This document shows positions 1-64,000 of a stretch of DNA of 64,000 bases, piece by piece (positions within the stretch are counted from its first letter, which is position 1; every line of letters starts with the position of its first letter). The DNA lies in assembly GCF_023276435.1 (NCBI RefSeq), contig NZ_JALLPO010000022.1, forward strand, positions 1 through 64,000, read 5' to 3'. The notes beneath the pieces are model-generated. The model ran no database searches. It saw only the letters and a list, made by a program, of their open reading frames with translations, and had not been told where the DNA came from. The position numbers and the translations under genes were made by a program. The stretch is from Sphaerisporangium perillae. Its GTDB lineage: Bacteria > Actinomycetota > Actinomycetes > Streptosporangiales > Streptosporangiaceae.

Positions 1-1
1 G

Positions 2-622
2 CCCTGGCTCAGCGACGGCGAGAAACAACACCTGCGCCGACTGGAGAAGAAGTCGGCCCGCCAGCGGCGCACCCGGCATCGTGGTGAGCCGGCCTGGCAT
101 CGGCTGGCCCGCACCTACGACCAGATCGCCCGGCTCCGCGCGACAGCCAAGCGCCGAGCCGTCGACTGGCAGCACCAGACCACCACCGAACTCGCCGGCA
201 CCTTCAGCGTGGTCGTGGTGGAAGACCTGAAGGTCACGAACATGGTCCGTTCGGCCACCGGCACGGTCGACAACCCCGGCGTGAACGTCGCGCAAAAGGC
301 CGGGCTGAACCGCTCGATCGCTGGGGAAGCATGGGGCCGGACGGTCACCCTGCTGGAATACAAGACCTCCGACCGGGGCGGCCAGGTCGTGAAGGTCCCC
401 GCGCGGGGGACCTCGCAGACCTGTCACCAGTGCGGCCACCGTGACCCGGCGGCCCGGGACCAGATCAGGTACGCCTGCGCCAACCCCGCGTGCGGTTGGA
501 CCGGGCATGCCGACACCAACGCCGCGATCAATATCAACAACGCCGTCGGAATGCCGGTGTCAGGACGTGGAGACCTCGGGACTGCCCGGTCTGCGAAGCG
601 TCAACCCCCGCGCGCCGCTTAA
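2..622 (+). CDS. tnpB: TnpB-type transposon nuclease, 5' end outside window
   Basis: This is the C-terminal ~206 residues of an IS200/IS605-family TnpB, the RNA-guided nuclease of the element; the open frame runs off the left edge. Visible are a RuvC-like Glu in VVVVEDLKV, a zinc-finger pair (TCHQCGH, then CANPACGW) and the closing RuvC Asp in GHADTNAA. The frame stops just before the right-end hairpin. Function in transposon retention is known for the family; activity here cannot be judged because the N-terminus is unseen. Confidence 0.93.
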   Translation, partial: PWLSDGEKQHLRRLEKKSARQRRTRHRGEPAWHRLARTYDQIARLRATAKRRAVDWQHQTTTELAGTFSVVVVEDLKVTNMVRSATGTVDNPGVNVAQKAGLNRSIAGEAWGRTVTLLEYKTSDRGGQVVKVPARGTSQTCHQCGHRDPAARDQIRYACANPACGWTGHADTNAAININNAVGMPVSGRGDLGTARSAKRQPPRAA

Positions 623-631
623 CCCCGACGC

Positions 632-672
632 GACGGGAGAATCTCCGGCCTTCAGGCCGGGGAGGAGTTCAA
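632..672 (+). mobile_element. Right end of TnpB element / reRNA scaffold 3' end
   Basis: A hairpin with arms TCTCCGGCCT and AGGCCGGGGA is followed by GGAGTTCAA, the usual layout of an IS605-type right end. In this family the noncoding RNA overlaps the tnpB 3' end, and the guide is the flanking DNA just past the element, here from about 673. The boundary at 672 is inferred from the motif. Confidence 0.7.
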
Positions 673-1211
673 TCGGTCTGAGTGGGCTTTCGTGCTGTCT
701 CGGGGCTCACGTAGTAGTGCAACAGCGCGTGTTCGCCCGCTGCGTTCAGCCAGTCGCCGCGGGCGCTGGTCACGCGTTGCCATCCGGCACGTTCGTACAA
801 ACTGATGGCCGCGTGGCCGTCGTCGGACACATCGAGTACGAGAGGCATTCCCAGGTTGGCCGCTTCCTTGCGGACCACGTCGAGGAGATGAGCGGCGTGT
901 CCGTGGCCCCGTCCCTGAGGAGTGACGAAGAGCCGGGTGATCGATCCGACCGGACCGCTCACCGCACCGATGGCCGCGGCGAGGGACGGTTCGAGCGCCG
1001 CCGCGTCAAGCCGTGCGAGTCCCACGTGTCCGACGACATCGGCCCCTCTAACCGCCACCCATGCCTGTACGAGGTTGGACGGCGTCAGCCATCGCCCGGG
1101 ATCGGCGGGCCAGTCCACCGGGTAGCGGTCGGACGCGTGCACGGCGGCGAGGGCATCGACGCAGGCAGGCAGATCCTCCGTGGTTCTCGGGCGGATCGGG
1201 AGGTTCGTCAC
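669..1211 (-). CDS. GNAT-family N-acetyltransferase
   Basis: A 180-residue GNAT fold protein. The acetyl-CoA loop is seen in FVTPQGRGHGHAAHLL, and the C-terminal SLYERAGW strand is typical. The substrate is unknown. The stop codon (plus-strand bases 669-671) lies inside the TTCAA end of the TnpB element, so the last residues and the stop seem to be supplied or altered by the insertion. It reads toward the element. The next gene starts divergently 174 bp away. Confidence 0.85.
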   Translation of the reverse strand: MTNLPIRPRTTEDLPACVDALAAVHASDRYPVDWPADPGRWLTPSNLVQAWVAVRGADVVGHVGLARLDAAALEPSLAAAIGAVSGPVGSITRLFVTPQGRGHGHAAHLLDVVRKEAANLGMPLVLDVSDDGHAAISLYERAGWQRVTSARGDWLNAAGEHALLHYYVSPETARKPTQTD

Positions 1212-1384
1212 ACAGCGATTCTCGCAAAGGATGCCGGCAGGCCGAACAAGATCAAGTGATCGACCCTGTGCGGCGTGCGCACCACTCTCTTGATCGTCCC
1301 TGGACCTGAGTCCCTCCGCGGTCGAGGTCTTGTCGTACGTCTCCTATACCGTCGCTTGCGAGGCCGACGAGAAGAGAAACGTCC

Positions 1385-1966
1385 ATGACCGAGATCGCCG
1401 CCCGCTACCGCGTCCGTGCCGACATCTTCGCGGCCAAGGTCGCCGCCGTCGGGCCCGGCCAGTGGTCCAATCCGTCCCCGTGCGACGAGTGGACCGCGAG
1501 AGACGTCGTCGGCCACATCGTGGACATGCACGCCGCGATGCTCAGCCCTCTCGGCAAGTCGCTCAGTCCCGCGCCCACCGTCGAGGAGGACCCGCTCGAC
1601 GCTTTCGTCTCGGCGCGTGCCGACGTCGAAGCCGTGCTCGCCGACCCGGCCACCGCCGCGAGCGAGGTGGCCACCCCGGCGGGGCGGCTCACCGTTGAGC
1701 AGCACATCGACCAGGTCGTCAGCGCCGACCTGGTCCTCCACGGCTGGGACCTCGCCCGTGCCACCGGCCAGGACGACGCGATCGCCCCGCACGAGATCGA
1801 GGCGATGTGGCCCGGCGTCCAGCGGCTCCCCGAGGAGATGCGCATCCCTGGCGCCTTCGGTCCCGGCATCGTCGTCTTCGGTCCCGAGGTCAAGGTCTCC
1901 GAGGACGCCCCACTCCAGCACCGTGTCCTCGGCCTCCTCGGCCGCGACCCCGACTGGTCCGCATGA
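1385..1966 (+). CDS. DinB-fold TIGR03086-type (maleylpyruvate isomerase family) protein
   Basis: A 193-residue protein of the four-helix DinB/mycothiol-dependent superfamily. N-terminal WSNPSPCDEWTARDVVGHIVD holds a metal-binding His, and LVLHGWDLARATG near residue 120 holds the second conserved His. Such proteins bind a divalent metal; many use mycothiol, which this organism should make (mshD at 61,334). The substrate is unknown. It appears monocistronic, preceded by AGAGAAAC-type sequence shortly upstream of the ATG. Confidence 0.85.
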   Translation: MTEIAARYRVRADIFAAKVAAVGPGQWSNPSPCDEWTARDVVGHIVDMHAAMLSPLGKSLSPAPTVEEDPLDAFVSARADVEAVLADPATAASEVATPAGRLTVEQHIDQVVSADLVLHGWDLARATGQDDAIAPHEIEAMWPGVQRLPEEMRIPGAFGPGIVVFGPEVKVSEDAPLQHRVLGLLGRDPDWSA

Positions 1967-2180
1967 GATAGCGGCATTCAGTGTGCGACCGCTAGGTCGG
2001 CGGGAACCAGGCCGCGTCGTACGCCCAGCACCGCGGCAAGCGCGCCGGCGACGCTGCGCTCTGCCACCTTGCTGATGAAATCTGCGTACTCCACATGGAG
2101 CCCACTCCCCAGAGTGACCAGCCGGCACGGAACCCGTTACCTCTGCCTGGGAGCCGCGCTGTTGTCGCGGGATCTCTAGT

Positions 2181-2224
2181 TGGATAGCATAACTATCCAT
2201 AGATTCGATAGTCATGCTATCCAA
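2181..2224. promoter_or_regulatory. Two tandem palindromic operators before the DoxX-like gene
   Basis: TGGATAGcataaCTATCCA (2181-2199) is a perfect 7-5-7 inverted repeat. A second, GATAGtcatgCTATC (2207-2221), follows with centres 24 bp apart. The outer halves TTGGATAGCAT and ATGCTATCCAA also form a perfect long palindrome. This is typical of TetR or MarR repressor sites covering the promoter of the gene at 2236. No regulator gene is adjacent. Confidence 0.7.
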
Positions 2225-2235
2225 TGGAGGAAATC

Positions 2236-2775
2236 ATGTTCGACGTGATCGTCCTGCTTGCGGTCGCCTTACTGGGCTTCCGGCTGCTGGGCTCGCTTGG
2301 CGTCCGCCGGTTCGCGATCTGGCCGGTGAGCGCCGCACACGCGTTGGCGGTCATGCTCGTCGCCACCGGCAGCGCGCATTTCGTCCCCGCGAGCGTCGAG
2401 TTCATGCCCAGCCACGCTGACCTGGTGGCGATGGTGCCGCCATTCGTGCCGTTCCCTGGTCTCATGGTGTACCTGACCGGCGCGCTGGAGTTGCTCGGCG
2501 CCGCCGGGCTTGTCCTGGCGGCGACTCGATGGACGGCCGGAACCAGCCTCGCGGCGCTTTTCGTACTGCTGCTGCCGGCCAACATCTACGCCGCGCTCGC
2601 CGAGATGCCCTTCAACGGCGCCCCGCCCACCCCTTTGTGGCTGAGAGTCCCGGAACAAATGCTGTACATCGCCGTCGCTCTCTGGGCGGCCAGATCCGCC
2701 GACACCACCATGGTCCGACGGGTCCTGGTCTCGCTGCGGTCCCGTATCGGCAGTACGGCCACGGCGGCACGCTGA
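2236..2775 (+). CDS. DoxX-like membrane protein
   Basis: A 179-residue protein with four predicted membrane helices: VIVLLAVALLGFRLLG, AHALAVMLVATGSAHF, LELLGAAGLVLAATRW with SLAALFVLLLPANIY, and QMLYIAVALWAA. The pattern fits the DoxX/DoxD-like family of small inner-membrane proteins. An ATG at 2224 lies in the same frame, but GGAGGAA at 2226-2232 sits correctly before the ATG at 2236, so that start is chosen. Tandem operators immediately upstream suggest induction by a ligand. Function in the cell is unknown. Confidence 0.8.
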   Translation: MFDVIVLLAVALLGFRLLGSLGVRRFAIWPVSAAHALAVMLVATGSAHFVPASVEFMPSHADLVAMVPPFVPFPGLMVYLTGALELLGAAGLVLAATRWTAGTSLAALFVLLLPANIYAALAEMPFNGAPPTPLWLRVPEQMLYIAVALWAARSADTTMVRRVLVSLRSRIGSTATAAR

Positions 2776-2917
2776 CAAGGACGGTGTCATCGGCAACCGC
2801 AGGCGGCGAAGCTCAGCCGGTGGCCTTCTGGAACTCGGCCGGTAGCTGTGCAAGAGCGGTGGCAGAGCCGCGGCCGTCGCCCAGAGCGACCGGGTTCGTC
2901 TCGACTGCCAATGTGGC

Positions 2918-2949
2918 GAAAGGCCGGCAGCACGTGCTGCCGGCCTTTC
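2918..2949. terminator. Bidirectional hairpin terminator
   Basis: A perfect 32-bp palindrome with half GAAAGGCCGGCAGCAC and runs of A and T at its edges. It lies between the convergent DoxX-like gene and the GH16 gene and can serve both. Confidence 0.85.
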
Positions 2950-2963
2950 AACGGTTGTGGGGA

Positions 2964-4190
2964 TCAGGCGCGGGTCCACTTCTGGTTGGATGCGCCAGTG
3001 CAGTCCCAGAGTTGGAGTTGTGCACCGTTGGCGGTGTTGTGACCGACGATGTCCACACACCGGTTGGCGGTCGTGTTGACCAGGTCGCCGGCAGAACTGA
3101 GCGTGAAGCGCTGGGCGCCGGTGCCGTTGCACGTGTAGAGCTGGATTGGCGTGCCGTTGGCGGTGCCGGCCGCCGCGGCGTCCATGCACTTGCCCATCGC
3201 GCGGACCGTGCCGTCGCTGTTGATGGACCATTGCTGGGCGGCGGTGCCGTTGCAGTCGTACATCTGCAGCCGGGCGGCGTCGGCCGGGTTGGCGGCGGGG
3301 ATGTCGATGCAGCGACCGCTCAAGTTGGACCTCAGCACGTTGCCGGTCCCGGATCCGTCGTCCGTCCAGGCCGAGACGCGGACGTAGTCGATCAGCATCG
3401 TCTGCGGGAAAGAGGTGCTGGAGTCCGGGTTGCCCGGCCAGTAACCGCCGACCGCCACGTTCAGGATCATGAAGAACGGGTGATCGAACACCCACTGGTT
3501 GCCGCGGATGTCGGCCGGTGTGACGCGGAAGAACTCCGAGCCGTCCAAGTACCAGATGATGAGGTTGGGAGACCAGTCGACCCGGTAGTTGTGGAAGCCG
3601 TCGCCGAGCGGCGCGCCGATCGTGCGATTGCCGCCGACGCCGCTGCCGCCGGAGTAGCCGGGGCCGTGCACGGTGCCGTAGACGGTGTTCGGCGTGCTGC
3701 CGACGTTCTCCATGATGTCGATCTCGCCGGTGTTCGGCCAGTCGCCGCCGCCGAGCATCCAGAACGCCGGCCAGATGCCCTGACCCTTGGGGATCTTGAT
3801 GCTGGCCTCGAAGCGGCCGTACGCCTGGCTGAACTTGTCCGCGGTCAGGATGCGGCCGGAGGTGTACTGGCAGGTGCCGTAGTGGCATTGGAGGTTGGAC
3901 GGGTTCTCCTGGCGGGCGGTGATGGCCAGGTGGCCCTGCCCGTCGTGATACACGTTGCGGGTCGAGTTGGTGTAGTACTCCAGCTCGTTGTTGCCCCAGC
4001 CGCTGCCACCGATGTCGAATTTCCATTTGGAACCGTCGACGGACGTTCCTGCGGCGCCGTTGAACTCGTCAGACCAGGTGACGGGGCCGATGGCGGCTTC
4101 GGCCCGATCATTGCTCGTGACGGCGACCAGGCCACTGGTCAGGGTGATGATCACGGCCGCGGCCGTGAGGAGAAGCCGGGGTTTGCGCAT
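2964..4190 (-). CDS. Secreted GH16 endo-beta-1,3-glucanase with ricin-type lectin domain
   Basis: A 408-residue exported enzyme. The signal peptide is MRKPRLLLTAAAVIITLTSGLVAVTS. A GH16 catalytic domain spans ~35-270 with GEIDIMENVG carrying the nucleophile and acid/base (Glu156, Asp158, Glu161). A C-terminal CBM13/ricin B lectin (~285-408) has three repeats ending in QQWSI, QRFTL and NQKWT. The family cleaves laminarin-like beta-glucans. An upstream in-frame ATG (4223) is rejected because GGAGG precedes the ATG at 4190 and the signal peptide begins there. Likely monocistronic, for use on fungal or plant glucans. Confidence 0.93.
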   Translation of the reverse strand: MRKPRLLLTAAAVIITLTSGLVAVTSNDRAEAAIGPVTWSDEFNGAAGTSVDGSKWKFDIGGSGWGNNELEYYTNSTRNVYHDGQGHLAITARQENPSNLQCHYGTCQYTSGRILTADKFSQAYGRFEASIKIPKGQGIWPAFWMLGGGDWPNTGEIDIMENVGSTPNTVYGTVHGPGYSGGSGVGGNRTIGAPLGDGFHNYRVDWSPNLIIWYLDGSEFFRVTPADIRGNQWVFDHPFFMILNVAVGGYWPGNPDSSTSFPQTMLIDYVRVSAWTDDGSGTGNVLRSNLSGRCIDIPAANPADAARLQMYDCNGTAAQQWSINSDGTVRAMGKCMDAAAAGTANGTPIQLYTCNGTGAQRFTLSSAGDLVNTTANRCVDIVGHNTANGAQLQLWDCTGASNQKWTRA

Positions 4191-4716
4191 GGAGACCTCC
4201 GGTCTGTGGTCCTTGCCAGGCACGGGCTTCCGGCCACGCCGTCACGGTGTGCGAAGGAGCACGCGGACGCGTCCCGTGCTGCCGGAAAGTACCTTTACTG
4301 CTGAAATTAAGAGGATGTAACACCCGCGTCATATCGGTTGTCAATAGGAAGGTTTACTTATCATTCTTCCGAGTCATCCCCTCGGAACAGGCACGCTATC
4401 GACCCAGCGCCTCGCGCCTGCGCCAACACCATCCGCATCACATCGGACGCCGCTCTACGTCACTGCCACGATTGCCTGCGAGACAGCGCCGCCATCTGCG
4501 CGAGGGGCGACAGCTTGATCATCCCTCGACGACTCCGGCGAGCTTCAGGATCGGGAGTACGGGGTCGAGGCATCCGTCTGAGTGCCTTCCTGGTGCGGGA
4601 GAGCACCATGGGGCAGCAGATCGCCCGCGCGAAGGCCAAGATCAAGAACGACGAACCGATGGCACTGCGAGGATTTCAGCGCACTGCGAGGAAGCCGTAG
4701 CCCGCGCGGCGGTCGG
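4191..4716. other. Gene-free stretch with the GH16 promoter
   Basis: About 525 bp without a convincing gene. The part next to the GH16 start is AT-rich for this genome (about 4,290-4,375) and probably holds its promoter. Open frames further right have no recognisable domain. Confidence 0.5.
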
Positions 4717-5307
4717 TCATGTCCCGGTTGCCGACACGATCCCCGCCACCAATGCGCGTAACGCGGCCAACGACTGCCCGACGTCGACCCGGTCGGGCGC
4801 CACCAGCCACTGCTGGTGGATGCCGATCCCCGCCCCGACGATCGCGACCGCCAGCGCCTCGGTGGACAAGCCAGCTGGCGGCGCGAATCGGTCCAGCCAG
4901 CGCTTGCAGTGGCCGCGCAGGGTGTCGTGGATCGCGACGTAGCGGTCGTGGATGGGCGAGTCCGGCTCCAGCGCCTCAAGCAGCAGTGTGACGAACAGTT
5001 TGGTCGTGGGCTGCGCGAACAGTGCGTCGAGCCCCTTCATCATGCCGTCCAGCCCCGTCTCCGCGCCCTGGTCGGGCGCGTCATCGAGGCTCGCGTGGAC
5101 CAGGTCCACCGACCGTTCGAGCACCGCCAGCAGCAGGCCCTCCTTGCTGCCGAAGTGCCACGGAATGGACCCCCGGCTGATCCCGGACCGCTCGGCCACA
5201 TCGGCGAACGTCGTCTGCCGGTAGCCCTTGGTCGCGAACAGCTCCGCCGCCGCGGTGAGGATCAGCTCACGGCTCTCTCCGCTGGTCTGCTCCCGTCGCG
5301 TTGTCAC
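4717..5307 (-). CDS. TetR/AcrR-family transcriptional regulator
   Basis: About 196 residues. The N-terminal helix-turn-helix is clear: ILTAAAELFATKGYRQTTFADVAERSGISRGSIPWHFGSKEGLL. The C-terminal ligand domain is generic. Translation probably starts at GTG 5307, since AGAGGGGGG lies just upstream; an in-frame ATG at 5331 would give 8 more residues. It is divergent from the DUF2867/DUF6463 pair, with a palindrome between them, so it probably represses that pair and itself. The ligand is unknown. Confidence 0.88.
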   Translation of the reverse strand: MTTRREQTSGESRELILTAAAELFATKGYRQTTFADVAERSGISRGSIPWHFGSKEGLLLAVLERSVDLVHASLDDAPDQGAETGLDGMMKGLDALFAQPTTKLFVTLLLEALEPDSPIHDRYVAIHDTLRGHCKRWLDRFAPPAGLSTEALAVAIVGAGIGIHQQWLVAPDRVDVGQSLAALRALVAGIVSATGT

Positions 5308-5327
5308 GCCACCCCCCTCTGTGCTAA

Positions 5328-5346
5328 CCATAATAGTCTATGCTGG
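5328..5346. promoter_or_regulatory. Imperfect palindrome in the TetR/DUF2867 divergent promoter
   Basis: CCAtaATAGtCTATgcTGG is a 19-bp imperfect inverted repeat between the divergent genes. The segment 5333-5350 also matches 2208-2224 of the DoxX-like operator closely if one base is gapped, which could mean a shared TetR regulator. Confidence 0.5.
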
Positions 5347-5405
5347 CCAACACAGGAGATCATGCGGAGCCGGCAACGCAACGAGAGCCCCAGGAGGGCC
5401 TACCC

Positions 5406-6017
5406 GTGAGACTTCCGAACACCGCGCACACCAGCATTCCGTGGCGCATCCACGAACTCACCTCTGACTTCAGAGTCGAGGACGTGTGGGCGTTCCGCAC
5501 CCCCGGGGCTGGGCCTGACGACTTCCCAACGATGCTGGCAGCGATGCGGACGGCCGGCGGGTTCGCGAGACAGACCTGGCCAGTGCGGTTCTTGTTCGCC
5601 GTTCGGTGGAAGCTCGGCGCACTCCTCGGCTGGGACAACCCGACAGCGGGTGTCGGTGCGCGGGTTGCCTCGCTCCGTGACCGCCTGCCCCGCGACCTCT
5701 GCGATGCTCCCTGGGGCGAGGACAACGACAAGATGCCCCTGAAAGCGATCTACGAGCTTGCCATGGAGTCCGCTCGGGAGCTGGCGAACAAGACCGTGCA
5801 CACGGTGATGCACCTCGGCTGGGTGCAGGGAGCCAGCGGTGACTACGAGCTGCGGATGGCCGTCCTCGTCAAGCCCAACGGATGGTTCGGGCGGCTCTAC
5901 ATGGCCGCCATCGCGCCCTTCCGATACTTGATCGTTTACCCAGCCCTGGCCCGGCAGTGGGAACGAGCCTGGCGCGACCGAAACGATCTTGCAGCGCAGC
6001 ATCGTGGACGGGGCTGA
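5406..6017 (+). CDS. DUF2867-family protein
   Basis: A 203-residue protein with the DUF2867 pattern: WAFRTPGAGPDDFPTML near the N-terminus, then LYMAAIAPFRYLIVYPALARQWERAW near the C-terminus. These are small polyketide-cyclase-like or stress-associated proteins of unknown reaction. GTG 5406 is chosen because AGGAGGG lies 8 bases upstream; a longer frame from 5340 would run into the divergent promoter. It is followed after 2 bp by a DUF6463 gene, so the two form an operon opposite the TetR gene. Confidence 0.82.
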   Translation: MRLPNTAHTSIPWRIHELTSDFRVEDVWAFRTPGAGPDDFPTMLAAMRTAGGFARQTWPVRFLFAVRWKLGALLGWDNPTAGVGARVASLRDRLPRDLCDAPWGEDNDKMPLKAIYELAMESARELANKTVHTVMHLGWVQGASGDYELRMAVLVKPNGWFGRLYMAAIAPFRYLIVYPALARQWERAWRDRNDLAAQHRGRG

Positions 6018-6019
6018 CG

Positions 6020-6475
6020 ATGAACGCTAGCAAGCGACTGCTGCGCTGGGCGAGCGGCATCATGCTCGTGCTGGGGACAGGTCACCTGTTGTTGGTGATC
6101 CTTTTCGCCTGGGAAGACATCACCGGCTGGGTGGATCGGGGGGTGTGGGCAGCCGTCCCGCTCGCGTTGACCGACAGCGGCGCCGATCAGACGGTGGAGT
6201 CCCTTCGGAATGAGGTCACCTTCTGGGCGGGCCCGGGAAGCTTCGCCGTGCCCCTGATACTCCTGGGTTGCCTGACATGGCACCTCGCTGGACGCGGGGT
6301 GGCCATGCCCGCCGGAATCGGCTGGGGCCTCGCGGCGTGGTGTTTCGTCGGCGGAGTCCTGCTTGTGCCGTCCCCGTACTTCGCGGGCATCATCTCTGGC
6401 GCACTCATCATCCTGGCGACAAGGAAAGAAGACCGGTCGCGGGCAGCCCGTGACCGAGAGAACAACCCGGCGTGA
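6020..6475 (+). CDS. DUF6463-like membrane protein
   Basis: A 151-residue protein with four hydrophobic helices (for example IMLVLGTGHLLLVILFAW, FAVPLILLGCLTWHLAG, GIGWGLAAWCFVGGVLLV and GIISGALIILAT) and a charged tail. It follows the DUF2867 stop codon by 2 bp and is probably co-transcribed with it. Members are often found beside TetR regulators; no biochemical role is established. The start at ATG 6020 follows directly on the upstream stop. Confidence 0.78.
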   Translation: MNASKRLLRWASGIMLVLGTGHLLLVILFAWEDITGWVDRGVWAAVPLALTDSGADQTVESLRNEVTFWAGPGSFAVPLILLGCLTWHLAGRGVAMPAGIGWGLAAWCFVGGVLLVPSPYFAGIISGALIILATRKEDRSRAARDRENNPA

Positions 6476-6603
6476 TTCGCGCCCGCCCGCGAGGCCCGAA
6501 AGGATCCACTCCCGTTAGAGCCTGGCATCGCGATCGCTCTGTGTCTCATCCAAGACAACCCGCAGGCTTCTGCAGGTGAGCTGGATGGCTTCACAATGCC
6601 TAT

Positions 6604-7065
6604 GTGTCCAAGGTGACGGTGTTGTACAGGTGGGTGCTTGTCGTGATGCTGCTGGCCACGATGGTTAAAGGCTTCAAGCTGATATATGGAGTGGGCTACA
6701 ACGTTCGCGAGCCGCTTGACTGGGTGTTCATCGTCACCGCTGCCCTTGCCGTGGTCATGGCCTTGGCCGCCGGTGTGCGCGGTCTGGTCAAAGTGGCCAG
6801 ACGCGAGTACTACGAGCCCAGGCTGGGGGAGGCTGCTGACGGGCCGCGTAGGCGTACGCTGGCGTCCTCGGCAACCATGATCTTGGTTGCCCTGGTCGGG
6901 CTTTCCTCGATTTCGGGAACTCTAGCGTCGACGGACGGGCGCGACCGCTATGAAACCGGACTGCTCGACTGGGGCGTACTGATCATTCCTGCTGTCGGAA
7001 TGGTGATGCTCGGGCTGGGCGTGTGGGCTTCGGCAAAGGCAAGTGCGGCGAACGGCCGAGGTTAG
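6604..7065 (+). CDS. Hypothetical four-helix membrane protein
   Basis: A 153-residue product starting with GTG. Predicted helices: WVLVVMLLATMVKGFKLIYG, WVFIVTAALAVVMALAAGV, TMILVALVGLSSISGTLA and GVLIIPAVGMVMLGLGVWA. I do not recognise the family. Codon bias and the clean hydrophobic pattern support a real gene, separate from the DUF6463 gene 128 bp upstream. Confidence 0.6.
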   Translation: MSKVTVLYRWVLVVMLLATMVKGFKLIYGVGYNVREPLDWVFIVTAALAVVMALAAGVRGLVKVARREYYEPRLGEAADGPRRRTLASSATMILVALVGLSSISGTLASTDGRDRYETGLLDWGVLIIPAVGMVMLGLGVWASAKASAANGRG

Positions 7066-7286
7066 GAGAAAGCACTTATCGAACGTCATGACCGCAGCCG
7101 GTCGGTCTTTCCACCGTTGTCGTTCCCGACCCCTGGAACATGAACGCACCGAATCCGCGGAGTCCGGTGAGCCGGGGCTGAGAACCAAGCCCCGGGTCGT
7201 CGATCGCCCCCGACCACGTCAGTTGCCGACCGGGCTTTCGTGATCTTCGCCGCGCTCGGAATGCGTTCGCTACGCAGAGCGGGGCC

Positions 7287-7382
7287 GGTCTCGCCGTTCT
7301 CAGAGGCGACCACATCAAGACGATCAAGCGTCAGATATTCGGGCGCGCCGAACTGGCGACGCGTCGTGCTCACCGCTGCTGA
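7287..7382 (+). pseudogene. ISL3-like transposase C-terminal remnant
   Basis: About 31 codons, GDHIKTIKRQIFGRAEL and following, match the end of ISL3-family transposases (typical form NRIKMLKRQMYGRA). Nothing of the rest of the element is seen. The surrounding 7,066-7,551 holds no other gene I can support. Confidence 0.6.
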
Positions 7383-7551
7383 TCACTGAACATCCGGTGC
7401 CGGGCGGACTCACCGCGAGGTGTGGGTCAGATCTCAGGATGATATTGGCGCGACGTCGACAGAGGCTCCCACATGGTCCACGCCGGCCTGGCCGGGCTGA
7501 CCGCCGGCGTGGATGTGCTCGCGCTGTGTGTTTCCCCGCGGTGCAGCGGTC

Positions 7552-7779
7552 TCAGAGCTTGTACAGCTTGTTGAATGGCGTCGTGATTCGTTCCTGCCGC
7601 GAGCCGAAATCGACGAACACGGCGACCTCGTCTTCCACACCGATGACGACGCCCAGGCCATACCGATCGTGGGTCACCTGGTCGTTGACGCTGAACCGCT
7701 CGACAGGAGGGGCGGGAGGCGGGGGCTTGAAGGGACTTGTGGACACATGACGACGGGGGTCGCCGCTGGCTGGCTTCAT
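7552..7779 (-). CDS. Small CarD-CdnL-like or beta-barrel protein, conserved in actinomycetes
   Basis: A 75-residue protein. A Pro-rich N-terminus (SPFKPPPPAPPVERF) is followed by a compact domain, VNDQVTHDRYGLGVVIGVEDEVAVFVDFGSRQERI, resembling the Tudor/SH3-like barrel found at the ends of UvrD-type helicases and in CarD proteins (H-D-x-Y-G-L-G-x-V motif). Very similar stand-alone small proteins are common in actinomycetes; their function is not known to me. GGAGGGG precedes the ATG. It lies just outside the first tRNA scar. Confidence 0.8.
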   Translation of the reverse strand: MKPASGDPRRHVSTSPFKPPPPAPPVERFSVNDQVTHDRYGLGVVIGVEDEVAVFVDFGSRQERITTPFNKLYKL

Positions 7780-7844
7780 CCCCTCCAGTATGCGCTGCCT
7801 GTGCGAACGCTCGCGACCGTAGATCGAAAGCCTGCTGAAATAAT

Positions 7845-7884
7845 CAAGGCCAGGGCGAGGATCCGACTCCTGACCTGGGCCTTG
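7845..7884. terminator. tRNA-type terminator hairpin at scar A
   Basis: CAAGGCCAGG and CCTGGGCCTTG form an imperfect stem just beyond the tRNA-Gly fragment, in the same place as the terminator behind the intact tRNA at 54,537. Confidence 0.6.
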
Positions 7885-7889
7885 GTTCG

Positions 7890-7934
7890 TGGAGCGGGTG
7901 ACGGGAATCGAACCCGCGCTGTCAGCGTGGGAAG
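7890..7934 (-). repeat. tRNA-Gly 3'-half scar A (attachment site)
   Basis: These 45 bases copy the 3' half of tRNA-Gly(CCC) (54,581-54,654), including encoded CCA and the T-arm; one base differs in the anticodon arm. The 5' half is absent. Downstream, TCGAGTGCGCATGGCTCCCC (about 7,989) weakly resembles the left arms described at 50,229. It marks the outermost integration boundary. Confidence 0.85.
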
Positions 7935-8031
7935 TCTCTACGCGGCGTGGGCTCTGACCTGGCGAAACGATGACCTGCAGGGGGCGCTTCGAGTGCGCAT
8001 GGCTCCCCGTTCGTGGCGGTTCTGGGGGCGT

Positions 8032-9288
8032 TCACGAGGTCGCCAGGGCCTCCGTCGGGGACATGCGCGCCGCGCGGACGGCGGGGTAGAACCCGGCGAT
8101 CCCGCCGATGACCAGGGTCGCGAGCACACCCCCCGCCATGGCCCAGACCGGCACGATCGCCGGCCATCCCTGGGAGGCGGCGTAGGCGGCGGTGACGCCG
8201 ATGCCGAGCATCACCCCGCCGGCCCCGCCGATCGCCGACAGCAGCAGCGCCTCGGAGAGGAACTGCAACCGGATCTGCCCGCGGGTCGCGCCCAGGGACC
8301 GGCGCAGGCCGATCTCGGCACGCCGTTCCAGCACCGAGATCACCATGGTGTTGGCCACGCCGACCCCGCCGACCAGCAGCGCGACACCGCCAAGCCCCAG
8401 CAGCAGCGCGTTGAGCGTGGCGTCGGTGGCGTCCTTGGCGGCCAGCACGTCGGACGGGCGGGACACCTCGACCTCGTGGGGGCTCTCCGGATTGGCGGTG
8501 GCCGCGAGCACGTCGCGCACCTGCAGGACGTGCTCCTCCTTGGCCCTGGTGTACACGGTGGTCGGATAGCCGTCGAAGGCGAGCTTCTCCTCGGCCACCG
8601 GCCAGCCGACGAGGGCGGCGGTGTCGAACTCGGGCGTGAGCACGGACGGGGCGAGCACGCCCACGACGGTGAACCACTGGTCGCCCAGCCAGACGCGCTG
8701 CTTCGGCTCGGCCCGGGTGACACCGAGCCGGTTGGCCGCCTTGGTCCCGAGCACCACGGCGGGGTAGCGGTGCGTGGCCTCGTTGAGCCAGGCGCCGCTG
8801 ACGACGGACACTCCGATGTCGTTGATCAGGTCGAGGCGGGCGGCCAGGACCGAGATGCCGCCCGACTCGCCCTCCGGGACGTGGTCGTTGCGGTAGACCT
8901 TCGCGTCGACCGAACCAGTGGCGCTCACTGACGTGACCGGGGCGATCTGAGCGATCATCCCCTCCGCCTCCGCGGGAAGGTGGGCGTCCTCGCCGAACAG
9001 CGTCCGACCGGGCGAAACCGTGAGCAGGTTGGTGCCGAGGGCCGAGAGCTGCCGGTTGAGGTCCTCCTTGCTGGACGCGGAGATGCCGACCACGCCGAGC
9101 ATCGCGGCGATGCCGATGGCGATGCCGAGGGCGGACAGGAACACCCGCAGGGGCCGCGCGCGCAGCCCCGCCCCGCCGACCCGGATGACGTCACGCGGCC
9201 GGAGCCGGACATGGGTCAGCCGGGTGCCGCGCCGCCTGCTGGAGGTGGCCGCCCGGTCGCCACGTCGATCCTCGGGTGTGGTCAGCAC
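8032..9288 (-). CDS. MacB/FtsX-type ABC transporter permease
   Basis: A 418-residue permease. The first helix is near residue 45-70 ([21 protein letters not shown]), followed by a large MacB-like extracytoplasmic domain (~75-290). A three-helix C-terminal FtsX domain includes [28 protein letters not shown] and the [15 protein letters not shown] coupling motif. It overlaps the ATPase gene by 7 bp and belongs to an operon with adaptor and lipoprotein. Such systems export peptides, antibiotics or lipoproteins; the substrate is unknown. Confidence 0.93.
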
Positions 9289-10043
9289 ACCGGCCCCCGC
9301 GTTCTCGCGGAGTCTCCCACGACCCGGCCGTCCAGCATCTCCACCTGCCGGGGCAGGCTCGCGGCGATGTCCCGGTCGTGGGTGATGACCACGACGGTGG
9401 TGCCGGCCGCGTGAAGCTCACGAAGCAGCGCCATCACCCCCGTGCCGGACGCGGAGTCCAGGTTGCCGGTGGGCTCGTCGGCGAGCAGCAGGTCCGGCTC
9501 TCCGGCCACCGCCCTGGCGATGGCGACGCGCTGCTGCTCGCCACCGGACAGCTCATGGGGGCGATGGTCGAGCCGGTGCCCGAGGCCGACCCGCCGCAAC
9601 GCCTCCTCGGCCAGATCGAGGCGCTCCCGCGGGGCGATGCCCGAATAGATCAGCCCGTCCGCCACGTTGTCCAGGACGGGTATCCCGGCGGCCAGGTGGA
9701 ACTGCTGGAAGACGAAGCCGATCGTGCCGGCGCGAAGGGCCGAGAGCTCCCGGTCGGAGAGCGCGGCCACGTCGTACCCGTCGATCCGCACGGTCCCGCC
9801 GGAAGGCCGGTCCAGGGTGCCGATCATGTTCAGCATCGTGGACTTGCCGGAGCCCGACGGGCCGACGATGCCGACGAGCTCCCCACCCCGGATGGTGACC
9901 GTGGCCCCGCGCAACGCGGCGACCTCTCCGTAGATCTTGCTGACGTCGACGAGCTGCACGAGCGCCTGGTGGTCTCCCTCATCGTCGCCGGGCCGCCGGC
10001 CGTTCGCGTGGCGGGTCGTCACGGGGGAGTCGTCGCGGGTCAT
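9282..10043 (-). CDS. ABC transporter ATP-binding protein (MacB/LolD type)
   Basis: A 253-residue ATPase. Walker [11 protein letters not shown]-loop FVFQQFHL, signature [14 protein letters not shown], Walker [13 protein letters not shown] and the switch His in VVITHD are all present. ATG 10043 is chosen because it overlaps the adaptor stop codon by 4 bp; the open frame extends upstream inside the adaptor gene but without homology there. It energises the permease at 8,032. Confidence 0.95.
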
Positions 10044-11155
10044 GAAGGCACCACCACGGTGGTGCCTTCGTCCACTCCGGTGATCTCGACCTGGCCGTCC
10101 GCGAACATCCCGGTGGTGACCGCCGCGTAACGGGTGGCCGGGCCCTCCACGACCTGGACGCCGTATCCGCCCTCGGCCAGGGCGATGAGCGCGCCGACCG
10201 GCACGACCAGCACGTCCTTGCGCTGAGCGGAGATGATCGTCACCTCCACCGGCGCGGTGTCGTAGGCCCCGAGCTTCTTGTCGCGGGAAACCGAGACGGC
10301 GACCTCGATCGTGGTGGAGGTCCCGTCCTCGACCTGGGTCTCCTTGGCCACCTTGCCGACGCTGGAGACGGTCCCGCGAACGGTGGCGCCGTCCGGCAGC
10401 TCGACCGTCGTCCTGAGCCCTTTCTTGATCCGGTGCCGGTCGGCGACGTCCAGGTCGATCGAGACCTCGCGGGTGGTGCCGGTGTACGTCAGGACCGGCC
10501 CGTTCGCCGGGTCGCCGAGCGCGGCCTTGATCTCGGTGGCCCGTAGCGCGCCGTCGTGGACCACGACGGCCTCCGGGGCGAGGGCGCCGGTCACCTCCAG
10601 ATTGAGGGCGTCCTGCCACTCCTCCAGGGCTTCGCGGGTGGCCCAGGTGAACTCGTCGTCCACGGTGAACCCGTCGTAGCCCAGCTTGGCCAGGTTGCGC
10701 TCCAGCATCTTCACGTCCCGGCCCCTCATGCCGTTCTGGAGCGTGCGGTAGAGCGGCATCGTGCCATAGAGCAGCGGGATGCGGTGGGCGTCGACGCTGT
10801 AGACGGCCCGGCCCCGGGTGATCGTGGAGCCGGCCGAGGGCAGCCAGGTGATCGTCCCCTGGCTCCGGCCGGTCACCGTGGCCACCGTGCCGTGGCCGAG
10901 GGTGCCGTCCACGGTCTTGGTGTCGATCAGCGTGGTGCGGGTGACCTTGGCGGTCGCCGGAGGAGTCCGCTGGACGACGGGCGTGCCGGTGCGGCCGCCG
11001 ACGCCGACCGCGACCGCGGCCGCGGCCGCCGCGACCGCGAGCAGCGCGGCGCCGCCCGCGATCGCGACCACCCTGCCCGGCCCGCGACGGCGCCGCCGTG
11101 GCGCTCGCGACTCCTCCACCGGCGTCACTGCCTGCTCGCTACGCAGGTCGGTCAT
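10040..11155 (-). CDS. Membrane-anchored periplasmic-adaptor-like protein with peptidoglycan-binding domain
   Basis: A 371-residue protein. An Arg-rich cytoplasmic tail and one helix ([24 protein letters not shown]) are followed by an HlyD/MacA-like region. A PG_binding_1-type domain ([22 protein letters not shown]) sits near residue 145-195, and a C-terminal barrel ends in [11 protein letters not shown]. It is the adaptor partner of the MacB-type transporter in Gram-positives. It overlaps both neighbours by 4 bp, so translation is coupled. Confidence 0.88.
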
Positions 11156-11721
11156 CTGATCTCCACCGGCATGGAGTCACCCCTGCAGGCCTCCATGGCC
11201 TTCACCAGCTTGGGGTCGTCGGGCTCCATCCTGTGCTCGCTGCCGGGACCACCGATGACCAGCCTGATGGGCCCGCCGTCGCTCAAATCAGGGTCGGGCA
11301 TGTCGATGCCGTGGGCGCGCATGCACTTGGCGAAGGCGCGCGCCCTCTCCTGCTCCTCGGGAGTGGGCGCGAAGTCCTTCTTCTTCTCAGCGCCGGGATC
11401 GAGGCTACGGCAGGCCTGCATCGCCTTGTCGATCTTGGCGTGGTCGAGATCCTCCTTCTTCCCGCCGATGCTCAACCTGTAGCCACCTTTGCCGTTGGGC
11501 TGGGGGTCGGACATGTCGACGCCGTTGTCTCGCATGCACTTGGCGTACCTCCTGCCCTGCTCCTCGACGTCCACTGACGCGGTCGGGCTCGCGCTCGCTG
11601 CCACGGCGCTCTGGGTTCGCTTCACCGAGGCGACCCCGTCCGAGGGGGAAGAGGACTGCCCGCATCCGGCGGCGAGCGCTAACAGCGCCGCCGCCATGAA
11701 GGTTCTTCTCATGAGGGCCAT
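11152..11721 (-). CDS. Exported lipoprotein with duplicated CMR-HG-DMPDP repeat
   Basis: A 189-residue lipoprotein. The signal peptide ends in the lipobox LAAGC. Two copies of a unit occur: RRYAKCMRDNGVDMSDPQ near 57 and RAFAKCMRAHGIDMPDPD near 127, each followed by a second Cys-containing segment (MQACRSL, MEACRGD). This Cys-rich repeat is frequent in lipoproteins beside actinobacterial ABC exporters with adaptor genes, but has no assigned function. It is the first gene of the exporter operon, 32 bp beyond the sensor kinase stop. Confidence 0.85.
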   Translation of the reverse strand: MALMRRTFMAAALLALAAGCGQSSSPSDGVASVKRTQSAVAASASPTASVDVEEQGRRYAKCMRDNGVDMSDPQPNGKGGYRLSIGGKKEDLDHAKIDKAMQACRSLDPGAEKKKDFAPTPEEQERARAFAKCMRAHGIDMPDPDLSDGGPIRLVIGGPGSEHRMEPDDPKLVKAMEACRGDSMPVEIR

Positions 11722-11753
11722 GCTGCTGAGCTCGGATGGAAACGGGCCCGGAG

Positions 11754-13232
11754 CTACCTCGGAGCGGGCTCGGAATCCCGCAACGGAAGCAGCACCCGGA
11801 ACGCCGCGCCCGTTCCGGCCGCCGGGAAGAACTCCACCCGGCCGCTGTGCGCCCTGACGATCGCGGCGACGATCGCGAGCCCGAGTCCCGCGCCGCCGTC
11901 GGCGCGGGAGCGGCTCCGGCTCACCCGGTAGAGCCGCTCGAAGATACGCGCGGCGTGCCGGCGGGGAATGCCGGGACCGGTGTCGCTGACCTCGAGCACC
12001 CCCATGACCCGTGAGCCGGGGAACTCGGCGCCGACCGCCGCCGCGGGTGAGGGCATGGCCGATCCCGCGCCGACCCGGACCGTGATCTTCGCGTCGGCCG
12101 GGGTGTGGAGCAGCGCGTTGGTCACGAGATTGGCCGCGACCTGGCGCAGTCGCGCCTCGTCGCCCAGCACGATGACGGGGCTCAGCGAGGCGTCCAGCCC
12201 GGCCAGCCGTACCTGCCGGTCGGGCATGCGGGCCAGGGCGTCGTGGACGGTGTCGGCGGCGATCTCCAGCAGGTCCACGGGACGGGTGTCGAGGGGACGC
12301 TCCTCGTCCAGGTGGGCCAGCACGAGCAGGTCGTTGACCAGCAGGCCCATCCGGGTGGCCTGGTCCTCGATCCTGCGCATGGCCTCGTCCATGGGCGGGC
12401 CGGGTGGGGTCCCGCCCCTGCGGTAGAGCTCGGCGAAGCCCCGTACGGAGGTCAGCGGGGTGCGCAGCTCATGGGAGGCGTCGGCCAGGAAGCGGCGCAT
12501 CCGCTCCTCCGAGTCGCTCCGCGCGGCGATCTCCGCCTCCAGCCGGTTCAACATCACGTTCATCGCCGCCGCGAGGCGGCCCGGCTCCGTATGCGGGTCC
12601 GGGCCGGGAAGGCGGCGGCTGAAGTCGCCGCCCGCGATCAGCGCGGCCGTCTCCTCCATCCTGGTCAGCGGCTTCATCCCGAGCCGCACGACCGCCGTGC
12701 CGACCAGGCCGAGCAGCAGCAGGACCAGCGCCATGACACCGAGATCGATCGTCAACAGCAGGTTCCTGATCTCCACGACGCCGGCCAGCGGCGCCGACAC
12801 CACCACCGTGCCGCCGTCCATGGTGTCGGCCGCCATCACCCGCCAGGACGAGCCGTCCCTGCCCGGCACGGTGATCGCCGTCCCGCGCGGGAGATCCGCG
12901 ATCGGCCCGAGGTCGGGTCCGGTGGCGGGATCGGCGGCAGGTTGCTTCTGGGTGAGCCGTCCGTCGGGGGTGAACAGGTAGACCCGGCTCTCCCGGCCTT
13001 CGACCGTCACAGACCACTTGCGCTGCTCGCCGGCCGGTGGGGCGAGGGAGCTCTCATTGATCGCCTGCGCTATTTTCGGGGCTCCGATGAGCTGCTCGTC
13101 GACGCGTTCGGTGAGATAGCGGTCGAACAGCACGAGGCCCGCGGTGTTGGCCAGGGCCAGCGCGACCGCCGTCAGCGCCGTCGCCGCCACCACCAGCCGG
13201 GTGCGCAGGGTCCACCGGTCCGGTGCCCTCAC
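11754..13232 (-). CDS. Two-component sensor histidine kinase
   Basis: A 492-residue kinase starting at GTG 13232, which overlaps the response-regulator TGA by 4 bp; a longer ATG frame at 13304 is less likely. Two membrane helices (near 15-36 and ~160-185) flank an extracytoplasmic sensor region. HAMP follows, then HisKA with phospho-His254 in DASHELRTPL, and an ATPase domain (DTGPGIP, GLGLAIV). It probably senses envelope stress or an antibiotic and drives the adjacent exporter operon. Confidence 0.94.
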   Translation of the reverse strand: MRAPDRWTLRTRLVVAATALTAVALALANTAGLVLFDRYLTERVDEQLIGAPKIAQAINESSLAPPAGEQRKWSVTVEGRESRVYLFTPDGRLTQKQPAADPATGPDLGPIADLPRGTAITVPGRDGSSWRVMAADTMDGGTVVVSAPLAGVVEIRNLLLTIDLGVMALVLLLLGLVGTAVVRLGMKPLTRMEETAALIAGGDFSRRLPGPDPHTEPGRLAAAMNVMLNRLEAEIAARSDSEERMRRFLADASHELRTPLTSVRGFAELYRRGGTPPGPPMDEAMRRIEDQATRMGLLVNDLLVLAHLDEERPLDTRPVDLLEIAADTVHDALARMPDRQVRLAGLDASLSPVIVLGDEARLRQVAANLVTNALLHTPADAKITVRVGAGSAMPSPAAAVGAEFPGSRVMGVLEVSDTGPGIPRRHAARIFERLYRVSRSRSRADGGAGLGLAIVAAIVRAHSGRVEFFPAAGTGAAFRVLLPLRDSEPAPR

Positions 13233-13921
13233 GACTCGCCGGGCCGCGGCAGCCTGAGCGTGTAACCGACCCCTCGTACGGTCCGGATCAGCGGAGGATC
13301 CCATTTGTCGATCTTCTTTCTGAGGTAGTACACGTAGGACTCGACGATGCTGGAGTCGCCGTCGAAGTCGTACCGCCAGACGCTGTCGAGGATCTGGGCC
13401 TTGCTCACCACCCGGCCGGCGTTGGTGAGCAGGTAGGCCAGCAGGTTGAACTCGGTCGGCGACAGGTCGACCAGGACGCCCCCGCGCCGTACCTCGTGGG
13501 AGCCGGGGTCCAGCTCCACGTCGGCGTACCTCAGCAGGCAGTCCTTGGGCGACCCCGACGCCAGGCTGCGGCGCAGGATGGCCCGGATCCGCAGCACGAC
13601 CTCCTCCAGGCTGAACGGCTTGGCCACATAGTCGTCGGCGCCGAGGCTCAGCCCTTGGACCCGGTCCTCGACCGTGTCGCGCGCGGTCAGGAACAGCACC
13701 GGGACGTCGCCCAGCCGCCGTGCCACCTCGAAACCGTCGATGTCGGGCAGCATCACATCGAGCACCACGATGTCCGGCTCGAACTCTCTGGCCGCGGTCA
13801 GCGCCTTCATCCCGCTCTCGGCCGTCCGCACCTCGAAGGAAACCAGGCGGAGCGTCTGTGACAGGAGGGCGAGGATGTTCGGCTCGTCGTCGACGACGAG
13901 CACCTTGGGGGGCCGATCCAT
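13229..13921 (-). CDS. OmpR-family response regulator
   Basis: A 230-residue regulator. The receiver domain has Asp11/Asp12, phospho-acceptor Asp55 (VVLDVMLPD), Thr79 and Lys101 (AKPFS). A winged helix ends in IRTVRGVGYTLR. It is the first gene of a kinase-exporter operon and is transcribed divergently from the PucR gene; the 191-bp gap holds both promoters. Confidence 0.96.
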   Translation of the reverse strand: MDRPPKVLVVDDEPNILALLSQTLRLVSFEVRTAESGMKALTAAREFEPDIVVLDVMLPDIDGFEVARRLGDVPVLFLTARDTVEDRVQGLSLGADDYVAKPFSLEEVVLRIRAILRRSLASGSPKDCLLRYADVELDPGSHEVRRGGVLVDLSPTEFNLLAYLLTNAGRVVSKAQILDSVWRYDFDGDSSIVESYVYYLRKKIDKWDPPLIRTVRGVGYTLRLPRPGES

Positions 13922-14112
13922 AGCTCCAAGGTGTACCTGAGAATCCTCAACGCCGGCTCAAAGAAAGGCGTCAGCGGAAACCAGTCCGCGGGCGGGTGAT
14001 CCGCCGGTCATCGCCCGGTCCGGTGGTAAGGGTCACGCGCGCGGACCTTCGGGCGCGTGACCCCGGGACGGAGCCGGGCCATCCGCCCGAAGACCTGGGC
14101 TAGCCTGACAGG

Positions 14113-15615
14113 GTGCCGGTGACCCTCTTGAGCCTGGTCGGCCGGCGCGATCTCGGCCTGACCATACGGACCGGACGTGCCGACCTCGCCGTCAGCTGGG
14201 CGCACATCAGTGATCTCGTGGATCCGACGCCGTACTTGGAGCCGGGCACCCTGCTGCTGACGACGGGGCTGAGCCTCGGGCGTACCAGCCGCCGGTGGCC
14301 CGAGTACACCGAGCGGTTGGTGCGCGCGGGTGTACGGGCGCTCGGGTTCGGGGTGGGACTGCGGCACGCGAGCATCCCGGAGCCGTTGATCGCCGCGGCA
14401 GCGCGGCACGGGCTGAGCGTGGTCGAGGTGTCGGAGCCGACGTGTTTCAGCTCGGTGGTGCGCGCGGTCACCGACGAGCTCGCCGCGACGGAACGCGCCC
14501 AGCAGACCGCGGCCATGGACAGCTACCGGGGGCTGGTGCGGGCGGCCCTGACGCCCCCGGCGCACCGATCGGTCGTCACCCGGCTGGCGGCGCAGCTCGA
14601 CACGTGGGTCCTGCTGCTCTCCCGTGAGGGCCATCTGCTGGCGGGAGCGCCGGAGCACGCCAGGCGCAACGCCGAACGCGTACGTCTGGAGGTCTCGCGC
14701 AGGCGGTCGTGGCACGCCGCAACGTTCGGCATCGGCGATACGCGGGTGACGCTGCTTCCGGTGAGCCAGTCCACGCGGCCGACCGGCGTGCTCGCCGTCG
14801 GCCGGCGCGCCCCGCTGTCCCCGTACGAACGCGGTGTGGTCGATATCGCCGTCGACCTGCTCTCGCTGGGTGTGGCGCAGGCCGCGGAGTTGCTGGACAG
14901 CGAACGCCGCGAACGGGCGACCGTGCTCTCGATGGTCCTCGCGGGCCGGTGCGAAGCGGCCAGGCAAGCGGCCGAGTCGCTGGGCATCCCGCTGCCGGAG
15001 GGGCCGGTGCGGCTCGCGGTGCTCACCGCCGAGGCCGGGACGCGCAGCGACCTGCTGGAGATGCTGGAGAACGAGCGCAGCCTGCAGATCGTGTCGGCTC
15101 TGGTGGCGGGCGACTCCCGGGGAAGGGTCGTGGTGGTGTTGCCCGTGGTCGAGGGCGACGTGGGTGTGCTGCGGGCGATGCTCAGCTCGCTGGGGGGCAC
15201 TCGCGGCGTCATCGGGGAAGCCGTCGACATGACCGGTCTGGCACGGGTGTGGCCGCGGATCGCCGCGCTCGCCGACACCGTGCCGACCTCGGCGGCTCAG
15301 CGGCTGCTGACCACCGGGGACGTGGCGGACATCGGTCTGCTGTCGTACATGGGCACCGCCGAGGCGGAGGGCTGGGCGTTCGCCCTGCTCACGCCGCTGG
15401 AAGGCGACGAGGCACGGCGCATCGACCTGCTGGCCACTGTTCGGACATATCTGGCGCACAACGGCAACACCGAGGCTGCGTCCGCGGTGCTGGGCATCCA
15501 CCGCCGGACCTTGGTCTACCGGCTGGGGCGCGCTGAGACGCTCCTGGGGAGGAAGTTCTCCGACCCGGGGCTGCGCGCCGAATTGTGGATGGCGTTCACC
15601 GTTCGTGATCGCTGA
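14113..15615 (+). CDS. PucR-family transcriptional regulator
   Basis: A 500-residue regulator starting at GTG. The N-terminal PucR domain (~20-130: ISDLVDPTPYLEPGTLLLTTG) probably senses a purine- or amide-type effector. The C-terminus holds the HTH_30 domain (TVRTYLAHNGNTEAASAVLGIHRRTLVYRLGRAE). PucR proteins activate nitrogen-catabolic genes. It stands directly upstream of the pxp/biotin operon in the same direction, 276 bp away, and is the best candidate to control it. Confidence 0.9.
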   Translation: MPVTLLSLVGRRDLGLTIRTGRADLAVSWAHISDLVDPTPYLEPGTLLLTTGLSLGRTSRRWPEYTERLVRAGVRALGFGVGLRHASIPEPLIAAAARHGLSVVEVSEPTCFSSVVRAVTDELAATERAQQTAAMDSYRGLVRAALTPPAHRSVVTRLAAQLDTWVLLLSREGHLLAGAPEHARRNAERVRLEVSRRRSWHAATFGIGDTRVTLLPVSQSTRPTGVLAVGRRAPLSPYERGVVDIAVDLLSLGVAQAAELLDSERRERATVLSMVLAGRCEAARQAAESLGIPLPEGPVRLAVLTAEAGTRSDLLEMLENERSLQIVSALVAGDSRGRVVVVLPVVEGDVGVLRAMLSSLGGTRGVIGEAVDMTGLARVWPRIAALADTVPTSAAQRLLTTGDVADIGLLSYMGTAEAEGWAFALLTPLEGDEARRIDLLATVRTYLAHNGNTEAASAVLGIHRRTLVYRLGRAETLLGRKFSDPGLRAELWMAFTVRDR

Positions 15616-15656
15616 ACCGTCGGCTTTGTCGGAAAAGCGGAAACGTAACGTACGGT

Positions 15657-15671
15657 TGCGCGAATCGCGCA
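15657..15671. promoter_or_regulatory. Palindrome upstream of the pxp operon
   Basis: TGCGCGAATCGCGCA is a 15-bp palindrome with one central base, 40 bp after the PucR stop codon. It is a plausible regulator site for the operon starting at 15,892. Confidence 0.45.
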
Positions 15672-15742
15672 TGGTCCCGCGGGTTCATGCGGCGCACCCT
15701 GGGTCTCCAACCGGTGTTCCCCTACACCTTCAGGAGACGTTC

Positions 15743-15895
15743 ATGCCAACGGCTTCCCAGCGTCCCGCGTTGGAGGTCTCCTTCGACCGTGACCCAGGCC
15801 CCGGGCGGTGCGGAGTTCCGCTCCGCCCGCGCCGCGGACTCCACGGGCCAGGGGCGTGCCACCGCGCACGCCGACCGATGAGGAACGAACCATGA
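15743..15895 (+). CDS. Possible 50-residue leader ORF
   Basis: An ATG preceded by AGGAGACG opens a 50-codon frame that overlaps the start of the next gene by 4 bp. The product (beginning MPTASQRPALEV, then Arg/Pro/Gly-rich) has no recognised domain. It could be a translational leader, or chance: the Shine-Dalgarno is good, the protein is not convincing. Confidence 0.3.
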   Translation: MPTASQRPALEVSFDRDPGPGRCGVPLRPRRGLHGPGACHRARRPMRNEP

Positions 15896-16854
15896 CCGCC
15901 ATCATCAACAGCCGGCCCGCCCAGGGCGACCGGCCGGCCATCACCTACCGGGCTGCCGGGGACCGGCACGTGCTCGTCGAATACGGCGAGATGGCCCTGG
16001 ACCTTGAGCTGAACTTCTTTGTCACTGCGATATCCGCCCAGCTGGCCGAGCACCGCGTACCTGGGCTGGTGGAGGCGGCATCCGGCTTCCGCTCGCTGCT
16101 GCTGCACCACGAGCCCTCGCTCATCGACCGCGAAACCCTCATCGAGGCGATGGAGGAGGTGCACGAAGCTCAGCAATCGGTGCGCTCTCTCATCATCCCG
16201 AGCCGGCTGATCACCCTGCCGATCGCGTTCGACGACTCCGAGAGCCGCGAGGCCGTGCACCGCTACGCCACCACGATCCGGCAGGAGGCGCCGAACGTCC
16301 GGGACAACTCCAACATCGACTACATCGTCGAGTACAACGGCCTGCCCGACCGCGAGGCACTGTACGCCACGGTGACCGGCACCACCTGGTGGAACGCCTA
16401 CACCGGCTTTTTCCCCGGTCTGCCGTTCATGTTCCCGCTCGACCCGCGCAACGCCATCACCGTGCCGAAGTACAACCCGACCCGCACCTGGACCGCCGAG
16501 GGCGCGGTCGGCATCGGCGGCCCCTGCGTGGCGATCTACCCCGTGGAGGCGCCCGGCGGCTATCAGTTGTTCGGGCGCACCGTGCCGATCTACGACATCC
16601 TCGCCCGGCACGACATCTTTCGCGGCGACCCGCTCCTGATCCGTCCCGGCGACCGGGTGCGTTTCATGCAGGTGAGCGAGGACCAACTCCTCGGGGTGCG
16701 CCGGGACGTCCTGGAGAACCGCTACGAGTACATGATCGAGGACGATCCCTTCTCTGTCGCCGACTACCTGGCCCGTATCGCCGAGGTTCACGCCGAGGCC
16801 GAAACGCTGCGCACCGCCCGCGAGGCCGCCGCGGCTCTGATGGAGGTGCCGTGA
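15892..16854 (+). CDS. pxpB: 5-oxoprolinase subunit B / KipI-like carboxyltransferase subunit
   Basis: About 320 residues of the PxpB/KipI (allophanate-hydrolase subunit 1) family. Conserved strings include GFFPGLPFM, PRTWTAEGAVGIGG-like YNPTRTWTAEGAVGIGGPC and IYPVEAPGGYQLFGRT. With PxpC and PxpA it forms the ATP-dependent enzyme that opens 5-oxoproline; related sets with biotin proteins may act on other lactams or amides. ATG 15892 follows GAGGAACG. It overlaps pxpC by one base. Confidence 0.88.
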   Translation: MTAIINSRPAQGDRPAITYRAAGDRHVLVEYGEMALDLELNFFVTAISAQLAEHRVPGLVEAASGFRSLLLHHEPSLIDRETLIEAMEEVHEAQQSVRSLIIPSRLITLPIAFDDSESREAVHRYATTIRQEAPNVRDNSNIDYIVEYNGLPDREALYATVTGTTWWNAYTGFFPGLPFMFPLDPRNAITVPKYNPTRTWTAEGAVGIGGPCVAIYPVEAPGGYQLFGRTVPIYDILARHDIFRGDPLLIRPGDRVRFMQVSEDQLLGVRRDVLENRYEYMIEDDPFSVADYLARIAEVHAEAETLRTAREAAAALMEVP

Positions 16855-17846
16855 TGACCGGTACGCACGCAGTCTTCGACGTCGTCTCGCCCGGCCTGCA
16901 GACGCTGGTGCAGGACTACCCCGGCCGCCGCGGGCTGCAGTCCAAGGGGTTCTTCCCGGCGGGCCCGATGGACCACCTGTCCTTCCGCATCGCCAACTCC
17001 CTCGTCGGCAACGATCCCGGCGCCGCCGCGCTGGAGATCCCCATGGGCCGGCTCACGTTGCGAGTGCTCGCCGAGACCTCGATCGCGGTCACCGGCGCGG
17101 AAGGTTCCGGCATCACGCTCAACCGCGCGCCCGTGCCGCTGTGGGAGACCGTTCCCGTGGTGCCCGGCGACGAGATCGCCTGCTCGATCATCAAGGGTCC
17201 CGGGTTCCGGGTGTACCTCGCGGTGGCGGGCGGCATCGACGTCCCTGTCGTGCTGGGGTCACGCGCCACCTACACCATGGGCGGCATCGGTGGCGTGGAA
17301 GGCCGGGCCCTCACCAAGGGCGACGTGCTGCACGGGTATCCGGGGCCCTCGCCCACCCGGCTCCGGGTGCCGACCTCGTTGCGGCCCGGGCTGGCGAACG
17401 ACTGGGAGGTCGAGGTGATGCGCGGCCCGCACGCCGACCCCGACTTCCTCACCGAACAGGACTGGAAGGATCTGCTGGCCAGTAACTGGAAGGTGGACCT
17501 CAACTCCAACCGGGTCGGCACCCGGCTGAACGCCCGTCGCTTCCAGTGGGCCAGGCCCTCCGGCGGTGTGGCCGGCGGGCACCCGTCCAACGTGCTCGAC
17601 GGCAGCTATCCGATCGGCGGGATCAACACCAACGGTGATGTTCCGGTCATCCTCGGCCCGGACGGGCCGACCGCCGGCGGGTTCACCGTGATCGGCACCG
17701 TGGTCCAGGCAGGGCTGTGGAAGATCGGCCAGCTCCGCCCCGGCCGCGACACCATCCGGTTCCGGGAGGTGCCGCTCGAGGAGGCGCTGGCGCTGTCCGC
17801 ACGCATCGACTACACGACCGACCCCCGTCACTACGAGGAGCTTTGA
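16854..17846 (+). CDS. pxpC: 5-oxoprolinase subunit C / KipA-like biotin-dependent carboxyltransferase
   Basis: A 330-residue member of the PxpC/KipA (allophanate-hydrolase subunit 2, urea-carboxylase-like) family. VVSPGLQTLVQDYPGRRG at the N-terminus, GPMDHLSFRIANSLVGND, and the C-terminal GGHPSNVLDGSYPIGGINTNGD are hallmarks. Its ATG lies in the TGATG junction with pxpB. The neighbouring biotin carboxylase and carrier make a carboxyl-transfer mechanism possible in this version. Confidence 0.9.
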   Translation: MTGTHAVFDVVSPGLQTLVQDYPGRRGLQSKGFFPAGPMDHLSFRIANSLVGNDPGAAALEIPMGRLTLRVLAETSIAVTGAEGSGITLNRAPVPLWETVPVVPGDEIACSIIKGPGFRVYLAVAGGIDVPVVLGSRATYTMGGIGGVEGRALTKGDVLHGYPGPSPTRLRVPTSLRPGLANDWEVEVMRGPHADPDFLTEQDWKDLLASNWKVDLNSNRVGTRLNARRFQWARPSGGVAGGHPSNVLDGSYPIGGINTNGDVPVILGPDGPTAGGFTVIGTVVQAGLWKIGQLRPGRDTIRFREVPLEEALALSARIDYTTDPRHYEEL

Positions 17847-18628
17847 TGCCCAGGATCGACGTCAACTGCGATATGGGGGAGAGCTTCGGCCGCTGGACCC
17901 TGGGTGACGACCTCGGCATGATGCCCTACCTCACGTCGGTGAACATCGCCACCGGCTACCATGCCGGTGACCCGCCCACCATGCGCCGCACGGTGGCCGC
18001 CGCGGTCGAGAGGGGCCTGGCGATCGGCGCGCACGTCGCCCTGCCCGACCTGATGGGCTTCGGCCGGCGACGTATGATCATCCCGCCCGCCGAGCTGGAG
18101 GACTACTGCCTCTACCAGCTCGGCGCGCTCAACGCCTTCGTACGCGCCGCCGGTGGCCGCCTGGCCCATGTCAAGCCACACGGCGCGTTGTACGCCATGG
18201 CCTCGGAGGATCCCGCCCTGGCGGCCGCGGTCGCCCGCGCCGTGGCCAAGACCGACGCCTCGCTGCCGCTGATGCTGCTGAACCTCGCGACCGCGGACGC
18301 GGTGGCGGCCGAAGGCGTCCGGCTGGTCCCTGAGGCGTTCCCCGACCTGCACTACGACCGCTCCGGGCGCCTCATCATCGAACCGATCAAGCTGGCCTGG
18401 GATCCCGGGCTGGTCGCCCGGCGAGCGGTCCGCATGGTGCTGGAGAAGAGGGTCGCCGCCGACGACGGTACCGAGCTCGACATCGAGGCCGTCTCGCTCT
18501 GCCTGCACGGTGACGCGCCCAACGGCGTGGAGACCGCGGCGGCGGTGCACCGGGCCCTCACCGACCACGGGATCGACATGGTCCCGCTGGCCGAGATCCT
18601 CGCCGCGCCGGACGGGGCGCGGCCATGA
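17846..18628 (+). CDS. pxpA: 5-oxoprolinase subunit A (LamB/YcsF family)
   Basis: A 260-residue protein with the family opening IDVNCDMGESFGRW and the metal-site-like HVKPHGALY and LHGD motifs. PxpA carries out ring hydrolysis of 5-oxoproline with the BC subunits in characterised bacteria. Its ATG overlaps the pxpC stop (TGATG), and its stop overlaps the biotin carboxylase start, so pxpBCA-accC are translationally coupled. The usual YHAGD string is present as ATGYHAGDP. Confidence 0.92.
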   Translation: MPRIDVNCDMGESFGRWTLGDDLGMMPYLTSVNIATGYHAGDPPTMRRTVAAAVERGLAIGAHVALPDLMGFGRRRMIIPPAELEDYCLYQLGALNAFVRAAGGRLAHVKPHGALYAMASEDPALAAAVARAVAKTDASLPLMLLNLATADAVAAEGVRLVPEAFPDLHYDRSGRLIIEPIKLAWDPGLVARRAVRMVLEKRVAADDGTELDIEAVSLCLHGDAPNGVETAAAVHRALTDHGIDMVPLAEILAAPDGARP

Positions 18629-19980
18629 TGGAGAGCCTGCTCGTCGCCAACCGCGGCGAGATCGCCCGCCGGATCATCCGCACCGCGAGGCGGCTCGGCA
18701 TCCGCGCCATCGCCGTGCACAGCGACGCCGACGCGGGAATGCCCTTCGTCAACGAGGCCGACGAGGCGGTGGAACTCGGCCCGGCGGCTCCGGCCGAGTC
18801 CTACCGCAACGCGGACAGGATCCTCGATGCCGCGCGGCGCACCGGAGCGCGCGCCATCCACCCGGGCTACGGTTTCCTGTCCGAGAACGCGAGCTTCGCC
18901 CGCCAGGTGGAGCAGGCGGGCCTGATCTGGGTCGGACCGTCCCCAGCGGTCATCGAGCTGATGGGCGACAAGATCAACGCACGCAACGCGGTCGCCGCCA
19001 CCGGCATGCCCGTCGCACCGGGCACCCCCGAGCCCGTGGCCGGGGAAGCCGCCGCGATCGACGCGGCGGCGGCGATCGGCTACCCCCTGATGGTGAAGGC
19101 CTCGGCAGGCGGGGGCGGCATGGGCATGGCCGTCGTCCATGACGAGGACGGCCTGCGCAAGCAGTACGCGGCCGTCTCCGGCTTCGCCGAGCGGATGTTC
19201 GGCGACCGCGGGGTTCTGCTGGAGCGCTACTACCCCGACGCCAGACACGTCGAGGTGCAGATCCTCGGCTTGGCCGACGGCACCGTCGTCGCCCTGGGCG
19301 AACGCAACTGCTCCGTGCAGCGCCGCAACCAGAAACTCGTCGAGGAGACCCCTTCCCCCGGCCTGGACCCGGAACTGCGCGAGCACATGCTCGTCGCCGC
19401 CGTCCAGGCCGGGAAGGCCGTCGGCTACCGCAACGCGGGCACCGTCGAGTGCCTCGTCTACGGGGAGCCGGGGTCCCAGAGCTTCGTCTTCCTGGAGATG
19501 AACACCCGGCTGCAAGTCGAGCATCCCGTCACCGAGGAGGTCTGGGGAGTCGACCTGGTGGAGCAGCAACTGCGCGTCGCGGCCGGCGAGCCGCCGTCGG
19601 TGGACCTCGCCGCGCTGCGGCCACACGGCCACGCCGTGGAGTTCCGGGTGAACGCCGAGGACCCGATCCGCTTCCTGCCCGGCCCCGGCACGATCACCAC
19701 CTGGACCGAACCGGCCGGCGACGGCGTCCGCGTCGACGCGGGATACGCCGAGGGCACCAGGGTCACCCCGTCGTACGACTCACTCATGGCGAAGCTGATC
19801 GTGCACGCCGACACCCGGGAGGCGGCCTTGGCCCGGGCCCGCACCGCCCTCGCGTCGTTCGCCATCGCCGGGCCCAAGCACAACCTGCCGTTCTTCGCCG
19901 AACTTCTCGGCGAGCCCTCCTTCATCGACGGCACGTACAGCACCGCGCTCGTCACGCGGATGCGTGCCGCACGCCCCTGA
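18625..19980 (+). CDS. accC: Biotin carboxylase
   Basis: A 451-residue biotin carboxylase: N-terminal ANRGEIARRIIRTARRLGI, the ATP-grasp loop VKASAGGGGMGMA, and catalytic EMNTRLQVEHPVTEEV. It carboxylates the biotin of a carrier protein with ATP and bicarbonate. Start ATG 18625 overlaps the pxpA stop. No classical acyl-CoA carboxyltransferase (AccD) is nearby, so the natural partner is the PxpB/C pair. Confidence 0.94.
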   Translation: MMESLLVANRGEIARRIIRTARRLGIRAIAVHSDADAGMPFVNEADEAVELGPAAPAESYRNADRILDAARRTGARAIHPGYGFLSENASFARQVEQAGLIWVGPSPAVIELMGDKINARNAVAATGMPVAPGTPEPVAGEAAAIDAAAAIGYPLMVKASAGGGGMGMAVVHDEDGLRKQYAAVSGFAERMFGDRGVLLERYYPDARHVEVQILGLADGTVVALGERNCSVQRRNQKLVEETPSPGLDPELREHMLVAAVQAGKAVGYRNAGTVECLVYGEPGSQSFVFLEMNTRLQVEHPVTEEVWGVDLVEQQLRVAAGEPPSVDLAALRPHGHAVEFRVNAEDPIRFLPGPGTITTWTEPAGDGVRVDAGYAEGTRVTPSYDSLMAKLIVHADTREAALARARTALASFAIAGPKHNLPFFAELLGEPSFIDGTYSTALVTRMRAARP

Positions 19981-20000
19981 ACCTGAAACGGAGCCGACAC

Positions 20001-20216
20001 ATGGCCCAGCAGATCACCGCCGACATCGCGGCCAACGTCTGGAAGGTCCTGGTGTCCGAAGGCAGCGCCGTGGCCGCCGGAGACACCCTGGTGATCCTCG
20101 AGTCCATGAAGATGGAACTCCCCATCGAGGCCGAATCCGCGGGCACCGTGACGAAACTCGCCGTCAGCGAGGGCGACGTCCTCGACGAAGGCGACCTGAT
20201 CGTCGAGATCGCCTGA
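20001..20216 (+). CDS. Stand-alone biotin carboxyl carrier domain
   Basis: A 71-residue biotinyl domain with the ESMKME motif; Lys37 is the expected biotin site. It lacks the N-terminal segment of AccB, so it is the minimal carrier. It lies 20 bp after the biotin carboxylase and just before bioY, completing a set that makes, carries and imports biotin-dependent carboxylation capacity. Confidence 0.93.
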   Translation: MAQQITADIAANVWKVLVSEGSAVAAGDTLVILESMKMELPIEAESAGTVTKLAVSEGDVLDEGDLIVEIA

Positions 20217-20254
20217 GCATCTTCCGAGAACCGACCACAGTACGGAGTACAGCC

Positions 20255-20836
20255 TTGACCGCCACCACGCAGTCGATGCGCCCCATGGTGCTCGCCGACC
20301 TCATTCCGGGCGCGGTCGTCCGTGACGTCCTCCTCGTCGCGGGCGGCGCCGGTCTCACCGGTCTCACCGCCCAGATCTCGATGCACACCCCGTTCAGCCC
20401 CGTGCCCTTCACCCTGCAGACGCTCGCCGTGCTCCTGGTCGGCGCCACGCTCGGCACGGTCCGCGGGGCCCTGTCCATGCTGCTCTATCTCGTCGCCGGA
20501 GCGGCCGGCGTCCCCTGGTACGCCGGGCACGGCCACGGGGTGGGTGGTCCCGCCTTCGGTTACGTGGTGGGATTCGTGTTCGCCGCGGCGCTCGCCGGGG
20601 AGCTCGCCCGGCGCGGCCATGACCGCGGTGTCGCAGGCACCATCGGTCTGATGGCCGTCGGCAACGTGGTGATCTACCTCTTCGGAGCGAGCTGGCTCGC
20701 GGTCGATCTCCAGCTCGGCGCCGGGCAGGCCGTCGTCGCGGGTGTCACCCCGTTCCTCGTCGGCGATGCATTCAAGATCGCAATCGCCGCCGGGCTGTTG
20801 CCGGTCGCCTGGCGGTGCGTCCGCGGCCCGCGCTGA
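20255..20836 (+). CDS. bioY: BioY-family biotin transporter
   Basis: About 193 residues, starting at TTG 20255 with GGAG 8 bases upstream (first residues read MTATTQSMRPMVLADL). The BioY pattern is clear: TAQISMHTPFSPVPFTLQTLAVLLVGATLG, GAAGVPWYAG, GPAFGYVVGFVFAA and VGDAFKIAIAAGL. It is the substrate-binding membrane component of an ECF or solitary biotin importer. No ATPase partner is present. Its place behind biotin-dependent genes suggests it feeds them. Confidence 0.92.
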   Translation: MTATTQSMRPMVLADLIPGAVVRDVLLVAGGAGLTGLTAQISMHTPFSPVPFTLQTLAVLLVGATLGTVRGALSMLLYLVAGAAGVPWYAGHGHGVGGPAFGYVVGFVFAAALAGELARRGHDRGVAGTIGLMAVGNVVIYLFGASWLAVDLQLGAGQAVVAGVTPFLVGDAFKIAIAAGLLPVAWRCVRGPR

Positions 20837-21154
20837 CCCGGCACCGGGGTCGAAGAGCCGGCCGGCGACCCGTACCAAGCGGGAACGCTTTCTCCGCATC
20901 GGCCGGCCGATGCGCGAGCATGTCACCAGGTTGATCGGAGGGGCCGGTCACCATCGGGTCATCGTGGCCACGCCGCGTGGTCACCAGCCGGTCGGCATGC
21001 TTCGCGAAGCCGCCACCTGTAGCGACTCTTCGTGGGGTGGGCGGCAGGTGGCGAGGCATTGGACGCCCATTCCTCCGAGCGAGACGCCCGTGGTCAGGTA
21101 GGCGCTTGCCGGGGCCGGCCGTCGGGGCCATGGCGGATTCCAGGCCGAACCTTA

Positions 21155-21245
21155 TGACCGGCCAAACGCTTGTCTGGTCAAACTCTGACCGGCCAAATTT
21201 TCTCGCTGACAGACCCTTGACCAGCCAAACCCTTGACCGGCCACA
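21155..21245 (+). repeat. Array of ~16-bp direct repeats over the MFS promoter
   Basis: TGACCGGCCAAA occurs at 21155 and 21186, TGTCTGGTCAAA at 21171, TGACCAGCCAAA at 21218 and TGACCGGCCACA at 21234. Spacing is 15-16 bp, with one degenerate unit near 21202. The last unit covers the -35 hexamer. This looks like cooperative operator sites for a regulator. Confidence 0.75.
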
Positions 21246-21278
21246 GACCCATGGCTATAAATGGCCTTACATATTTAG
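21233..21278 (+). promoter_or_regulatory. Promoter of the MFS/catabolic operon
   Basis: TTGACC (21233-21238), 17 bp, then TATAAA (21256-21261). From the -10 onward, ATAAATGGCC, TACAT and TTAG (21257-21278) match the promoter at 28,903-28,924 in 19 of 22 positions. Confidence 0.7.
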
Positions 21279-21442
21279 GTGCCGGGCACGAGTCCAACTG
21301 GGCATGCACGGCTGGACAGACACATCGGTCCCCCCGACGAACAGCCGCGTATCGGTCTGTTCTCCCCGCAGAACGCTAGACAGTCCGCACCCACCCCCCG
21401 CCGTCAGACGGGTTGGGGACTCTATGAAATGGAACAAAGTCA

Positions 21443-22825
21443 ATGGACCCATCGGTCTCAAGTAATGCCGGGCTGCTCGCCGACGAATCGCATCGCGTCA
21501 CCAGCAGGGACGTGAAGATCGCAACCTGGGTGTGTTTCTTCGCTTGGACCTTCGCCGTCTACGACTTCGTGTTGTTCGGCAACCTCCTTCCCGAACTGGC
21601 GAAAGACCACGGCTGGTCATCGGCCCAGTCGACCGGGATCAACACCTGGGTGACGGTCGGCACCGCGCTCGTCGCCTTCGGTGTCGGGCCCTTCGTGGAC
21701 CGCGTCGGCCGTCGGAAGGGCATCATCCTCGCCGTCATCGGGGCGGCCGTGGCCTCGCTGCTGACCGCGATCGCGGGCTGGGTCGTCGGCCTGATCGGCG
21801 GTGTCGGCATCGTGATCCTGATCTTGGTGCGCGCCCTGGCCGGTCTCGGCTACGCCGAGCAGGCGATCAACGCGACCTACCTGAACGAGCTGTTCGCCGA
21901 GGTGTACACCGACCCGGCCAAGGCCCGTCGCCGCGGTTTCATCTACTCCATGGTGCAGTCGGGCTGGCCGATCGGCTCCGTGGTCGCGGCCGTGTCGATC
22001 TACGTGCTGTTCCCGATCGGCGGCTGGGCGCTGTGCTTCATCGTCGCCGTGTTCCCGGCCATCTTCATGCTGTGGGCGGCTCGCTACCTCAAGGAGAGCC
22101 CGCAGTTCGTGGTGCGTCACCGCGCGGAGAAGCTGCTGGCCGAAGGACACACCGAGGAGGCCAAGGCGCTCGCGGCTTCGGCCGGCGTGGACCTGACCGA
22201 CCGGTCGACCCCGCTGGCGTCCGCGTTCAAGGGCGAGTCGCTGCGCTCCACCGTCGTGATCGGCCTGGCCACCCTGTTCAACTGGCTCGGTGTCCTCGCT
22301 TTCGCGATCCTCGGCACCTCGCTGCTGACCGCCGCGGACGGCAAGCACATCACGTTCGACAACGCGCTGGCCATCCTGATCATCTCCAACGTGACGGCCT
22401 TCGCCGGCTACCTCTTCCACGGCTGGTTCGGCGACCGGATCGGCCGCCGTAACGCCATCGTGATCGGGTGGATCATGTCCGCAATCTCCTTCAGCGGCAT
22501 GCTGCTCGCCCCCAACGGAAGCTTCGGCCTGATCATCGCGCTCTACAGCGCCGGCCTGTTCTTCCTGATCGGCCCCTACGCGGCGCTGCTGTTCTTCAAC
22601 GGCGAGAGCTTCCCCGTCCACACCCGTGCGACCGGCGGCTCGATCATCAACGCCGCAGGACAGGTCGGCGCGGTCCTGGGCGGCCTGCTGATCACCGCGG
22701 CGCTGGCCGCCGGCCAGAGTTGGACCACGACGGCCTTCCTCTTCGGCTGCCTGCCGATCCTGGCCTCGGGTCTGATCCTCCTCGGTGCACGCAACGTCGA
22801 CCCGCGCAAGGTGCGGCTCGACTGA
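21443..22825 (+). CDS. MFS transporter (sugar/organic-acid:proton symporter type)
   Basis: A 460-residue carrier with 12 predicted helices. Family signatures include DRVGRRKGIILAVIGA after helix 2, RALAGLGYAEQAINATYLNELF (RAxxGxGxG-like) and GDRIGRRNAIVIGW in the second half. It resembles the metabolite:H+ symporters that import carboxylates. It begins the second transcription unit of the island and is followed by the hydrolase genes, so it probably imports their substrate. Confidence 0.9.
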   Translation: MDPSVSSNAGLLADESHRVTSRDVKIATWVCFFAWTFAVYDFVLFGNLLPELAKDHGWSSAQSTGINTWVTVGTALVAFGVGPFVDRVGRRKGIILAVIGAAVASLLTAIAGWVVGLIGGVGIVILILVRALAGLGYAEQAINATYLNELFAEVYTDPAKARRRGFIYSMVQSGWPIGSVVAAVSIYVLFPIGGWALCFIVAVFPAIFMLWAARYLKESPQFVVRHRAEKLLAEGHTEEAKALAASAGVDLTDRSTPLASAFKGESLRSTVVIGLATLFNWLGVLAFAILGTSLLTAADGKHITFDNALAILIISNVTAFAGYLFHGWFGDRIGRRNAIVIGWIMSAISFSGMLLAPNGSFGLIIALYSAGLFFLIGPYAALLFFNGESFPVHTRATGGSIINAAGQVGAVLGGLLITAALAAGQSWTTTAFLFGCLPILASGLILLGARNVDPRKVRLD

Positions 22826-22911
22826 CCCTGAGCCTTTTCCGGACATTCCAGTGAAACAGCCCGGCGCCGTCGGTGACCCGCGGCGCCGGCCATCTAGGAG
22901 AAGAGATCAAG

Positions 22912-23823
22912 ATGCCCAAGGACATCAAATGCGTATTCGGCGTCGACATCGACGCCGTCGGAGGATGGCTCGGCTCGTACGGCGGTGAGGACTCGCCGTC
23001 GGACATCCAGCGAGGATTGTTCTCCGGTGAGGTCGGGACGCCGCGTCTGCTGAACCTGTTCAAGAAGTACGAGCTGCCGGCGACCTGGTTCATCCCCGGT
23101 CACTCGATCGAGACCTTCCCGGACTCGGTCAAGAAGATCGTCGACGCGGGCCACGAAATCGGCGCCCACGGCTACTCGCACGAGAACCCGATCGCGATGA
23201 CGCCCAAGCAGGAGGAGGACGTCCTCGCCCGCTGCGTGGAGCTGATCGAGAAGGTCAGCGGCAAGGCGCCCCGCGGCTACGTGCCGCCGTGGTGGGAGAT
23301 GTCGGAGATCACCACGTCGCTGCTGCAGAAGTACGGCTTCACCTACGACCACGGCCAGGGCCTGCACGACTTCATGCCGTTCTACGCCCGAATCGGTGAC
23401 TCGTGGACCAAGATCGATTACACCCAGGAGGCCAGCACCTGGATGAAGCCGCTGGTCCGCGGTGAGGTCATCGACCTGGTCGAGATCGGCGCCAACTGGT
23501 ACATGGACGACCTGCCGCCGATGATGTTCATCAAGAAGGCTCCGAACAGCGCCGGCTGGGTCAACCCCCGCGACGTCGAGTCGTGGTGGAAGGACCAGTT
23601 CGACTGGGTGTATCGCGAGCAGGACTACGGCGTGTACGCCTTCACCATCCACCCGGACGTCGCCGGGCGGCCGCAGGTGCTGCTCATGCTCGAGCGCCTG
23701 ATCGAGTACATCAACGGCCACGAGGGCATCAGCTGGGTCACCATGGAGGACGCGGCGGACGACTTCCGCAGCCGCTACGCCTACCCCGGTCCCAAGGGCA
23801 GCCCGTTCATGCCGGGCACCTGA
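22912..23823 (+). CDS. Polysaccharide deacetylase-fold hydrolase (PuuE/imidase-like)
   Basis: About 303 residues of the CE4/NodB fold, lacking any signal peptide, so cytoplasmic. Motifs: [43 protein letters not shown] and [11 protein letters not shown]. Cytoplasmic members of this subgroup include allantoinase PuuE, HpPgdA-like proteins and bacterial cyclic-imide hydrolases. Context with asparaginase and CoA-dependent dicarboxylate genes favours a cyclic imide or similar C-N ring. ATG 22912 follows AGGAGAAG. The substrate assignment is inference. Confidence 0.85.
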
Positions 23824-23903
23824 CCTGATGGGCGAGGCCGGTGGCCACGGCCACCGGCCCCGCCCCTGGCCAGGCCGAAAGACACGAATGGGGAGCCGTC
23901 TTC

Positions 23904-24233
23904 ATGTGCGTGCTGTGTTATGAACTGGTCCCCGAGGACCACTGGTCGGACGGGGTCTCAGACGGTGGGGCGGACGCGGTGCTGGGCCGCTCGCGATACC
24001 GGCGGACGCGCATCCTGTCGGCGGTCCTGGCCCCTTACGGCCTGACGGTGTCCGACCCGGGCACCGGCCCGCACTGTGTGGTGGCGGACCGCAAGGGAGC
24101 CGCGGAGGTCGCCGCCGGCCTGCCCGCGGTGTGGCAGGCGGCCGAGCGGCTGAGCTCCCGGCGCGTGGACGTGCTCGACCCTGTGCTGCTCGAGGCTCTG
24201 GCACGCGGCGGTCCGGCAGGTGCGGGCGCGTGA
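23904..24233 (+). CDS. Small CobW-associated CxxC protein
   Basis: A 109-residue protein opening MCVLCYELVPEDHWSD, a CxxC pair at the extreme N-terminus followed by a conserved HW-D segment. ATG 23904 is chosen because GGGGAG precedes it and the CxxC start fits small proteins found beside CobW GTPases. Its stop overlaps the GTPase GTG. It may be the metal target or a metal-handling partner of that GTPase; no function is established. Confidence 0.7.
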   Translation: MCVLCYELVPEDHWSDGVSDGGADAVLGRSRYRRTRILSAVLAPYGLTVSDPGTGPHCVVADRKGAAEVAAGLPAVWQAAERLSSRRVDVLDPVLLEALARGGPAGAGA

Positions 24234-25207
24234 CCCTCCTGAGACCGCCCGCCCACCCGGCGCAGAGCCGGCGCGGAGTGACGTTGCTCAGCGGCTTCCT
24301 CGGGTCGGGCAAGACGACGTTGCTGCGGCGCGAGCTGGCCCGCACCGGCGCGGACGCGCCCGCGGTGATTCTGAACGACTTCGGTCACACGATGGTCGAC
24401 GACGTCCTCCTCACCACCGACGGGGAGCGCCCGGTCGTCCTGTCGGGCGGCTGCGCGTGCTGCACTCGCAGGGATGACCTGGCCCTGGCCCTGGCCGGCC
24501 TGCTGGACTCCGAGCAGCGCGGAGGCGCGCCGCGCCGGGACCACGTCATCATCGAGACCAGCGGGCTGGCCGACCCGGGGCCCATCGCCTTCACCGTCGC
24601 CCACGACCCGGTCCTGAAGCACCACTACGCCCTCGCCCGGGTCTGCGTCACCGTCGACGCCCTGACCGGGCTGGGCAGCATCGAGCACCACGAGGTCGCC
24701 CTTCGCCAGCTCCTGGCCGCCGACGAGCTCCTCGTCACCAAAGCCGACCTGGCCGAGCCCGATGACGTGGACGAGCTGGTCCGGCGGCTGCACCAGATGA
24801 ACCCGTCCGCAGGCGTGAGCGTGACGGCCAACGGTGAACTGTTGCGCGCCGAGGAGGCGGTATCGGCGCGGCGCGGGCCGGCCGCCCCACCCGTGGTCGA
24901 CGCCACCCACACCAGCGGAGTTTCCACCCTGGAGCTGGTGGTCGACGAGCCCCTCGACTGGCAGGCCTTCTCCGTGTGGCTGAGCCTGCTGCTGCACGCC
25001 CGCGGCACCGACGTACTGCGGGTCAAGGGCGTGCTCGACGTCCGTGGCGTCGGGCCCGTGGCCGTCAACGGTGTCCAGCACGTCATCCACCGGCCCGAGC
25101 ACCTGGGCGTGCCGGTCCCTCCCGGCACGCGGCTGGTCTTCATCGTCCGCGACATCGACACCGAGCTGCTCGAGCGCTCGTTCCACACTTTTCTCGCCAT
25201 CGATTGA
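24230..25207 (+). CDS. CobW/COG0523-family GTPase (metal chaperone)
   Basis: About 325 residues from GTG 24230, overlapping the upstream stop. P-loop GFLGSGKTT, the family metal motif GGCACC (CxCC), ETSGLADP and a TKAD guanine motif are present; the C-terminal CobW_C domain covers ~230-320. COG0523 GTPases load zinc, cobalt or other metals into client enzymes. Probable clients here are the deacetylase-fold hydrolase or the small CxxC protein. Confidence 0.9.
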   Translation: MTLLRPPAHPAQSRRGVTLLSGFLGSGKTTLLRRELARTGADAPAVILNDFGHTMVDDVLLTTDGERPVVLSGGCACCTRRDDLALALAGLLDSEQRGGAPRRDHVIIETSGLADPGPIAFTVAHDPVLKHHYALARVCVTVDALTGLGSIEHHEVALRQLLAADELLVTKADLAEPDDVDELVRRLHQMNPSAGVSVTANGELLRAEEAVSARRGPAAPPVVDATHTSGVSTLELVVDEPLDWQAFSVWLSLLLHARGTDVLRVKGVLDVRGVGPVAVNGVQHVIHRPEHLGVPVPPGTRLVFIVRDIDTELLERSFHTFLAID

Positions 25208-25222
25208 AAGTGAAATGACACT

Positions 25223-26263
25223 GTGACGGTTCAGTCAGGGCTGCCCCAGGTGACGGTCTTCTCCCTCGGCGGGACCATCGCCTCGACGAACAACTCCGGC
25301 GACGCGGCCGGGGTCACGCCCCGGCTCGGCGCCCGGGAGCTCGTGGACGCGGTGCCCCAGCTGCGGGAGGTCGCCGAGCTGGAGACGGTCGCCTTCCGGC
25401 AGACGGCGTCCGGCGACCTCACCCTGCCAGACCTCGTCGCCCTGGCCGCGGAGATCACCAAACGCCTCGACGCCGGCGTGGCGGGTGTCGTCGTCACCCA
25501 GGGCACCGACACCATCGAGGAGACCTCTTTCGCTCTTGATCTGCTGGTGCGCGGCCCACGACCCGTCGTCGTGACCGGAGCCATGCGCAACCCCACGCTC
25601 GCCGGCCCCGACGGCCCGGCCAACCTGCTCGCCGCAGTGCAGGTGGCGGCGTCCCCGCAGGCCGCGGGGCTCGGCACGCTGGTCGTGTTCAACGACGAGA
25701 TCCACGCCGCCCGCTTCGTGCGCAAGACCCACACCTCCAGCCCTGCGACGTTCCGCTCGCTGACGGCCGGTCCGCTCGGCTGGATGGTGGAGGGTCGCCC
25801 TCGCATCGCCTTCCGCGCCCCTGAGCTGCGGGGTACGCCGACCGGCGTCGGCGAGGAGGTTCCCGCGGTGGCGCTGCTGAAGTCCACCCTCGGTGACGAC
25901 TCCCGCCTGGTCGAGCAGGTGGAGGCCCTGGGGTACGCCGGCCTGGTGGTCGAGGCCTTCGGTGGCGGCCACGTGCCCGCCCACGTGGTCCCCGCGCTCG
26001 AGCGGCTGGCAGGGCGGCTGCCCGTCGTCCTGGCCTCGCGCACCGGCGGTGGCGAACTGTTGCGGGAGACCTACGGCTTCCCCGGCTCCGAGCGGGATCT
26101 GCTCTCCCGCGGGCTCATCCCGGCGGGCTTCCTCGACGGCCTGAAGGCCCGCATACTGCTGAGCCTGCTGCTGGCGGCCGGAGCCGGCCTGGCCGGCGTG
26201 CGGGAGGCCTTCGAGCAGGTCAACGTGTCCGCTTCCGCGGCCACCGTCGAAGCAGGCGGCTGA
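25223..26263 (+). CDS. Asparaginase/amidase family protein
   Basis: A 346-residue L-asparaginase-type amidohydrolase. The first active-site Thr lies in FSLGGTIAST and the second in VVTQGTDTIEET. It has no signal peptide, so it is the cytoplasmic type I-like form. In this operon it may hydrolyse a half-amide released by ring opening rather than asparagine; that is inference. It starts with GTG 16 bp after the GTPase. Confidence 0.88.
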   Translation: MTVQSGLPQVTVFSLGGTIASTNNSGDAAGVTPRLGARELVDAVPQLREVAELETVAFRQTASGDLTLPDLVALAAEITKRLDAGVAGVVVTQGTDTIEETSFALDLLVRGPRPVVVTGAMRNPTLAGPDGPANLLAAVQVAASPQAAGLGTLVVFNDEIHAARFVRKTHTSSPATFRSLTAGPLGWMVEGRPRIAFRAPELRGTPTGVGEEVPAVALLKSTLGDDSRLVEQVEALGYAGLVVEAFGGGHVPAHVVPALERLAGRLPVVLASRTGGGELLRETYGFPGSERDLLSRGLIPAGFLDGLKARILLSLLLAAGAGLAGVREAFEQVNVSASAATVEAGG

Positions 26264-26267
26264 CCCT

Positions 26268-26279
26268 CCGAATATTCGG
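26268..26279. promoter_or_regulatory. 12-bp palindrome between asparaginase and SDR genes
   Basis: CCGAATATTCGG is a perfect palindrome immediately after the asparaginase stop. It could be an operator or a weak intercistronic hairpin. Confidence 0.35.
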
Positions 26280-26308
26280 CACTCACACCCATCACCACTG
26301 GAGATCAC

Positions 26309-27094
26309 ATGACATCGCCGATCTCGTCCGGCCTTTCCGGCCGGGTCGCAATCATCACCGGCGCCGCCAGCGGCATCGGCCGTGCGCTGGCCGTGGCCTA
26401 CGCCTCCCAAGGGGTACGGACCGTGGTCGGCGCCTACCCTGGTGACCCGCACGACCCCGCCGAGACCGCCCGCCTGGTCGAGAAGGCCGGGGGGACGTGC
26501 GTCGTGCACGAGGTGGACGTGCGCGACGCCGCGCAGGTCGAGGCGTTCGCGCAGCGCGCGATCGACGAGTGGGGCCGTCTCGACATCGCGGTGGCCAACG
26601 CGGGCGTGCTGCGCAAGGCCGCGCTCGCGGATCTCACTGATGACGCCTGGGACGACATGCTGCAGGTCGACCTGACCGGTGTGCTGCGCACGCTGCGCTC
26701 GGCGGCCGGGCGCATGGGGGACGGCGGCGCGATGGTCGCCATCTCCTCGATCGCCGGCGGCGTGTACGGCTGGGGCGAGCACGCCCACTATGCCACGGCC
26801 AAGGCGGGAGTGGTCGGGCTCTGCCGCAGCCTGGCGGTGGAGCTCGCGCCCCGGCGAATCCGGGTGAACAGCGTGATTCCCGGGCTCATCGTCACCCCTC
26901 AGTCTTCCGACCCGGTGAACTCGCTGGGGCCGGAGGGACTGGCCCGCGCGGGAGGAAGCATCCCCTGGGGCCGGGTCGGACAGCCGGAGGAGGTCGCGTC
27001 CGTCATCCGGTTCCTCACCTCCGACGACGCCGGTTACGTCACCGGCCAGGCCCTCGTCGTCGACGGTGGGCTCACCGTGCGCATGCCCGACTGA
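26309..27094 (+). CDS. SDR-family oxidoreductase
   Basis: A 261-residue short-chain dehydrogenase. The cofactor loop is TGAASGIG; the catalytic Ser lies in [13 protein letters not shown] and YxxxK is YATAKAG. The C-terminal CLxVDGG-type end (LVVDGG) is typical of classical SDRs. The substrate is probably a hydroxy/keto intermediate of the island's pathway. A second SDR follows 32 bp later. Confidence 0.9.
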
Positions 27095-27126
27095 CCAGGT
27101 AAGCCATCAAAGCGAAGGAGGATCTC

Positions 27127-27864
27127 ATGCCGGTTCTCGCGGGCAGGACCGCGTTCGTCACCGGAGGCGCGAGCGGGATAGGCCGCGCCGTCGTCGACGC
27201 CTACGTTCGTGAGGGAGCCGAGGTCATCGTCGCCGACCGCGACGCCGAGCGGGCGGCCAAGGCGGCCGCCGAGGCAGGCGCGGCCGGTCATGTCGTCGTC
27301 GACGTGAGCGACAACGAGTCTGTGGCCGCGGCGGTCGACGCCGCGATGGAACGGCTGGGCAGGATCGACGTTCTGGTCAACTCCGCCGGCATCCTCACCG
27401 AGGCGCCGCTGGTCGAGATGGATCTCCGGATGTGGACGGAGACGATCGCGGTCGACCTCACCGGTGTCTTCCTGTGCTGCCGCCACGTCGTCCCTCACAT
27501 GGTCGAGCGGCGGTGGGGTCGCGTCATCAACATCGCCTCCCAGCTCGGCATCAAGGGAGGGCGCTCGCTCACCCACTACGCCGCGGCCAAGGCCGGTGTC
27601 ATCGGGTTCACCAAGTCACTGGCCCTGGAGGTCGCCGAACACAACGTGCTGGTCAACGCGATCGCCCCGGGCCCTGTCGAGACCCCGATGGTCGCCGGCA
27701 TCACGGAGGCCTGGAAGGTCGCCAAGCGTGCCGAGCTTCCTCTCGGTCGGTTCGGCCGGCCGGAGGAGGTCGCCCCCACCGCGGTCCTGCTGGCCGGTGA
27801 ACCCGGCGGCAACCTCTACGTCGGGCAGACCCTCGGCCCGAACTCCGGGGACGTCATGCCCTGA
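27127..27864 (+). CDS. SDR-family oxidoreductase
   Basis: A 245-residue classical SDR, only moderately similar to its neighbour. Cofactor loop TGGASGIG, active-site NIASQLGIKGGRS and YAAAKAG are present. GAAGGAGG precedes the ATG. The family acts as NAD(P)-dependent alcohol or ketone oxidoreductase. It closes the operon that began at 21,443; a divergence in transcription units occurs before the GntR gene. Confidence 0.9.
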   Translation: MPVLAGRTAFVTGGASGIGRAVVDAYVREGAEVIVADRDAERAAKAAAEAGAAGHVVVDVSDNESVAAAVDAAMERLGRIDVLVNSAGILTEAPLVEMDLRMWTETIAVDLTGVFLCCRHVVPHMVERRWGRVINIASQLGIKGGRSLTHYAAAKAGVIGFTKSLALEVAEHNVLVNAIAPGPVETPMVAGITEAWKVAKRAELPLGRFGRPEEVAPTAVLLAGEPGGNLYVGQTLGPNSGDVMP

Positions 27865-27932
27865 CCGGGCGAATCTCGTCACATCGGTGCGCTCGGGGAC
27901 GCGCTCATGCCGCATCAGGGCGGTGAACAGCA

Positions 27933-27984
27933 TTGGAGGCTTGAACGTCTCCCATATAATGTTCAACATTTGGTACAACAAATG
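27933..27984 (+). promoter_or_regulatory. GntR promoter and likely autoregulatory operator
   Basis: TTGGAG (27933-27938), 16 bp, TATAAT (27955-27960). CATTTGgtacaaCAAATG (27967-27984), a perfect 6-6-6 inverted repeat, covers the expected transcription start, as expected for autorepression by a GntR protein. Confidence 0.7.
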
Positions 27985-28020
27985 CGTCCTGCGAGACTCG
28001 CAGTGCGAGGAGGAACCGCG

Positions 28021-28767
28021 GTGGACCCAGCGGCAAAGGCGGAACCGGCGTTCCGGCGCGTATGGGGCGACCTCCGAACGCAGATCCTGGGTCACGCGTT
28101 CCCGCCGGACACCGCACTGCCCACCGAGGCCGAGATCGCGCGCCAGTACGCCGTGAGCCGCCAGACCGTCCGGCGCGCCTTTCAGGATCTGGTGGCCGAG
28201 GACCTGGTGTTCCGGGTGCCCGGCAGGGGAACGTTCGTCACACCGGCCTCGGGGCGCTATCTGCGGCAGTTCGGCTCTGTCGAGGACCTGATGGGCCTGT
28301 CGGCCGACAGCCAGCTGCAGGTCCTGCGCCCCCTCGCCGCCGCGGTGGACCCCACCTCGGCCGGCAGGCTGCGCCTGCCTGACGACCGGGTCGTCACGGC
28401 GTCCTTCCTGCGGGTCCACCACGGGGAGCCCTTCTCGCACACGAGCATCTATCTGCCGCCCGGCGTCAGGGCACACCTCGGCGAGGTCGAGGAGCTCTCC
28501 AAGCCCGGGACGGTCAGCGAGGTCACCATCATCGGCCTGCTCGACCAGGCCCTCGATGCTCCGATCCAGGACGCCGAACAGAGCATCACCGTTGGGACCG
28601 CCGGTGGCGAGGTCGCGGAGAGCCTGGGCCTCCCGGCGCGCACCCCCGTGCTGCGAATCGACCGAATGTACTTCGACACGAACGGCGATCCGGTCGAGCT
28701 GGCGATCAGCCACTTCCACCCCGACCGGTACTCCTATCGAACCCGGCTTCGCCGCCACCGCCCGTAG
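28021..28767 (+). CDS. GntR/HutC-family transcriptional regulator
   Basis: About 248 residues from GTG 28021, preceded by GAGGAGG. The winged helix is at ~10-75 (ALPTEAEIARQYAVSRQTVRRAFQDLV, then RVPGRGTFV), and a UTRA-type effector domain is at ~95-245 ending PVELAISHFHPDRYSY. HutC-type proteins are usually repressors released by a pathway intermediate. An in-frame ATG at 27982 falls inside the operator and is not favoured. Confidence 0.9.
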   Translation: MDPAAKAEPAFRRVWGDLRTQILGHAFPPDTALPTEAEIARQYAVSRQTVRRAFQDLVAEDLVFRVPGRGTFVTPASGRYLRQFGSVEDLMGLSADSQLQVLRPLAAAVDPTSAGRLRLPDDRVVTASFLRVHHGEPFSHTSIYLPPGVRAHLGEVEELSKPGTVSEVTIIGLLDQALDAPIQDAEQSITVGTAGGEVAESLGLPARTPVLRIDRMYFDTNGDPVELAISHFHPDRYSYRTRLRRHRP

Positions 28768-28879
28768 CGCTTCGGCGCGTACTGATCCCGCGAGCCCCGC
28801 CGAGGCGCGTCCCAGGAGGGCCCGCCCCGGCTCGGCATGCCCGGGTTTCCCCGGTCCACGGGATGGATGCCGACACATG

Positions 28880-28924
28880 TTGACGCCAGCCGTACTTTCT
28901 GGATAAATGGCCGTACATTCTTAG
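28880..28924 (+). promoter_or_regulatory. Promoter of the MmgE/PrpD-CoA operon
   Basis: TTGACG (28880-28885), 16 bp, GATAAA (28902-28907). Repeats GCCGTACTTTC (28889) and GCCGTACATTC (28910) are 21 bp apart, about two helical turns. The -10/+1 part matches that of the MFS promoter at 21,257. Confidence 0.65.
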
Positions 28925-28951
28925 TCATCTGACATGCAAGGAGCTGGCGCT

Positions 28952-30136
28952 GTGAGTTCCATTGCCAGGGAGCTGGCGACCTGGGCCGCGAACCTGCGCC
29001 CTACCGCCGCCGACCTCGAACTAGCGGATCGCTCCCTGCTGGACACGGTCGCGGTCGCGGTGGCAGCGCGCAATGAGCCCGTGGTCGAGACGGCCTCGTC
29101 CCTGTCGGAGGCGGCCCGGTGGGCCGTGGCCGCGCACGTGCTGGACTTCGACGATCTGCACATGGAGTCGACGACCCACATCAGCGCCGTCTGCGTTCCG
29201 GCCGTGCTGGCGGCCGGGGGCGACGCGCGCGCCTACCTCGCCGCCGCCGGCGTGATGTCCCGGCTGGGGACGGTGCTCGGCTGGTCGCACTACACCTCCG
29301 GCTGGCACGCCACCACCACCGCCGGCGCACCGGCCGCCGCCGTCGGCGCCGGCGTGGCCCTCGGCCTCGACGCCGGCCGGCTCGCCACGGCCATGGCCCT
29401 CGCGGTCCCCGCGGCAGGCGGTGTCCAGCGAGCGTTCGGCACCGACGCCAAGTCGCTGCAGGTCGGCTTCGCCGTTGACGCAGGCGTGCGGGCGGCGCAT
29501 CTGGCCGCCGCGGGCGCCAGTGCGGACGTCTCCGCGCTCGACCAATGGCTGGAGCTCGTCGGTGGCGACCCGAGCGTCCTTGACCTGACCGGCCCGGCGA
29601 TTCCCGGCGGCCTGGCCGTCAAGATCTTCCCCTGCTGCTACGCACTGCAGCGCCCGATCAGCGCTCTGGCCGGCCTGGCCACCCAGCTGGACGCCGCCCA
29701 GGTCGACCGCATCGTGCTCAAGACGCCCAAGGGCACGGTCACCCCGCTGATCCACCACCGTCCGGACACCGGGCTGCAGGCCAAGTTCAGCCTCGAGTAC
29801 GCCGCGGCGACCGCGTTGCTGGACTCCCACCAGGGCTTCGCGAGCTTCACGGACCAGGCGGTGCGACGACCGGAGGCCCGTCGCCTGGTGGACCTGGTCG
29901 ATGTGCGGCTCGGCGACGGCGGCGACTGGCTGCTCGCCGGAGAGCTCGAAGCGGAGGTCCACACCGGCGACGACGTGCTGCGCGTCCGGTCCCAGTTCCC
30001 GCCCGGCTCACCGCAGCGTCCTCCCACGCGGGATGAGCTCCTGCGCAAGGTCGAGGACTGCCTCGACGGCACCACGCTCGTCCCGGACACCATCGGCTGG
30101 TCATCCGCGTGCCAGATCCTGCGCGACCACTTCTGA
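28952..30136 (+). CDS. MmgE/PrpD-family protein
   Basis: About 394 residues, starting at GTG 28952 after AAGGAG (an ATG at 28934 is in frame but badly placed). Family segments: HVLDFDDLHMESTTHISAVCVPAVLA, GWHATTTAGAPAAA and VKIFPCCYALQRP. Members include 2-methylcitrate dehydratase, cis-aconitate decarboxylase and imidodisuccinate-type lyases. It is some 50 residues shorter than many relatives. Position before acyl-CoA genes suggests it handles a branched tricarboxylate or dicarboxylate. Confidence 0.85.
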   Translation: MSSIARELATWAANLRPTAADLELADRSLLDTVAVAVAARNEPVVETASSLSEAARWAVAAHVLDFDDLHMESTTHISAVCVPAVLAAGGDARAYLAAAGVMSRLGTVLGWSHYTSGWHATTTAGAPAAAVGAGVALGLDAGRLATAMALAVPAAGGVQRAFGTDAKSLQVGFAVDAGVRAAHLAAAGASADVSALDQWLELVGGDPSVLDLTGPAIPGGLAVKIFPCCYALQRPISALAGLATQLDAAQVDRIVLKTPKGTVTPLIHHRPDTGLQAKFSLEYAAATALLDSHQGFASFTDQAVRRPEARRLVDLVDVRLGDGGDWLLAGELEAEVHTGDDVLRVRSQFPPGSPQRPPTRDELLRKVEDCLDGTTLVPDTIGWSSACQILRDHF

Positions 30137-30208
30137 GACCCGATTCGCGCGCTGAGGCGCCGCACCGATGAGACCGACCCGCTTCGCGCGCTGAGGCGCC
30201 GCACCGAT
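30135..30208 (+). repeat. Tandem duplication before the acyl-CoA dehydrogenase
   Basis: Two adjacent copies (35-39 bp) sharing TTCGCGCGCTGAGGCGCC followed by GCACCGAT lie in the 93-bp gap. GCGCGC/GGCGCC self-complementarity allows a hairpin in each copy. Confidence 0.8.
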
Positions 30209-30229
30209 CACAACCGGAGAGGAGTCCCC

Positions 30230-31387
30230 GTGGAGGGACTGAACGAGGAAGAGCAAGCGATCGTCGAGATGGTCCGTGACTTCGTCAACCGGGAGGTGAA
30301 GCCGGTCGCGCAGGAACTGGACCACACCAACACCTACCCCGAGAAGCTCATCGAGCAGATGAAGCAGCTGGGCGTGTTCGGCCTGGCGATCCCCGAGCCC
30401 TGGGGCGAGGCTCGCGTGAGCACGCCCTGCTACGCGCTCGTCACCGAAGAGCTGGCCCGTGGCTGGATGAGCCTGGCCGGCGCCATGGGTGGTCACACGG
30501 TCGTCGCCAAGCTCATCCTCGACTACGGCACTCAGGAGCAGAAGGACACCTACCTGCCGCGTATGGCGACCGGTGAGCTGCGCGCCACGATGGCCCTCAC
30601 CGAGCCCGGCGGCGGCTCCGACCTGCAGGCGATGCGCACCTTCGCATCCTCAGCCGGTGACGAGTACGTCATCAACGGCTCCAAGACGTGGATCACCAAC
30701 GCCCGCACGGCAGAGCTCATCGCGCTGCTGTGCAAGACCGACCCGGCCGCCACGCCGGCACACAAGGGCATCAGCATCCTGCTGGTCGAGAAGGGCCCGG
30801 GCTTCTCCCTCTCCCGCGACCTGCCCAAGCTGGGATACAAGGGCGTGGAGAGCTGCGAGATCGCCTTCGACGACTTCCGCGTCCCGAAGTCCTCCCTCCT
30901 GGGCGAGCGCGAGGGGCAGGGGTTCGCGCAGATGATGCGCGGTCTGGAGATCGGCCGCATCCAGGTGGCCTCCCGGGCCCTCGGCGTCGGGCGAGCCGCC
31001 CTGGAGGACGCGCTGCGCTACTCCCAGGAGCGGGAGAGCTTCGGCAAGCCGATCTGGAAGCACCAGTCGATCGGCAACTACCTCGCTGACATGGCCACGA
31101 AGCTGACTGCGGCCCGCCAGCTGGTGCTCTACGCGTCGCGTCGCTTCGACGCCGGTGAGCGGGCCGACATGGAGGCCGGTATGGCCAAGCTCTTCGCCTC
31201 CGAGACCGCCATGCAGATCGCGCTCGACGCCATCCGGATCCACGGCGGCTACGGCTACTCCACCGAGTTCGACGTGGAGCGCTACTTCCGTGACGCGCCC
31301 CTGATGATCGTCGGCGAGGGCACCAACGAGATCCAGCGCAACGTCATCGCCCGCCAACTGGTCAGCCGCGGCACGGTGGCCCCCTGA
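30230..31387 (+). CDS. Acyl-CoA dehydrogenase
   Basis: A 385-residue flavoprotein starting at GTG. FAD/substrate motifs are ALTEPGGGSDLQAMRT and SKTWITNA; the C-terminal VGEGTNEIQRNVIARQL carries the catalytic Glu of the EGT motif. It oxidises an acyl-CoA to the 2,3-enoyl-CoA. With the CitE, CaiB and MaoC genes next to it, a branched dicarboxylyl-CoA such as methylsuccinyl-CoA is a reasonable but unproved substrate. Confidence 0.92.
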   Translation: MEGLNEEEQAIVEMVRDFVNREVKPVAQELDHTNTYPEKLIEQMKQLGVFGLAIPEPWGEARVSTPCYALVTEELARGWMSLAGAMGGHTVVAKLILDYGTQEQKDTYLPRMATGELRATMALTEPGGGSDLQAMRTFASSAGDEYVINGSKTWITNARTAELIALLCKTDPAATPAHKGISILLVEKGPGFSLSRDLPKLGYKGVESCEIAFDDFRVPKSSLLGEREGQGFAQMMRGLEIGRIQVASRALGVGRAALEDALRYSQERESFGKPIWKHQSIGNYLADMATKLTAARQLVLYASRRFDAGERADMEAGMAKLFASETAMQIALDAIRIHGGYGYSTEFDVERYFRDAPLMIVGEGTNEIQRNVIARQLVSRGTVAP

Positions 31388-31388
31388 G

Positions 31389-32261
31389 ATGAGTACGGAC
31401 GTCGACGCCCGCCCGCCCGCGACGGTGGACGTGCACAGCGCTCGTTCCTGGCTGTTCGTCCCTGGTGACCGCGGCGACCGGTTCGCCAAGGCGGCCGCGA
31501 GCGGCGCTGACGTCGTGGTCTGCGACCTGGAGGACGCCGTCGCCGCCGACGCCAAGGCATCGGCCCGCGCCGGGGTCACGCGCTGGCTCGACAAGGGCGG
31601 TGTCGCGTGCGTGCGGATCAACGCCCACGGCACGCCGTTCTACGACGCGGACGTCTCCGCGCTGTCGGGGATACCAGGCCTGCGTGCCGTCATGCTGCCC
31701 AAGGCCGAGGACCCACGTGCCCTGGCTGAGCTCGGCGACGCCCTTGGCCCGGACACGGCGGTGGTCGCACTGGTCGAGACGGCGCTGGGCCTGCATCGCG
31801 CATATGATCTGGCCTCGGCGAACCGCGTGGCTCGCCTGGCCTTCGGCTCGATCGACTTCGCTCTCGACGTCGGCGCCGAGGAAGCACCGACCCCGATGCT
31901 CTTCGCGCGATCCTCCCTCGTCGTGGCATCCCGCGCAGCGGGCATAGCCGCTCCGGTCGACGGTGTCACCGTCGCACTGGACGACCCTTCCGTCGTGGCG
32001 GCGGACGCCGCCACAGCGGCCGGTCTGGGCTTCGGCGGCAAGCTGTGCATCCACCCGCGTCAGGTGAGCGCCGTCAACGCCGCGTTCAGCCCCAGCGAGG
32101 AGGAGGTGCGGCGCGCCCGCCGGATCCTGGACAGCGTCACCGACGGCGGTGCTGGACGGCTGGACGGGCAGATGGTCGACCGGCCGGTCGTGGAGCGCGC
32201 CCGTCTGGTCCTGCGACGGGCCGGCTTGGAGCCGGTCCCCGACGACCCGAGGAGGTCCTAG
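31389..32261 (+). CDS. CitE-like acyl-CoA lyase (citramalyl/malyl-CoA lyase family)
   Basis: A 290-residue HpcH/HpaI-CitE family protein: SWLFVPGDRGDRFAKAAASG, the Mg-binding VCDLEDAV, and FGSIDFALDVG. These lyases split (S)-citramalyl-CoA, malyl-CoA or relatives into acetyl-CoA plus an oxoacid. Its stop overlaps the CoA-transferase GTG by one base. The trio with CoA-transferase and MaoC hydratase recalls the itaconate pathway (RipABC). Confidence 0.9.
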   Translation: MSTDVDARPPATVDVHSARSWLFVPGDRGDRFAKAAASGADVVVCDLEDAVAADAKASARAGVTRWLDKGGVACVRINAHGTPFYDADVSALSGIPGLRAVMLPKAEDPRALAELGDALGPDTAVVALVETALGLHRAYDLASANRVARLAFGSIDFALDVGAEEAPTPMLFARSSLVVASRAAGIAAPVDGVTVALDDPSVVAADAATAAGLGFGGKLCIHPRQVSAVNAAFSPSEEEVRRARRILDSVTDGGAGRLDGQMVDRPVVERARLVLRRAGLEPVPDDPRRS

Positions 32262-33421
32262 TGCTCCCATTGGAGGGCATCACCGTAATCGCACTGGAAC
32301 AGGCCGTGGCGGCCCCGTTCGCCACCCGCCAGCTGGCCGACCTGGGTGCACGCGTGATCAAGATCGAGCGTGCGGGCAGCGGGGACTTCGCCCGCGGCTA
32401 CGACGAGACGGTCAAGGGCATGTCGAGCTACTTCGTGTGGCTCAACCGGGGCAAGGAGAGCATCACGCTCGACATCAAGGACCCGGAGGACCGCGTGCTC
32501 CTCGACGCGATGCTCGCGCAGGCGGACGTGTTCGTGCAGAACCTCGTGCCAGGGGCGATGAAGCGACTCGGCCTGGACGGGGAGACCCTGCGGGCCAAGC
32601 ACCCGAGGCTGATCACCTGCTCGATCTCCGGCTACGGCTCGGAGGGGCCCTACCGCAGCAAGAAGGCCTACGACCTGCTCGTTCAGTGTGAGACCGGCCT
32701 GCTGTCGGTGACCGGAACGCCCGAGTCGCCCGCCAAGGCCGGCATCTCCGTCGCGGACATCTCCGCCGGCATGTACGCCTACAGCGGTGTGCTGACCGCG
32801 CTGTACGAGCGCGAGCGCACCGGCGTCGGCACCGGCTTCGAGGTGGCGATGCTCGACGCGCTCGGGGAGTGGATCAGCCAGCCGTACTTCTATGCCGGCT
32901 ACGGCGGCACGCCTCCGCGCCGCACGGGCGCCCGCCACGCCTCCATCTCCCCCTACGGGCCGTACCACGCCGGAGACGGGGTGCAGGTGTTCATCGGCGT
33001 GCAGAACGACCGCGAGTGGGCGGCGCTCTGCGCCGACGTGCTGGGCCGGCCGGACCTGGCCCGGGACCCACGCTTCATCCGCAACTCCAGCCGCGTGGAG
33101 AACGACGCCGAGCTGTGCGTGATGCTCGAGGAGGCCCTGTCCGGCCTGACCGCCCAGCAGGTCACCGAGCGCCTCGACGAAGTCGGCATCGCCAACGCCC
33201 GGCTGCGCAGCATGCACGAGTTCGCCGAGCACCCGCAGTTGGAGGCCCGCGACCGGTGGCGCGAGGTGGACTCTCCCGTCGGCACCCTCCGCTCCCTGCT
33301 GCCCCCGGTCACCGTGGCGGGGCGGGAGGCGGCGATGGGCGCGATCCCCGCGCTCGGCGAGCACAGCGACGCCATCCGTGCCGAGTTCGCTTCCAAAAGC
33401 CCCACGAAGGATCAGTCATGA
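32261..33421 (+). CDS. Class III (CaiB/BaiF) CoA-transferase
   Basis: A 386-residue CoA-transferase from GTG 32261 with GAGGAGG-type sequence upstream. The active-site Asp166 lies in GISVADISAGMYA; N-terminal VIALEQAVAAPFATRQLADLGA and CSISGYGSEGPY are typical. It moves CoA from a donor such as succinyl-CoA to a carboxylic acid. Here itaconate, mesaconate or another dicarboxylate is likely from context. It overlaps the next start by 4 bp. Confidence 0.92.
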   Translation: MLPLEGITVIALEQAVAAPFATRQLADLGARVIKIERAGSGDFARGYDETVKGMSSYFVWLNRGKESITLDIKDPEDRVLLDAMLAQADVFVQNLVPGAMKRLGLDGETLRAKHPRLITCSISGYGSEGPYRSKKAYDLLVQCETGLLSVTGTPESPAKAGISVADISAGMYAYSGVLTALYERERTGVGTGFEVAMLDALGEWISQPYFYAGYGGTPPRRTGARHASISPYGPYHAGDGVQVFIGVQNDREWAALCADVLGRPDLARDPRFIRNSSRVENDAELCVMLEEALSGLTAQQVTERLDEVGIANARLRSMHEFAEHPQLEARDRWREVDSPVGTLRSLLPPVTVAGREAAMGAIPALGEHSDAIRAEFASKSPTKDQS

Positions 33422-34269
33422 CATCGAGCGCGGCCAGCGCGGAGCAAGGCGAAACCCAGACCAGCCGCCGCACCGAGCTGATCACCCCCGAGCCGGCCGA
33501 GGCCCTCGCCGGCCTGCTGGACATCGACCCGCCCTCCGGCGACGAGGAACTGCCCGCCCTGTGGCACTGGATCTACCTGCTCGAGCGTCGCAGGCAGAGG
33601 GACCTGGGTCCGGACGGGCATCCGACGCACGGCATACCGGCGCCTCCCGGGCCCGGGCGGCTGCGCATGTTCGCCGGCGGTCGGGTGTCCATGCACACCC
33701 CGCTGCGATTCGGCGAGCCGGCGACCCGCACGACGCGGATCGTCCGCACCGCGGAAAAGGATGGCAAGTCCGGGCCGCTGACGTTCGTGACCGTCCGCAG
33801 CGACATCGAGCAGGGCGGCCGGCCGGCGATCACCGACGAGCAGGACATCGTCTACCGGGCCCCCGGGTCGACGCTGCCGGCGAAGCCCAGCACTTCCGAG
33901 ACCCCCGCGCACACGGCGCCCGAGGATGGCCTCGCGCTCGACGTGGACTCGGTGGTGCTGTTCCGGTTCTCAGCGCTGACCTACAACGCGCACCGCATCC
34001 ATTACGACTCCGCGTATGCCGCGGAGGAGGGCTACCCCGGTCTGGTCGTGCACGGGCCGCTGCAGGCCCTGATGATGGGCGAGCTGATCCGTCGTTCGGG
34101 TGTGCCGCTGGTCGGCCAGGAGTTCGCCTACCGCCTCGTCGCGCCGGCATTCGGTGAGCAGCGCCTGACGGTGGCACCCGACCCCGACGAGACCTGCGTC
34201 TCGGCGCAGGTCAGGGACGGCGCGGGCAGGGTCACCGCGACCAGCACCCTACGCCCGTGGAGCACATAG
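33418..34269 (+). CDS. MaoC-type hydratase (itaconyl/mesaconyl-C4-CoA hydratase-like)
   Basis: A 283-residue two-hotdog protein. The N-terminal FAS1-like hydratase part includes HWIYLLERRRQRDLGPDGHP, and the C-terminal catalytic hot-dog has FRFSALTYNAHRIHYDSAYA with the Asp/His pair. This length and layout match mesaconyl-C4-CoA/itaconyl-CoA hydratases. It would make citramalyl-CoA for the CitE lyase upstream. Its ATG overlaps the CoA-transferase stop. Confidence 0.88.
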   Translation: MTSSAASAEQGETQTSRRTELITPEPAEALAGLLDIDPPSGDEELPALWHWIYLLERRRQRDLGPDGHPTHGIPAPPGPGRLRMFAGGRVSMHTPLRFGEPATRTTRIVRTAEKDGKSGPLTFVTVRSDIEQGGRPAITDEQDIVYRAPGSTLPAKPSTSETPAHTAPEDGLALDVDSVVLFRFSALTYNAHRIHYDSAYAAEEGYPGLVVHGPLQALMMGELIRRSGVPLVGQEFAYRLVAPAFGEQRLTVAPDPDETCVSAQVRDGAGRVTATSTLRPWST

Positions 34270-34391
34270 CGCCCCTCGCCCCACAGATCAGGGCCCTGCT
34301 GAGAGATCTTCATCCACCGGCATCGACGATTGCCACTTGGTGCCAGAGCGGATGCAAGCATGTCTTGGAAGGAGAATAGGGGGGCGGGCGA

Positions 34392-35861
34392 ATGAGTGAC
34401 CTGTCACTGAACACGACCACGGACGCCGGTATCCCCGTGCCCAGCAATGAGTACTCGCTCACGGTCGGCGCCGGCGGCCCCAATCTGCTGCAGGATGCCT
34501 ACCTGATCGAGAAGCTGGCCCACTTCGTCCGCGAGCGCGTCCCCGATCGCGTGTACCACGTCAAGGGCGGCGGCGCCTTCGGCTACTTCGAGGTGACCGC
34601 CGACGTCACCCAGTGGACAAAGGCCGCCTTCCTCAACCAGGTCGGCAAGCGCACACCGATGCTCGTGCGCCTCTCGTCGGTGGCCGGCGAAGAGGGCTAC
34701 CCGGACACGGACCGCGACGTCCGCGGCTTCGCCCTCAAGTTCTACACCGAAGACGGCAACTACGACCTCGTCGGTAACAACACACCGGTCTTCTTCGTGC
34801 GCGACCCCATGAAGTTCCCTGACTTCATTCACTCGCAGGAGCGCATGCCCGACAGCGGCCTGCGCAGCAACAACATGCAGTGGGACTTCTGGACGCTCTC
34901 GCCCGAGTCGGCCCACCAGGTGACGATCCTCATGAGCGACCGGGGGACGCCACGCACTTGGCGCAACATGAACGGCTACAGCAGCGACACCTACATGTGG
35001 GAGAACGCCGCCGGCGAGAAGTTCTGGGTGAAGTACCACTTCAAGACCGAGCAGGGCATCCAGAACATGACCGACGCCGAGGCCAGGGCCATGCGCGCCG
35101 AGGACCTCGACTACCACCGGCGCGACCTGCGGGAGGCGATCGCCCGCGAGGACTACCCGTCCTGGCGCCTCGAGATGCAGATCATGCCGTATGAGGACGC
35201 GGCCGACTACCGCTTCAACCCCTTCGATATCACCAAGGTCTGGCCGCACGAGGACTATCCGACGATCCCGATCGGCCGGATGGTGCTCGACCGCAACCCC
35301 GAGAACTTCTTCGCCCAGATCGTGCAGGCCGGGTTCGACGTGGCCAACTTCGTCCCGGGCATCGGGCCGAGCCCGGACCGGATGGTGCTGGGGCGGATGT
35401 TCGCCTACGGCGACTCCAGCCGTTATCGCACCGGCCCGAACTACGCGCAGCTGCCGGTCAACCGGCCGCTCAACGAGGTGCGCAACTACAACAAAGACGG
35501 CCCGATGTGCTACCACCACAATGGGAACCAGCCGGTCTACGCGCCGAACAGCTACGGCGGGCCGACGGCCGATCCGCAGCGCTACCGCGATCCGAGTTGG
35601 TTCGTGGAGGCCGCCGAGATCATGCGTACGGCCTACGAGGCGCACAGGGACGACAACGACTTCATCCAGCCCGGCACGCTCTACCGCAAGGTGATGTCGC
35701 CGGCCGATCGGGACCATCTGGTCGGCAACATCGTCTGGCACCTGAGCCAGGGGGTAGAGCGCTTCATCCAGGAGCGGGCGGTCAACGACTACTGGAGCAA
35801 GGTCGACCCCGACCTCGGCACGCGCGTCGCCCACGATCTGGGTCTCGCGAAGATCAATTAG
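34392..35861 (+). CDS. katA: Catalase (monofunctional, clade with small subunits)
   Basis: A 489-residue heme catalase. The distal His56 is in VYHVKGGGAFGYFE, the Asn in GNNTPVFFVRD and the heme-ligand Tyr in MFAYGDSSRYR. It decomposes H2O2 in the cytoplasm. It is separated from the MaoC gene by 122 bp, so it may have its own promoter. It is the last gene before scar B and could protect against peroxide from flavin oxidation in the pathway. The gene symbol is by similarity of class only. Confidence 0.93.
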   Translation: MSDLSLNTTTDAGIPVPSNEYSLTVGAGGPNLLQDAYLIEKLAHFVRERVPDRVYHVKGGGAFGYFEVTADVTQWTKAAFLNQVGKRTPMLVRLSSVAGEEGYPDTDRDVRGFALKFYTEDGNYDLVGNNTPVFFVRDPMKFPDFIHSQERMPDSGLRSNNMQWDFWTLSPESAHQVTILMSDRGTPRTWRNMNGYSSDTYMWENAAGEKFWVKYHFKTEQGIQNMTDAEARAMRAEDLDYHRRDLREAIAREDYPSWRLEMQIMPYEDAADYRFNPFDITKVWPHEDYPTIPIGRMVLDRNPENFFAQIVQAGFDVANFVPGIGPSPDRMVLGRMFAYGDSSRYRTGPNYAQLPVNRPLNEVRNYNKDGPMCYHHNGNQPVYAPNSYGGPTADPQRYRDPSWFVEAAEIMRTAYEAHRDDNDFIQPGTLYRKVMSPADRDHLVGNIVWHLSQGVERFIQERAVNDYWSKVDPDLGTRVAHDLGLAKIN

Positions 35862-35874
35862 CTCGAACAAGATC

Positions 35875-35913
35875 AAAGCCTAGGTTCCGAATCCATCGGA
35901 TGACCTGGGCTTT
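35875..35913. terminator. Terminator hairpin at scar B
   Basis: AAAGCCTAGGT and ACCTGGGCTTT form an 11-bp stem with one mismatch. The same hairpin with two base changes in the surrounding 80 bp recurs at 50,083. Confidence 0.75.
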
Positions 35914-35919
35914 CGTCGT

Positions 35920-35964
35920 TGGAGCGGGTGACGGGAATCGAACCCGCGCTGCCGGCATGGGAGT
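35920..35964 (-). repeat. tRNA-Gly 3'-half scar B (attachment site)
   Basis: TGGAGCGGGTGACGGGAATC and AACCCGCGCT copy the acceptor/T-arm side of tRNA-Gly exactly; the anticodon part is diverged (GCCGGCATGGGAG). Downstream CTTCCCCCTCTGAGC also follows scar C. It ends the 28-kb island. Confidence 0.88.
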
Positions 35965-36143
35965 CGGCCTCTTCCCCCTCTGAGCCGGGAAACCGGCGTG
36001 CGGCTCAGAGGTCCTCGCGCCCCGGCACCCGCCCACGCGGCCCGCGTCCATGTTCAAAGGAATTCTTCATCCCTTTCTCGGGGGAGCCTCACCGCGACTC
36101 GCGAGGCTCGGTGTGTTCCCATCGAACGGAAGAAGTGGTCTCC

Positions 36144-36866
36144 ATGCTTTCCCGCAAGCTCGCCGCTGCCCTGATGTGTACGGTGATCGGACTTTCCGCC
36201 GGTTGCGCCACGTCCCCCTCGGCAACGGCCACGTCCCCCTCGGCGGCAGCGACGTCCTCCTCCGCGACAGCAGGGCACGGCGCGCCCCGCAGCGGCGGTC
36301 CCGGATTCGGCGGCGGGGGATCCAACGCCCGGTCTGGACCGGCCGCAGGGGGAGCAGTCGGCACGGTCAGCAGCGTGTCCACGTCGAGCTTCACAATGTC
36401 GACATCAGCGGGTCAGAAGGTGACCATCGACAAGGCGTCCTCCACGACATACAAGAAGGGGACGAGCTCGACCGCGGCGAGTGCCGTTACGACAGGCGAA
36501 CCCGTCCTCGCACTTGGGACGGTCAACGGAACGACCATTACGGCCACGCAGGTCATCGTGCGACCGACTGGCGGCGGATCTGCGACCTACTCCCCGGCAC
36601 AGGTGGTCGCCTTCCAGCGCGGTGCACCGTCCGCGTCAAAGCAGGACGGTCAGATCCCGGCGAACTACACTGAGGGAGACGGGACGATCGTCAGCGGAAC
36701 GACAGCGAATAAGGCGACGGAAGCTGCGCTGGCCACCTACCAGGGGGGCGTCGTCGACCGTGTTGTGCAGCTGAGCAACGGCGAGTACGAGGTCCACAAC
36801 ATCGGCGTCAACTGGCCGCACCACGTCTTCGTCAACAAGGACTTCAAGGTCGTCGGCGCTAACTGA
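36144..36866 (+). CDS. Exported lipoprotein, DUF5666-like
   Basis: A 240-residue lipoprotein: signal MLSRKLAAALMCTVIGLSAGC, then Ser/Ala/Thr- and Gly-rich linkers. A repeat-like beta region follows (GTVSSVSTSSFTMSTSAGQKVTIDKAS, TGEPVLALGTVNGTTITATQVIV) as in DUF5666 proteins. The C-terminal half ends VNWPHHVFVNKDFKVVGAN, resembling a small PepSY-like module. ATG 36144 is chosen for the lipobox; the frame extends upstream into the tRNA scar only by chance. Confidence 0.8.
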   Translation: MLSRKLAAALMCTVIGLSAGCATSPSATATSPSAAATSSSATAGHGAPRSGGPGFGGGGSNARSGPAAGGAVGTVSSVSTSSFTMSTSAGQKVTIDKASSTTYKKGTSSTAASAVTTGEPVLALGTVNGTTITATQVIVRPTGGGSATYSPAQVVAFQRGAPSASKQDGQIPANYTEGDGTIVSGTTANKATEAALATYQGGVVDRVVQLSNGEYEVHNIGVNWPHHVFVNKDFKVVGAN

Positions 36867-36986
36867 CCGCCACGATAGACCTCGGACGGCTCTTCGAAGC
36901 CGGCCAGGGACGTCGCACGACCAGCAGGCATGGACCTCGGGTGCCCCCGACATCGATCGTCGTGCATGTCGATGAGCATCCGATGA

Positions 36987-37027
36987 CGGAAACCCCGCCG
37001 CATCCAGGAGGCGCGGCGGGGTTTCCG
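36987..37027. terminator. Hairpin terminator
   Basis: CGGAAACCCCGCCGC and GCGGCGGGGTTTCCG form a perfect 15-bp stem with an 11-base loop between the convergent lipoprotein gene and the fragment at 37,032. Confidence 0.88.
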
Positions 37028-37031
37028 GTAC

Positions 37032-37277
37032 TCACTTGATCTCGTAGGCCCTGATGACGGTCTCACTGAAGGCGTTGCCGCCGGTGTCGGCGGCTGTGAC
37101 GCGCAACGAGGCGAACTTGCCGCGCGCGCTGACCGGATGCCAGGTCTCGGCGGACCAGGCGCCCTTGCCCGACGGGTGCACCAGCGCGGGCAGCCAGGTG
37201 CGGCCGTCGTCGTAGGAGATGTCCATGGTGAGCGCGCTGACCTTCAGGTCGGGTGAGCCGTGCTGGCGCTGGATCCG
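37032..37277 (-). pseudogene. C-terminal fragment of a secreted protease-like protein
   Basis: About 80 codons, with MDISYDDGRTWLPA and SLRVTAADTGGNAFSETVIRAY, match the C-terminal beta domain often attached to subtilisin-type proteases. The 5' part is missing; from 37,278 the DNA becomes less GC-rich and unrelated. The terminator at 36,987 is its original partner. Confidence 0.6.
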
Positions 37278-37740
37278 AGCGCGGGGCCCGCTTCGTGCTG
37301 CAACTCCCCCGAGCCGAACCAGGCGCCCCGTCCGTACCGGCCGCGTGTCTCGAAATGTGCGGTTTTCGCATCTTTCTTCCCAGGAGTCTGCCGCAATGTT
37401 GCTAATTTCCTTGCCTATCATTTTTCGTCTCTGTGGCGCCGCATTGAACCCCCCGGGGAAGTGCCATCCAGGCTTCTGTCGGCGGTACGAATCTGCAGCT
37501 CGAAGCCTCGCAGTGGCTAGCTGGGGTGCAATGCCGCATTTCTCTGGTGGATGTGGATAATCACATTTATGCGGTGATGTGGCCGAAGTAACTTTTTGCC
37601 GCTGGCTGGGAGATTTCGGGCTGATGCCGCGATTAGTCTGAGTGATGTCAGCGCCGCATCGGCGTATCCCGGGACCCGGAACCGACGCTCGTCATCCCCG
37701 TCAATCGGGGTTCGGTCCTCACCTCAGGGAGTGATCTCTG
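37278..37740. other. Gene-free stretch of lower GC content
   Basis: No gene supported. The base composition differs visibly from its neighbours (runs such as TTGCTAATTTCC), in keeping with foreign or degraded DNA. The last ~60 bp hold the promoter side of the small secreted protein gene. Confidence 0.4.
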
Positions 37741-37977
37741 ATGCTCAAGCGTTTGCTCTTCGCCGTCGCGCTGGCGGCGTCCACGCTCCTCGTCACCGGA
37801 ACCGTCACCGGCACCGCGCAGGCCTCCGAGCCAAGCGTCTGCGCGTCGGCCCGGCACGTCACTACCTCCCCCAATCCCAGCCTATGCAAGTGGAGAGATG
37901 ACGGCTGCTACTACTGCTACAGCTACAGGACCGCAAGGTGGGACCAGCAGTATTGCAACGGCGACTCCGATGGCTAG
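37741..37977 (+). CDS. Small secreted cysteine-rich protein
   Basis: A 78-residue precursor with a clear signal peptide (MLKRLLFAVALAASTLLVTG) cleaved near AQA-SEP, giving a ~50-residue mature peptide. It has five Cys, including CYYC, and Tyr-rich DGCYYCYSYRTARW. AGGGAG lies 9 bases before the ATG, and a strong terminator follows at 38,008. I do not recognise the family. Confidence 0.68.
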   Translation: MLKRLLFAVALAASTLLVTGTVTGTAQASEPSVCASARHVTTSPNPSLCKWRDDGCYYCYSYRTARWDQQYCNGDSDG

Positions 37978-38007
37978 CCGCATCGGTGACTAGCCCCGAC
38001 GGACAAC

Positions 38008-38042
38008 GGCAGCCCTGCGAAGCACTGCCTCGCGGGGCTGCC
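38008..38042. terminator. Hairpin terminator
   Basis: GGCAGCCCTGCGA and TCGCGGGGCTGCC pair over 13 bases with one mismatch and a 9-base loop, downstream of the small secreted protein. Confidence 0.8.
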
Positions 38043-38047
38043 CCGCG

Positions 38048-38110
38048 TGTGTTGAGCCAGGAGCTGCCGGTCGGGGTGTACGCGATCTCGACGTTGTTCG
38101 CCGCTGCCCT
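38048..38110 (-). pseudogene. IS630-type transposase remnant
   Basis: NNVEIAYTPTGSSWLN matches the conserved region before the last acidic residue of IS630 transposases (typical VELAYTPTxSSWLN). Only ~20 codons remain. Confidence 0.6.
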
Positions 38111-38183
38111 CCCCGACCTTGCCGTTGCCCCCGCCGGAGGCTGGTTATTGAGCCTTTCCGCGCAAGGTGGTGGTCGCGCTGAG

Positions 38184-38217
38184 TGATCACGAGTAGGGCC
38201 ACGCCCGAGCCCGTTGA
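38184..38217 (+). repeat. Direct repeat, left copy, flanking the DinB gene
   Basis: TGATCACGAGTAGGG, then a variable part, then CCCGTTGA. A similar 32-bp copy lies at 38863-38894 on the other side of the gene. Confidence 0.6.
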
Positions 38218-38280
38218 CCATGAGTGCCGGTGTCGTTAATCAGTTGCCGGCCGCCATGCGCGTCTCCGATGATTGCGGCC

Positions 38281-38862
38281 ATGGCCACAACACGACGAGC
38301 CGACATGTTCACCGCGGACGGCAAGCCTTCTGACGACGACCCGCGTGAGAACGGACCAACGTTGGGCGACGAGCGCGTCACGCTGGTCGAAGCCCTGCGC
38401 TGTGCACGCCTCACATTGGAGATGAAATGCTCAGGTCTTGATGCGGAGGCTATGGCGCGGCGTTCCGTCGAGCCGTCGACGATGTCGCTCCTGGGGCTGG
38501 TGCGCCACCTGGCCGAGGTGGAGCGTGCGACGTTCCGGGTACTGATGGCGGGACAGGACGTGCCCCGGCTGTTCTGCTCCGACACCGACCGTGACGGTGA
38601 TTTCGATGGTGCTGTTCCCGACCCTCAGGTGGTGGCGGAGGCGTGGGACGCATGGCGTGCGGAGGTGGACTTCGCCGAGCGGTTTGTGGCCGAAGCGCCC
38701 AGTCTCGACATCACCGGCAACGATCCCTTGAATCAGCATGGCAGCGGTGGCGGGGCGATGTCGCTGCGCGAGGTGCTGGTCGGATCGATCTGGGAGTATG
38801 GCCGCCACATAGGTCACGTCGACCTGTTGCGCGAGCGGATCGACGGACGCATAGGCCAGTAA
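38281..38862 (+). CDS. DinB/DUF664-family protein
   Basis: About 193 residues of DUF664: LRCARLTLEMKCSGLDAEAM, SLLGLVRHLAEVERATFR with the first metal His, and SLREVLVGSIWEYGRHIGHVDLLRERIDG with the last His residues. These are putative mycothiol- or metal-dependent enzymes. Several in-frame ATGs exist (38224, 38281, 38305); 38281 is a compromise. It lies between two ~33-bp direct repeats. Confidence 0.82.
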   Translation: MATTRRADMFTADGKPSDDDPRENGPTLGDERVTLVEALRCARLTLEMKCSGLDAEAMARRSVEPSTMSLLGLVRHLAEVERATFRVLMAGQDVPRLFCSDTDRDGDFDGAVPDPQVVAEAWDAWRAEVDFAERFVAEAPSLDITGNDPLNQHGSGGGAMSLREVLVGSIWEYGRHIGHVDLLRERIDGRIGQ

Positions 38863-38894
38863 TGATCACGGGTAGGGCGCGCCGAACCCGTTGA
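38863..38894 (+). repeat. Direct repeat, right copy, flanking the DinB gene
   Basis: TGATCACGGGTAGGG and CCCGTTGA match the copy at 38184-38217. It overlaps the DinB stop region and abuts an IS5-type fragment. Confidence 0.6.
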
Positions 38895-39065
38895 GGTACA
38901 ACGAAGGCGCACAACGGGTTACGGGCCATCGGCGAGCGTGGCAACTCGCTGCTGAAGATGACCTTCCGAGCACTGCGCAACGTCGGCCTCGATCCCTGGC
39001 GCATCGGTGCGATCGTCGCCGCAGCGCTGGTACTCCTGCACTACGACCACGCCCGTACGACATGA
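38895..39065 (+). pseudogene. IS5-type transposase C-terminal fragment
   Basis: KAHNGLRAIGERGNSLLK, then WRIGAIVAAALVLLHYDHAR before the stop, match the end of DDE transposases of the IS5 group. The 5' portion is replaced by the repeat at 38,863. Confidence 0.75.
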
Positions 39066-39209
39066 CGACACTCAGTGATCAAACCCTTGCACGGAAAGGC
39101 TCATTGCCTCGATCAGAGGGATGCCTCGCTGGGAGACTGGCGGCATGGCCAATTCGTTGTCGTTGGTGCGCCGCTTACGGCCCTATGAAGAGCTCGGAAG
39201 AGACGCATA

Positions 39210-39247
39210 CCCCTCGTCACCCTGGTTAATGGCCCGCTAATGGCCCG
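39210..39247 (+). repeat. Integrase-arm-like direct repeat (TAATGGCCCG type)
   Basis: CCCCTCGTCACC is followed by TAATGGCCCG-C-TAATGGCCCG (39227-39247), two identical 10-mers 11 bp apart. It shares layout with 42,457 and 48,146. Confidence 0.75.
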
Positions 39248-39440
39248 CGATCCGGCGGAGGGAGGTTAGGCGCTGTTTCGCTGGCGAGCCGCGTGGCGCG
39301 GGCGGTCAGGTGCCGGCGCTCGGGCAAGGTGGTGGCCCGCCGGGCGGCCTCCCGGTAGCTGGCCGCTGCTGCGGAGTACTCGCCGGCCAGTTCCAACAGA
39401 TGTGCCCGGGTCGCCAGTAGGCGGTGGTGGCGTGCCATCC
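39226..39440 (-). pseudogene. C-terminal fragment of an ECF sigma factor
   Basis: RLLATRAHLLELAGEYSAAAASYREAARRATTLPERRHL is the C-terminal TPR-like extension found in ECF42-type sigma factors. The sigma-2 and sigma-4 regions are gone. The fragment is bounded on both sides by direct-repeat arms. Confidence 0.65.
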
Positions 39441-39462
39441 GGTGTTGGCGTCGGTGCGGTCG

Positions 39463-39525
39463 AGTAGCCGTGAGCCGCCGTGAGTATCCGGGGTTCTCCC
39501 CTGTTCTGGCACGGATCTGGCACGC
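39463..39525 (+). repeat. Integrase-arm-like direct repeat (TCTGGCACG type)
   Basis: GAGTAGCCGTGAGCCGCCGT, related to the leader at 46,158, precedes TTCTGGCACGG-ATCTGGCACGC (39504-39525), spaced 11 bp. Confidence 0.7.
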
Positions 39526-39601
39526 GATCATGGTCCTGACCTCTTCCTATCAGGACCATCCCGGCTGTGATCAGGAGCGTACGGCCAGCCGCCGACCAGT
39601 G

Positions 39602-39922
39602 GTGGACGGTGTGAGCGTGAGTGGTTATGAGGGGCTGTTGCAGTACCCCGGAGCCACCGTCAGAGTGAGCCACGTGATCGAGATCGACGGCCCTTTCTAC
39701 CGCCGCGTCAGCGAACCTGGCGAGAGTGACATGCACTCTGACCGCTGGATCCGGCACACCACGACCGCGAGCATCCTGCTCGTCGCTGACGCCGCCGTCG
39801 TCTCTTCCCGGCACATGCACAAGCTCACGTTGGTGCATGGCGAGGACCCGTTGGCCGCCGCCCTCATCCTCAGGGAGCGATCAGAACCGGAGTCCCCAGA
39901 GGCAGTCCTGCCAGCACCTTGA
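39602..39922 (+). CDS. Hypothetical protein
   Basis: About 106 residues starting at one of several GTG codons. It contains VIEIDGPFYRRVSEPGESDMHSDRW and TTASILLVADAAVVSS. I do not recognise a domain. The 3' end overlaps the convergent L,D-transpeptidase gene by 52 bp, which lowers confidence, though the protein composition looks natural. Confidence 0.4.
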   Translation: MDGVSVSGYEGLLQYPGATVRVSHVIEIDGPFYRRVSEPGESDMHSDRWIRHTTTASILLVADAAVVSSRHMHKLTLVHGEDPLAAALILRERSEPESPEAVLPAP

Positions 39923-40649
39923 GCGCGCGAGCAGGTACCCTGACACAGCCGTGCGTGACTGCCTTGCCGAACACCTTCCGGTCCGGCCAGCCGTGGAAGG
40001 CGACCGTGCCGGGACCGCCGCCGAAGGTGTCGAGCGTCGGCGAGTGCGTGCCGAGTGGCAGGATCAGCGGGCTGTAGGTCTTCTTCTTTGGCGACATCAG
40101 GGCCAGCAGGAAGGTCCTGCCCGCCGGGGTGGGCGTCTCAGGGCCGCCGATGGCCACCGTCCAGGTGCCGAGCTTCTTGCTCGCGTTCATCACGGTCAGT
40201 CGCCTGGTGCCCAGTTTCACGATGGCGCGGTAGCGGCTGCGCGCCTTCTTCAGGCCCTTGGCCTTGATCCAGCCGGTCACGTGGTTGGGCTTGCTGGGCA
40301 GGAGCACGCGGTACCAGCCCTTGCGCGCCTCCACCACCGGCACCCAGGTCTGGTTGCCGAGCTGCTTCGCCGGGAGGGTGGCCGCGGGCTTGCCGCCGGG
40401 CAGGGCGTAGACGGCCACCGTGCGTGCGGGGTGGACCACGATGCCGCTCAGCTTGCCGTACGTGTCGGTGTCCTGCGGGAGGCCGCTCAACGCCGTGAAC
40501 GTGGTGGCCTTGGGGAGTGCGGTCGCCGTGACCGAGGCGGCGGCGGCGAGAGTGACGGGCGACGCGACGACGCTGGCGGGGGTCGCGGCGACGAGGCTCA
40601 TGGCGACGAGCGCGGCGCCGATGAGTCGGCAGGGGGCATCGAGCGGCAC
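39870..40649 (-). CDS. L,D-transpeptidase (YkuD) with signal peptide
   Basis: A 259-residue exported enzyme starting at GTG 40649 behind AGGAG. The signal peptide is at 1-29. A probable SH3-like region is at ~65-130 (VAVYALPGGKPAATLPAKQLGNQTWVPV). The YkuD domain (~140-258) has the catalytic signature HGWPDRKVFGKAVTHGCVRV with nucleophile Cys. It crosslinks peptidoglycan 3-3. It is an intact gene within the otherwise degraded scar region. Confidence 0.92.
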   Translation of the reverse strand: MPLDAPCRLIGAALVAMSLVAATPASVVASPVTLAAAASVTATALPKATTFTALSGLPQDTDTYGKLSGIVVHPARTVAVYALPGGKPAATLPAKQLGNQTWVPVVEARKGWYRVLLPSKPNHVTGWIKAKGLKKARSRYRAIVKLGTRRLTVMNASKKLGTWTVAIGGPETPTPAGRTFLLALMSPKKKTYSPLILPLGTHSPTLDTFGGGPGTVAFHGWPDRKVFGKAVTHGCVRVPARALKVLAGLPLGTPVLIAP

Positions 40650-40816
40650 GATCGGCTCCTGATGTTCTATGGCACTTACGACACGAGCGTGTAACCATCT
40701 GGCCCCGCTGGATAACGGTTTGGAACGTTTGAAGGCCCTTGGCCAGCGGGTGTGACATTTTTACACATATGAGCCTAGTGAGGCTCAAGCTCTCTCATAC
40801 ACCCCGAGGTGCGGTC

Positions 40817-41599
40817 GTGACACCCCCCAGACTCTCTTCAGTCCGTCGCTGGGCAGCAGCGGCACTCATGCTCGCGGTGGCAGCACTCGCGGTGCTCGCC
40901 ATCTCCAATACGGCCTCAGCTGGAGCGGTCCAGGGGAAGCCGCCCGGCGACAATGGCGACGTCAAGATCCACAAGTGGACGACGCCGGAGGACGACCAGC
41001 GCGACGAGCCCCACGTCTGCGTGTTCTATCTGGTCGGGTTCAACTTCGACGCGGTCGAGCAGGTGAGCTGGGAGATCAAGTCCTGGCCGCCCACCGGCGA
41101 CAAGACCACCGTGAAGAGCGACACCCTCGTGCTCGACAAGGACGGGCATGGCCGTAGCGTTGACATGACCCTGCCGAACGGGCACTACAAGCTGTTCTGG
41201 ACCTTCGCGGGGAAGCATGGCGCGGCCAAGCAGAAGGTGTTCTGGGTCGAGTGTGAGCCCACGCCCACGCCCACCCCGACGCCCACGCCGACGGTGACGC
41301 CCTCCCAGCCGCCGACGCCGACGCCGACGGCCACTCCGACTCCGACTTCCACACCCACTGCGACGCCCACTGCGACGCCCACGGTGACCCCCACTCCCAC
41401 GCCGACGCCCACCTCGACGCCCACTTCGACGCCGACGCCGAGCAACACGCCGACCCCCACCCACTCCGGCCAGGGTGATCACGGTACGGTGATCCACGAC
41501 TGGATCGAGTGGGACGAGAACGTCACGCCGACGCAGGACGAGCCCAAGCCCGCGCCCACCCCGACGCCGGTGAAGTCCGATATCCCGGTCACTGGCTGA
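40817..41599 (+). CDS. Secreted Pro/Thr-repeat surface protein ending in PVTG
   Basis: About 260 residues: a signal region ([26 protein letters not shown]), then a globular domain of ~115 residues ([33 protein letters not shown]). A long (PT)n stalk follows, and the chain ends DIPVTG at the stop codon. The tail looks like a sortase or anchoring motif lacking the usual membrane helix. GTG 40817 follows GAGGTG; an ATG at 40769 is an alternative. A terminator follows. Confidence 0.78.
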
Positions 41600-41612
41600 C
41601 AGGCGACGCCGA

Positions 41613-41653
41613 ACGACGGGGCCCGGATCAACGCGATCCGGGCCCTCCGTCGT
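41613..41653. terminator. Hairpin terminator
   Basis: ACGACGGGGCCCGGATC and GATCCGGGCCCTCCGTCGT form a long stem with a 5-base loop and one bulge; convergent genes end on both sides. Confidence 0.9.
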
Positions 41654-41657
41654 CTTC

Positions 41658-41876
41658 TCAGCTCCAAACGAGCATGCGCAGCGGATCCGCGAGCATCGCC
41701 CCCACGTCGCGGAGGAACAGCGAACCGAGCTCGCTGTCGATGATCCGGTGATCGAACGACAACGCCAGCGTGGTCACCTTCTGTACGACGAGCTGGCCGT
41801 CGACGACCCACGGCGAGTCCTTGATCTGGCCGAACGCCAGGATCGCCTGCTCGGAGGGCCGACCCCTTACGTCGAG
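41658..41876 (-). pseudogene. C-terminal fragment of a 2-oxoacid dehydrogenase E2 acyltransferase
   Basis: EQAILAFGQIKDSPWVVDG and LALSFDHRIIDSELGSLFLRD are the end of the acyltransferase domain, including the DHRxxD motif (usually DHRxxDG; here DS). All upstream domains are missing. The break coincides with the arm-like sequence at 41,874. Confidence 0.85.
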
Positions 41877-41937
41877 TGCCACTGACTCCCCGTGACTCTC
41901 TGCTGGTCTCTGTTCGAACGGGCATGCAACGGACACG
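41874..41937 (+). repeat. Integrase-arm-like direct repeat (ACGGGCAtG type)
   Basis: GAGTGCCACTGACTCCCCGT is related to the leaders at 46,158 and 50,229. It is followed by ACGGGCATG (41918) and ACGGACACG (41929), 11 bp apart. It is a degraded arm abutting the E2 fragment. Confidence 0.6.
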
Positions 41938-42227
41938 CGGCTTCGAAGGCTGCGGGTGGAAGTGGACCCATGCTCATGGCAGGGGTGAGGAGCGGCGTAG
42001 TTCATCACGGCTACGCCGACAGGATGCCGCCAGGCTTCGAGTTGGATACCCGCGAGGCCTTGATCGCTCGCCGAACGATGGGGCAAGCATCTGCTTCTAA
42101 ATCATGCGCGAACATATATGTCACGTCCGGTTTCCGCTGTAATTGCTAGTCCGAATCGCACCAGCCCTTGTCGCGCGACCGCTCGTAACGTGTTCAGCGT
42201 ATGGAAATTACAACGAGGGAGGACGAT

Positions 42228-42430
42228 ATGGATCTCCAGCTTTCAGGTCGGGTTGCGGTTGTCACCGGTGCTTCCAAGGGCATCGGCCTGGCCGTCACTC
42301 GTACCCTTCTCGACGAAGGCGTCCATGTCGTGGCCGCGTCACGGAAGAGCACCCCGAACTGGAGGCGCTCGGCGGCGACCTGATCCACGTTCCGGCCGAC
42401 CTGATGGACGCCGAGGCTCCAGGCCGGTAG
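42228..42430 (+). pseudogene. SDR N-terminal fragment with frameshift
   Basis: MDLQLSGRVAVVTGASKGIG is a clear SDR start with a ribosome site (GGGAGGA) upstream. The frame breaks near 42,340 and continues in another frame as ELEALGGDLIHVPADLMD before homology ends at the arm at 42,438. It cannot encode a full enzyme. Confidence 0.85.
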
Positions 42431-42437
42431 GCCGGTC

Positions 42438-42493
42438 CTGAGTGAGCGTGATTGTCCCCTCGTCACCCTGTCTAATTGCACGCTAATTGCACG
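42438..42493 (+). repeat. Integrase-arm-like direct repeat (TAATTGCACG type)
   Basis: CTGAGTGAGCGTGATTG and CCCCTCGTCACC precede TAATTGCACG-C-TAATTGCACG (42473-42493), two identical 10-mers 11 bp apart. Confidence 0.75.
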
Positions 42494-42502
42494 ACGATCA
42501 AG

Positions 42503-42826
42503 ATGGAGCTTGTGGAGGACTACCAGCGGGCTTTCATCGGACGGATGGTCGGACGCCTGGACGCGTACGCTGCGGGTGAGGTGACGTTGTCCAAGTTGGT
42601 GGAAGATCTTCGGGGATTGTTCGAGGTCGCTGATCCTCGGGAGTGGAGTATCCGGGACGCGTTCCAAGATCTGTGGGTGGATCTCGACGCCGAATGTGAG
42701 CTGAGGACAGAGCCGTGGGCTCCGCCAGGGTTGGCTGACGATGCTCACCTGCGCCGGACTATCGATGCGCTTCACTCATGGGCCTCGCGCATAGCAACGG
42801 GGGCACCCACGGGCCGGCAGCTGTGA
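42503..42826 (+). CDS. Hypothetical protein of an actinobacterial immunity-like type
   Basis: About 107 residues (MELVEDYQRAFIGRMVGRLDAY..., LVEDLRGLFEVADPREWSIRDAFQDLWVDLDAE), an acidic, all-helical protein without signal. Similar short acidic proteins are often annotated as hypothetical in actinomycetes. I cannot assign a function. The start follows the arm closely (10 bp), so its promoter may have been replaced. Confidence 0.6.
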   Translation: MELVEDYQRAFIGRMVGRLDAYAAGEVTLSKLVEDLRGLFEVADPREWSIRDAFQDLWVDLDAECELRTEPWAPPGLADDAHLRRTIDALHSWASRIATGAPTGRQL

Positions 42827-42895
42827 GCGCTCCCTGTCGATCATCCTGGAGCCGGAGTGCCCCCGCCGGAGGCTTGGTTTTCTATGGCTCTGCGG

Positions 42896-43345
42896 CTACA
42901 CCGTGCCGTTGAGGTGCTGGCGGACTGTGGTGTCGTTCTCCAGGATGTGGTCGATGGTCTCCCAGTAGTCGGAGAGCCAGGGATGCACGAGGGCTTCTTC
43001 GCGGGACAGCTTGCGTCCATAGAGGGGCTCATCGGGTGCGACGTCCGCGCCCTTGACCAGGGAGCAGGCCGGGCCGGGTTGTCCCTCGACGGGACCGACA
43101 CGGCATCCGAATGTGACGCGGTTCGGGCTGGGGCGACTGACGGGCTCGCCCGGCGCCCAATTGTCATCGATGATCACGTCGATCCATGCTTCATGGAGTC
43201 CATCGTGGTGGTAGCAGGATGCATAGTAGATCGCGTAGGCGCCGTCGTCATTGTTGATGAATCCTGTGACGCGGTCAACGTGGGTATGGCAACAGTCGCA
43301 GACGCCGGTCCGAATGTTTCTATCTGGATCGATTCGTAGTCTCAC
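42896..43345 (-). CDS. Conserved hypothetical protein with CxxC
   Basis: A 149-residue protein. The N-terminus has GVCDCCHTHVDRVTGFI, a Cys/His cluster like a treble clef or small zinc ribbon. The middle is FINNDDGAYAIYYASCYHHDG and the tail WLSDYWETIDHILENDTTVRQHL. Related proteins are widespread in Streptomyces-like genomes with no known role. It looks intact. Confidence 0.7.
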   Translation of the reverse strand: MRLRIDPDRNIRTGVCDCCHTHVDRVTGFINNDDGAYAIYYASCYHHDGLHEAWIDVIIDDNWAPGEPVSRPSPNRVTFGCRVGPVEGQPGPACSLVKGADVAPDEPLYGRKLSREEALVHPWLSDYWETIDHILENDTTVRQHLNGTV

Positions 43346-43513
43346 GATGGAGCTGGGATTGATCGATGAGTACGAGTTCGTGGTGCAGCCCAGGCTCGCG
43401 GGCCACGGGCCGACGTTGTTCGCCGGACTATCGAAGCATGTCGACTTGAAGCTCGTGAGCCGGCTGGAGTTCGGCTTGGGGCGGTGGCGATGCGGTACGA
43501 GCCGAGAAGGTAG
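43335..43513 (+). pseudogene. RibD_C/dihydrofolate-reductase-like C-terminal fragment
   Basis: LTMELGLIDEYEFVVQPRLAGHGPTLF and DLKLVSRLEFG match the C-terminus of RibD_C proteins. A frameshift near 43,485 puts the expected last strand (AVAMRYEPRR) in the next frame, where it ends at a TAG. The N-terminal two thirds are missing. Confidence 0.75.
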
Positions 43514-43722
43514 CCATCGGGCTTGTTAGCCCGAGCCGGCCGCATCATGGAGCCCTGGTTCGCGGCTCTTGAGCGCCCCACCGCAGCGGTTCCTCCGCAG
43601 TCAGGTCGACAAATGAACCCGGCCGCCTAACTGGAAACCCCCAGCTGAACGACCGGGTCAACGGCTACTTCGCCCCTCGGAGTTCAGGGCCGTATATGCG
43701 GATGACCGCTGCTCAGGCGAAA

Positions 43723-45375
<1,653 letters not shown>

Positions 45376-45494
45376 TCATGGGTCTCACCTCCTCGGGTGG
45401 TGTCACGGTCAACTGCAAGCTACAAGCCCGAGCATCACCCCGTCCAATCATTTCCCAGCCACGTGATCACGACTCCAAACGGGCCCCTGCGGTT

Positions 45495-46005
45495 GCAGGG
45501 CGATCTCGGCAATGCGGCGGTCGGCAACGGTCGACGAGGTCTTTGATCTCGCTGACCGGGTGGGACGGCGCCCGGTCGGTAACCTCCGAAAGCTCAACGC
45601 CGGCTTCTACCGGCTGCGGTTCCAGCGGAACAGCGAGATGCGCACTCATCCGGAGACCTTCGCGACGAGGAACGCGGCCGAAGGAACGCTGTGGACCATG
45701 GGCGTCGAGGGCCGGGCCGACTGCGTCCATGATCGACGCTTCCGCGCCCTGGTTCTCCTCGCTACGTTCGCGAGCCTGCGGTGGGGGGAGGTGAGTGCGC
45801 TCCGTCGTACGGATGTCGACCTCGACGCGGGGACGGTGCGGGTCCGGGCGGCCTTCATCGAACGGTCGACCGGGGGACTGGTTCTCGGCCCTCCCAAGTC
45901 CAAGGCAGGCCGTCGTTTCGTCGGCATTCCCAAGGTGATCGTTCCGGCACTGCGAGAGCACCTGAACACCTACGTCAAGGACGAACCCGATGCGCTCGGC
46001 CGAGA
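45495..46005 (+). pseudogene. Tyrosine integrase fragment of slot B-C
   Basis: It starts at RSATVDEVFDLADRVGRRP and includes an inserted segment (VGNLRKLNAGFYRLRFQ ... ETFATRNAAE). It continues into the catalytic core VLLATFASLRWGEVSALRR and GPPKSKAGRRFVGIPKVIV, then breaks after YVKDEPDALG. The catalytic HxxR and Tyr are missing, as is the N-terminus. The break lies directly at the terminator/att block, so the 3' end was lost by deletion. Confidence 0.85.
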
Positions 46006-46012
46006 AACGATC

Positions 46013-46050
46013 AAGGCCCGGGTCGGGAATCATCCTCTGACCTGGGCCTT
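46013..46050. terminator. Terminator hairpin at scar C
   Basis: AAGGCCCGGGTC and GACCTGGGCCTT form a 12-bp stem with one mismatch. Confidence 0.8.
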
Positions 46051-46056
46051 TGTGTG

Positions 46057-46100
46057 TGGAGCGGGTGACGGGAATCGAACCCGCGCTGTCAGCTTGGGAA
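46057..46100 (-). repeat. tRNA-Gly 3'-half scar C (attachment site)
   Basis: This is an exact copy of the tRNA-Gly 3' half from CCA to the anticodon TTCCCAAG region; the 5' half is missing and replaced by ATCGGCTAGTG. Confidence 0.92.
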
Positions 46101-46157
46101 TCGGCTAGTGATCTTCCCCCTCTGAGCTGGGAAACGGGGATGCAGCTCTGCGGTGGT

Positions 46158-46222
46158 CGAGTGACCGTGAGTCCCCGTGAGACCCCACTGATCGCCGTTC
46201 AATCTGGCACGCATCTGGCACG
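46158..46222 (+). repeat. Integrase-arm-like direct repeat (ATCTGGCACG type)
   Basis: GAGTGACCGTGAGTCCCCGT leads to ATCTGGCACG-C-ATCTGGCACG (46202-46222), then AAGTCTCGA and GTCAAGACA. The same frame of conserved blocks surrounds a different half-site at 50,229. Confidence 0.8.
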
Positions 46223-46265
46223 AAGTCTCGACGTCAAGACACCGCTCGACTACTTCACCCTGGAC

Positions 46266-46388
46266 TAATCAACCCTCGCCGCGACCTGCAACGAAACCCT
46301 GAACCACCGTGATGACCTGCAATGGCCGTCTCGGTGGTTCTCGGTATTTCGCAGCTGATCACGGTGTCATGTGCCCTGGTTGTGCCCT
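46266..46388 (-). repeat. Second arm family, copy 1 (paired with 51,354)
   Basis: About 123 bp, over 80% alike by eye to 51,354-51,476. It contains GAACCACCG and CGGTGGTTC as an inverted pair, then GTGCCCT at 46371 and again at 46382, 11 bp apart. On the minus strand this reads AGGGCAC twice, so the arm is in opposite orientation to the others. It starts at a TAA stop codon. Confidence 0.75.
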
Positions 46389-46524
46389 CCGGTCCGGGAT
46401 CTGGGTAGGTCGCGGATCGGCAGCCAGCCTGCGCCGGCGGCGACGGCAGCCACAACCAGCGTGACCCAGGGCACCCACGGCCTTGCACGCCGCATTTGCG
46501 CGGTGCTCGCTGTAGCTTGGGTCC

Positions 46525-47046
46525 ATGGTGATCGACACGGGCGCTCACCTTGCGCAGAGGCATTCCTGGTACTCCGGGGTGCTGATCACGATGATGGCGG
46601 TACTCGTGAGCTTCCCGCTTGCCGGTGCTGGCATATCTCAGAGCATCGTCACCGCCGTCCTCGCCTTAGTCACCATCGCGGCCCTGTGCACGCGGTCCGC
46701 GTCGGCGATCCGGGCCACGGTGTTCATGGACGTGCTGTTTCTCGTCTTCACGATCGGCATCGGGCTCGGATGGCCTCCTGCCATCACCACGATGCTTGTC
46801 TGCGTGCTCCCGCTCGCGGCCCTGCTGGCCTGCGGGCGCGTGCCGTCGCTGAGGCTGGCGGCGCCCTGGCTGAGGATCGGTCGGCTGACCCCCGACATCC
46901 CGTGGCTGTCGGCCGCCACCATAGGAGGAAGCGCGGTCGCGCTGACGCTCTGGGTGATGGCCGTCAAGCCGGCCCCTTCCCCGTACCTGCGGCAACTGCA
47001 GGATCTCCGCTCCATCGCCCCGAGGGATCACACGTCGTACATCTGA
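46525..47046 (+). pseudogene. Truncated CPBP-like intramembrane protease
   Basis: 173 codons with five hydrophobic helices, ending near SAATIGGSAVALTLWVMAVKPAPSPYLRQL. This resembles the N-terminal half of CPBP (CAAX-type) proteases; the catalytic EExxR/FxxxH half is absent and the tail (RSIAPRDHTSYI) is unrelated. It may still be expressed as a membrane protein, but not as a protease. Confidence 0.55.
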
Positions 47047-47319
47047 CGGCCAGAAAGCGCTGACCTGGGCCGTTTGGTCGCTCCCGCCGTTGACCTGTGG
47101 CTATGGCTCTCGCTGGTTCCTCGCACCACGCGGGGCACTGTGTCATCTGGTCGGGCCTCATTCCGGATGGATCGTCACTACGTTCCAACGTGCTGGCATG
47201 CCGTCGCCATGGCACTCCACCGCGGTCGCTGACGTGACGCAATCAGCATGCGCCATAAGGGACGAGTTCTATGATCAGGTTCGTCCTGATCGTTGAGATT
47301 CGGAGAAGATGTCAATCTC

Positions 47320-47715
47320 ATGCGCCGTGCCATGGTCCTTCTGGGTGGCGTCGCCCTCGCCGTCGGCGCGTTCGCCCTCTTCTACCGAGGCCTGGGACAA
47401 CCGTTCATCCGCGGTTACGTGAGCGACGTCGGCGCCACCATGCTGGTCTACGCGTTCTTGGGGCTGCTGTGGCGCACCACCGCCGCACGCCGCACCCTGG
47501 CCACGGCCGCGATCGCCGCCGCCGTCGAGTTCTACCAAATAGTCGGCATGACCCCGCCGGGCATCGGCGGTATCCTGGTCGGCGCGTTCCCCGACCCATG
47601 GGACCTGGTCGCCTATGCCATCGGTGTGGTCGCGGCCCTGGCCTGGGAACGCCGATTGGTCCGATCCGGTGATAGACCGGCTGACTCTCGGACTCCGCCC
47701 CCACCGGCACGCTGA
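47320..47715 (+). CDS. DUF2809-family membrane protein
   Basis: About 131 residues with three to four helices: AMVLLGGVALAVGAFALFYRG, GATMLVYAFLGLLWRT and WDLVAYAIGVVAALAWERR. The Arg-Gly-Tyr-Val-x-Asp-Val and FPDPWD segments fit DUF2809. Function unknown. ATG 47320 is preferred over TTG 47293. It is one of the few intact genes of slot C-D. Confidence 0.7.
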   Translation: MRRAMVLLGGVALAVGAFALFYRGLGQPFIRGYVSDVGATMLVYAFLGLLWRTTAARRTLATAAIAAAVEFYQIVGMTPPGIGGILVGAFPDPWDLVAYAIGVVAALAWERRLVRSGDRPADSRTPPPPAR

Positions 47716-48031
47716 CGGTACGGATGCCCCACAGCGGCGAGGTCATCGGGTTCGTCCTGCGCGTCGAGCTCCGGATCTCCGGTGCGGTAGTTGTCAGGGG
47801 AGTCCTTCCAGTGGGGGAGCGGAGATTCGAACAGTTGTCCCGACGGATATATGTGCGCATGTTTGTCTGTCGCCAGGATCGCCGACGGTCACCGCCGACC
47901 ACCCTGGACCGCATGCGCGTTTGTGCCGCAGCTCTCATCGGTGGGCGTGGCCGAAAGTGGCGCGTATCAGAGTGGGCCGTAGACCTGGCCGAAAGTCCTG
48001 CTCCAACGCGTTACGCCTTAAGTGCAGTGGT

Positions 48032-48075
48032 TGAAGCGGGTGACGGGAATCGAACCCGCGCTGTCAGCTTGGGAA
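48032..48075 (-). repeat. tRNA-Gly 3'-half scar D (attachment site)
   Basis: AGCGGGTGACGGGAATCGAA and CCCGCGCTGTCAGCTTGGGA are identical to the tRNA; the CCA end is altered (TGA for TGG) and no terminator hairpin remains next to it. Confidence 0.85.
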
Positions 48076-48136
48076 TTGCAGGGATGCCGGCTCGTGGGGG
48101 CGTTGACCTGCGGCTGAGGACGGTCATGAGTGACCG

Positions 48137-48181
48137 TGGTTGACCCCTCGTCACCGCCCTTAATGGCACGCTAATGGCAGG
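48137..48181 (+). repeat. Left arm of element D-E (TAATGGCACG type)
   Basis: CCCCTCGTCACC then TAATGGCACG-C-TAATGGCAGG (48161-48181). The half-site equals that at the right end of the same slot (50,035). Confidence 0.8.
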
Positions 48182-48389
48182 ACGATCAACCCGTGACCTG
48201 CCGTTTCTCGCGCGACGCGCGCACCCCGCCCGACTGATCATCCCGTCTGCCGTCGGCTCGCCCGAAGGGGAAGCGGGCCAGGGCCACGGGCACCAGATGG
48301 AGCGCCCCTGCCGGAGGCAGAACTTGTTTGCTGGAGGGTTGCTCACCTTTCTCTGTGCGGTGTTCATCAGACCGTTCTAGAATCGGCCG

Positions 48390-48950
48390 ATGATCTCGCT
48401 GACGACTGAGCGGCTCGTCCTGCGTGGCCCAAACGAGGGCGATATTGATCCGCTCGCCACGATGAATGCTGACCCGGAGGTCATGCGCTACATCGGGGAT
48501 GGGTCGGTGTTGCCGTTGGATCGTGATCGAACTGCGGCTGGAGTTGCCCGTGCTCAGCGAGAATGGGAAGAGTGCGGCTTCGGCCTGCTCTCCGTGATCG
48601 TGCGGGAGACTGGGCAGCTCGCCGGGTGGGTGGCGCTGACGGTGCCGACCTTCCTTCCCGAGATTCTTCCTGCGGTGGAGATCGGGTGGCGTCTGAGTCG
48701 CCAACACTGGGGGGCCGGCTACGCCACGGAGGCCGCTGGGGCGCTGCTGAGATTCGGGCTCATCGACTGTGGTCTCGACCGCGTCGTTAGCGTCCGGCAT
48801 GTCGACAACCTTCGTTCAAAGCGAGTCATGGACAAGCTCGGCATGCGGTTTGGGCTCGAAACCGTCATGCCTGGGCATGGCCAACCTGTCGCGGTCCACG
48901 AGATCACCCGTGCTGAGTTCGATGCTTTCGAGATGACGACGGCTCCGTAG
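48390..48950 (+). CDS. RimJ/RimL-type GNAT acetyltransferase
   Basis: A 186-residue acetyltransferase: LTTERLVLRGPNEGDIDPLA, EIGWRLSRQHWGAGYATEAA (acetyl-CoA site) and SVRHVDNLRSKRVMDKLGM. This type modifies N-termini of proteins or small amines. It looks intact and is the only cargo gene of slot D-E. Confidence 0.9.
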   Translation: MISLTTERLVLRGPNEGDIDPLATMNADPEVMRYIGDGSVLPLDRDRTAAGVARAQREWEECGFGLLSVIVRETGQLAGWVALTVPTFLPEILPAVEIGWRLSRQHWGAGYATEAAGALLRFGLIDCGLDRVVSVRHVDNLRSKRVMDKLGMRFGLETVMPGHGQPVAVHEITRAEFDAFEMTTAP

Positions 48951-49095
48951 GACGGCCTCACGCGCGAGTTCTTTTGGCGTAAGGTCCGTGTGTCGGGCCA
49001 GGTCGCGGCCCGAGTGGCGGGCGCGCGCGAGAACGGCCCCCAGGCCGCACGCGCAGCGTGCGGCCCGCAAGCTCGGGCCGCGTGGCGGCGCGCAG

Positions 49096-50026
49096 CGGCG
49101 CCCTTGATGGCTGCCAAGGCGTACCGGCTCCTGCGGGCGGTCCTGATGACCGCGAGCGAAGAGGATCACATCCTTCAACGCAATCCATGTCGGATCCGCG
49201 GGGCCGGTGACGAGCACGCGCAGGAGCGCTCGGTGCTCACGGTGGGGCAGGTATTCGAGCTGGCTGAGCGTGTTGGCCGTCGACCCGTGGGCAACGTGCG
49301 GGGCCTCAAGGAGGGACAGGGCTACCGGCTCAGATTCCAGCGGCACGGCGAAATGCGGACCTATCAAGAGGTTTTCGCCACGCGGGCCGATGCAGAACGG
49401 GCGCATTGGGCGTTGGTCGGCAAGGGGCAAGCTGACTGCACTCACGATCGGCGGTTCCGTGCGTTCGTCCTGCTGGCCACCTTCGCGAGCCTGCGATGGG
49501 GAGAGATGATCGCATCGATCTCAAGGCGGGAACGGTGCGGGTCCGCGCGGCCTACGTCGAACGGTCGACCGGCCCGCTGGTGCTCGGGCCTCCCAAGTCC
49601 AAGGCTGGCCGGCGCATCGTCGGCATCCCGCAAGCGATCATTCCGGCGCTCCGCGAGCACTTGGCGGTCTTCGTCAAGGCGGAACCTGATGCGTTGGTCT
49701 TCTCGGGGATCAAGGGTGGTCCGCTTCGGCGTAGCGGGTTCAACCGGCTCAGCTCGTGGCCGGAAGCCGTGCGGGCCATCGGAGCGGAGGGCCTCCATGT
49801 TCATGATCTCCGGCACACCGGAAACATGATCGCGGCTGAGTCCGGTGCCGGCCTCAAAGACCTCATGGCCAGGATGGGCCACGACAACGTCAGGGCCGCG
49901 ATGATCTATCAGCACGCCGTACGCGGGGCCGACAAATCGATCACGGACGCGATCGACAAGCACATCACCGGACAGGATGACGAGGACGATGACGGGCTCT
50001 CCGGGGCGCTGGTGCCGGTCGGCTGA
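49096..50026 (+). pseudogene. Tyrosine integrase of element D-E, frameshifted, with internal insert domain
   Basis: It begins AAKAYRLLRAVLMTASEEDHILQRNPCRIRGAG (core-binding domain); the N-terminal arm domain is missing. After VFELAERVGRRP an inserted module, VGNVRGLKEGQGYRLRFQRHG ... VFATRADAERAHW, precedes DRRFRAFVLLATFASLRWGE. A small deletion near 49,500 shifts the frame. The rest (AGRRIVGIPQAII, HVHDLRHTGN, MARMGHDNVRAAMIYQHAV) is complete to the stop. The active-site Arg/His/Tyr of the second half are visible. Confidence 0.88.
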
Positions 50027-50034
50027 TCAACACT

Positions 50035-50055
50035 TAATGGCACGTTAATGGCACG
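50035..50055 (+). repeat. Right arm of element D-E (TAATGGCACG type)
   Basis: TAATGGCACG-T-TAATGGCACG, two identical 10-mers 11 bp apart, 9 bases after the integrase stop and just before the terminator and scar E. Confidence 0.85.
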
Positions 50056-50082
50056 CGGAGATCAACTAGCCCAAACAAGATC

Positions 50083-50121
50083 AAAGCCCAGGTTCCGAAT
50101 TCATCGGATGACCTGGGCTTT
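50083..50121. terminator. Terminator hairpin at scar E
   Basis: AAAGCCCAGGT and ACCTGGGCTTT form a perfect 11-bp stem. Confidence 0.85.
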
Positions 50122-50127
50122 CGTCGT

Positions 50128-50172
50128 TGGAGCGGGTGACGGGAATCGAACCCGCGCTGTCAGCTTGGGAAG
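50128..50172 (-). repeat. tRNA-Gly 3'-half scar E (attachment site)
   Basis: An exact 3' half of tRNA-Gly including CCA, ending at CAGCTTGGGAAG; the 5' half is replaced. Sequence and terminator match scar B in all but two of about 80 bases. Confidence 0.92.
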
Positions 50173-50228
50173 TCTTTCGACACCATGCAGCCTGAGCTGC
50201 AAAAACGCTGACCTGGGCATATGCGGGT

Positions 50229-50293
50229 CGAGTGACCGTGAGTCCCCGTGATTCCCTGCAGGTCGCCGACCGTACGGGCACGCGACGGGCACG
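50229..50293 (+). repeat. Left arm of element E-F (ACGGGCACG type)
   Basis: GAGTGACCGTGAGTCCCCGT leads to ACGGGCACG (50274) and ACGGGCACG (50285), 11 bp apart, then AAGTCTCGA and GTCAAGACA as at 46,223. The half-site matches the right end of this slot (54,490). Confidence 0.85.
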
Positions 50294-50519
50294 AAGTCTC
50301 GATGTCAAGACACCCGCTGGCCGATGAGCCCGGCCATCGCCTGGCAGATCAAGGTGCAGGCGGTGGCAGGCTGACCCTCATGATGTCGATATCCCAGCCC
50401 GAACCGGCGCGCGCTGCCATGACAGTGGGCGGGAACTGTCGAAGTTTCTCCCTGCCGGTCGGCGGGGGCCGGGAGAGCCGCATGATGACATGGTCGCCTG
50501 CTCCCCGGCCTCCCGGAGA

Positions 50520-50933
50520 TCAGTTCTCGCGGATCCAGGCGGGCGTGATCCGCTGCTCACGGAATCGCCAGCCCGCCGGCGTCCGCACCACGGTGCCCGC
50601 CATGCGCAGGCCGCCTGTGAAGTGGGGTGCTTGGCCGTCGCGGTAGTAGAACACGAGCGAGTACGCCGAAGCAGTCGCCTGATCGCCGTTGACGTCCACC
50701 AACAGGTCAGTGGTCAGGTGCTGGGCTTGCTGCCCCTCGACCTCACTCTGTCGCATAAAGCCGACGACCTTGTCGATGCCGCGGAGTTCGCCCCCGCGCG
50801 GCGAGTGCACCGCCACATCGTCGGTGAAGACGGTGCCTGCATCCTCCCATCGCTTCTCGTCGAGCAGGCGTGCGAAGCGGGCGAACAGGTCGGCGATCTC
50901 GATACGGTCGGCGATCAAAGTATCCGTGGACAC
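50520..50933 (-). CDS. NTF2/SnoaL-like protein
   Basis: A 137-residue protein of the SnoaL_4 type: IEIADLFARFARLLDEKRWEDAGTVFTDD and GDQATASAYSLVFYYRDGQ. These small alpha+beta barrels act as cyclases, isomerases or ligand binders; the substrate is unknown. The promoter on its right (50,934-51,020) is AT-rich and carries two operator-like elements. Confidence 0.88.
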   Translation of the reverse strand: MSTDTLIADRIEIADLFARFARLLDEKRWEDAGTVFTDDVAVHSPRGGELRGIDKVVGFMRQSEVEGQQAQHLTTDLLVDVNGDQATASAYSLVFYYRDGQAPHFTGGLRMAGTVVRTPAGWRFREQRITPAWIREN

Positions 50934-50956
50934 GGTGTCCTCTTTCGTTCGTTGAG

Positions 50957-51017
50957 TTAACGTTCGACTCTTTAACGTTTCTGGCGCGAACGAACTATAT
51001 CGTTAGTCGGACTAACG
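50957..51017. promoter_or_regulatory. Operators upstream of the SnoaL-like gene
   Basis: TTAACGTT occurs at 50957 and 50972, and CGTTAGTcggACTAACG (51001-51017) is a perfect 7-3-7 inverted repeat, typical of TetR-family sites. The matching regulator gene would be expected divergently at 51,020 onward, but an integrase fragment lies there instead. Confidence 0.65.
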
Positions 51018-51062
51018 CAACAGGTAGAATCAGCGTCATGAAGAGCAGGGCCCAAGCCGCGG

Positions 51063-51239
51063 ACATGCCCGGCAAGCGCATCGTCTCCGTGCCCGAACTC
51101 CTCCTGCCGGAGCTCCGGACGCACCTGAACACATACGCGGGGGAAGGGGACGACGGCCTGGTGTTCATCGGCCCCAAGGGCGCCCAGCTCCGGCGGGCGA
51201 ACTTCACCCGGACATGGAGCAAGGCGATCACCGCAGCAG
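51063..51239 (+). pseudogene. Internal fragment of a tyrosine integrase
   Basis: KRIVSVPELLLPELRTHLNT and GLVFIGPKGAQLRRANFTRTW match the middle of the integrase at 53,768 closely. Neither the N-terminal part nor the HDLRHT...Tyr part is present. Confidence 0.85.
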
Positions 51240-51353
51240 TGGTGAGCATCCAGCGGCGGTGACGGCCATCGTGTTCTCCGAGGGGAGGAGTTGGCGTTCG
51301 GGGAGCGGGGGGTGCAGTTTGCGTATGCCTTGCCTGACGACTTGCGGTTGAAG

Positions 51354-51476
51354 TAATCAGGCATGGCCGCGACCTGCGACAGAACCCTGAACCACCGCGA
51401 TGACCTGCACCAACAGTCTCGGTGGTTCTCGGCATTTCGCGGCTGCTCACAGTGTCATGTGCCCTGACTGTGCCCC
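51354..51476 (-). repeat. Second arm family, copy 2 (paired with 46,266)
   Basis: It has the same 123-bp length and layout as 46,266-46,388: inverted pair GAACCACCG/CGGTGGTTC, then GTGCCCT at 51459 and GTGCCCC at 51470, 11 bp apart. It also begins at a TAA stop codon, after a short orphan coding tail (YALPDDLRLK). Confidence 0.75.
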
Positions 51477-51556
51477 TCCGGCCAGGCCCAGTCCCAGGCA
51501 TGCTGAACGCTTACCGTCGTTAGTGTGCCCTCCGGCTCTTGTGACAAGATCGCGGG

Positions 51557-51958
51557 ATGCTGCGACTCACCGATTTCATCATCGACTGCCCGGACACGAT
51601 GAAGCTGGCGGCCTTCTACTCCGAGGTGACGGGCCGTCCGATCAAGGAAGGCAGCCACGAGAACTGGGCCGGCATCAAGTTCGGCGAGGTCGAGTTGGCC
51701 TTCATCCGGGTGGACGACTACCGCGCTCCGCAGTGGCCCGATAGCGAGCACCCCAAGCAGTTCCACGTCGACTTCGAAGTGGACGAGATCGAGTCCGAGC
51801 AGCGCCGCGTCCTCGACCTCGGTGCGACGCTGCAGCAGGACTTCATCGGCCCCGACGGCTACGGCTGGCGGGTCTACACCGACCCGATCGGCCACCCCTT
51901 CTGCCTGTGCCGCAACAAGGGCGTCATCTGGACCGACCAGGGCCCGATCTGGCCCTAG
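51557..51958 (+). CDS. VOC/glyoxalase-like protein
   Basis: A 133-residue vicinal-oxygen-chelate protein with two beta-alpha-beta-beta-beta modules: FIIDCPDTMKLAAFYSEVTG, QFHVDFEVDEIESEQRRVLDLGA and GWRVYTDPIGHPFCLC. It belongs to the glyoxalase-like group with uncertain substrate. It is intact, with the stop codon touching an IS end at 51,957. Confidence 0.88.
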   Translation: MLRLTDFIIDCPDTMKLAAFYSEVTGRPIKEGSHENWAGIKFGEVELAFIRVDDYRAPQWPDSEHPKQFHVDFEVDEIESEQRRVLDLGATLQQDFIGPDGYGWRVYTDPIGHPFCLCRNKGVIWTDQGPIWP

Positions 51959-51982
51959 GGGCCTGTTTGGAGTCGTGATCAG
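51957..51982. mobile_element. IS5-like terminal sequence remnant
   Basis: GGGCCTGTTTGGAGTCGTGA lies directly after the VOC stop codon and resembles GGGCCTGTGTGTGGCTGTGA at 53,548, which abuts a transposase tail. No transposase remains here. Confidence 0.5.
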
Positions 51983-52077
51983 ATGGCGGGCCGCGCTGCC
52001 AAAGGATCGACCGCGTAGCGGTTTCGGCGTCACCACTGGGGCTATTTGACACTGCGGCGGGAGTGAGGCCGGCGGCC

Positions 52078-53001
52078 CTACCCTGCTGACGTGTGCGCTG
52101 TGCCCCCGGCGCGGATGCGCTGGCTGAGGAAGAGAGCCGCGCGGTCCAGTGCCTCGTCGGCCTCGTCCAGGATGCCGGCGAACGACTGGAACACGTGCGA
52201 CACGTCGGCGGTGATGTCCAGGATGACGTCCACTCCGGCTGCCCTCGCACGCGCGGCCAGGCGCGTGGAGTCGTCCAGCAGGATCTCGTTGGTGCCCACC
52301 TGGATCAGCATCGGGGGGAAGCCGGTCAGGTCGGCGAGGACGGCCGGGCTGAGCAAGGGCTGGTGAGGGTCGGCTCCGGCGAGGTACATGGCTCCGGTGT
52401 GTTCCACGGACTTGCGGGTGAAGATCGGGTCGATGCCTTCCTTGGCGTCCATGCTCTCGCCCGTTCGGGTGGCGTCGAGGCCCGGGGAGAACGCCACGAT
52501 GGCGGCGGGCAGCGGGAGGCCCGCGTCGCGGGCGGCCAGGCAGGTCGTGACGGTGAGGCCGCCCCCGGCCGAGTCCCCGGCGAACATGATGGCCGAAGGG
52601 TCCTCGCCGCTGTCGAGTAGGCCGCGATAGGCGCTCAGTGTGTCTTCGATCGCGGCCGGGAACGGGTGCTCGGGGGCAAGCCGGTAGTCCAGCGAGTACG
52701 CCCCGAAGCCGGTCTTGGCCACGAGGTGTCCCGTCAGCGACAGGGCGGTCTCGGGGGAGCCGAACACCCAGCCGCCGCCGTGGAAGTACAGGATCGTCCC
52801 GGCGCGCGGCCCGTTGTCCGGCTCGACATGCAGTGCGGGTCGGTTGCCGAGCGTTGTCTGCGTGGTGCGGATTCTGTCGGGCACGATCATCTGGGCCATC
52901 AGCGCCTTGAATCCGGCTCGGATCGCCTCGACCGACCGGGGGCCCTCGGGTCGCGGCTGCCGCATCATCGCGTCGACCTGGGCGCGCTGTTCCTTGCTCA
53001 T
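52078..53001 (-). CDS. HSL-family alpha/beta hydrolase (carboxylesterase)
   Basis: A 307-residue esterase of the hormone-sensitive lipase group: oxyanion motif YFHGGGWVFG, nucleophile FAGDSAGGG, and the His in DVSHVFQSFAG. It hydrolyses short acyl esters or lactones. ATG 53001 has GGGAG upstream; longer frames would overlap the divergent MarR gene. The 43-bp gap to marR suggests the esterase is regulated by it. Confidence 0.9.
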   Translation of the reverse strand: MSKEQRAQVDAMMRQPRPEGPRSVEAIRAGFKALMAQMIVPDRIRTTQTTLGNRPALHVEPDNGPRAGTILYFHGGGWVFGSPETALSLTGHLVAKTGFGAYSLDYRLAPEHPFPAAIEDTLSAYRGLLDSGEDPSAIMFAGDSAGGGLTVTTCLAARDAGLPLPAAIVAFSPGLDATRTGESMDAKEGIDPIFTRKSVEHTGAMYLAGADPHQPLLSPAVLADLTGFPPMLIQVGTNEILLDDSTRLAARARAAGVDVILDITADVSHVFQSFAGILDEADEALDRAALFLSQRIRAGGTAHTSAG

Positions 53002-53044
53002 GGGTGTGCTCCCGCGGTAAGTAGATTCCATTACACTATATGCC

Positions 53045-53521
53045 GTGGCATCTACATCGGCCGGTGACGCGATCGACCTCTCGGGCTTCTTCGCCGACCT
53101 GGTTCGATGCGAGACGCGGCTGTACAACGCCCTCAACGACCGTCTCCGTGAGCGGCACGGGATCGTCACCTCGCAGTTCGAGGCCCTGCGCTACCTGCGC
53201 GACCACCCCGGGTCCCGCGTGGCGGACCTTGCCGCCGAGTTCGCCATCGGCATCGGGGCGACCAGCAAGAGCGTCGACCGTCTGGAGAAGCAGGGATGGG
53301 TCGTCCGGCAGCCGAATCCCTCGGATCGCCGGTCATCGCTGCTGGCTCTGACCAACGACGGCTTGAAGTTGGTCGATGCGGCGGAGGGCACCTTCACCGA
53401 GCGGCTGGCCGAGTTGATCGGAGACACTCTCGACGGGCCCCCGATGTCGACCGTTGCGCAGACCCTCTCGGAGCTCCGCTCCGTACTGGAACGCGACCAG
53501 ATCGGCATGCCCACAGGCTGA
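53045..53521 (+). CDS. MarR-family transcriptional regulator
   Basis: A 158-residue regulator from GTG 53045. The winged helix is GIVTSQFEALRYLRDHPGSRVADLAAEFAIGIGATSKSVDRLEKQGWVVRQPNPSDRRS, with the DRR wing motif. It is divergent from the esterase by 43 bp, so one operator could repress both. The inducer may be the ester substrate or product. Confidence 0.92.
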   Translation: MASTSAGDAIDLSGFFADLVRCETRLYNALNDRLRERHGIVTSQFEALRYLRDHPGSRVADLAAEFAIGIGATSKSVDRLEKQGWVVRQPNPSDRRSSLLALTNDGLKLVDAAEGTFTERLAELIGDTLDGPPMSTVAQTLSELRSVLERDQIGMPTG

Positions 53522-53546
53522 CGCGCATGCGCAAGCCAGCTGCCCG

Positions 53547-53767
53547 TAGGGCCTGTGTGTGGCTGTGATCAACCAGTTGCCTGCAGGAGGTCGTTGATCC
53601 AGATCATCGAGGCGCGGAGGTGGAGGCCGGCGAGGTAGCTCTCGGGCGTCTTGTCATATCGAGTCGCGATGCCCCGCCAGGCCTTCAGCTTGTTGATCAG
53701 GCGCTCGACGGTGTTCCGCTCCTTGCAAAGACCGGCGTCGTGGCTTGCGGGCCGGCCGCCCCGGCTG
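53547..53767 (-). mobile_element. IS5-type element remnant (transposase tail and one end)
   Basis: The end sequence GGGCCTGTGTGTGGCTGTGA is followed on the minus strand by a transposase tail: CKERNTVERLINKLKAWRGI and KTPESYLAGLHLRASMIW. The tail begins abruptly at RGGRPA, at the junction with the integrase at 53,768. Confidence 0.8.
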
Positions 53768-54500
53768 CCCTTGCGTACCGCCTGCTTAAGGCCATTTGCA
53801 ATACAGCTGTCAGCGACGAACTGATCAAGTCCAACCCGTGCACCATCAAGGGGGCAGGCAAGGAAGAGTCGCCGGAACGGCCCGTGCTCACCATGAAGCA
53901 GGTCTTCGTGCTCGCCGACGCCATCGATCCGCGATACCGGATGCTGATTCTCCTGGCCACCTTCGCAAGCCTGCGGTGGGGTGAGCTGGCGGCGCTGAAG
54001 CGCAAGCATGTCGACCCGAGAGCAGGGACTATCCGGGTCGTAGGAACCACGACCGAGCTCAAGGACGGCTCGGTCACTATCGGGCCGCCCAAGTCGGAGG
54101 CCGCAAGCGCATCGTCTCGGTTCCTGAACTCCTCTTGCCTGATCTCCGCATGCACCTGGGCACGTACGCGGGGGAGGGGGATGAGGGCCTGGTGTTCATC
54201 GGGCCGAAGGGTGCCCAACTCCGGCGGGCGAACTTCACTCGGACATGGAGCAAGGCGATCAGCGCAGCCAAGCTCACTGGCTTCCACTTTCATGATCTGC
54301 GGCACACGGGGAACACCTTCGCCTCGCAGTCCGGTGCGACTCTGCGAGAGCTGATGAACCGCATGGGCCACTCGACCACGCGGGCCGCGCTGATCTACCA
54401 GCACACCGCCATGGAGCGCGACCGGGCCATCGCCGACGCGCTGGGCAAGCTCGCCAAGGAGGCGCTGAGCAAGGAAGATCCAGATGGATCGGGCACGTAA
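53768..54500 (+). pseudogene. Tyrosine integrase of element E-F, 5'-truncated and frameshifted
   Basis: It starts within the core-binding domain (AYRLLKAICNTAVSDELIKSNPCTIKGAGKEE) at the IS junction. VFVLADAIDPRYRMLILLATFASLRWGEL shows the ordinary catalytic fold without the insert seen in the other two integrases. A one-base shift near 54,100 (after GPPKSEA) breaks the frame. The second half is complete: HFHDLRHTGN, MNRMGHSTTRAALIYQHTA (catalytic Tyr). Confidence 0.9.
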
Positions 54501-54508
54501 CGGGCACG
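54490..54508 (+). repeat. Right arm of element E-F (CGGGCACG type)
   Basis: CGGGCACG-TAA-CGGGCACG, 11 bp apart. The integrase stop codon lies inside the repeat spacer. It matches the half-site of the left arm at 50,274. Confidence 0.85.
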
Positions 54509-54536
54509 GAAGATCGAAATGGTGCCAGAAAAGATC

Positions 54537-54574
54537 AAGGCCCGGGTCGGGAATCATCCTCTGACCTGGGCCTT
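54537..54574 (-). terminator. Terminator of tRNA-Gly
   Basis: AAGGCCCGGGTC and GACCTGGGCCTT form a 12-bp stem with one mismatch, starting 6 bases beyond the tRNA CCA. Confidence 0.85.
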
Positions 54575-54580
54575 TGTGTG

Positions 54581-54654
54581 TGGAGCGGGTGACGGGAATC
54601 GAACCCGCGCTGTCAGCTTGGGAAGCTGATGTTCTGCCATTGAACTACACCCGC
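54581..54654 (-). tRNA. tRNA-Gly(CCC)
   Basis: A complete 74-base cloverleaf with encoded CCA: acceptor GCGGGTG/CACCCGC, D-arm GTTC...GAAC, anticodon arm TCAGC-TTCCCAA-GCTGA giving anticodon CCC, and T-arm GCGGG-TTCGATT-CCCGT. It decodes GGG. It is the only intact copy among six and the apparent target of all integrations in the window. Confidence 0.97.
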
Positions 54655-54810
54655 GTCGATCAGTTGCTGACGACGGACTTACTCTAGCGGAACTTGGGGC
54701 GTGCCACCTCCCCCGGTGGGGTGTGAGTTGGCGGTGGGGACGGCGGGGCTGGAGGTGAATGGGGTTCGGTGTGTCGGTGCGGGCTGCCGTGTGGTTGGTA
54801 GGTTGCTGAG

Positions 54811-55386
54811 GTGCTGCTATCCGATCGTGACATCCGTGCCGAGATCGAGTCGGGAAGGGTCAAGATCGACCCGTTCGACGTTGAGATGATCCAGCCGTCG
54901 AGCATCGACGTGCGCCTTGATCGGTACTTCAGGGTGTTCGAGAACCATCGTTATCCCCACATCGATCCGGCGGTCGAGCAGCCGGAGCTGACGCGGCTGG
55001 TGGAGCCCGACGGGGATGAGCCGTTCATACTGCATCCCGGCGAGTTCGTCCTGGCGTCCAGCTATGAGGTGATCGGCCTGCCGGAGGACATCGCGAGCAG
55101 GCTGGAGGGCAAGTCGAGCCTCGGCCGGCTGGGGTTGCTGACGCATTCGACGGCCGGGTTCATCGATCCGGGCTTCGAGGGGCATGTCACCTTGGAGCTG
55201 TCCAACGTCGCGACGCTTCCGATCAAGCTGTGGCCGGGGATGAAGATCGGGCAGCTGTGCCTGTTCCGGCTCAGCTCGCCGGCGGAGCATCCCTATGGGA
55301 GCGCGAAGTACGGCTCGCGGTACCAGGGCCAGCGCGGGCCGACGCCGAGCCGGTCGTTCCTGAACTTCCACCGGACACCCATTTGA
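54811..55386 (+). CDS. dcd: dCTP deaminase
   Basis: A 191-residue enzyme starting at [24 protein letters not shown], the active-site [31 protein letters not shown] and QLCLFRL are diagnostic. It makes dUTP from dCTP (bifunctional to dUMP in some actinobacteria). It is a core gene 157 bp beyond the tRNA and marks the return to conserved chromosome. Confidence 0.97.
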
Positions 55387-55706
55387 TCGACACGCCTATT
55401 CGATCAGCCGTGGATGTGGCGGGTAGGTATCCGATCATTCTCGCGCCGGCCGTACTGATCGATTAGGCGCTCCGCGGGCGCAGGGTCGGGGGCGCCGGGC
55501 CGGGGGTGTCCGGCTTGGGACATACCTCGCCCGGCCCGGGAACATAGAGGGGGGAAGTTGCGATCCCTCGGTGTGAATGGAAGAACGGAGGGCAACGCCA
55601 GGGAGAAGAGAGGGTTACAACAGGGAGTGCAGGTCACGAACTTCGCATTTCAGCCGGTACCCCTTACTCTTCTCTGCGGACCGTCCCCGCACATCTGGAG
55701 AACGAC
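55387..55706. other. 320-bp intergenic region before the phosphate genes
   Basis: No gene supported. It should hold the promoter of the DUF47/PiT operon. Nothing resembling a clear PHO-box repeat was noticed by eye. Confidence 0.4.
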
Positions 55707-56324
55707 GTGCGCCTGCGTCTCACGCCTCGTGAGGACAGCTACTACGACTTGTTCGCCGACTCGGCGAACAACCTCGTCACCGCCTCCCGGCTACTGGTGG
55801 AGATCATCAGTGACGGTTCGGACAGGGAAGCCCTGGCCGAGAAGATGCGTGCCTGCGAGCACGCGGGCGACGAGCGTACTCACGCGATCATGAACCGCCT
55901 CAACGAGAGCTTCATCACGCCGTTCGACCGGGAGGACATCTATCGCCTCGCGTCGAATCTCGACGATGTGATGGATTACATGGAGGCCGCCGCCGATCTC
56001 ATCGGCCTCTACCAGATCGACCACCTGCCCAAGGAGGTCGTACACCAGGTGGAGGTGCTGGAACGGGCCGCGGAGCTGACCGCCGAGGCCATGCCGCGCC
56101 TGCGCTCGATGAACAACCTCAACGAGTACTGGATCGAGATCAATCGCCTGGAGAACCAGGCGGACCAGGTCTATCGACGCCTGCTCGCCAAGCTTTTCGG
56201 CGGTGAGTACGACGCGCTCACCGTCATGAAGATGAAGGAGGTCATCGATCAGCTCGAGATGGCCGCCGACGCCTTCGAACACGTGGCGAACACGATCGAG
56301 TCGATCGCGGTCAAGGAAAGCTAA
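55707..56324 (+). CDS. DUF47 (PhoU-like) phosphate-transport regulator
   Basis: A 205-residue helical protein: YYDLFADSANNLVTASRLLVEI, ERTHAIMNRLNESFITPFDREDIY and EVIDQLEMAADAFEHVANTIESI with the conserved acidic motifs that bind metal in PhoU-like proteins. GTG 55707 follows CTGGAG. It stops one base before the PiT gene, the standard pairing in which DUF47 modulates the transporter. Confidence 0.94.
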   Translation: MRLRLTPREDSYYDLFADSANNLVTASRLLVEIISDGSDREALAEKMRACEHAGDERTHAIMNRLNESFITPFDREDIYRLASNLDDVMDYMEAAADLIGLYQIDHLPKEVVHQVEVLERAAELTAEAMPRLRSMNNLNEYWIEINRLENQADQVYRRLLAKLFGGEYDALTVMKMKEVIDQLEMAADAFEHVANTIESIAVKES

Positions 56325-57323
56325 GTGGAGCTAGCACTTGTCATCGGTGTCATCGTCATCGCACTGGTGTTCGACTACACCAACGGTTTCCACGACGCCG
56401 CCAACGCGATCGCGACCTCGGTCTCGACCCGCGCTCTGACCCCCCGCGCCGCTCTTTTCATGGCCGCGGCCATGAACTTCGTCGGCGCGCACATCAGCAC
56501 CGAGGTGGCCAGGACGGTCGGTACGGGGATCATCGAACCCCCGACCGGTACGCACGGCCTGGTCATCGTGGGCGCCGGTCTGATCGGCGCGATCACGTGG
56601 AACCTCATCACCTGGTACTTCGGCCTGCCCTCCTCGAGCAGCCATGGGCTGATCGGCGGGTTGGTGGGGTCCGCTCTGGCGGCCTCCAGCTCCATCCACT
56701 GGAGTGGCGTGGTGCAGAAGGTCGTCATCCCGATGGTCCTGTCGCCGATCGTCGGCTTCCTGCTCGGCGCCATCATCATGATCGCCATCCTGTGGATCTT
56801 CCGCCGGGCCAACCCCCACCGGGCGGGCAAGGGCTTCCGATACGCCCAGACCGTCTCGGCCGCCGCCATGGCGCTCGGCCACGGCCTGCAGGACGCCCAG
56901 AAGACGATGGGCGTCATCTTCCTGGCGCTCTACACCGGCGGTTTCCTGGCGATGGACGACCCGATCCCGCAGTGGGTCATCCTCGCCGCCGCCGCCGCGA
57001 TTTCGCTCGGCACCTACTCCGGTGGCTGGCGCATCATGCGCACGCTCGGGCGCCGGATCATCCACCTGACCCCTCCGCAGGGTTTCGCGGCGGAGACGGC
57101 GGCCTCCGTCGTGCTCTACACGATGGCCATCGCGGCCAAGGCGCCGATCTCCACCACCCACACGATCACCAGCGCCATCATGGGCGTCGGCGCCACCAAG
57201 CGTCTGTCGGCCGTCCGGTGGGGCGTCGCGGGAAACATCATCACGGCCTGGGTCCTGACGATCCCCGCGGCGGGGCTCGTGGCCGCTCTGTCCTACTACG
57301 CCATCCACTGGATCGTGGAGTAG
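56325..57323 (+). CDS. pit: PiT-family inorganic phosphate transporter
   Basis: A 332-residue carrier with ~10 helices and the duplicated PiT signature: FDYTNGFHDAANAIATSVSTRAL near the N-terminus and a C-terminal counterpart (ISTTHTITSAIMGVGATKRLSAVRWG). GLPSSSSHGLIGGLVGSAL is the internal repeat. It imports phosphate with H+ or Na+. GTG start, coupled to the DUF47 gene. Confidence 0.95.
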   Translation: MELALVIGVIVIALVFDYTNGFHDAANAIATSVSTRALTPRAALFMAAAMNFVGAHISTEVARTVGTGIIEPPTGTHGLVIVGAGLIGAITWNLITWYFGLPSSSSHGLIGGLVGSALAASSSIHWSGVVQKVVIPMVLSPIVGFLLGAIIMIAILWIFRRANPHRAGKGFRYAQTVSAAAMALGHGLQDAQKTMGVIFLALYTGGFLAMDDPIPQWVILAAAAAISLGTYSGGWRIMRTLGRRIIHLTPPQGFAAETAASVVLYTMAIAAKAPISTTHTITSAIMGVGATKRLSAVRWGVAGNIITAWVLTIPAAGLVAALSYYAIHWIVE

Positions 57324-57325
57324 CA

Positions 57326-57346
57326 GCGCCGGCAAGGAGCCGGCGC
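57326..57346. terminator. Hairpin terminator
   Basis: GCGCCGGC-aagga-GCCGGCGC right after the PiT stop; the gene beyond is convergent. Confidence 0.85.
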
Positions 57347-57400
57347 CCGCCGTTGAGTAAGGCCTCAGGAGTCTCACCAGGCTCAGGAGTCTTAGGAGGC

Positions 57401-60400
57401 TCAGGAGCCGCCGAGCCAGCGCTGGATGTTCTGGATCCGCTGCTCGCAGTCCTGCACCTCCCGCACGTTGCCGATGGCCTGGTGCGAAAGGCACAGGGCG
57501 CGCAACGCCTCGACCTGGCCTGAGTGGTTGCCGGTCTCGCGGTGGAGCCGCAGGTTCTCCTCCAGATCGCGAAGCGCCTCCGCGTGGTCGCCCCGGTGCT
57601 GGGCGATCAAGCCGAGCGTGTGCCGGCACGCCGCCTGTTCCCGCAGGTCACCGGCTATCTTGACCATGTCGAGCGCCTGCCTTGCGTACTTCTCGGCCTG
57701 GTCGGCGCAGCCGAGGGCGAGGAAGATCCGGGACAGGTTGTTCACGGCGGCCCCCTCGTACTGGCGGTCGCCGGTCTCCCGGATCGCCCTGATCGCCTGC
57801 ACGGCCTTGTCCAGCGCCTGTTCGGGCTGGCCTATGCGAAGCAGGACGCGGGCCATGGTGTCCAGTCCGAGCCCTATGCCGTGCCCGTGCCGCTGGCGGA
57901 TGGACAGTGACGCCTCGGCGGCGCGCAGGGCGTCCTGCGGGCGGCCGAGCCGTACGTAGGTGCGGGCGAGGCCGCCGAGGGTGCGCGCCTCGCCGGTCCG
58001 GACGTCCAGCTCGCGCCAGAGCCGGAGCGCGTGCATCCCGTGCTGGAGCGCGTCCTCGTACCGGGCGAGGCGCCGCATGGTCCGGTTGAGGTTCTCCAGG
58101 TCCTGCGCCTCGCCGGCGCGGTCGGCGATCTCCCTGCGGATCTCCAGGGCGAGGTTGAGGTGCTCGCGCGACTCGGCGTACCGGCCGAGCTTGTAGTACA
58201 CGAGCCCGATGGCGGCGCGCGCCTCGGCCTCGCCTCGCCGGTGGCCGATCTCCTGCGCGAGCCGTACGGCGTACCAGAGGCGGGAGAGCGCCTCGGCGTG
58301 GGCGCCCTCGTCGCGCAGGAGCTTGCCGAGGACGATCAGGGTCTCGCCCTCGCCGTGCCGGTCGCCGCTCACCCGGGCGATGCGCAGCGCCTGTTCGGCG
58401 TCGAGGCGGGCGAGGCCGGGCAGGCCGAGCTGGCGGTGGATCCGGGCCAGCTCGCGGTAGGCGTCGGCGGACTGCGGCTCGTCGCCGAGGTCGAGGCGCA
58501 GGGCCAGGGCCTCCAGCCCGTGGATGGCGGCCTTCTGCGGCGCGCCCCAGAAGTAGTACAGGCGGGCCAGGTTGAGCAGTGACTCGGCCTCACCGGCCCG
58601 GTCGTCGATGGTCCTCCTGATGGTGAGGGCCCGCAGCGCGTGGTCCTCGGCGCTCGCGTACTCGCCGAGCCGGCGCAGGTTCTGCGAGATCGTGTCCAGC
58701 GCCTCGGCTTCGCCCGCCCTGTTGTCGGCCAGGCGGTGCAGGCGCAGCGCCTCCTCGGAATGCTCGATGGCGAGGCGGTAGCGGCCGAGGACGCCGCGCA
58801 CGTCGGCCAGGTTGTCCAGGGCGCCGGCCTCGCCGAGGCTGTCGCCGAGCCGCCTGAAGCCCCACCGGGCGTCCTCGCCGTAGCTGAGCGCCTTGACGTT
58901 CTGGCCGGTGGTGCGGTGGGCGATGGCGAGGTGGTGCAGCATCTGGGCGGTCGCGGGCCACTCGTCCATGGCCTGCGCGGAGGCCAGCCCGGCCTTGTGC
59001 ACGTCTATCACGTCCCTGACGTAGCCGCGCGAGGTCATGAAGTCGAACACCGCGTCGGCGAGGTTGAACGCGTAGGAGTGCAGGCCGTGCCTGACCGCCT
59101 GGTGGACGGCGGCGACGAGGTTGGAGCGCTCGTTTTCGAACCAGCGGAGGTGCTGGTCGCGCTCGGTGCCCGACGTGGTGGGCGGTGCGACGGCACGGTC
59201 GTGGAGCACGCGCCTCGGCCGGCCGAGTGCGTCTCCGGCACGCATGGCGGTGGCGAGATAGTGGGTGAGCAGGCGCCGGAGGGCTCCGGTGCGTTCCGCC
59301 TCGCTGTCCTCCAGCAGGACGCGTTCCTTGGCGAAGACGCGCAGCAGGTCGTGCACCATGAACCGGTCGCTCCCCGCGGTACCCCGGTCGCCGGCCGCCG
59401 TGTCGGATTTTCCGGCGACGAGGTTCAGGCGGTTGAGGGCTCTGAGGCGGCGGAGGGTGTCGGGCACCGCCTCGTCGAGCAGGGCGGCGCAGGCCTCGAC
59501 GCCGACGTCCGGGCCGGTCATGAGCCCGAGGTAGCGGAAGGTTCGTCGTAGTTCCGGGCGGACCGCCCGGTAGGACACCTCGAAGGCCGGTCGTACGGCG
59601 GCGCGCGGCTCGTCGTCCTGCGCCAGCTTCGACAGCCGGTCCTGGCCGTCCAGGTCGCGGACGGTGTCGGCGATCTGCTCGGCCGGGTTCTCCACCAGCT
59701 TGGCCGCGGTGATCCGCAGGGCGAGGGGCAGCATGGCGCACTGCCGCACGAGCCGGGTGGCGTCGGAGGGGTTCTCGCGCACCCGGGAGTCCCCCGGGCC
59801 GAGGACGGCGGCCACGAGCCGGATCGCCTCGTCCTCCGGCATGACGTCCAGTGCCAGCTGCTCGACCCCGTCGGCGGGGGTGAGCCCGGACCGGCCGGCC
59901 AGCTTGGCCTGGGTGGTGACGAGCATGAGGCACCGGTTGGACGGCGGCACGAGCGACCGGACCATCTCCGGGTCCTCGCCCACGTTCTCGACGATGATCA
60001 GTAGCCGCCGGTCGGCCAGGCGCCGGTGGTAGGCGGCCACGAGTTCGGTCTCGTCGAGGGGCATCTGGTGGCCGCCGACGCCGAGACCGCGCAGCAGCTG
60101 GCCGATGGCCTCGGCGGCGGTGAGCGGGCGGTTGGCGGTGCCGTGCAGGTCCAGGTAGAGCTGCCCGCCGCTGAAGTGCTCGTCCTTCACGGCGTGGCCC
60201 CAGTACGTGGCGAGGGCGGACTTGCCGACGCCGGCCATCCCTTCCACGATGACCGCCCGCGGCCGGTCCGCCTTGGTGACCAGGGCGTCAAGGGTGTCCA
60301 GTTCGGCGTCCCTGCCGGTGAAGCAGGGCACGACCGGGGGGAGCTGCGCCGGGCCGGTGCCGGTCGCGGGGATCCTGATCGCGGGGAGCCGCCGTTCGGC

Positions 60401-61165
60401 CGCCGTCCTGCCGGGGGGAGTTACGGCGGGCGCGGAGTCCCATTCGGCCGCCCACGGGCCGGCCACGGTGCGCAGGGCGTCCATGTCCTTCACCGTGATC
60501 GTGGAGCCGTGCTGTTCGATGATGTCGGCGTGCGGGTGGGCGCAGGTGGCGCGGGCGGCCTTGGGACGCCATACGTGGAAGGCGCGGGCGACGGCGATGC
60601 GGTCGACTCCGGCGAAGCTCGCGAGGTCGGTCTGGGTGAGCGGCGGGCCGATGACCACGCCGGATCCGGCGGGCCGTCCGAAGCGCAGGGCGAGTTCGAT
60701 GAGGTGCAGGGCGATCCTGGCGGGCGCGCGTACGCCCGCGCCGGGGGCGCGCCGCCGGGCGGCGAGGACGCGGCGGTGGCCGAGGCTCTTCATGAGGGCG
60801 GCGCCGGCGGACAGCTCTTCGGCGAGGAAGCTGACGAACCTGTCCTTGGGCACGTGCAGCGCCCGCACGCTGGTCAGGGTCTCGATGCGGCCGCGGTGGG
60901 GCCAGTCCCACAGGGCCAGCTCGCCCTCCAGGTGCCCGGGGCCGAAGATCTCAATGAGGGACTCGTCGCCTTCGGCGGAGCCGTACACCTCCTTGGCGTA
61001 ACCGTCGAGCAGGACGGTGACGCTGTCTGGCAGGGCGTCGCGGTCGGCGAGCGTCTCGCGGGGGGTCAGGTGCCGGACCCAGCCGATGGCGTGCAGGGAC
61101 TCGCGCTCGACGCGGCCGAGGAGGGACCAGAACGTGCCGGGGCCTGCTGAATTGAAGCTGTCCAC
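57401..61165 (-). CDS. Crp-like/NB-ARC/TPR fusion regulator (STAND ATPase)
   Basis: About 1,254 residues. An N-terminal cyclic-nucleotide-binding-like domain (~10-115) and Crp-type HTH (~150-225; LTQTDLASFAGVDRIAVARAF) are joined to an NB-ARC ATPase. That domain has Walker A EGMAGVGKSALA at ~308-318 and Walker B LLIIVEN at ~388-394 (Glu where Asp is usual). A winged-helix region follows, then ~12 TPR units to the C-terminus (AEALDTISQNLRRLGEYASA and similar). SARP-like relatives carry an OmpR-type DNA-binding domain; a Crp module in that place is unusual. GTG 61165 is preferred (GAGG upstream) over ATG 61204. Confidence 0.87.
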   Translation of the reverse strand: MDSFNSAGPGTFWSLLGRVERESLHAIGWVRHLTPRETLADRDALPDSVTVLLDGYAKEVYGSAEGDESLIEIFGPGHLEGELALWDWPHRGRIETLTSVRALHVPKDRFVSFLAEELSAGAALMKSLGHRRVLAARRRAPGAGVRAPARIALHLIELALRFGRPAGSGVVIGPPLTQTDLASFAGVDRIAVARAFHVWRPKAARATCAHPHADIIEQHGSTITVKDMDALRTVAGPWAAEWDSAPAVTPPGRTAAERRLPAIRIPATGTGPAQLPPVVPCFTGRDAELDTLDALVTKADRPRAVIVEGMAGVGKSALATYWGHAVKDEHFSGGQLYLDLHGTANRPLTAAEAIGQLLRGLGVGGHQMPLDETELVAAYHRRLADRRLLIIVENVGEDPEMVRSLVPPSNRCLMLVTTQAKLAGRSGLTPADGVEQLALDVMPEDEAIRLVAAVLGPGDSRVRENPSDATRLVRQCAMLPLALRITAAKLVENPAEQIADTVRDLDGQDRLSKLAQDDEPRAAVRPAFEVSYRAVRPELRRTFRYLGLMTGPDVGVEACAALLDEAVPDTLRRLRALNRLNLVAGKSDTAAGDRGTAGSDRFMVHDLLRVFAKERVLLEDSEAERTGALRRLLTHYLATAMRAGDALGRPRRVLHDRAVAPPTTSGTERDQHLRWFENERSNLVAAVHQAVRHGLHSYAFNLADAVFDFMTSRGYVRDVIDVHKAGLASAQAMDEWPATAQMLHHLAIAHRTTGQNVKALSYGEDARWGFRRLGDSLGEAGALDNLADVRGVLGRYRLAIEHSEEALRLHRLADNRAGEAEALDTISQNLRRLGEYASAEDHALRALTIRRTIDDRAGEAESLLNLARLYYFWGAPQKAAIHGLEALALRLDLGDEPQSADAYRELARIHRQLGLPGLARLDAEQALRIARVSGDRHGEGETLIVLGKLLRDEGAHAEALSRLWYAVRLAQEIGHRRGEAEARAAIGLVYYKLGRYAESREHLNLALEIRREIADRAGEAQDLENLNRTMRRLARYEDALQHGMHALRLWRELDVRTGEARTLGGLARTYVRLGRPQDALRAAEASLSIRQRHGHGIGLGLDTMARVLLRIGQPEQALDKAVQAIRAIRETGDRQYEGAAVNNLSRIFLALGCADQAEKYARQALDMVKIAGDLREQAACRHTLGLIAQHRGDHAEALRDLEENLRLHRETGNHSGQVEALRALCLSHQAIGNVREVQDCEQRIQNIQRWLGGS

Positions 61166-61257
61166 GTTGTGCCTCGCTGTGCTTGTCGGCGGCGGGGCGG
61201 GCACGCGCGGGGGTGTGCGCGCGATTACAGGGTGACTGTCGCTTCAGCGGCGAGGTG

Positions 61258-61263
61258 TGTCAA
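61258..61263 (-). promoter_or_regulatory. Putative -35 hexamer of the Crp/NB-ARC gene
   Basis: TTGACA on the minus strand in an AT-rich island (61,255-61,290) upstream of the start; no convincing -10 was fixed. Confidence 0.3.
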
Positions 61264-61333
61264 TTGAAATAGTAAATGGCGATTTATCGGCCGACCGGAT
61301 GGCTCGGGCGCCCCGGACACCTCACCTGGCGCC

Positions 61334-62323
61334 TCACACGTGGCGGTACATCACGTCGACGTCCCAGCGGGTGAAGCCCAGGGACTCGTAGAGGCGGATG
61401 GCCGAGGCGTTGTCCTCGTCGACGTACAGCATGACCTGGGGCAGGCCACGGGACCGCAGGTGGGTGAGACCGGCCATGGTCAGCGTCCGGCCGAGGCCGC
61501 CGCCCTGCTCGGAGGGGTCGACGCCGACGACGTACACCTCTCCGATCGCGTTGTGCCCGTGCGGCTCGTCGTGGTCGTCGTCGCCGTGCACCTTGGTCCA
61601 GTGGAAACCGACGAGCCGGCCGCCCGCGCCCGCCGGGGAGTCGCCGGGGACGGTCGTCGCGGAGCCGTCGCGGCCGGTGCCCGCCGGGGCGTCGTCGCGT
61701 ACGGCGAGGAAGAAGCCGGCCGGGTCGAACCAGGGCTCCTGCTCACGGCGCCGGAGGTCGTCCATGGTCCACGACCCCTGCTCGGGGTGGTGGGCGAACG
61801 CGCGGGCGTTCACAGTGAGCCAGGCCTGCTCGTCGCGACCGGGCTCGAACGTGCGCAGTCGCACTCCCGCGGGCAGCTCCGCGCTGGGCAGCGGAGCGTA
61901 CAGGGAGCGGCGCATCTGCCACAGGGAACGCACCCGGGTGAACCCCAGCGAGGTGGCCAGCCGCTCGGCTTCGGGATGGTCGCCGTGCGCCCACAGCCGC
62001 AGTTTGCCGCCGCTCTCGCCGAGGGCGGCCTCGGCCAGGCGCCGCCCGAGGCCGCGCCGCCGGTGGGCGGGATGCACGACCAGCTCCCCGCTCGGCCCCT
62101 CGACCGGGTCGGTCGGGTCGATGTGGGCGAAACCCGCGAGCGCGTCGCCGTCGTACAGGAGCACGGCACGGGCTCCCGGATCACCGCCGTAGCGCAGGTG
62201 GAGCATCACATGTTCGTTGAGGGGCCGGACGGAGTCGGACTCGGTGGCGGCGTCGACCAGAGCGACGACGGCGGCCACCTCCTGGTCGCTGAGCCGCTCC
62301 CGGATGTCCACGCGCGCGTTCAT
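61334..62323 (-). CDS. mshD: Mycothiol synthase
   Basis: A 329-residue protein with two GNAT domains. The first has VVHPAHRRRGLGRRLAEAAL and HGDHPEAERLATSLGF; the second has VVGVDPSEQGGGLGRTLTMAGL and LYVDEDNASAIRLYESLGF. HWTKVH and GEVYVVGVDP are diagnostic of MshD, which acetylates Cys-GlcN-Ins to mycothiol. This fixes the organism as an actinobacterium. A 45-residue Gly/Asp/Ala-rich loop within the second domain is longer than usual. Confidence 0.96.
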   Translation of the reverse strand: MNARVDIRERLSDQEVAAVVALVDAATESDSVRPLNEHVMLHLRYGGDPGARAVLLYDGDALAGFAHIDPTDPVEGPSGELVVHPAHRRRGLGRRLAEAALGESGGKLRLWAHGDHPEAERLATSLGFTRVRSLWQMRRSLYAPLPSAELPAGVRLRTFEPGRDEQAWLTVNARAFAHHPEQGSWTMDDLRRREQEPWFDPAGFFLAVRDDAPAGTGRDGSATTVPGDSPAGAGGRLVGFHWTKVHGDDDHDEPHGHNAIGEVYVVGVDPSEQGGGLGRTLTMAGLTHLRSRGLPQVMLYVDEDNASAIRLYESLGFTRWDVDVMYRHV

Positions 62324-62423
62324 GCTCAGACTCTAATCTGGCATAAGTCGCCATCTACTGGTGGGGTGAATCGTTACCTCTGAGTCGTTTTATGCTGAGG
62401 TTCCGTCTCTACTCTCGTGGGTT

Positions 62424-64000
62424 ATGACCCCACGATCGTTCAAGCGGATCGCGGTCGCCGGCATCGTCGCGGCGACCGGTCTCGCAATCGCCGCAGGCCC
62501 CGCCTCGGCGAACCCCAAGCCCTCCGTCACGGTCCCCGTGCGCCTCATCTCGATCAACGACTTCCACGGCAACCTGGAGCCGCCCACCGGCTCGGGTGGC
62601 GCGATCGTCAACGAGAGCGGGGTCTCGGTCCCGGCGGGCGGCGCCGCCTACATGGCGACCCACCTCAAGTCGCTGGTCAACCAGAACTCCGCCGTCGTGG
62701 CCGCCGGCGACCTGATCGGCGCCTCGCCGCTGATCTCCGCCGCCTACCACGACGAGCCGACCGTCGAACTCTTGAGCAAGCTGGGCCTTTCGGTCTCCTC
62801 CGTCGGCAACCACGAGTTCGACGAGGGGCTCACCGAGCTCAAGCGCATCCAGAACGGCGGATGCCACCCCACTGACGGCTGTTCCCCGGCCGGCGAGTGG
62901 CAGGGCGCCGGGTACCAGTACCTCGGCGCGAACGTCCTGCAGGAGAGCAACGACCGGTACGCGCTGCCGCCGATCGCCATCAAGAAGATCAACGGTGTCA
63001 ACGTCGGCTTCATCGGCCTGGTGACCCAGACCACGCCGACGATCGTGACCGCCTCGGGCATCGCGGGCCTGAAGTTCTCCGAGGAGGTCGAGTCGGGCAA
63101 CCGCGCGGCCGCGCTCCTCAGGCGCGCGGGCGTGAAGGCCATCGTGGCCCTCGTCCACGAGGGCGACCAGATCACCCCGAACCAGAGCCCGGACGCCTGC
63201 CCGGTCACCCCGGGCGCGGGCACCCGGATCGCCCAGGGCCTCAGCGCGGACGTCGACCTGGTCATCATGGGCCACTCGCACCAGGCCTACATCTGCAAGA
63301 CGACGGACCCGGCCGGAAACGACCGCTTCTACACGCAGGGCTCCTCGTTCGGCCGCGTGCTGACGACGATCGACTTCAAGGTGGACAAGAAGACCGGTGA
63401 GGTCGTCCGGTCCTCGGTGGTCGCCGACAACCACGTCGTCACCCGCGACGTCACCGCCGACCCCGTCATCTCGCAGTTCGTGCAGACCTGGAAGGACCGG
63501 GTGTCGACGGTCGCGAACAAGGCGATCGGCAACATCACGGCCGACCTCACGCGCGCGGCGGGGCCGTCCGGCGAGACGGCGCTCGGCGACGTGATCGCCG
63601 ACGCCCAGCTTGAGGCCACCAAGACCGGTGGGAACGCCGAGATCGCGCTGATGAACCCGGGCGGCGTCCGCGCCGACCTGACCTACGCGCCGAGTGGGTC
63701 CGAGGGCGCCGGCGTGGTGACCTACGGCGAGGCCTTCACCGTGCAGCCGTTCAACAACCTCATGCAGGTCGTGACGCTGACCGGGGCCAAGCTGGACGCG
63801 CTCCTCGAGCAGCAGTGGCAGAACGGCGGCGCGACCACGCGCATCCTGCAGCCGTCCGCGTCCCTGACCTACACGATGAGCCTCTCGCAGCCGATCGGGT
63901 CGCGGATCTCGGACATCAAGATCAATGGTGTGCCGGTCACGGACACTCAGTCGATCAGGGTGGCGGCGAACAACTTCCTGGTCGGCGGCGGTGACGGCTT
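62424..64000 (+). CDS. Secreted bifunctional metallophosphatase/5'-nucleotidase, 3' end outside window
   Basis: The frame is open from ATG 62424 to the window end (525 codons). The signal peptide is KRIAVAGIVAATGLAIAAGPASA. The metallophosphatase domain has ISINDFHGNLEP, AAGDLIGASP, SVGNHEFDEG and MGHSHQAY. The C-terminal nucleotide-binding domain starts near residue 365 (GETALGDVIADAQLEAT, MNPGGVRADL, FNNLMQVVTLTG). It hydrolyses extracellular nucleotides to nucleoside and phosphate, in keeping with the phosphate transporter nearby. Confidence 0.93.
   Translation, partial: MTPRSFKRIAVAGIVAATGLAIAAGPASANPKPSVTVPVRLISINDFHGNLEPPTGSGGAIVNESGVSVPAGGAAYMATHLKSLVNQNSAVVAAGDLIGASPLISAAYHDEPTVELLSKLGLSVSSVGNHEFDEGLTELKRIQNGGCHPTDGCSPAGEWQGAGYQYLGANVLQESNDRYALPPIAIKKINGVNVGFIGLVTQTTPTIVTASGIAGLKFSEEVESGNRAAALLRRAGVKAIVALVHEGDQITPNQSPDACPVTPGAGTRIAQGLSADVDLVIMGHSHQAYICKTTDPAGNDRFYTQGSSFGRVLTTIDFKVDKKTGEVVRSSVVADNHVVTRDVTADPVISQFVQTWKDRVSTVANKAIGNITADLTRAAGPSGETALGDVIADAQLEATKTGGNAEIALMNPGGVRADLTYAPSGSEGAGVVTYGEAFTVQPFNNLMQVVTLTGAKLDALLEQQWQNGGATTRILQPSASLTYTMSLSQPIGSRISDIKINGVPVTDTQSIRVAANNFLVGGGDG

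Follow-up and report, generated by a model that had tools for sequence, protein, structure and literature searches.

Direct pairs of 10-bp half-sites, repeated at a distance of 11 bp, were characterized at a tRNA-Gly gene of Sphaerisporangium perillae and in related elements. Judged from their sequence and setting, the pairs most likely serve a family of actinomycete tyrosine integrases as arm-type docking sites, and their specificity very probably resides in the N-terminal AB domain of these enzymes, three residues of which covary with three bases of the half-site. The position and spacing of the pairs, the match between left and right arms, the residue-base association and its independence from a tree of the remaining protein are shown directly; binding, the base contacts, a stoichiometry of four protomers and the separation of neighbouring elements by their arm differences are inferred.

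The window, i.e., the whole stretch of 64,000 nucleotides that was analysed, is a tRNA-Gly hot spot in which several arm specificities survive as relics. The 3′ part of the tRNA-Gly(CCC) gene (40 bases) was found in mismatch-free copies at 46,061, 48,036, 50,132, and 54,585, and in poorer copies at 7,894 (1 mismatch) and 35,924 (4 mismatches). The pairs at 50,035 and 54,488 are each directly preceded by the end of a broken integrase gene. Given these core copies and the broken integrases ending at pairs, the stretch was read as a pile of remnants of elements using tRNA-Gly(CCC). The elements in the window are relics. Similar arrays were present on other contigs of the same genome, one of them at tRNA-Gly(TCC). 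A search of the window with an AB profile matched 45,467-46,105 only, a match that on reading of the sequence appears to be an inserted AB-like domain (see below), and no remnant of an N-terminal AB domain was found there. The features are as follows.

39227..39247, plus strand: left-arm pair TAATGGCCCG.C.TAATGGCCCG, C8 specificity, a relic without recognisable core (left-arm type flank as at 48,129-48,156)
39504..39524, plus strand: left-arm pair TTCTGGCACG.G.ATCTGGCACG, a relic (exact-motif and motif-free scans)
41917..41937, plus strand: decayed left-arm pair AACGGGCATG.C.AACGGACACG, G4 specificity (flank alignment)
42473..42493, plus strand: left-arm pair TAATTGCACG.C.TAATTGCACG, T5 specificity, a relic (motif-free scan, flank family)
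45512..46012, plus strand: integrase remnant with AB-like insert, 3′ end truncated
46061..46100, plus strand: att core copy (tRNA-Gly 3′ part), 0 mismatches
46161..46180, plus strand: Xis-like repeat GTGACCGTGAGTCCCCGTGA beside a left pair
46202..46222, plus strand: left-arm pair ATCTGGCACG.C.ATCTGGCACG (exact-motif and motif-free scans)
48036..48075, plus strand: att core copy, 0 mismatches
48161..48181, plus strand: left-arm pair TAATGGCACG.C.TAATGGCAGG of the small element 48,036-50,171 (motif-free scan)
49095..50026, plus strand: frame-broken integrase remnant, core-binding/catalytic part with AB-like insert, N-terminal AB domain missing
50035..50055, plus strand: right-arm pair TAATGGCACG.T.TAATGGCACG of element 48,036-50,171, 8 nt past the integrase stop codon (row L038)
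50132..50171, plus strand: att core copy, 0 mismatches
50232..50251, plus strand: Xis-like repeat GTGACCGTGAGTCCCCGTGA beside the 50,273 left pair
50273..50293, plus strand: left-arm pair TACGGGCACG.C.GACGGGCACG of element 50,132-54,624 (exact-motif and motif-free scans)
53880..54500, plus strand: frame-broken integrase remnant without insert, start approximate
54488..54508, plus strand: right-arm pair ATCGGGCACG.T.AACGGGCACG of element 50,132-54,624, overlapping the integrase stop codon (row L068)
54581..54654, minus strand: tRNA-Gly(CCC), the attachment site, core 54,585-54,624

For the exact motif GGCACG-N5-GGCACG, 0.08 occurrences were expected in the window and 5 were found. When 39,001-54,700 was scanned without a preset motif, 10-mers recurring at an 11-bp distance with 9 or 10 of their 10 bases identical were found at 8 places, with a Markov expectation of 0.80 and a maximum of 3 in 40 resamples; all 8 were among the nine sites of the sequence-only reading. 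The fixed motif with 2 mismatches was uninformative (34 seen, 31 expected). Over the whole genome the exact motif was counted 36 times, compared to 11 for the reversed control, and in many of 40 relatives its count was equal to or lower than that of the reversed control. Motif counts alone therefore prove little, and bare-motif counts across genomes were dropped as evidence.

All nine places that the sequence-only reading had described as sharing one general form exist, but that form was not shared by all: 39,227 (TAATGGCCCG twice) and 42,473 (TAATTGCACG twice) do not read NNNNGGCACG, and the site at 41,918 is decayed. Following the code described below, 39,227 and 42,473 are other specificities rather than decay. 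Agreement within each pair, also claimed, was exact in 4 of the 9 places, with one mismatch in another 4 and two in 1. From flanking sequence, two places were assigned to the right side (50,035 and 54,488, at integrase ends) and seven to the left, and the match noted earlier between left and right arms at 48,161/50,035 and 50,273/54,488 was correct.

Relatives were gathered by integrase queries of whole genomes and by one scan of named genomes, which gave a total of 130 different integrases bearing a right pair (260 half-sites). A scan of viral contigs gave 80 loci, three of which (L308-L310) were taken into the held-out set. The pair finder scored likeness to GCACG at positions 6-10 only; it is consequently biased against C8 and unable to create rules A and C below. 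Within -50 to +70 nt of the integrase stop codon, a pair was present in 95 of 104 distinct integrases of the first set, and a right pair was found at the integrase end in 35 of 49 of a later set, so that the pairs proved to be a feature of intact relatives, as had been anticipated. As a control, the pair search in windows inside integrase genes matched 2/390. No pair was seen for L518 and L522. The right pair touched the stop codon in 74/130 integrases, and its two half-sites were identical at positions 4-8 in 125/130 and over the whole half-site in 61/130. In a search for mycobacteriophage relatives 256 phage records matched, and a motif search for an integrase ORF in two mycobacteriophages among these returned none.

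In the attachment site of these elements (attP), a tRNA-derived core is flanked on either side by two direct half-sites at an 11-bp distance. The left pair lies mostly 123-150 bp past the left core and the right pair at the integrase stop codon. Only the core repeat (25 or more identical bases) was used to locate the far end of each element, independently of the pair, and 72 integrases had such a repeat (45 single-core, 27 multi-core). A left pair past the core was present in 45/45 single-core elements, and left and right arms were equal at positions 4-8 in 39 of these, compared to a permuted mean of 12.5 (maximum 23 in 10,000). The claim that pairs stand at both ends of an element and match was thereby upheld. 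Six single-core elements were mismatched: the left arm of L103, L480, L503, and L510 was of another class, and L220 and L224 had drifted. At multi-core loci an agreeing left arm was found in 25/27, often amid arms of other classes. Xis-like repeats (TGACC/TCCCC) occur beside each left pair and were seen on the left side only.

Three residues of the N-terminal domain were first noticed by eye in the alignment, and three rules were fixed in writing before further (held-out) loci were fetched. In rule A, Arg or Lys at residue 5 goes with G4 and any other residue with a base other than G; in rule B, Arg at residue 9 goes with C8 and any other residue with A; in rule C, Arg at residue 17 goes with G5 and any other residue with T or C. 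Arg/Lys5 was present in 31, Arg9 in 22 and a residue other than Arg at 17 in 21 of the 130 integrases. In the discovery set (190 half-sites), rule A had 2 exceptions (L193), rule B 0 and rule C 2 (L108). The held-out set of 35 integrases, 14 of them at least 90% identical to the discovery set and partly drawn by queries carrying Arg9 or Ser17, gave exceptions in 0/70 half-sites for each rule, and in 0/42 for the 21 integrases less than 90% identical to the discovery set. Positive half-sites in the held-out set were 12 with G4, 12 with C8 and 10 with T5. One held-out half-site, of L410, carried C4 where the strict wording of rule A said T; L410 stands on a very long branch of the integrase tree. 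Over all 260 half-sites the exceptions remained 2 (L193), 0 and 2 (L108). Left-arm half-sites, many kb from the integrase gene, obeyed the rules in 85, 86, and 87 of 90, the failures coming from L103, L480, L503, L510, and L108.

For each of the three positions the proposed partner was the best column of all in the alignment: normalised mutual information (MI) was 0.36 for position 4 and residue 5 (next 0.20), 0.62 for position 5 and residue 17 (next 0.20), and 0.89 for position 8 and residue 9 (next 0.43). For both MI and the tree, discovery and held-out rows were pooled. MI was uninformative at positions 6 and 9, where it rested on 4 and 1 sequences, respectively. Positions 1-3 had no standout protein partner over the alignment columns, with weak, tree-like associations only. 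The positions combine separately, with T/G at 4, G/T/C at 5, and A/C at 8. A double variant, L169, carries Arg9 and Ser17 with the site TAATTGCCCG, and Nonomuraea gerenzanensis (L523) has Arg9 with TAATGGCCCG. The integrase of pMR2, a named plasmid of Micromonospora rosaria, is 33% identical and carries Ser5, Leu9, and Ser17; its left pair CTATCGCACG.T.AGATCGCACG, found by script, and its right pair TAGTCGCACA.G.ACGTTGCACG, read by eye, show T4, C/T5, and A8, as the rules predict. The expected correlation of site with integrase N-terminal domain was thus confirmed, though not in the form proposed, a constant GGCACG core with a free tetramer as specificity unit. Positions 5 and 8, inside the supposed core, covary with residues 17 and 9, and a constant core was discarded; within the tetramer, position 4 alone has a clear protein partner.

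A quick tree with some long branches was built from the core-binding and catalytic parts, with AB domain and insert removed. Changes in residue and base on this tree numbered 13/13, 11/11, and 6/7 for the three links, and independent, supported, non-overlapping contrasts were concordant in 7/7, 6-7/7, and 4/4. The residue-base concordance holds on independent branches of the tree built without the AB domain. The tRNA adjoining the right arm (n = 130) was Gly(CCC) in 57, Ala(TGC) in 26, Gly(TCC) in 16, Val(TAC) in 11, and another in 6; in 12/130 no tRNA was found beside the right arm and 2/130 were too short. Seven arm classes occurred among Gly(CCC) elements alone and three among Ala(TGC) elements, and arm class is independent of target tRNA.

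The integrases have an architecture like that of IntTn916, with a three-strand and helix AB domain, a core-binding domain and a catalytic domain. PF14659 and PF00589 scored above cut-off in 5/5 proteins scanned, in which the AB domain had no Pfam match of its own at E up to 1, and the best PDB match was Tn1549 Int (E 3.5e-13). In an AlphaFold2 model (mean pLDDT 91.4), strands of the AB domain were placed at residues 5-8, 14-19, and 25-32 and its helix at 35-51. When one AB domain was searched by sequence against solved structures, nothing useful came up. Sequence similarity to the Tn916-type AB domain (1bb8) and to plant AP2/ERF (1gcc) is weak; the best solved match of the AB profile, AtERF1 1gcc (E 0.39), is gap-free over the relevant stretch. 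This weak alignment places residue 7 on Arg150, residue 9 on Arg152, and residue 17 on Glu160 of AtERF1, the last of which we take to be a DNA contact. Each of the three rules couples Arg to a guanine, be it G4, G5, or the one paired with C8. The step from residue 5 to residue 9 equals that from position 4 to position 8, four in both cases, a spacing that would fit a strand lying along the groove. Arg150 and Arg152 of AtERF1 touch DNA, according to the excerpts of PMC3602543.

In 40/130 integrases, as called by length (>425 residues after the motif), the start of the catalytic domain carries an inserted domain that is homologous to the AB domain (hhalign probability 97.6%) and folds like it in the AlphaFold2 model. 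The insert-bearing L108 has G4 sites.

Other readings of the pairs were weighed. Chance or GC-rich composition could be argued from the 2-mismatch motif, no commoner than expected, and from the relatives in which exact counts do not exceed the reversed control; the exact-motif and motif-free counts in the window and the agreement between element ends leave it a negligible probability, and for the listed window sites, apart from decayed 41,917, chance is already excluded. The second, inserted domain is homologous to the AB domain, and pairs do accompany integrases that bear it, yet 90/130 integrases with pairs are too short to contain it. In all 15 aligned inserts, moreover, the residue equivalent to 17 is Arg, even though several of the elements have T5 sites. 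A correlation of the insert domain with the sites, suggested in the sequence-only reading, was accordingly not seen, and the insert was rejected as the reader of the pairs, a role we consider highly improbable. An excisionase (Xis/RDF) might bind the pairs instead, with the integrase correlation arising from int and xis travelling together. Excisionase sites are likewise direct repeats about one turn apart, as stated in the abstract of PMC7498355, and such repeats lie beside each left pair, but the pairs flank the core left and right, one of them at the integrase stop codon, whereas the TGACC/TCCCC repeats are on the left only. Nor is the signal one of general linkage: it peaks at three residues of the AB domain and is not accounted for by the tree built from the remaining integrase. 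We therefore give the excisionase little credence, and from the two proteins originally put forward, integrase or excisionase, the integrase is retained, its N-terminal domain being tracked by the sites.

The most serious rival holds that the AB domain and its arm sites are swapped whole as a cassette, the three residues marking the module and not reading bases. The many changes of these residues on the tree of core-binding and catalytic parts (13, 11, and 6) could have come about through recombination, and the integrase gene does adjoin the right pair. Against this, the three positions combine separately, including in the double variant L169, the association is far weaker in other AB columns, left arms match despite lying many kb from the integrase gene, and residue 9 aligns with the DNA-touching Arg152 of AtERF1. 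We regard a cassette as unlikely.

If the pairs are integrase arm sites, attP with four half-sites, two per core side, would offer one to each protomer of a four-protomer intasome. Residue 5 (strand 1) may read position 4, its Arg going with G4; residue 9, just after strand 1, may read position 8, where Arg would face the guanine on the strand opposite C8; and residue 17 (strand 2) may read position 5, with Arg for G5. Where a residue changes, the four half-sites change along with it in the same way; elements with a common attachment core therefore keep distinct arms, and these differences could keep neighbouring elements apart. We hold it somewhat better than an even chance that the contacts are made one by one, with strand 1 along the major groove and residue i facing base i-1 (5 to 4, the invariant Arg7 to G6, 9 to 8) and strand 2 adding 17 to 5, that arm sites would then be predictable from integrase sequence, and that elements sharing one tRNA core would have separate addresses.

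Paired arm sites of this kind are known, and covariation has been hinted at in four mycobacteriophages, as the excerpts of PMC3203893 indicate. In Cluster K1 phages CrimD, Angelica, Anaya, and Adephagia, the core is flanked by two pairs of 11 bp repeats, like the paired repeats described here, and the sites differ among phages at position 7, AB residues 17 and 19 being named as candidates; the excerpts concern four close phages and one site position, contain no test, and give P3/P4 as inverted (PMC3203893). Here, by contrast, there are three residue-base links in 130 integrases with held-out and tree tests, and all pairs are direct. Cluster J mycobacteriophages resemble the present elements in that, next to the integrase gene, a tRNA core is flanked on either side by paired imperfect direct repeats of 10 bp; unlike here, the authors, in the excerpts of PMC3706429, saw no systematic site differences matching AB-domain differences. 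In the actinomycete ICEs pSAM2/pACPL, repeats similarly flank the core at the tRNA 3′ end, and those of pSAM2 are reported to be bound by its integrase and essential for efficient recombination; their sequence (GTCACCCAG..) and spacing (12 by our own reading) differ, and the excerpts hold no specificity code (PMC3364876). Within the literature searched, arm-type sites are a known kind and a tested three-position recognition rule was not found.

It has long been asked how an integrase finds the ends of its own element where one attachment site is shared by several. Since arm sites vary from element to element, they are difficult to detect by sequence. With a code that links three residues to three bases, and that was tried on held-out integrases, the arms of this family become predictable, and their specificity can be tested on short DNA with a domain of 60 residues. 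The code also separates arm specificity from attachment-site specificity, as with the seven arm classes at tRNA-Gly(CCC) alone. If the proposed contacts are true, elements stacked at one tRNA core would be recombinable one by one.

A second AB-like (AP2-like) domain was found, by a length criterion, within the catalytic domain of 40 of the 130 integrases. On a tree built from the core-binding and catalytic parts, this insert shows two gains or losses. It spans residues about 183-239 in the integrase of locus L039 and was also located in two integrase remnants of the window, listed here with the repeats, cargo genes and additional core copies described below.

7,894-7,933: extra tRNA-Gly core copy, terminator-like flanks
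35,924-35,963: extra tRNA-Gly core copy, terminator-like flanks
43,726-45,360, minus strand: FAD-binding aromatic hydroxylase
45,512-46,105: integrase remnant with AB-like insert
46,161-46,180: TGACC/TCCCC-type repeats
48,129-48,156: TGACC/TCCCC-type repeats
48,390-48,947: GNAT acetyltransferase
49,095-50,026: integrase remnant with AB-like insert
50,232-50,251: TGACC/TCCCC-type repeats
51,557-51,955: glyoxalase-like protein
52,081-53,169, minus strand: alpha/beta hydrolase
53,045-53,518: MarR regulator

Repeats of the TGACC or TCCCC type, spaced about 10 bp apart, immediately precede the left pair and are absent before the right pair. This left-side-only placement is the pattern expected of excisionase sites. 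Repeat sequence differs from class to class and, in insert-bearing elements, the copy closest to the left pair appears different. For four related integrases carrying Trp5 or Lys5 plus Ser17 (loci L274, L276, L396 and L397), the int stop was searched and the pair was absent.

Where cores are stacked at one tRNA (L098, L134, L487, L502 and other loci), left arms of several specificities lie inside 20 kb, and for some integrases the nearest left arm belongs to another class. Within the window, 98-base terminator-plus-core copies at 46,003-46,100 and 54,527-54,624 are 99% identical and the integrase ends adjoining them differ; this arrangement would be the scar of recent recombination or excision.

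The five cargo genes lie among att relics. Recognisable pairs were not found at the core copies at 7,894-7,933 and 35,924-35,963, which are att relics distant from the paired-site region; the pile of element relics may therefore extend over about 47 kb.
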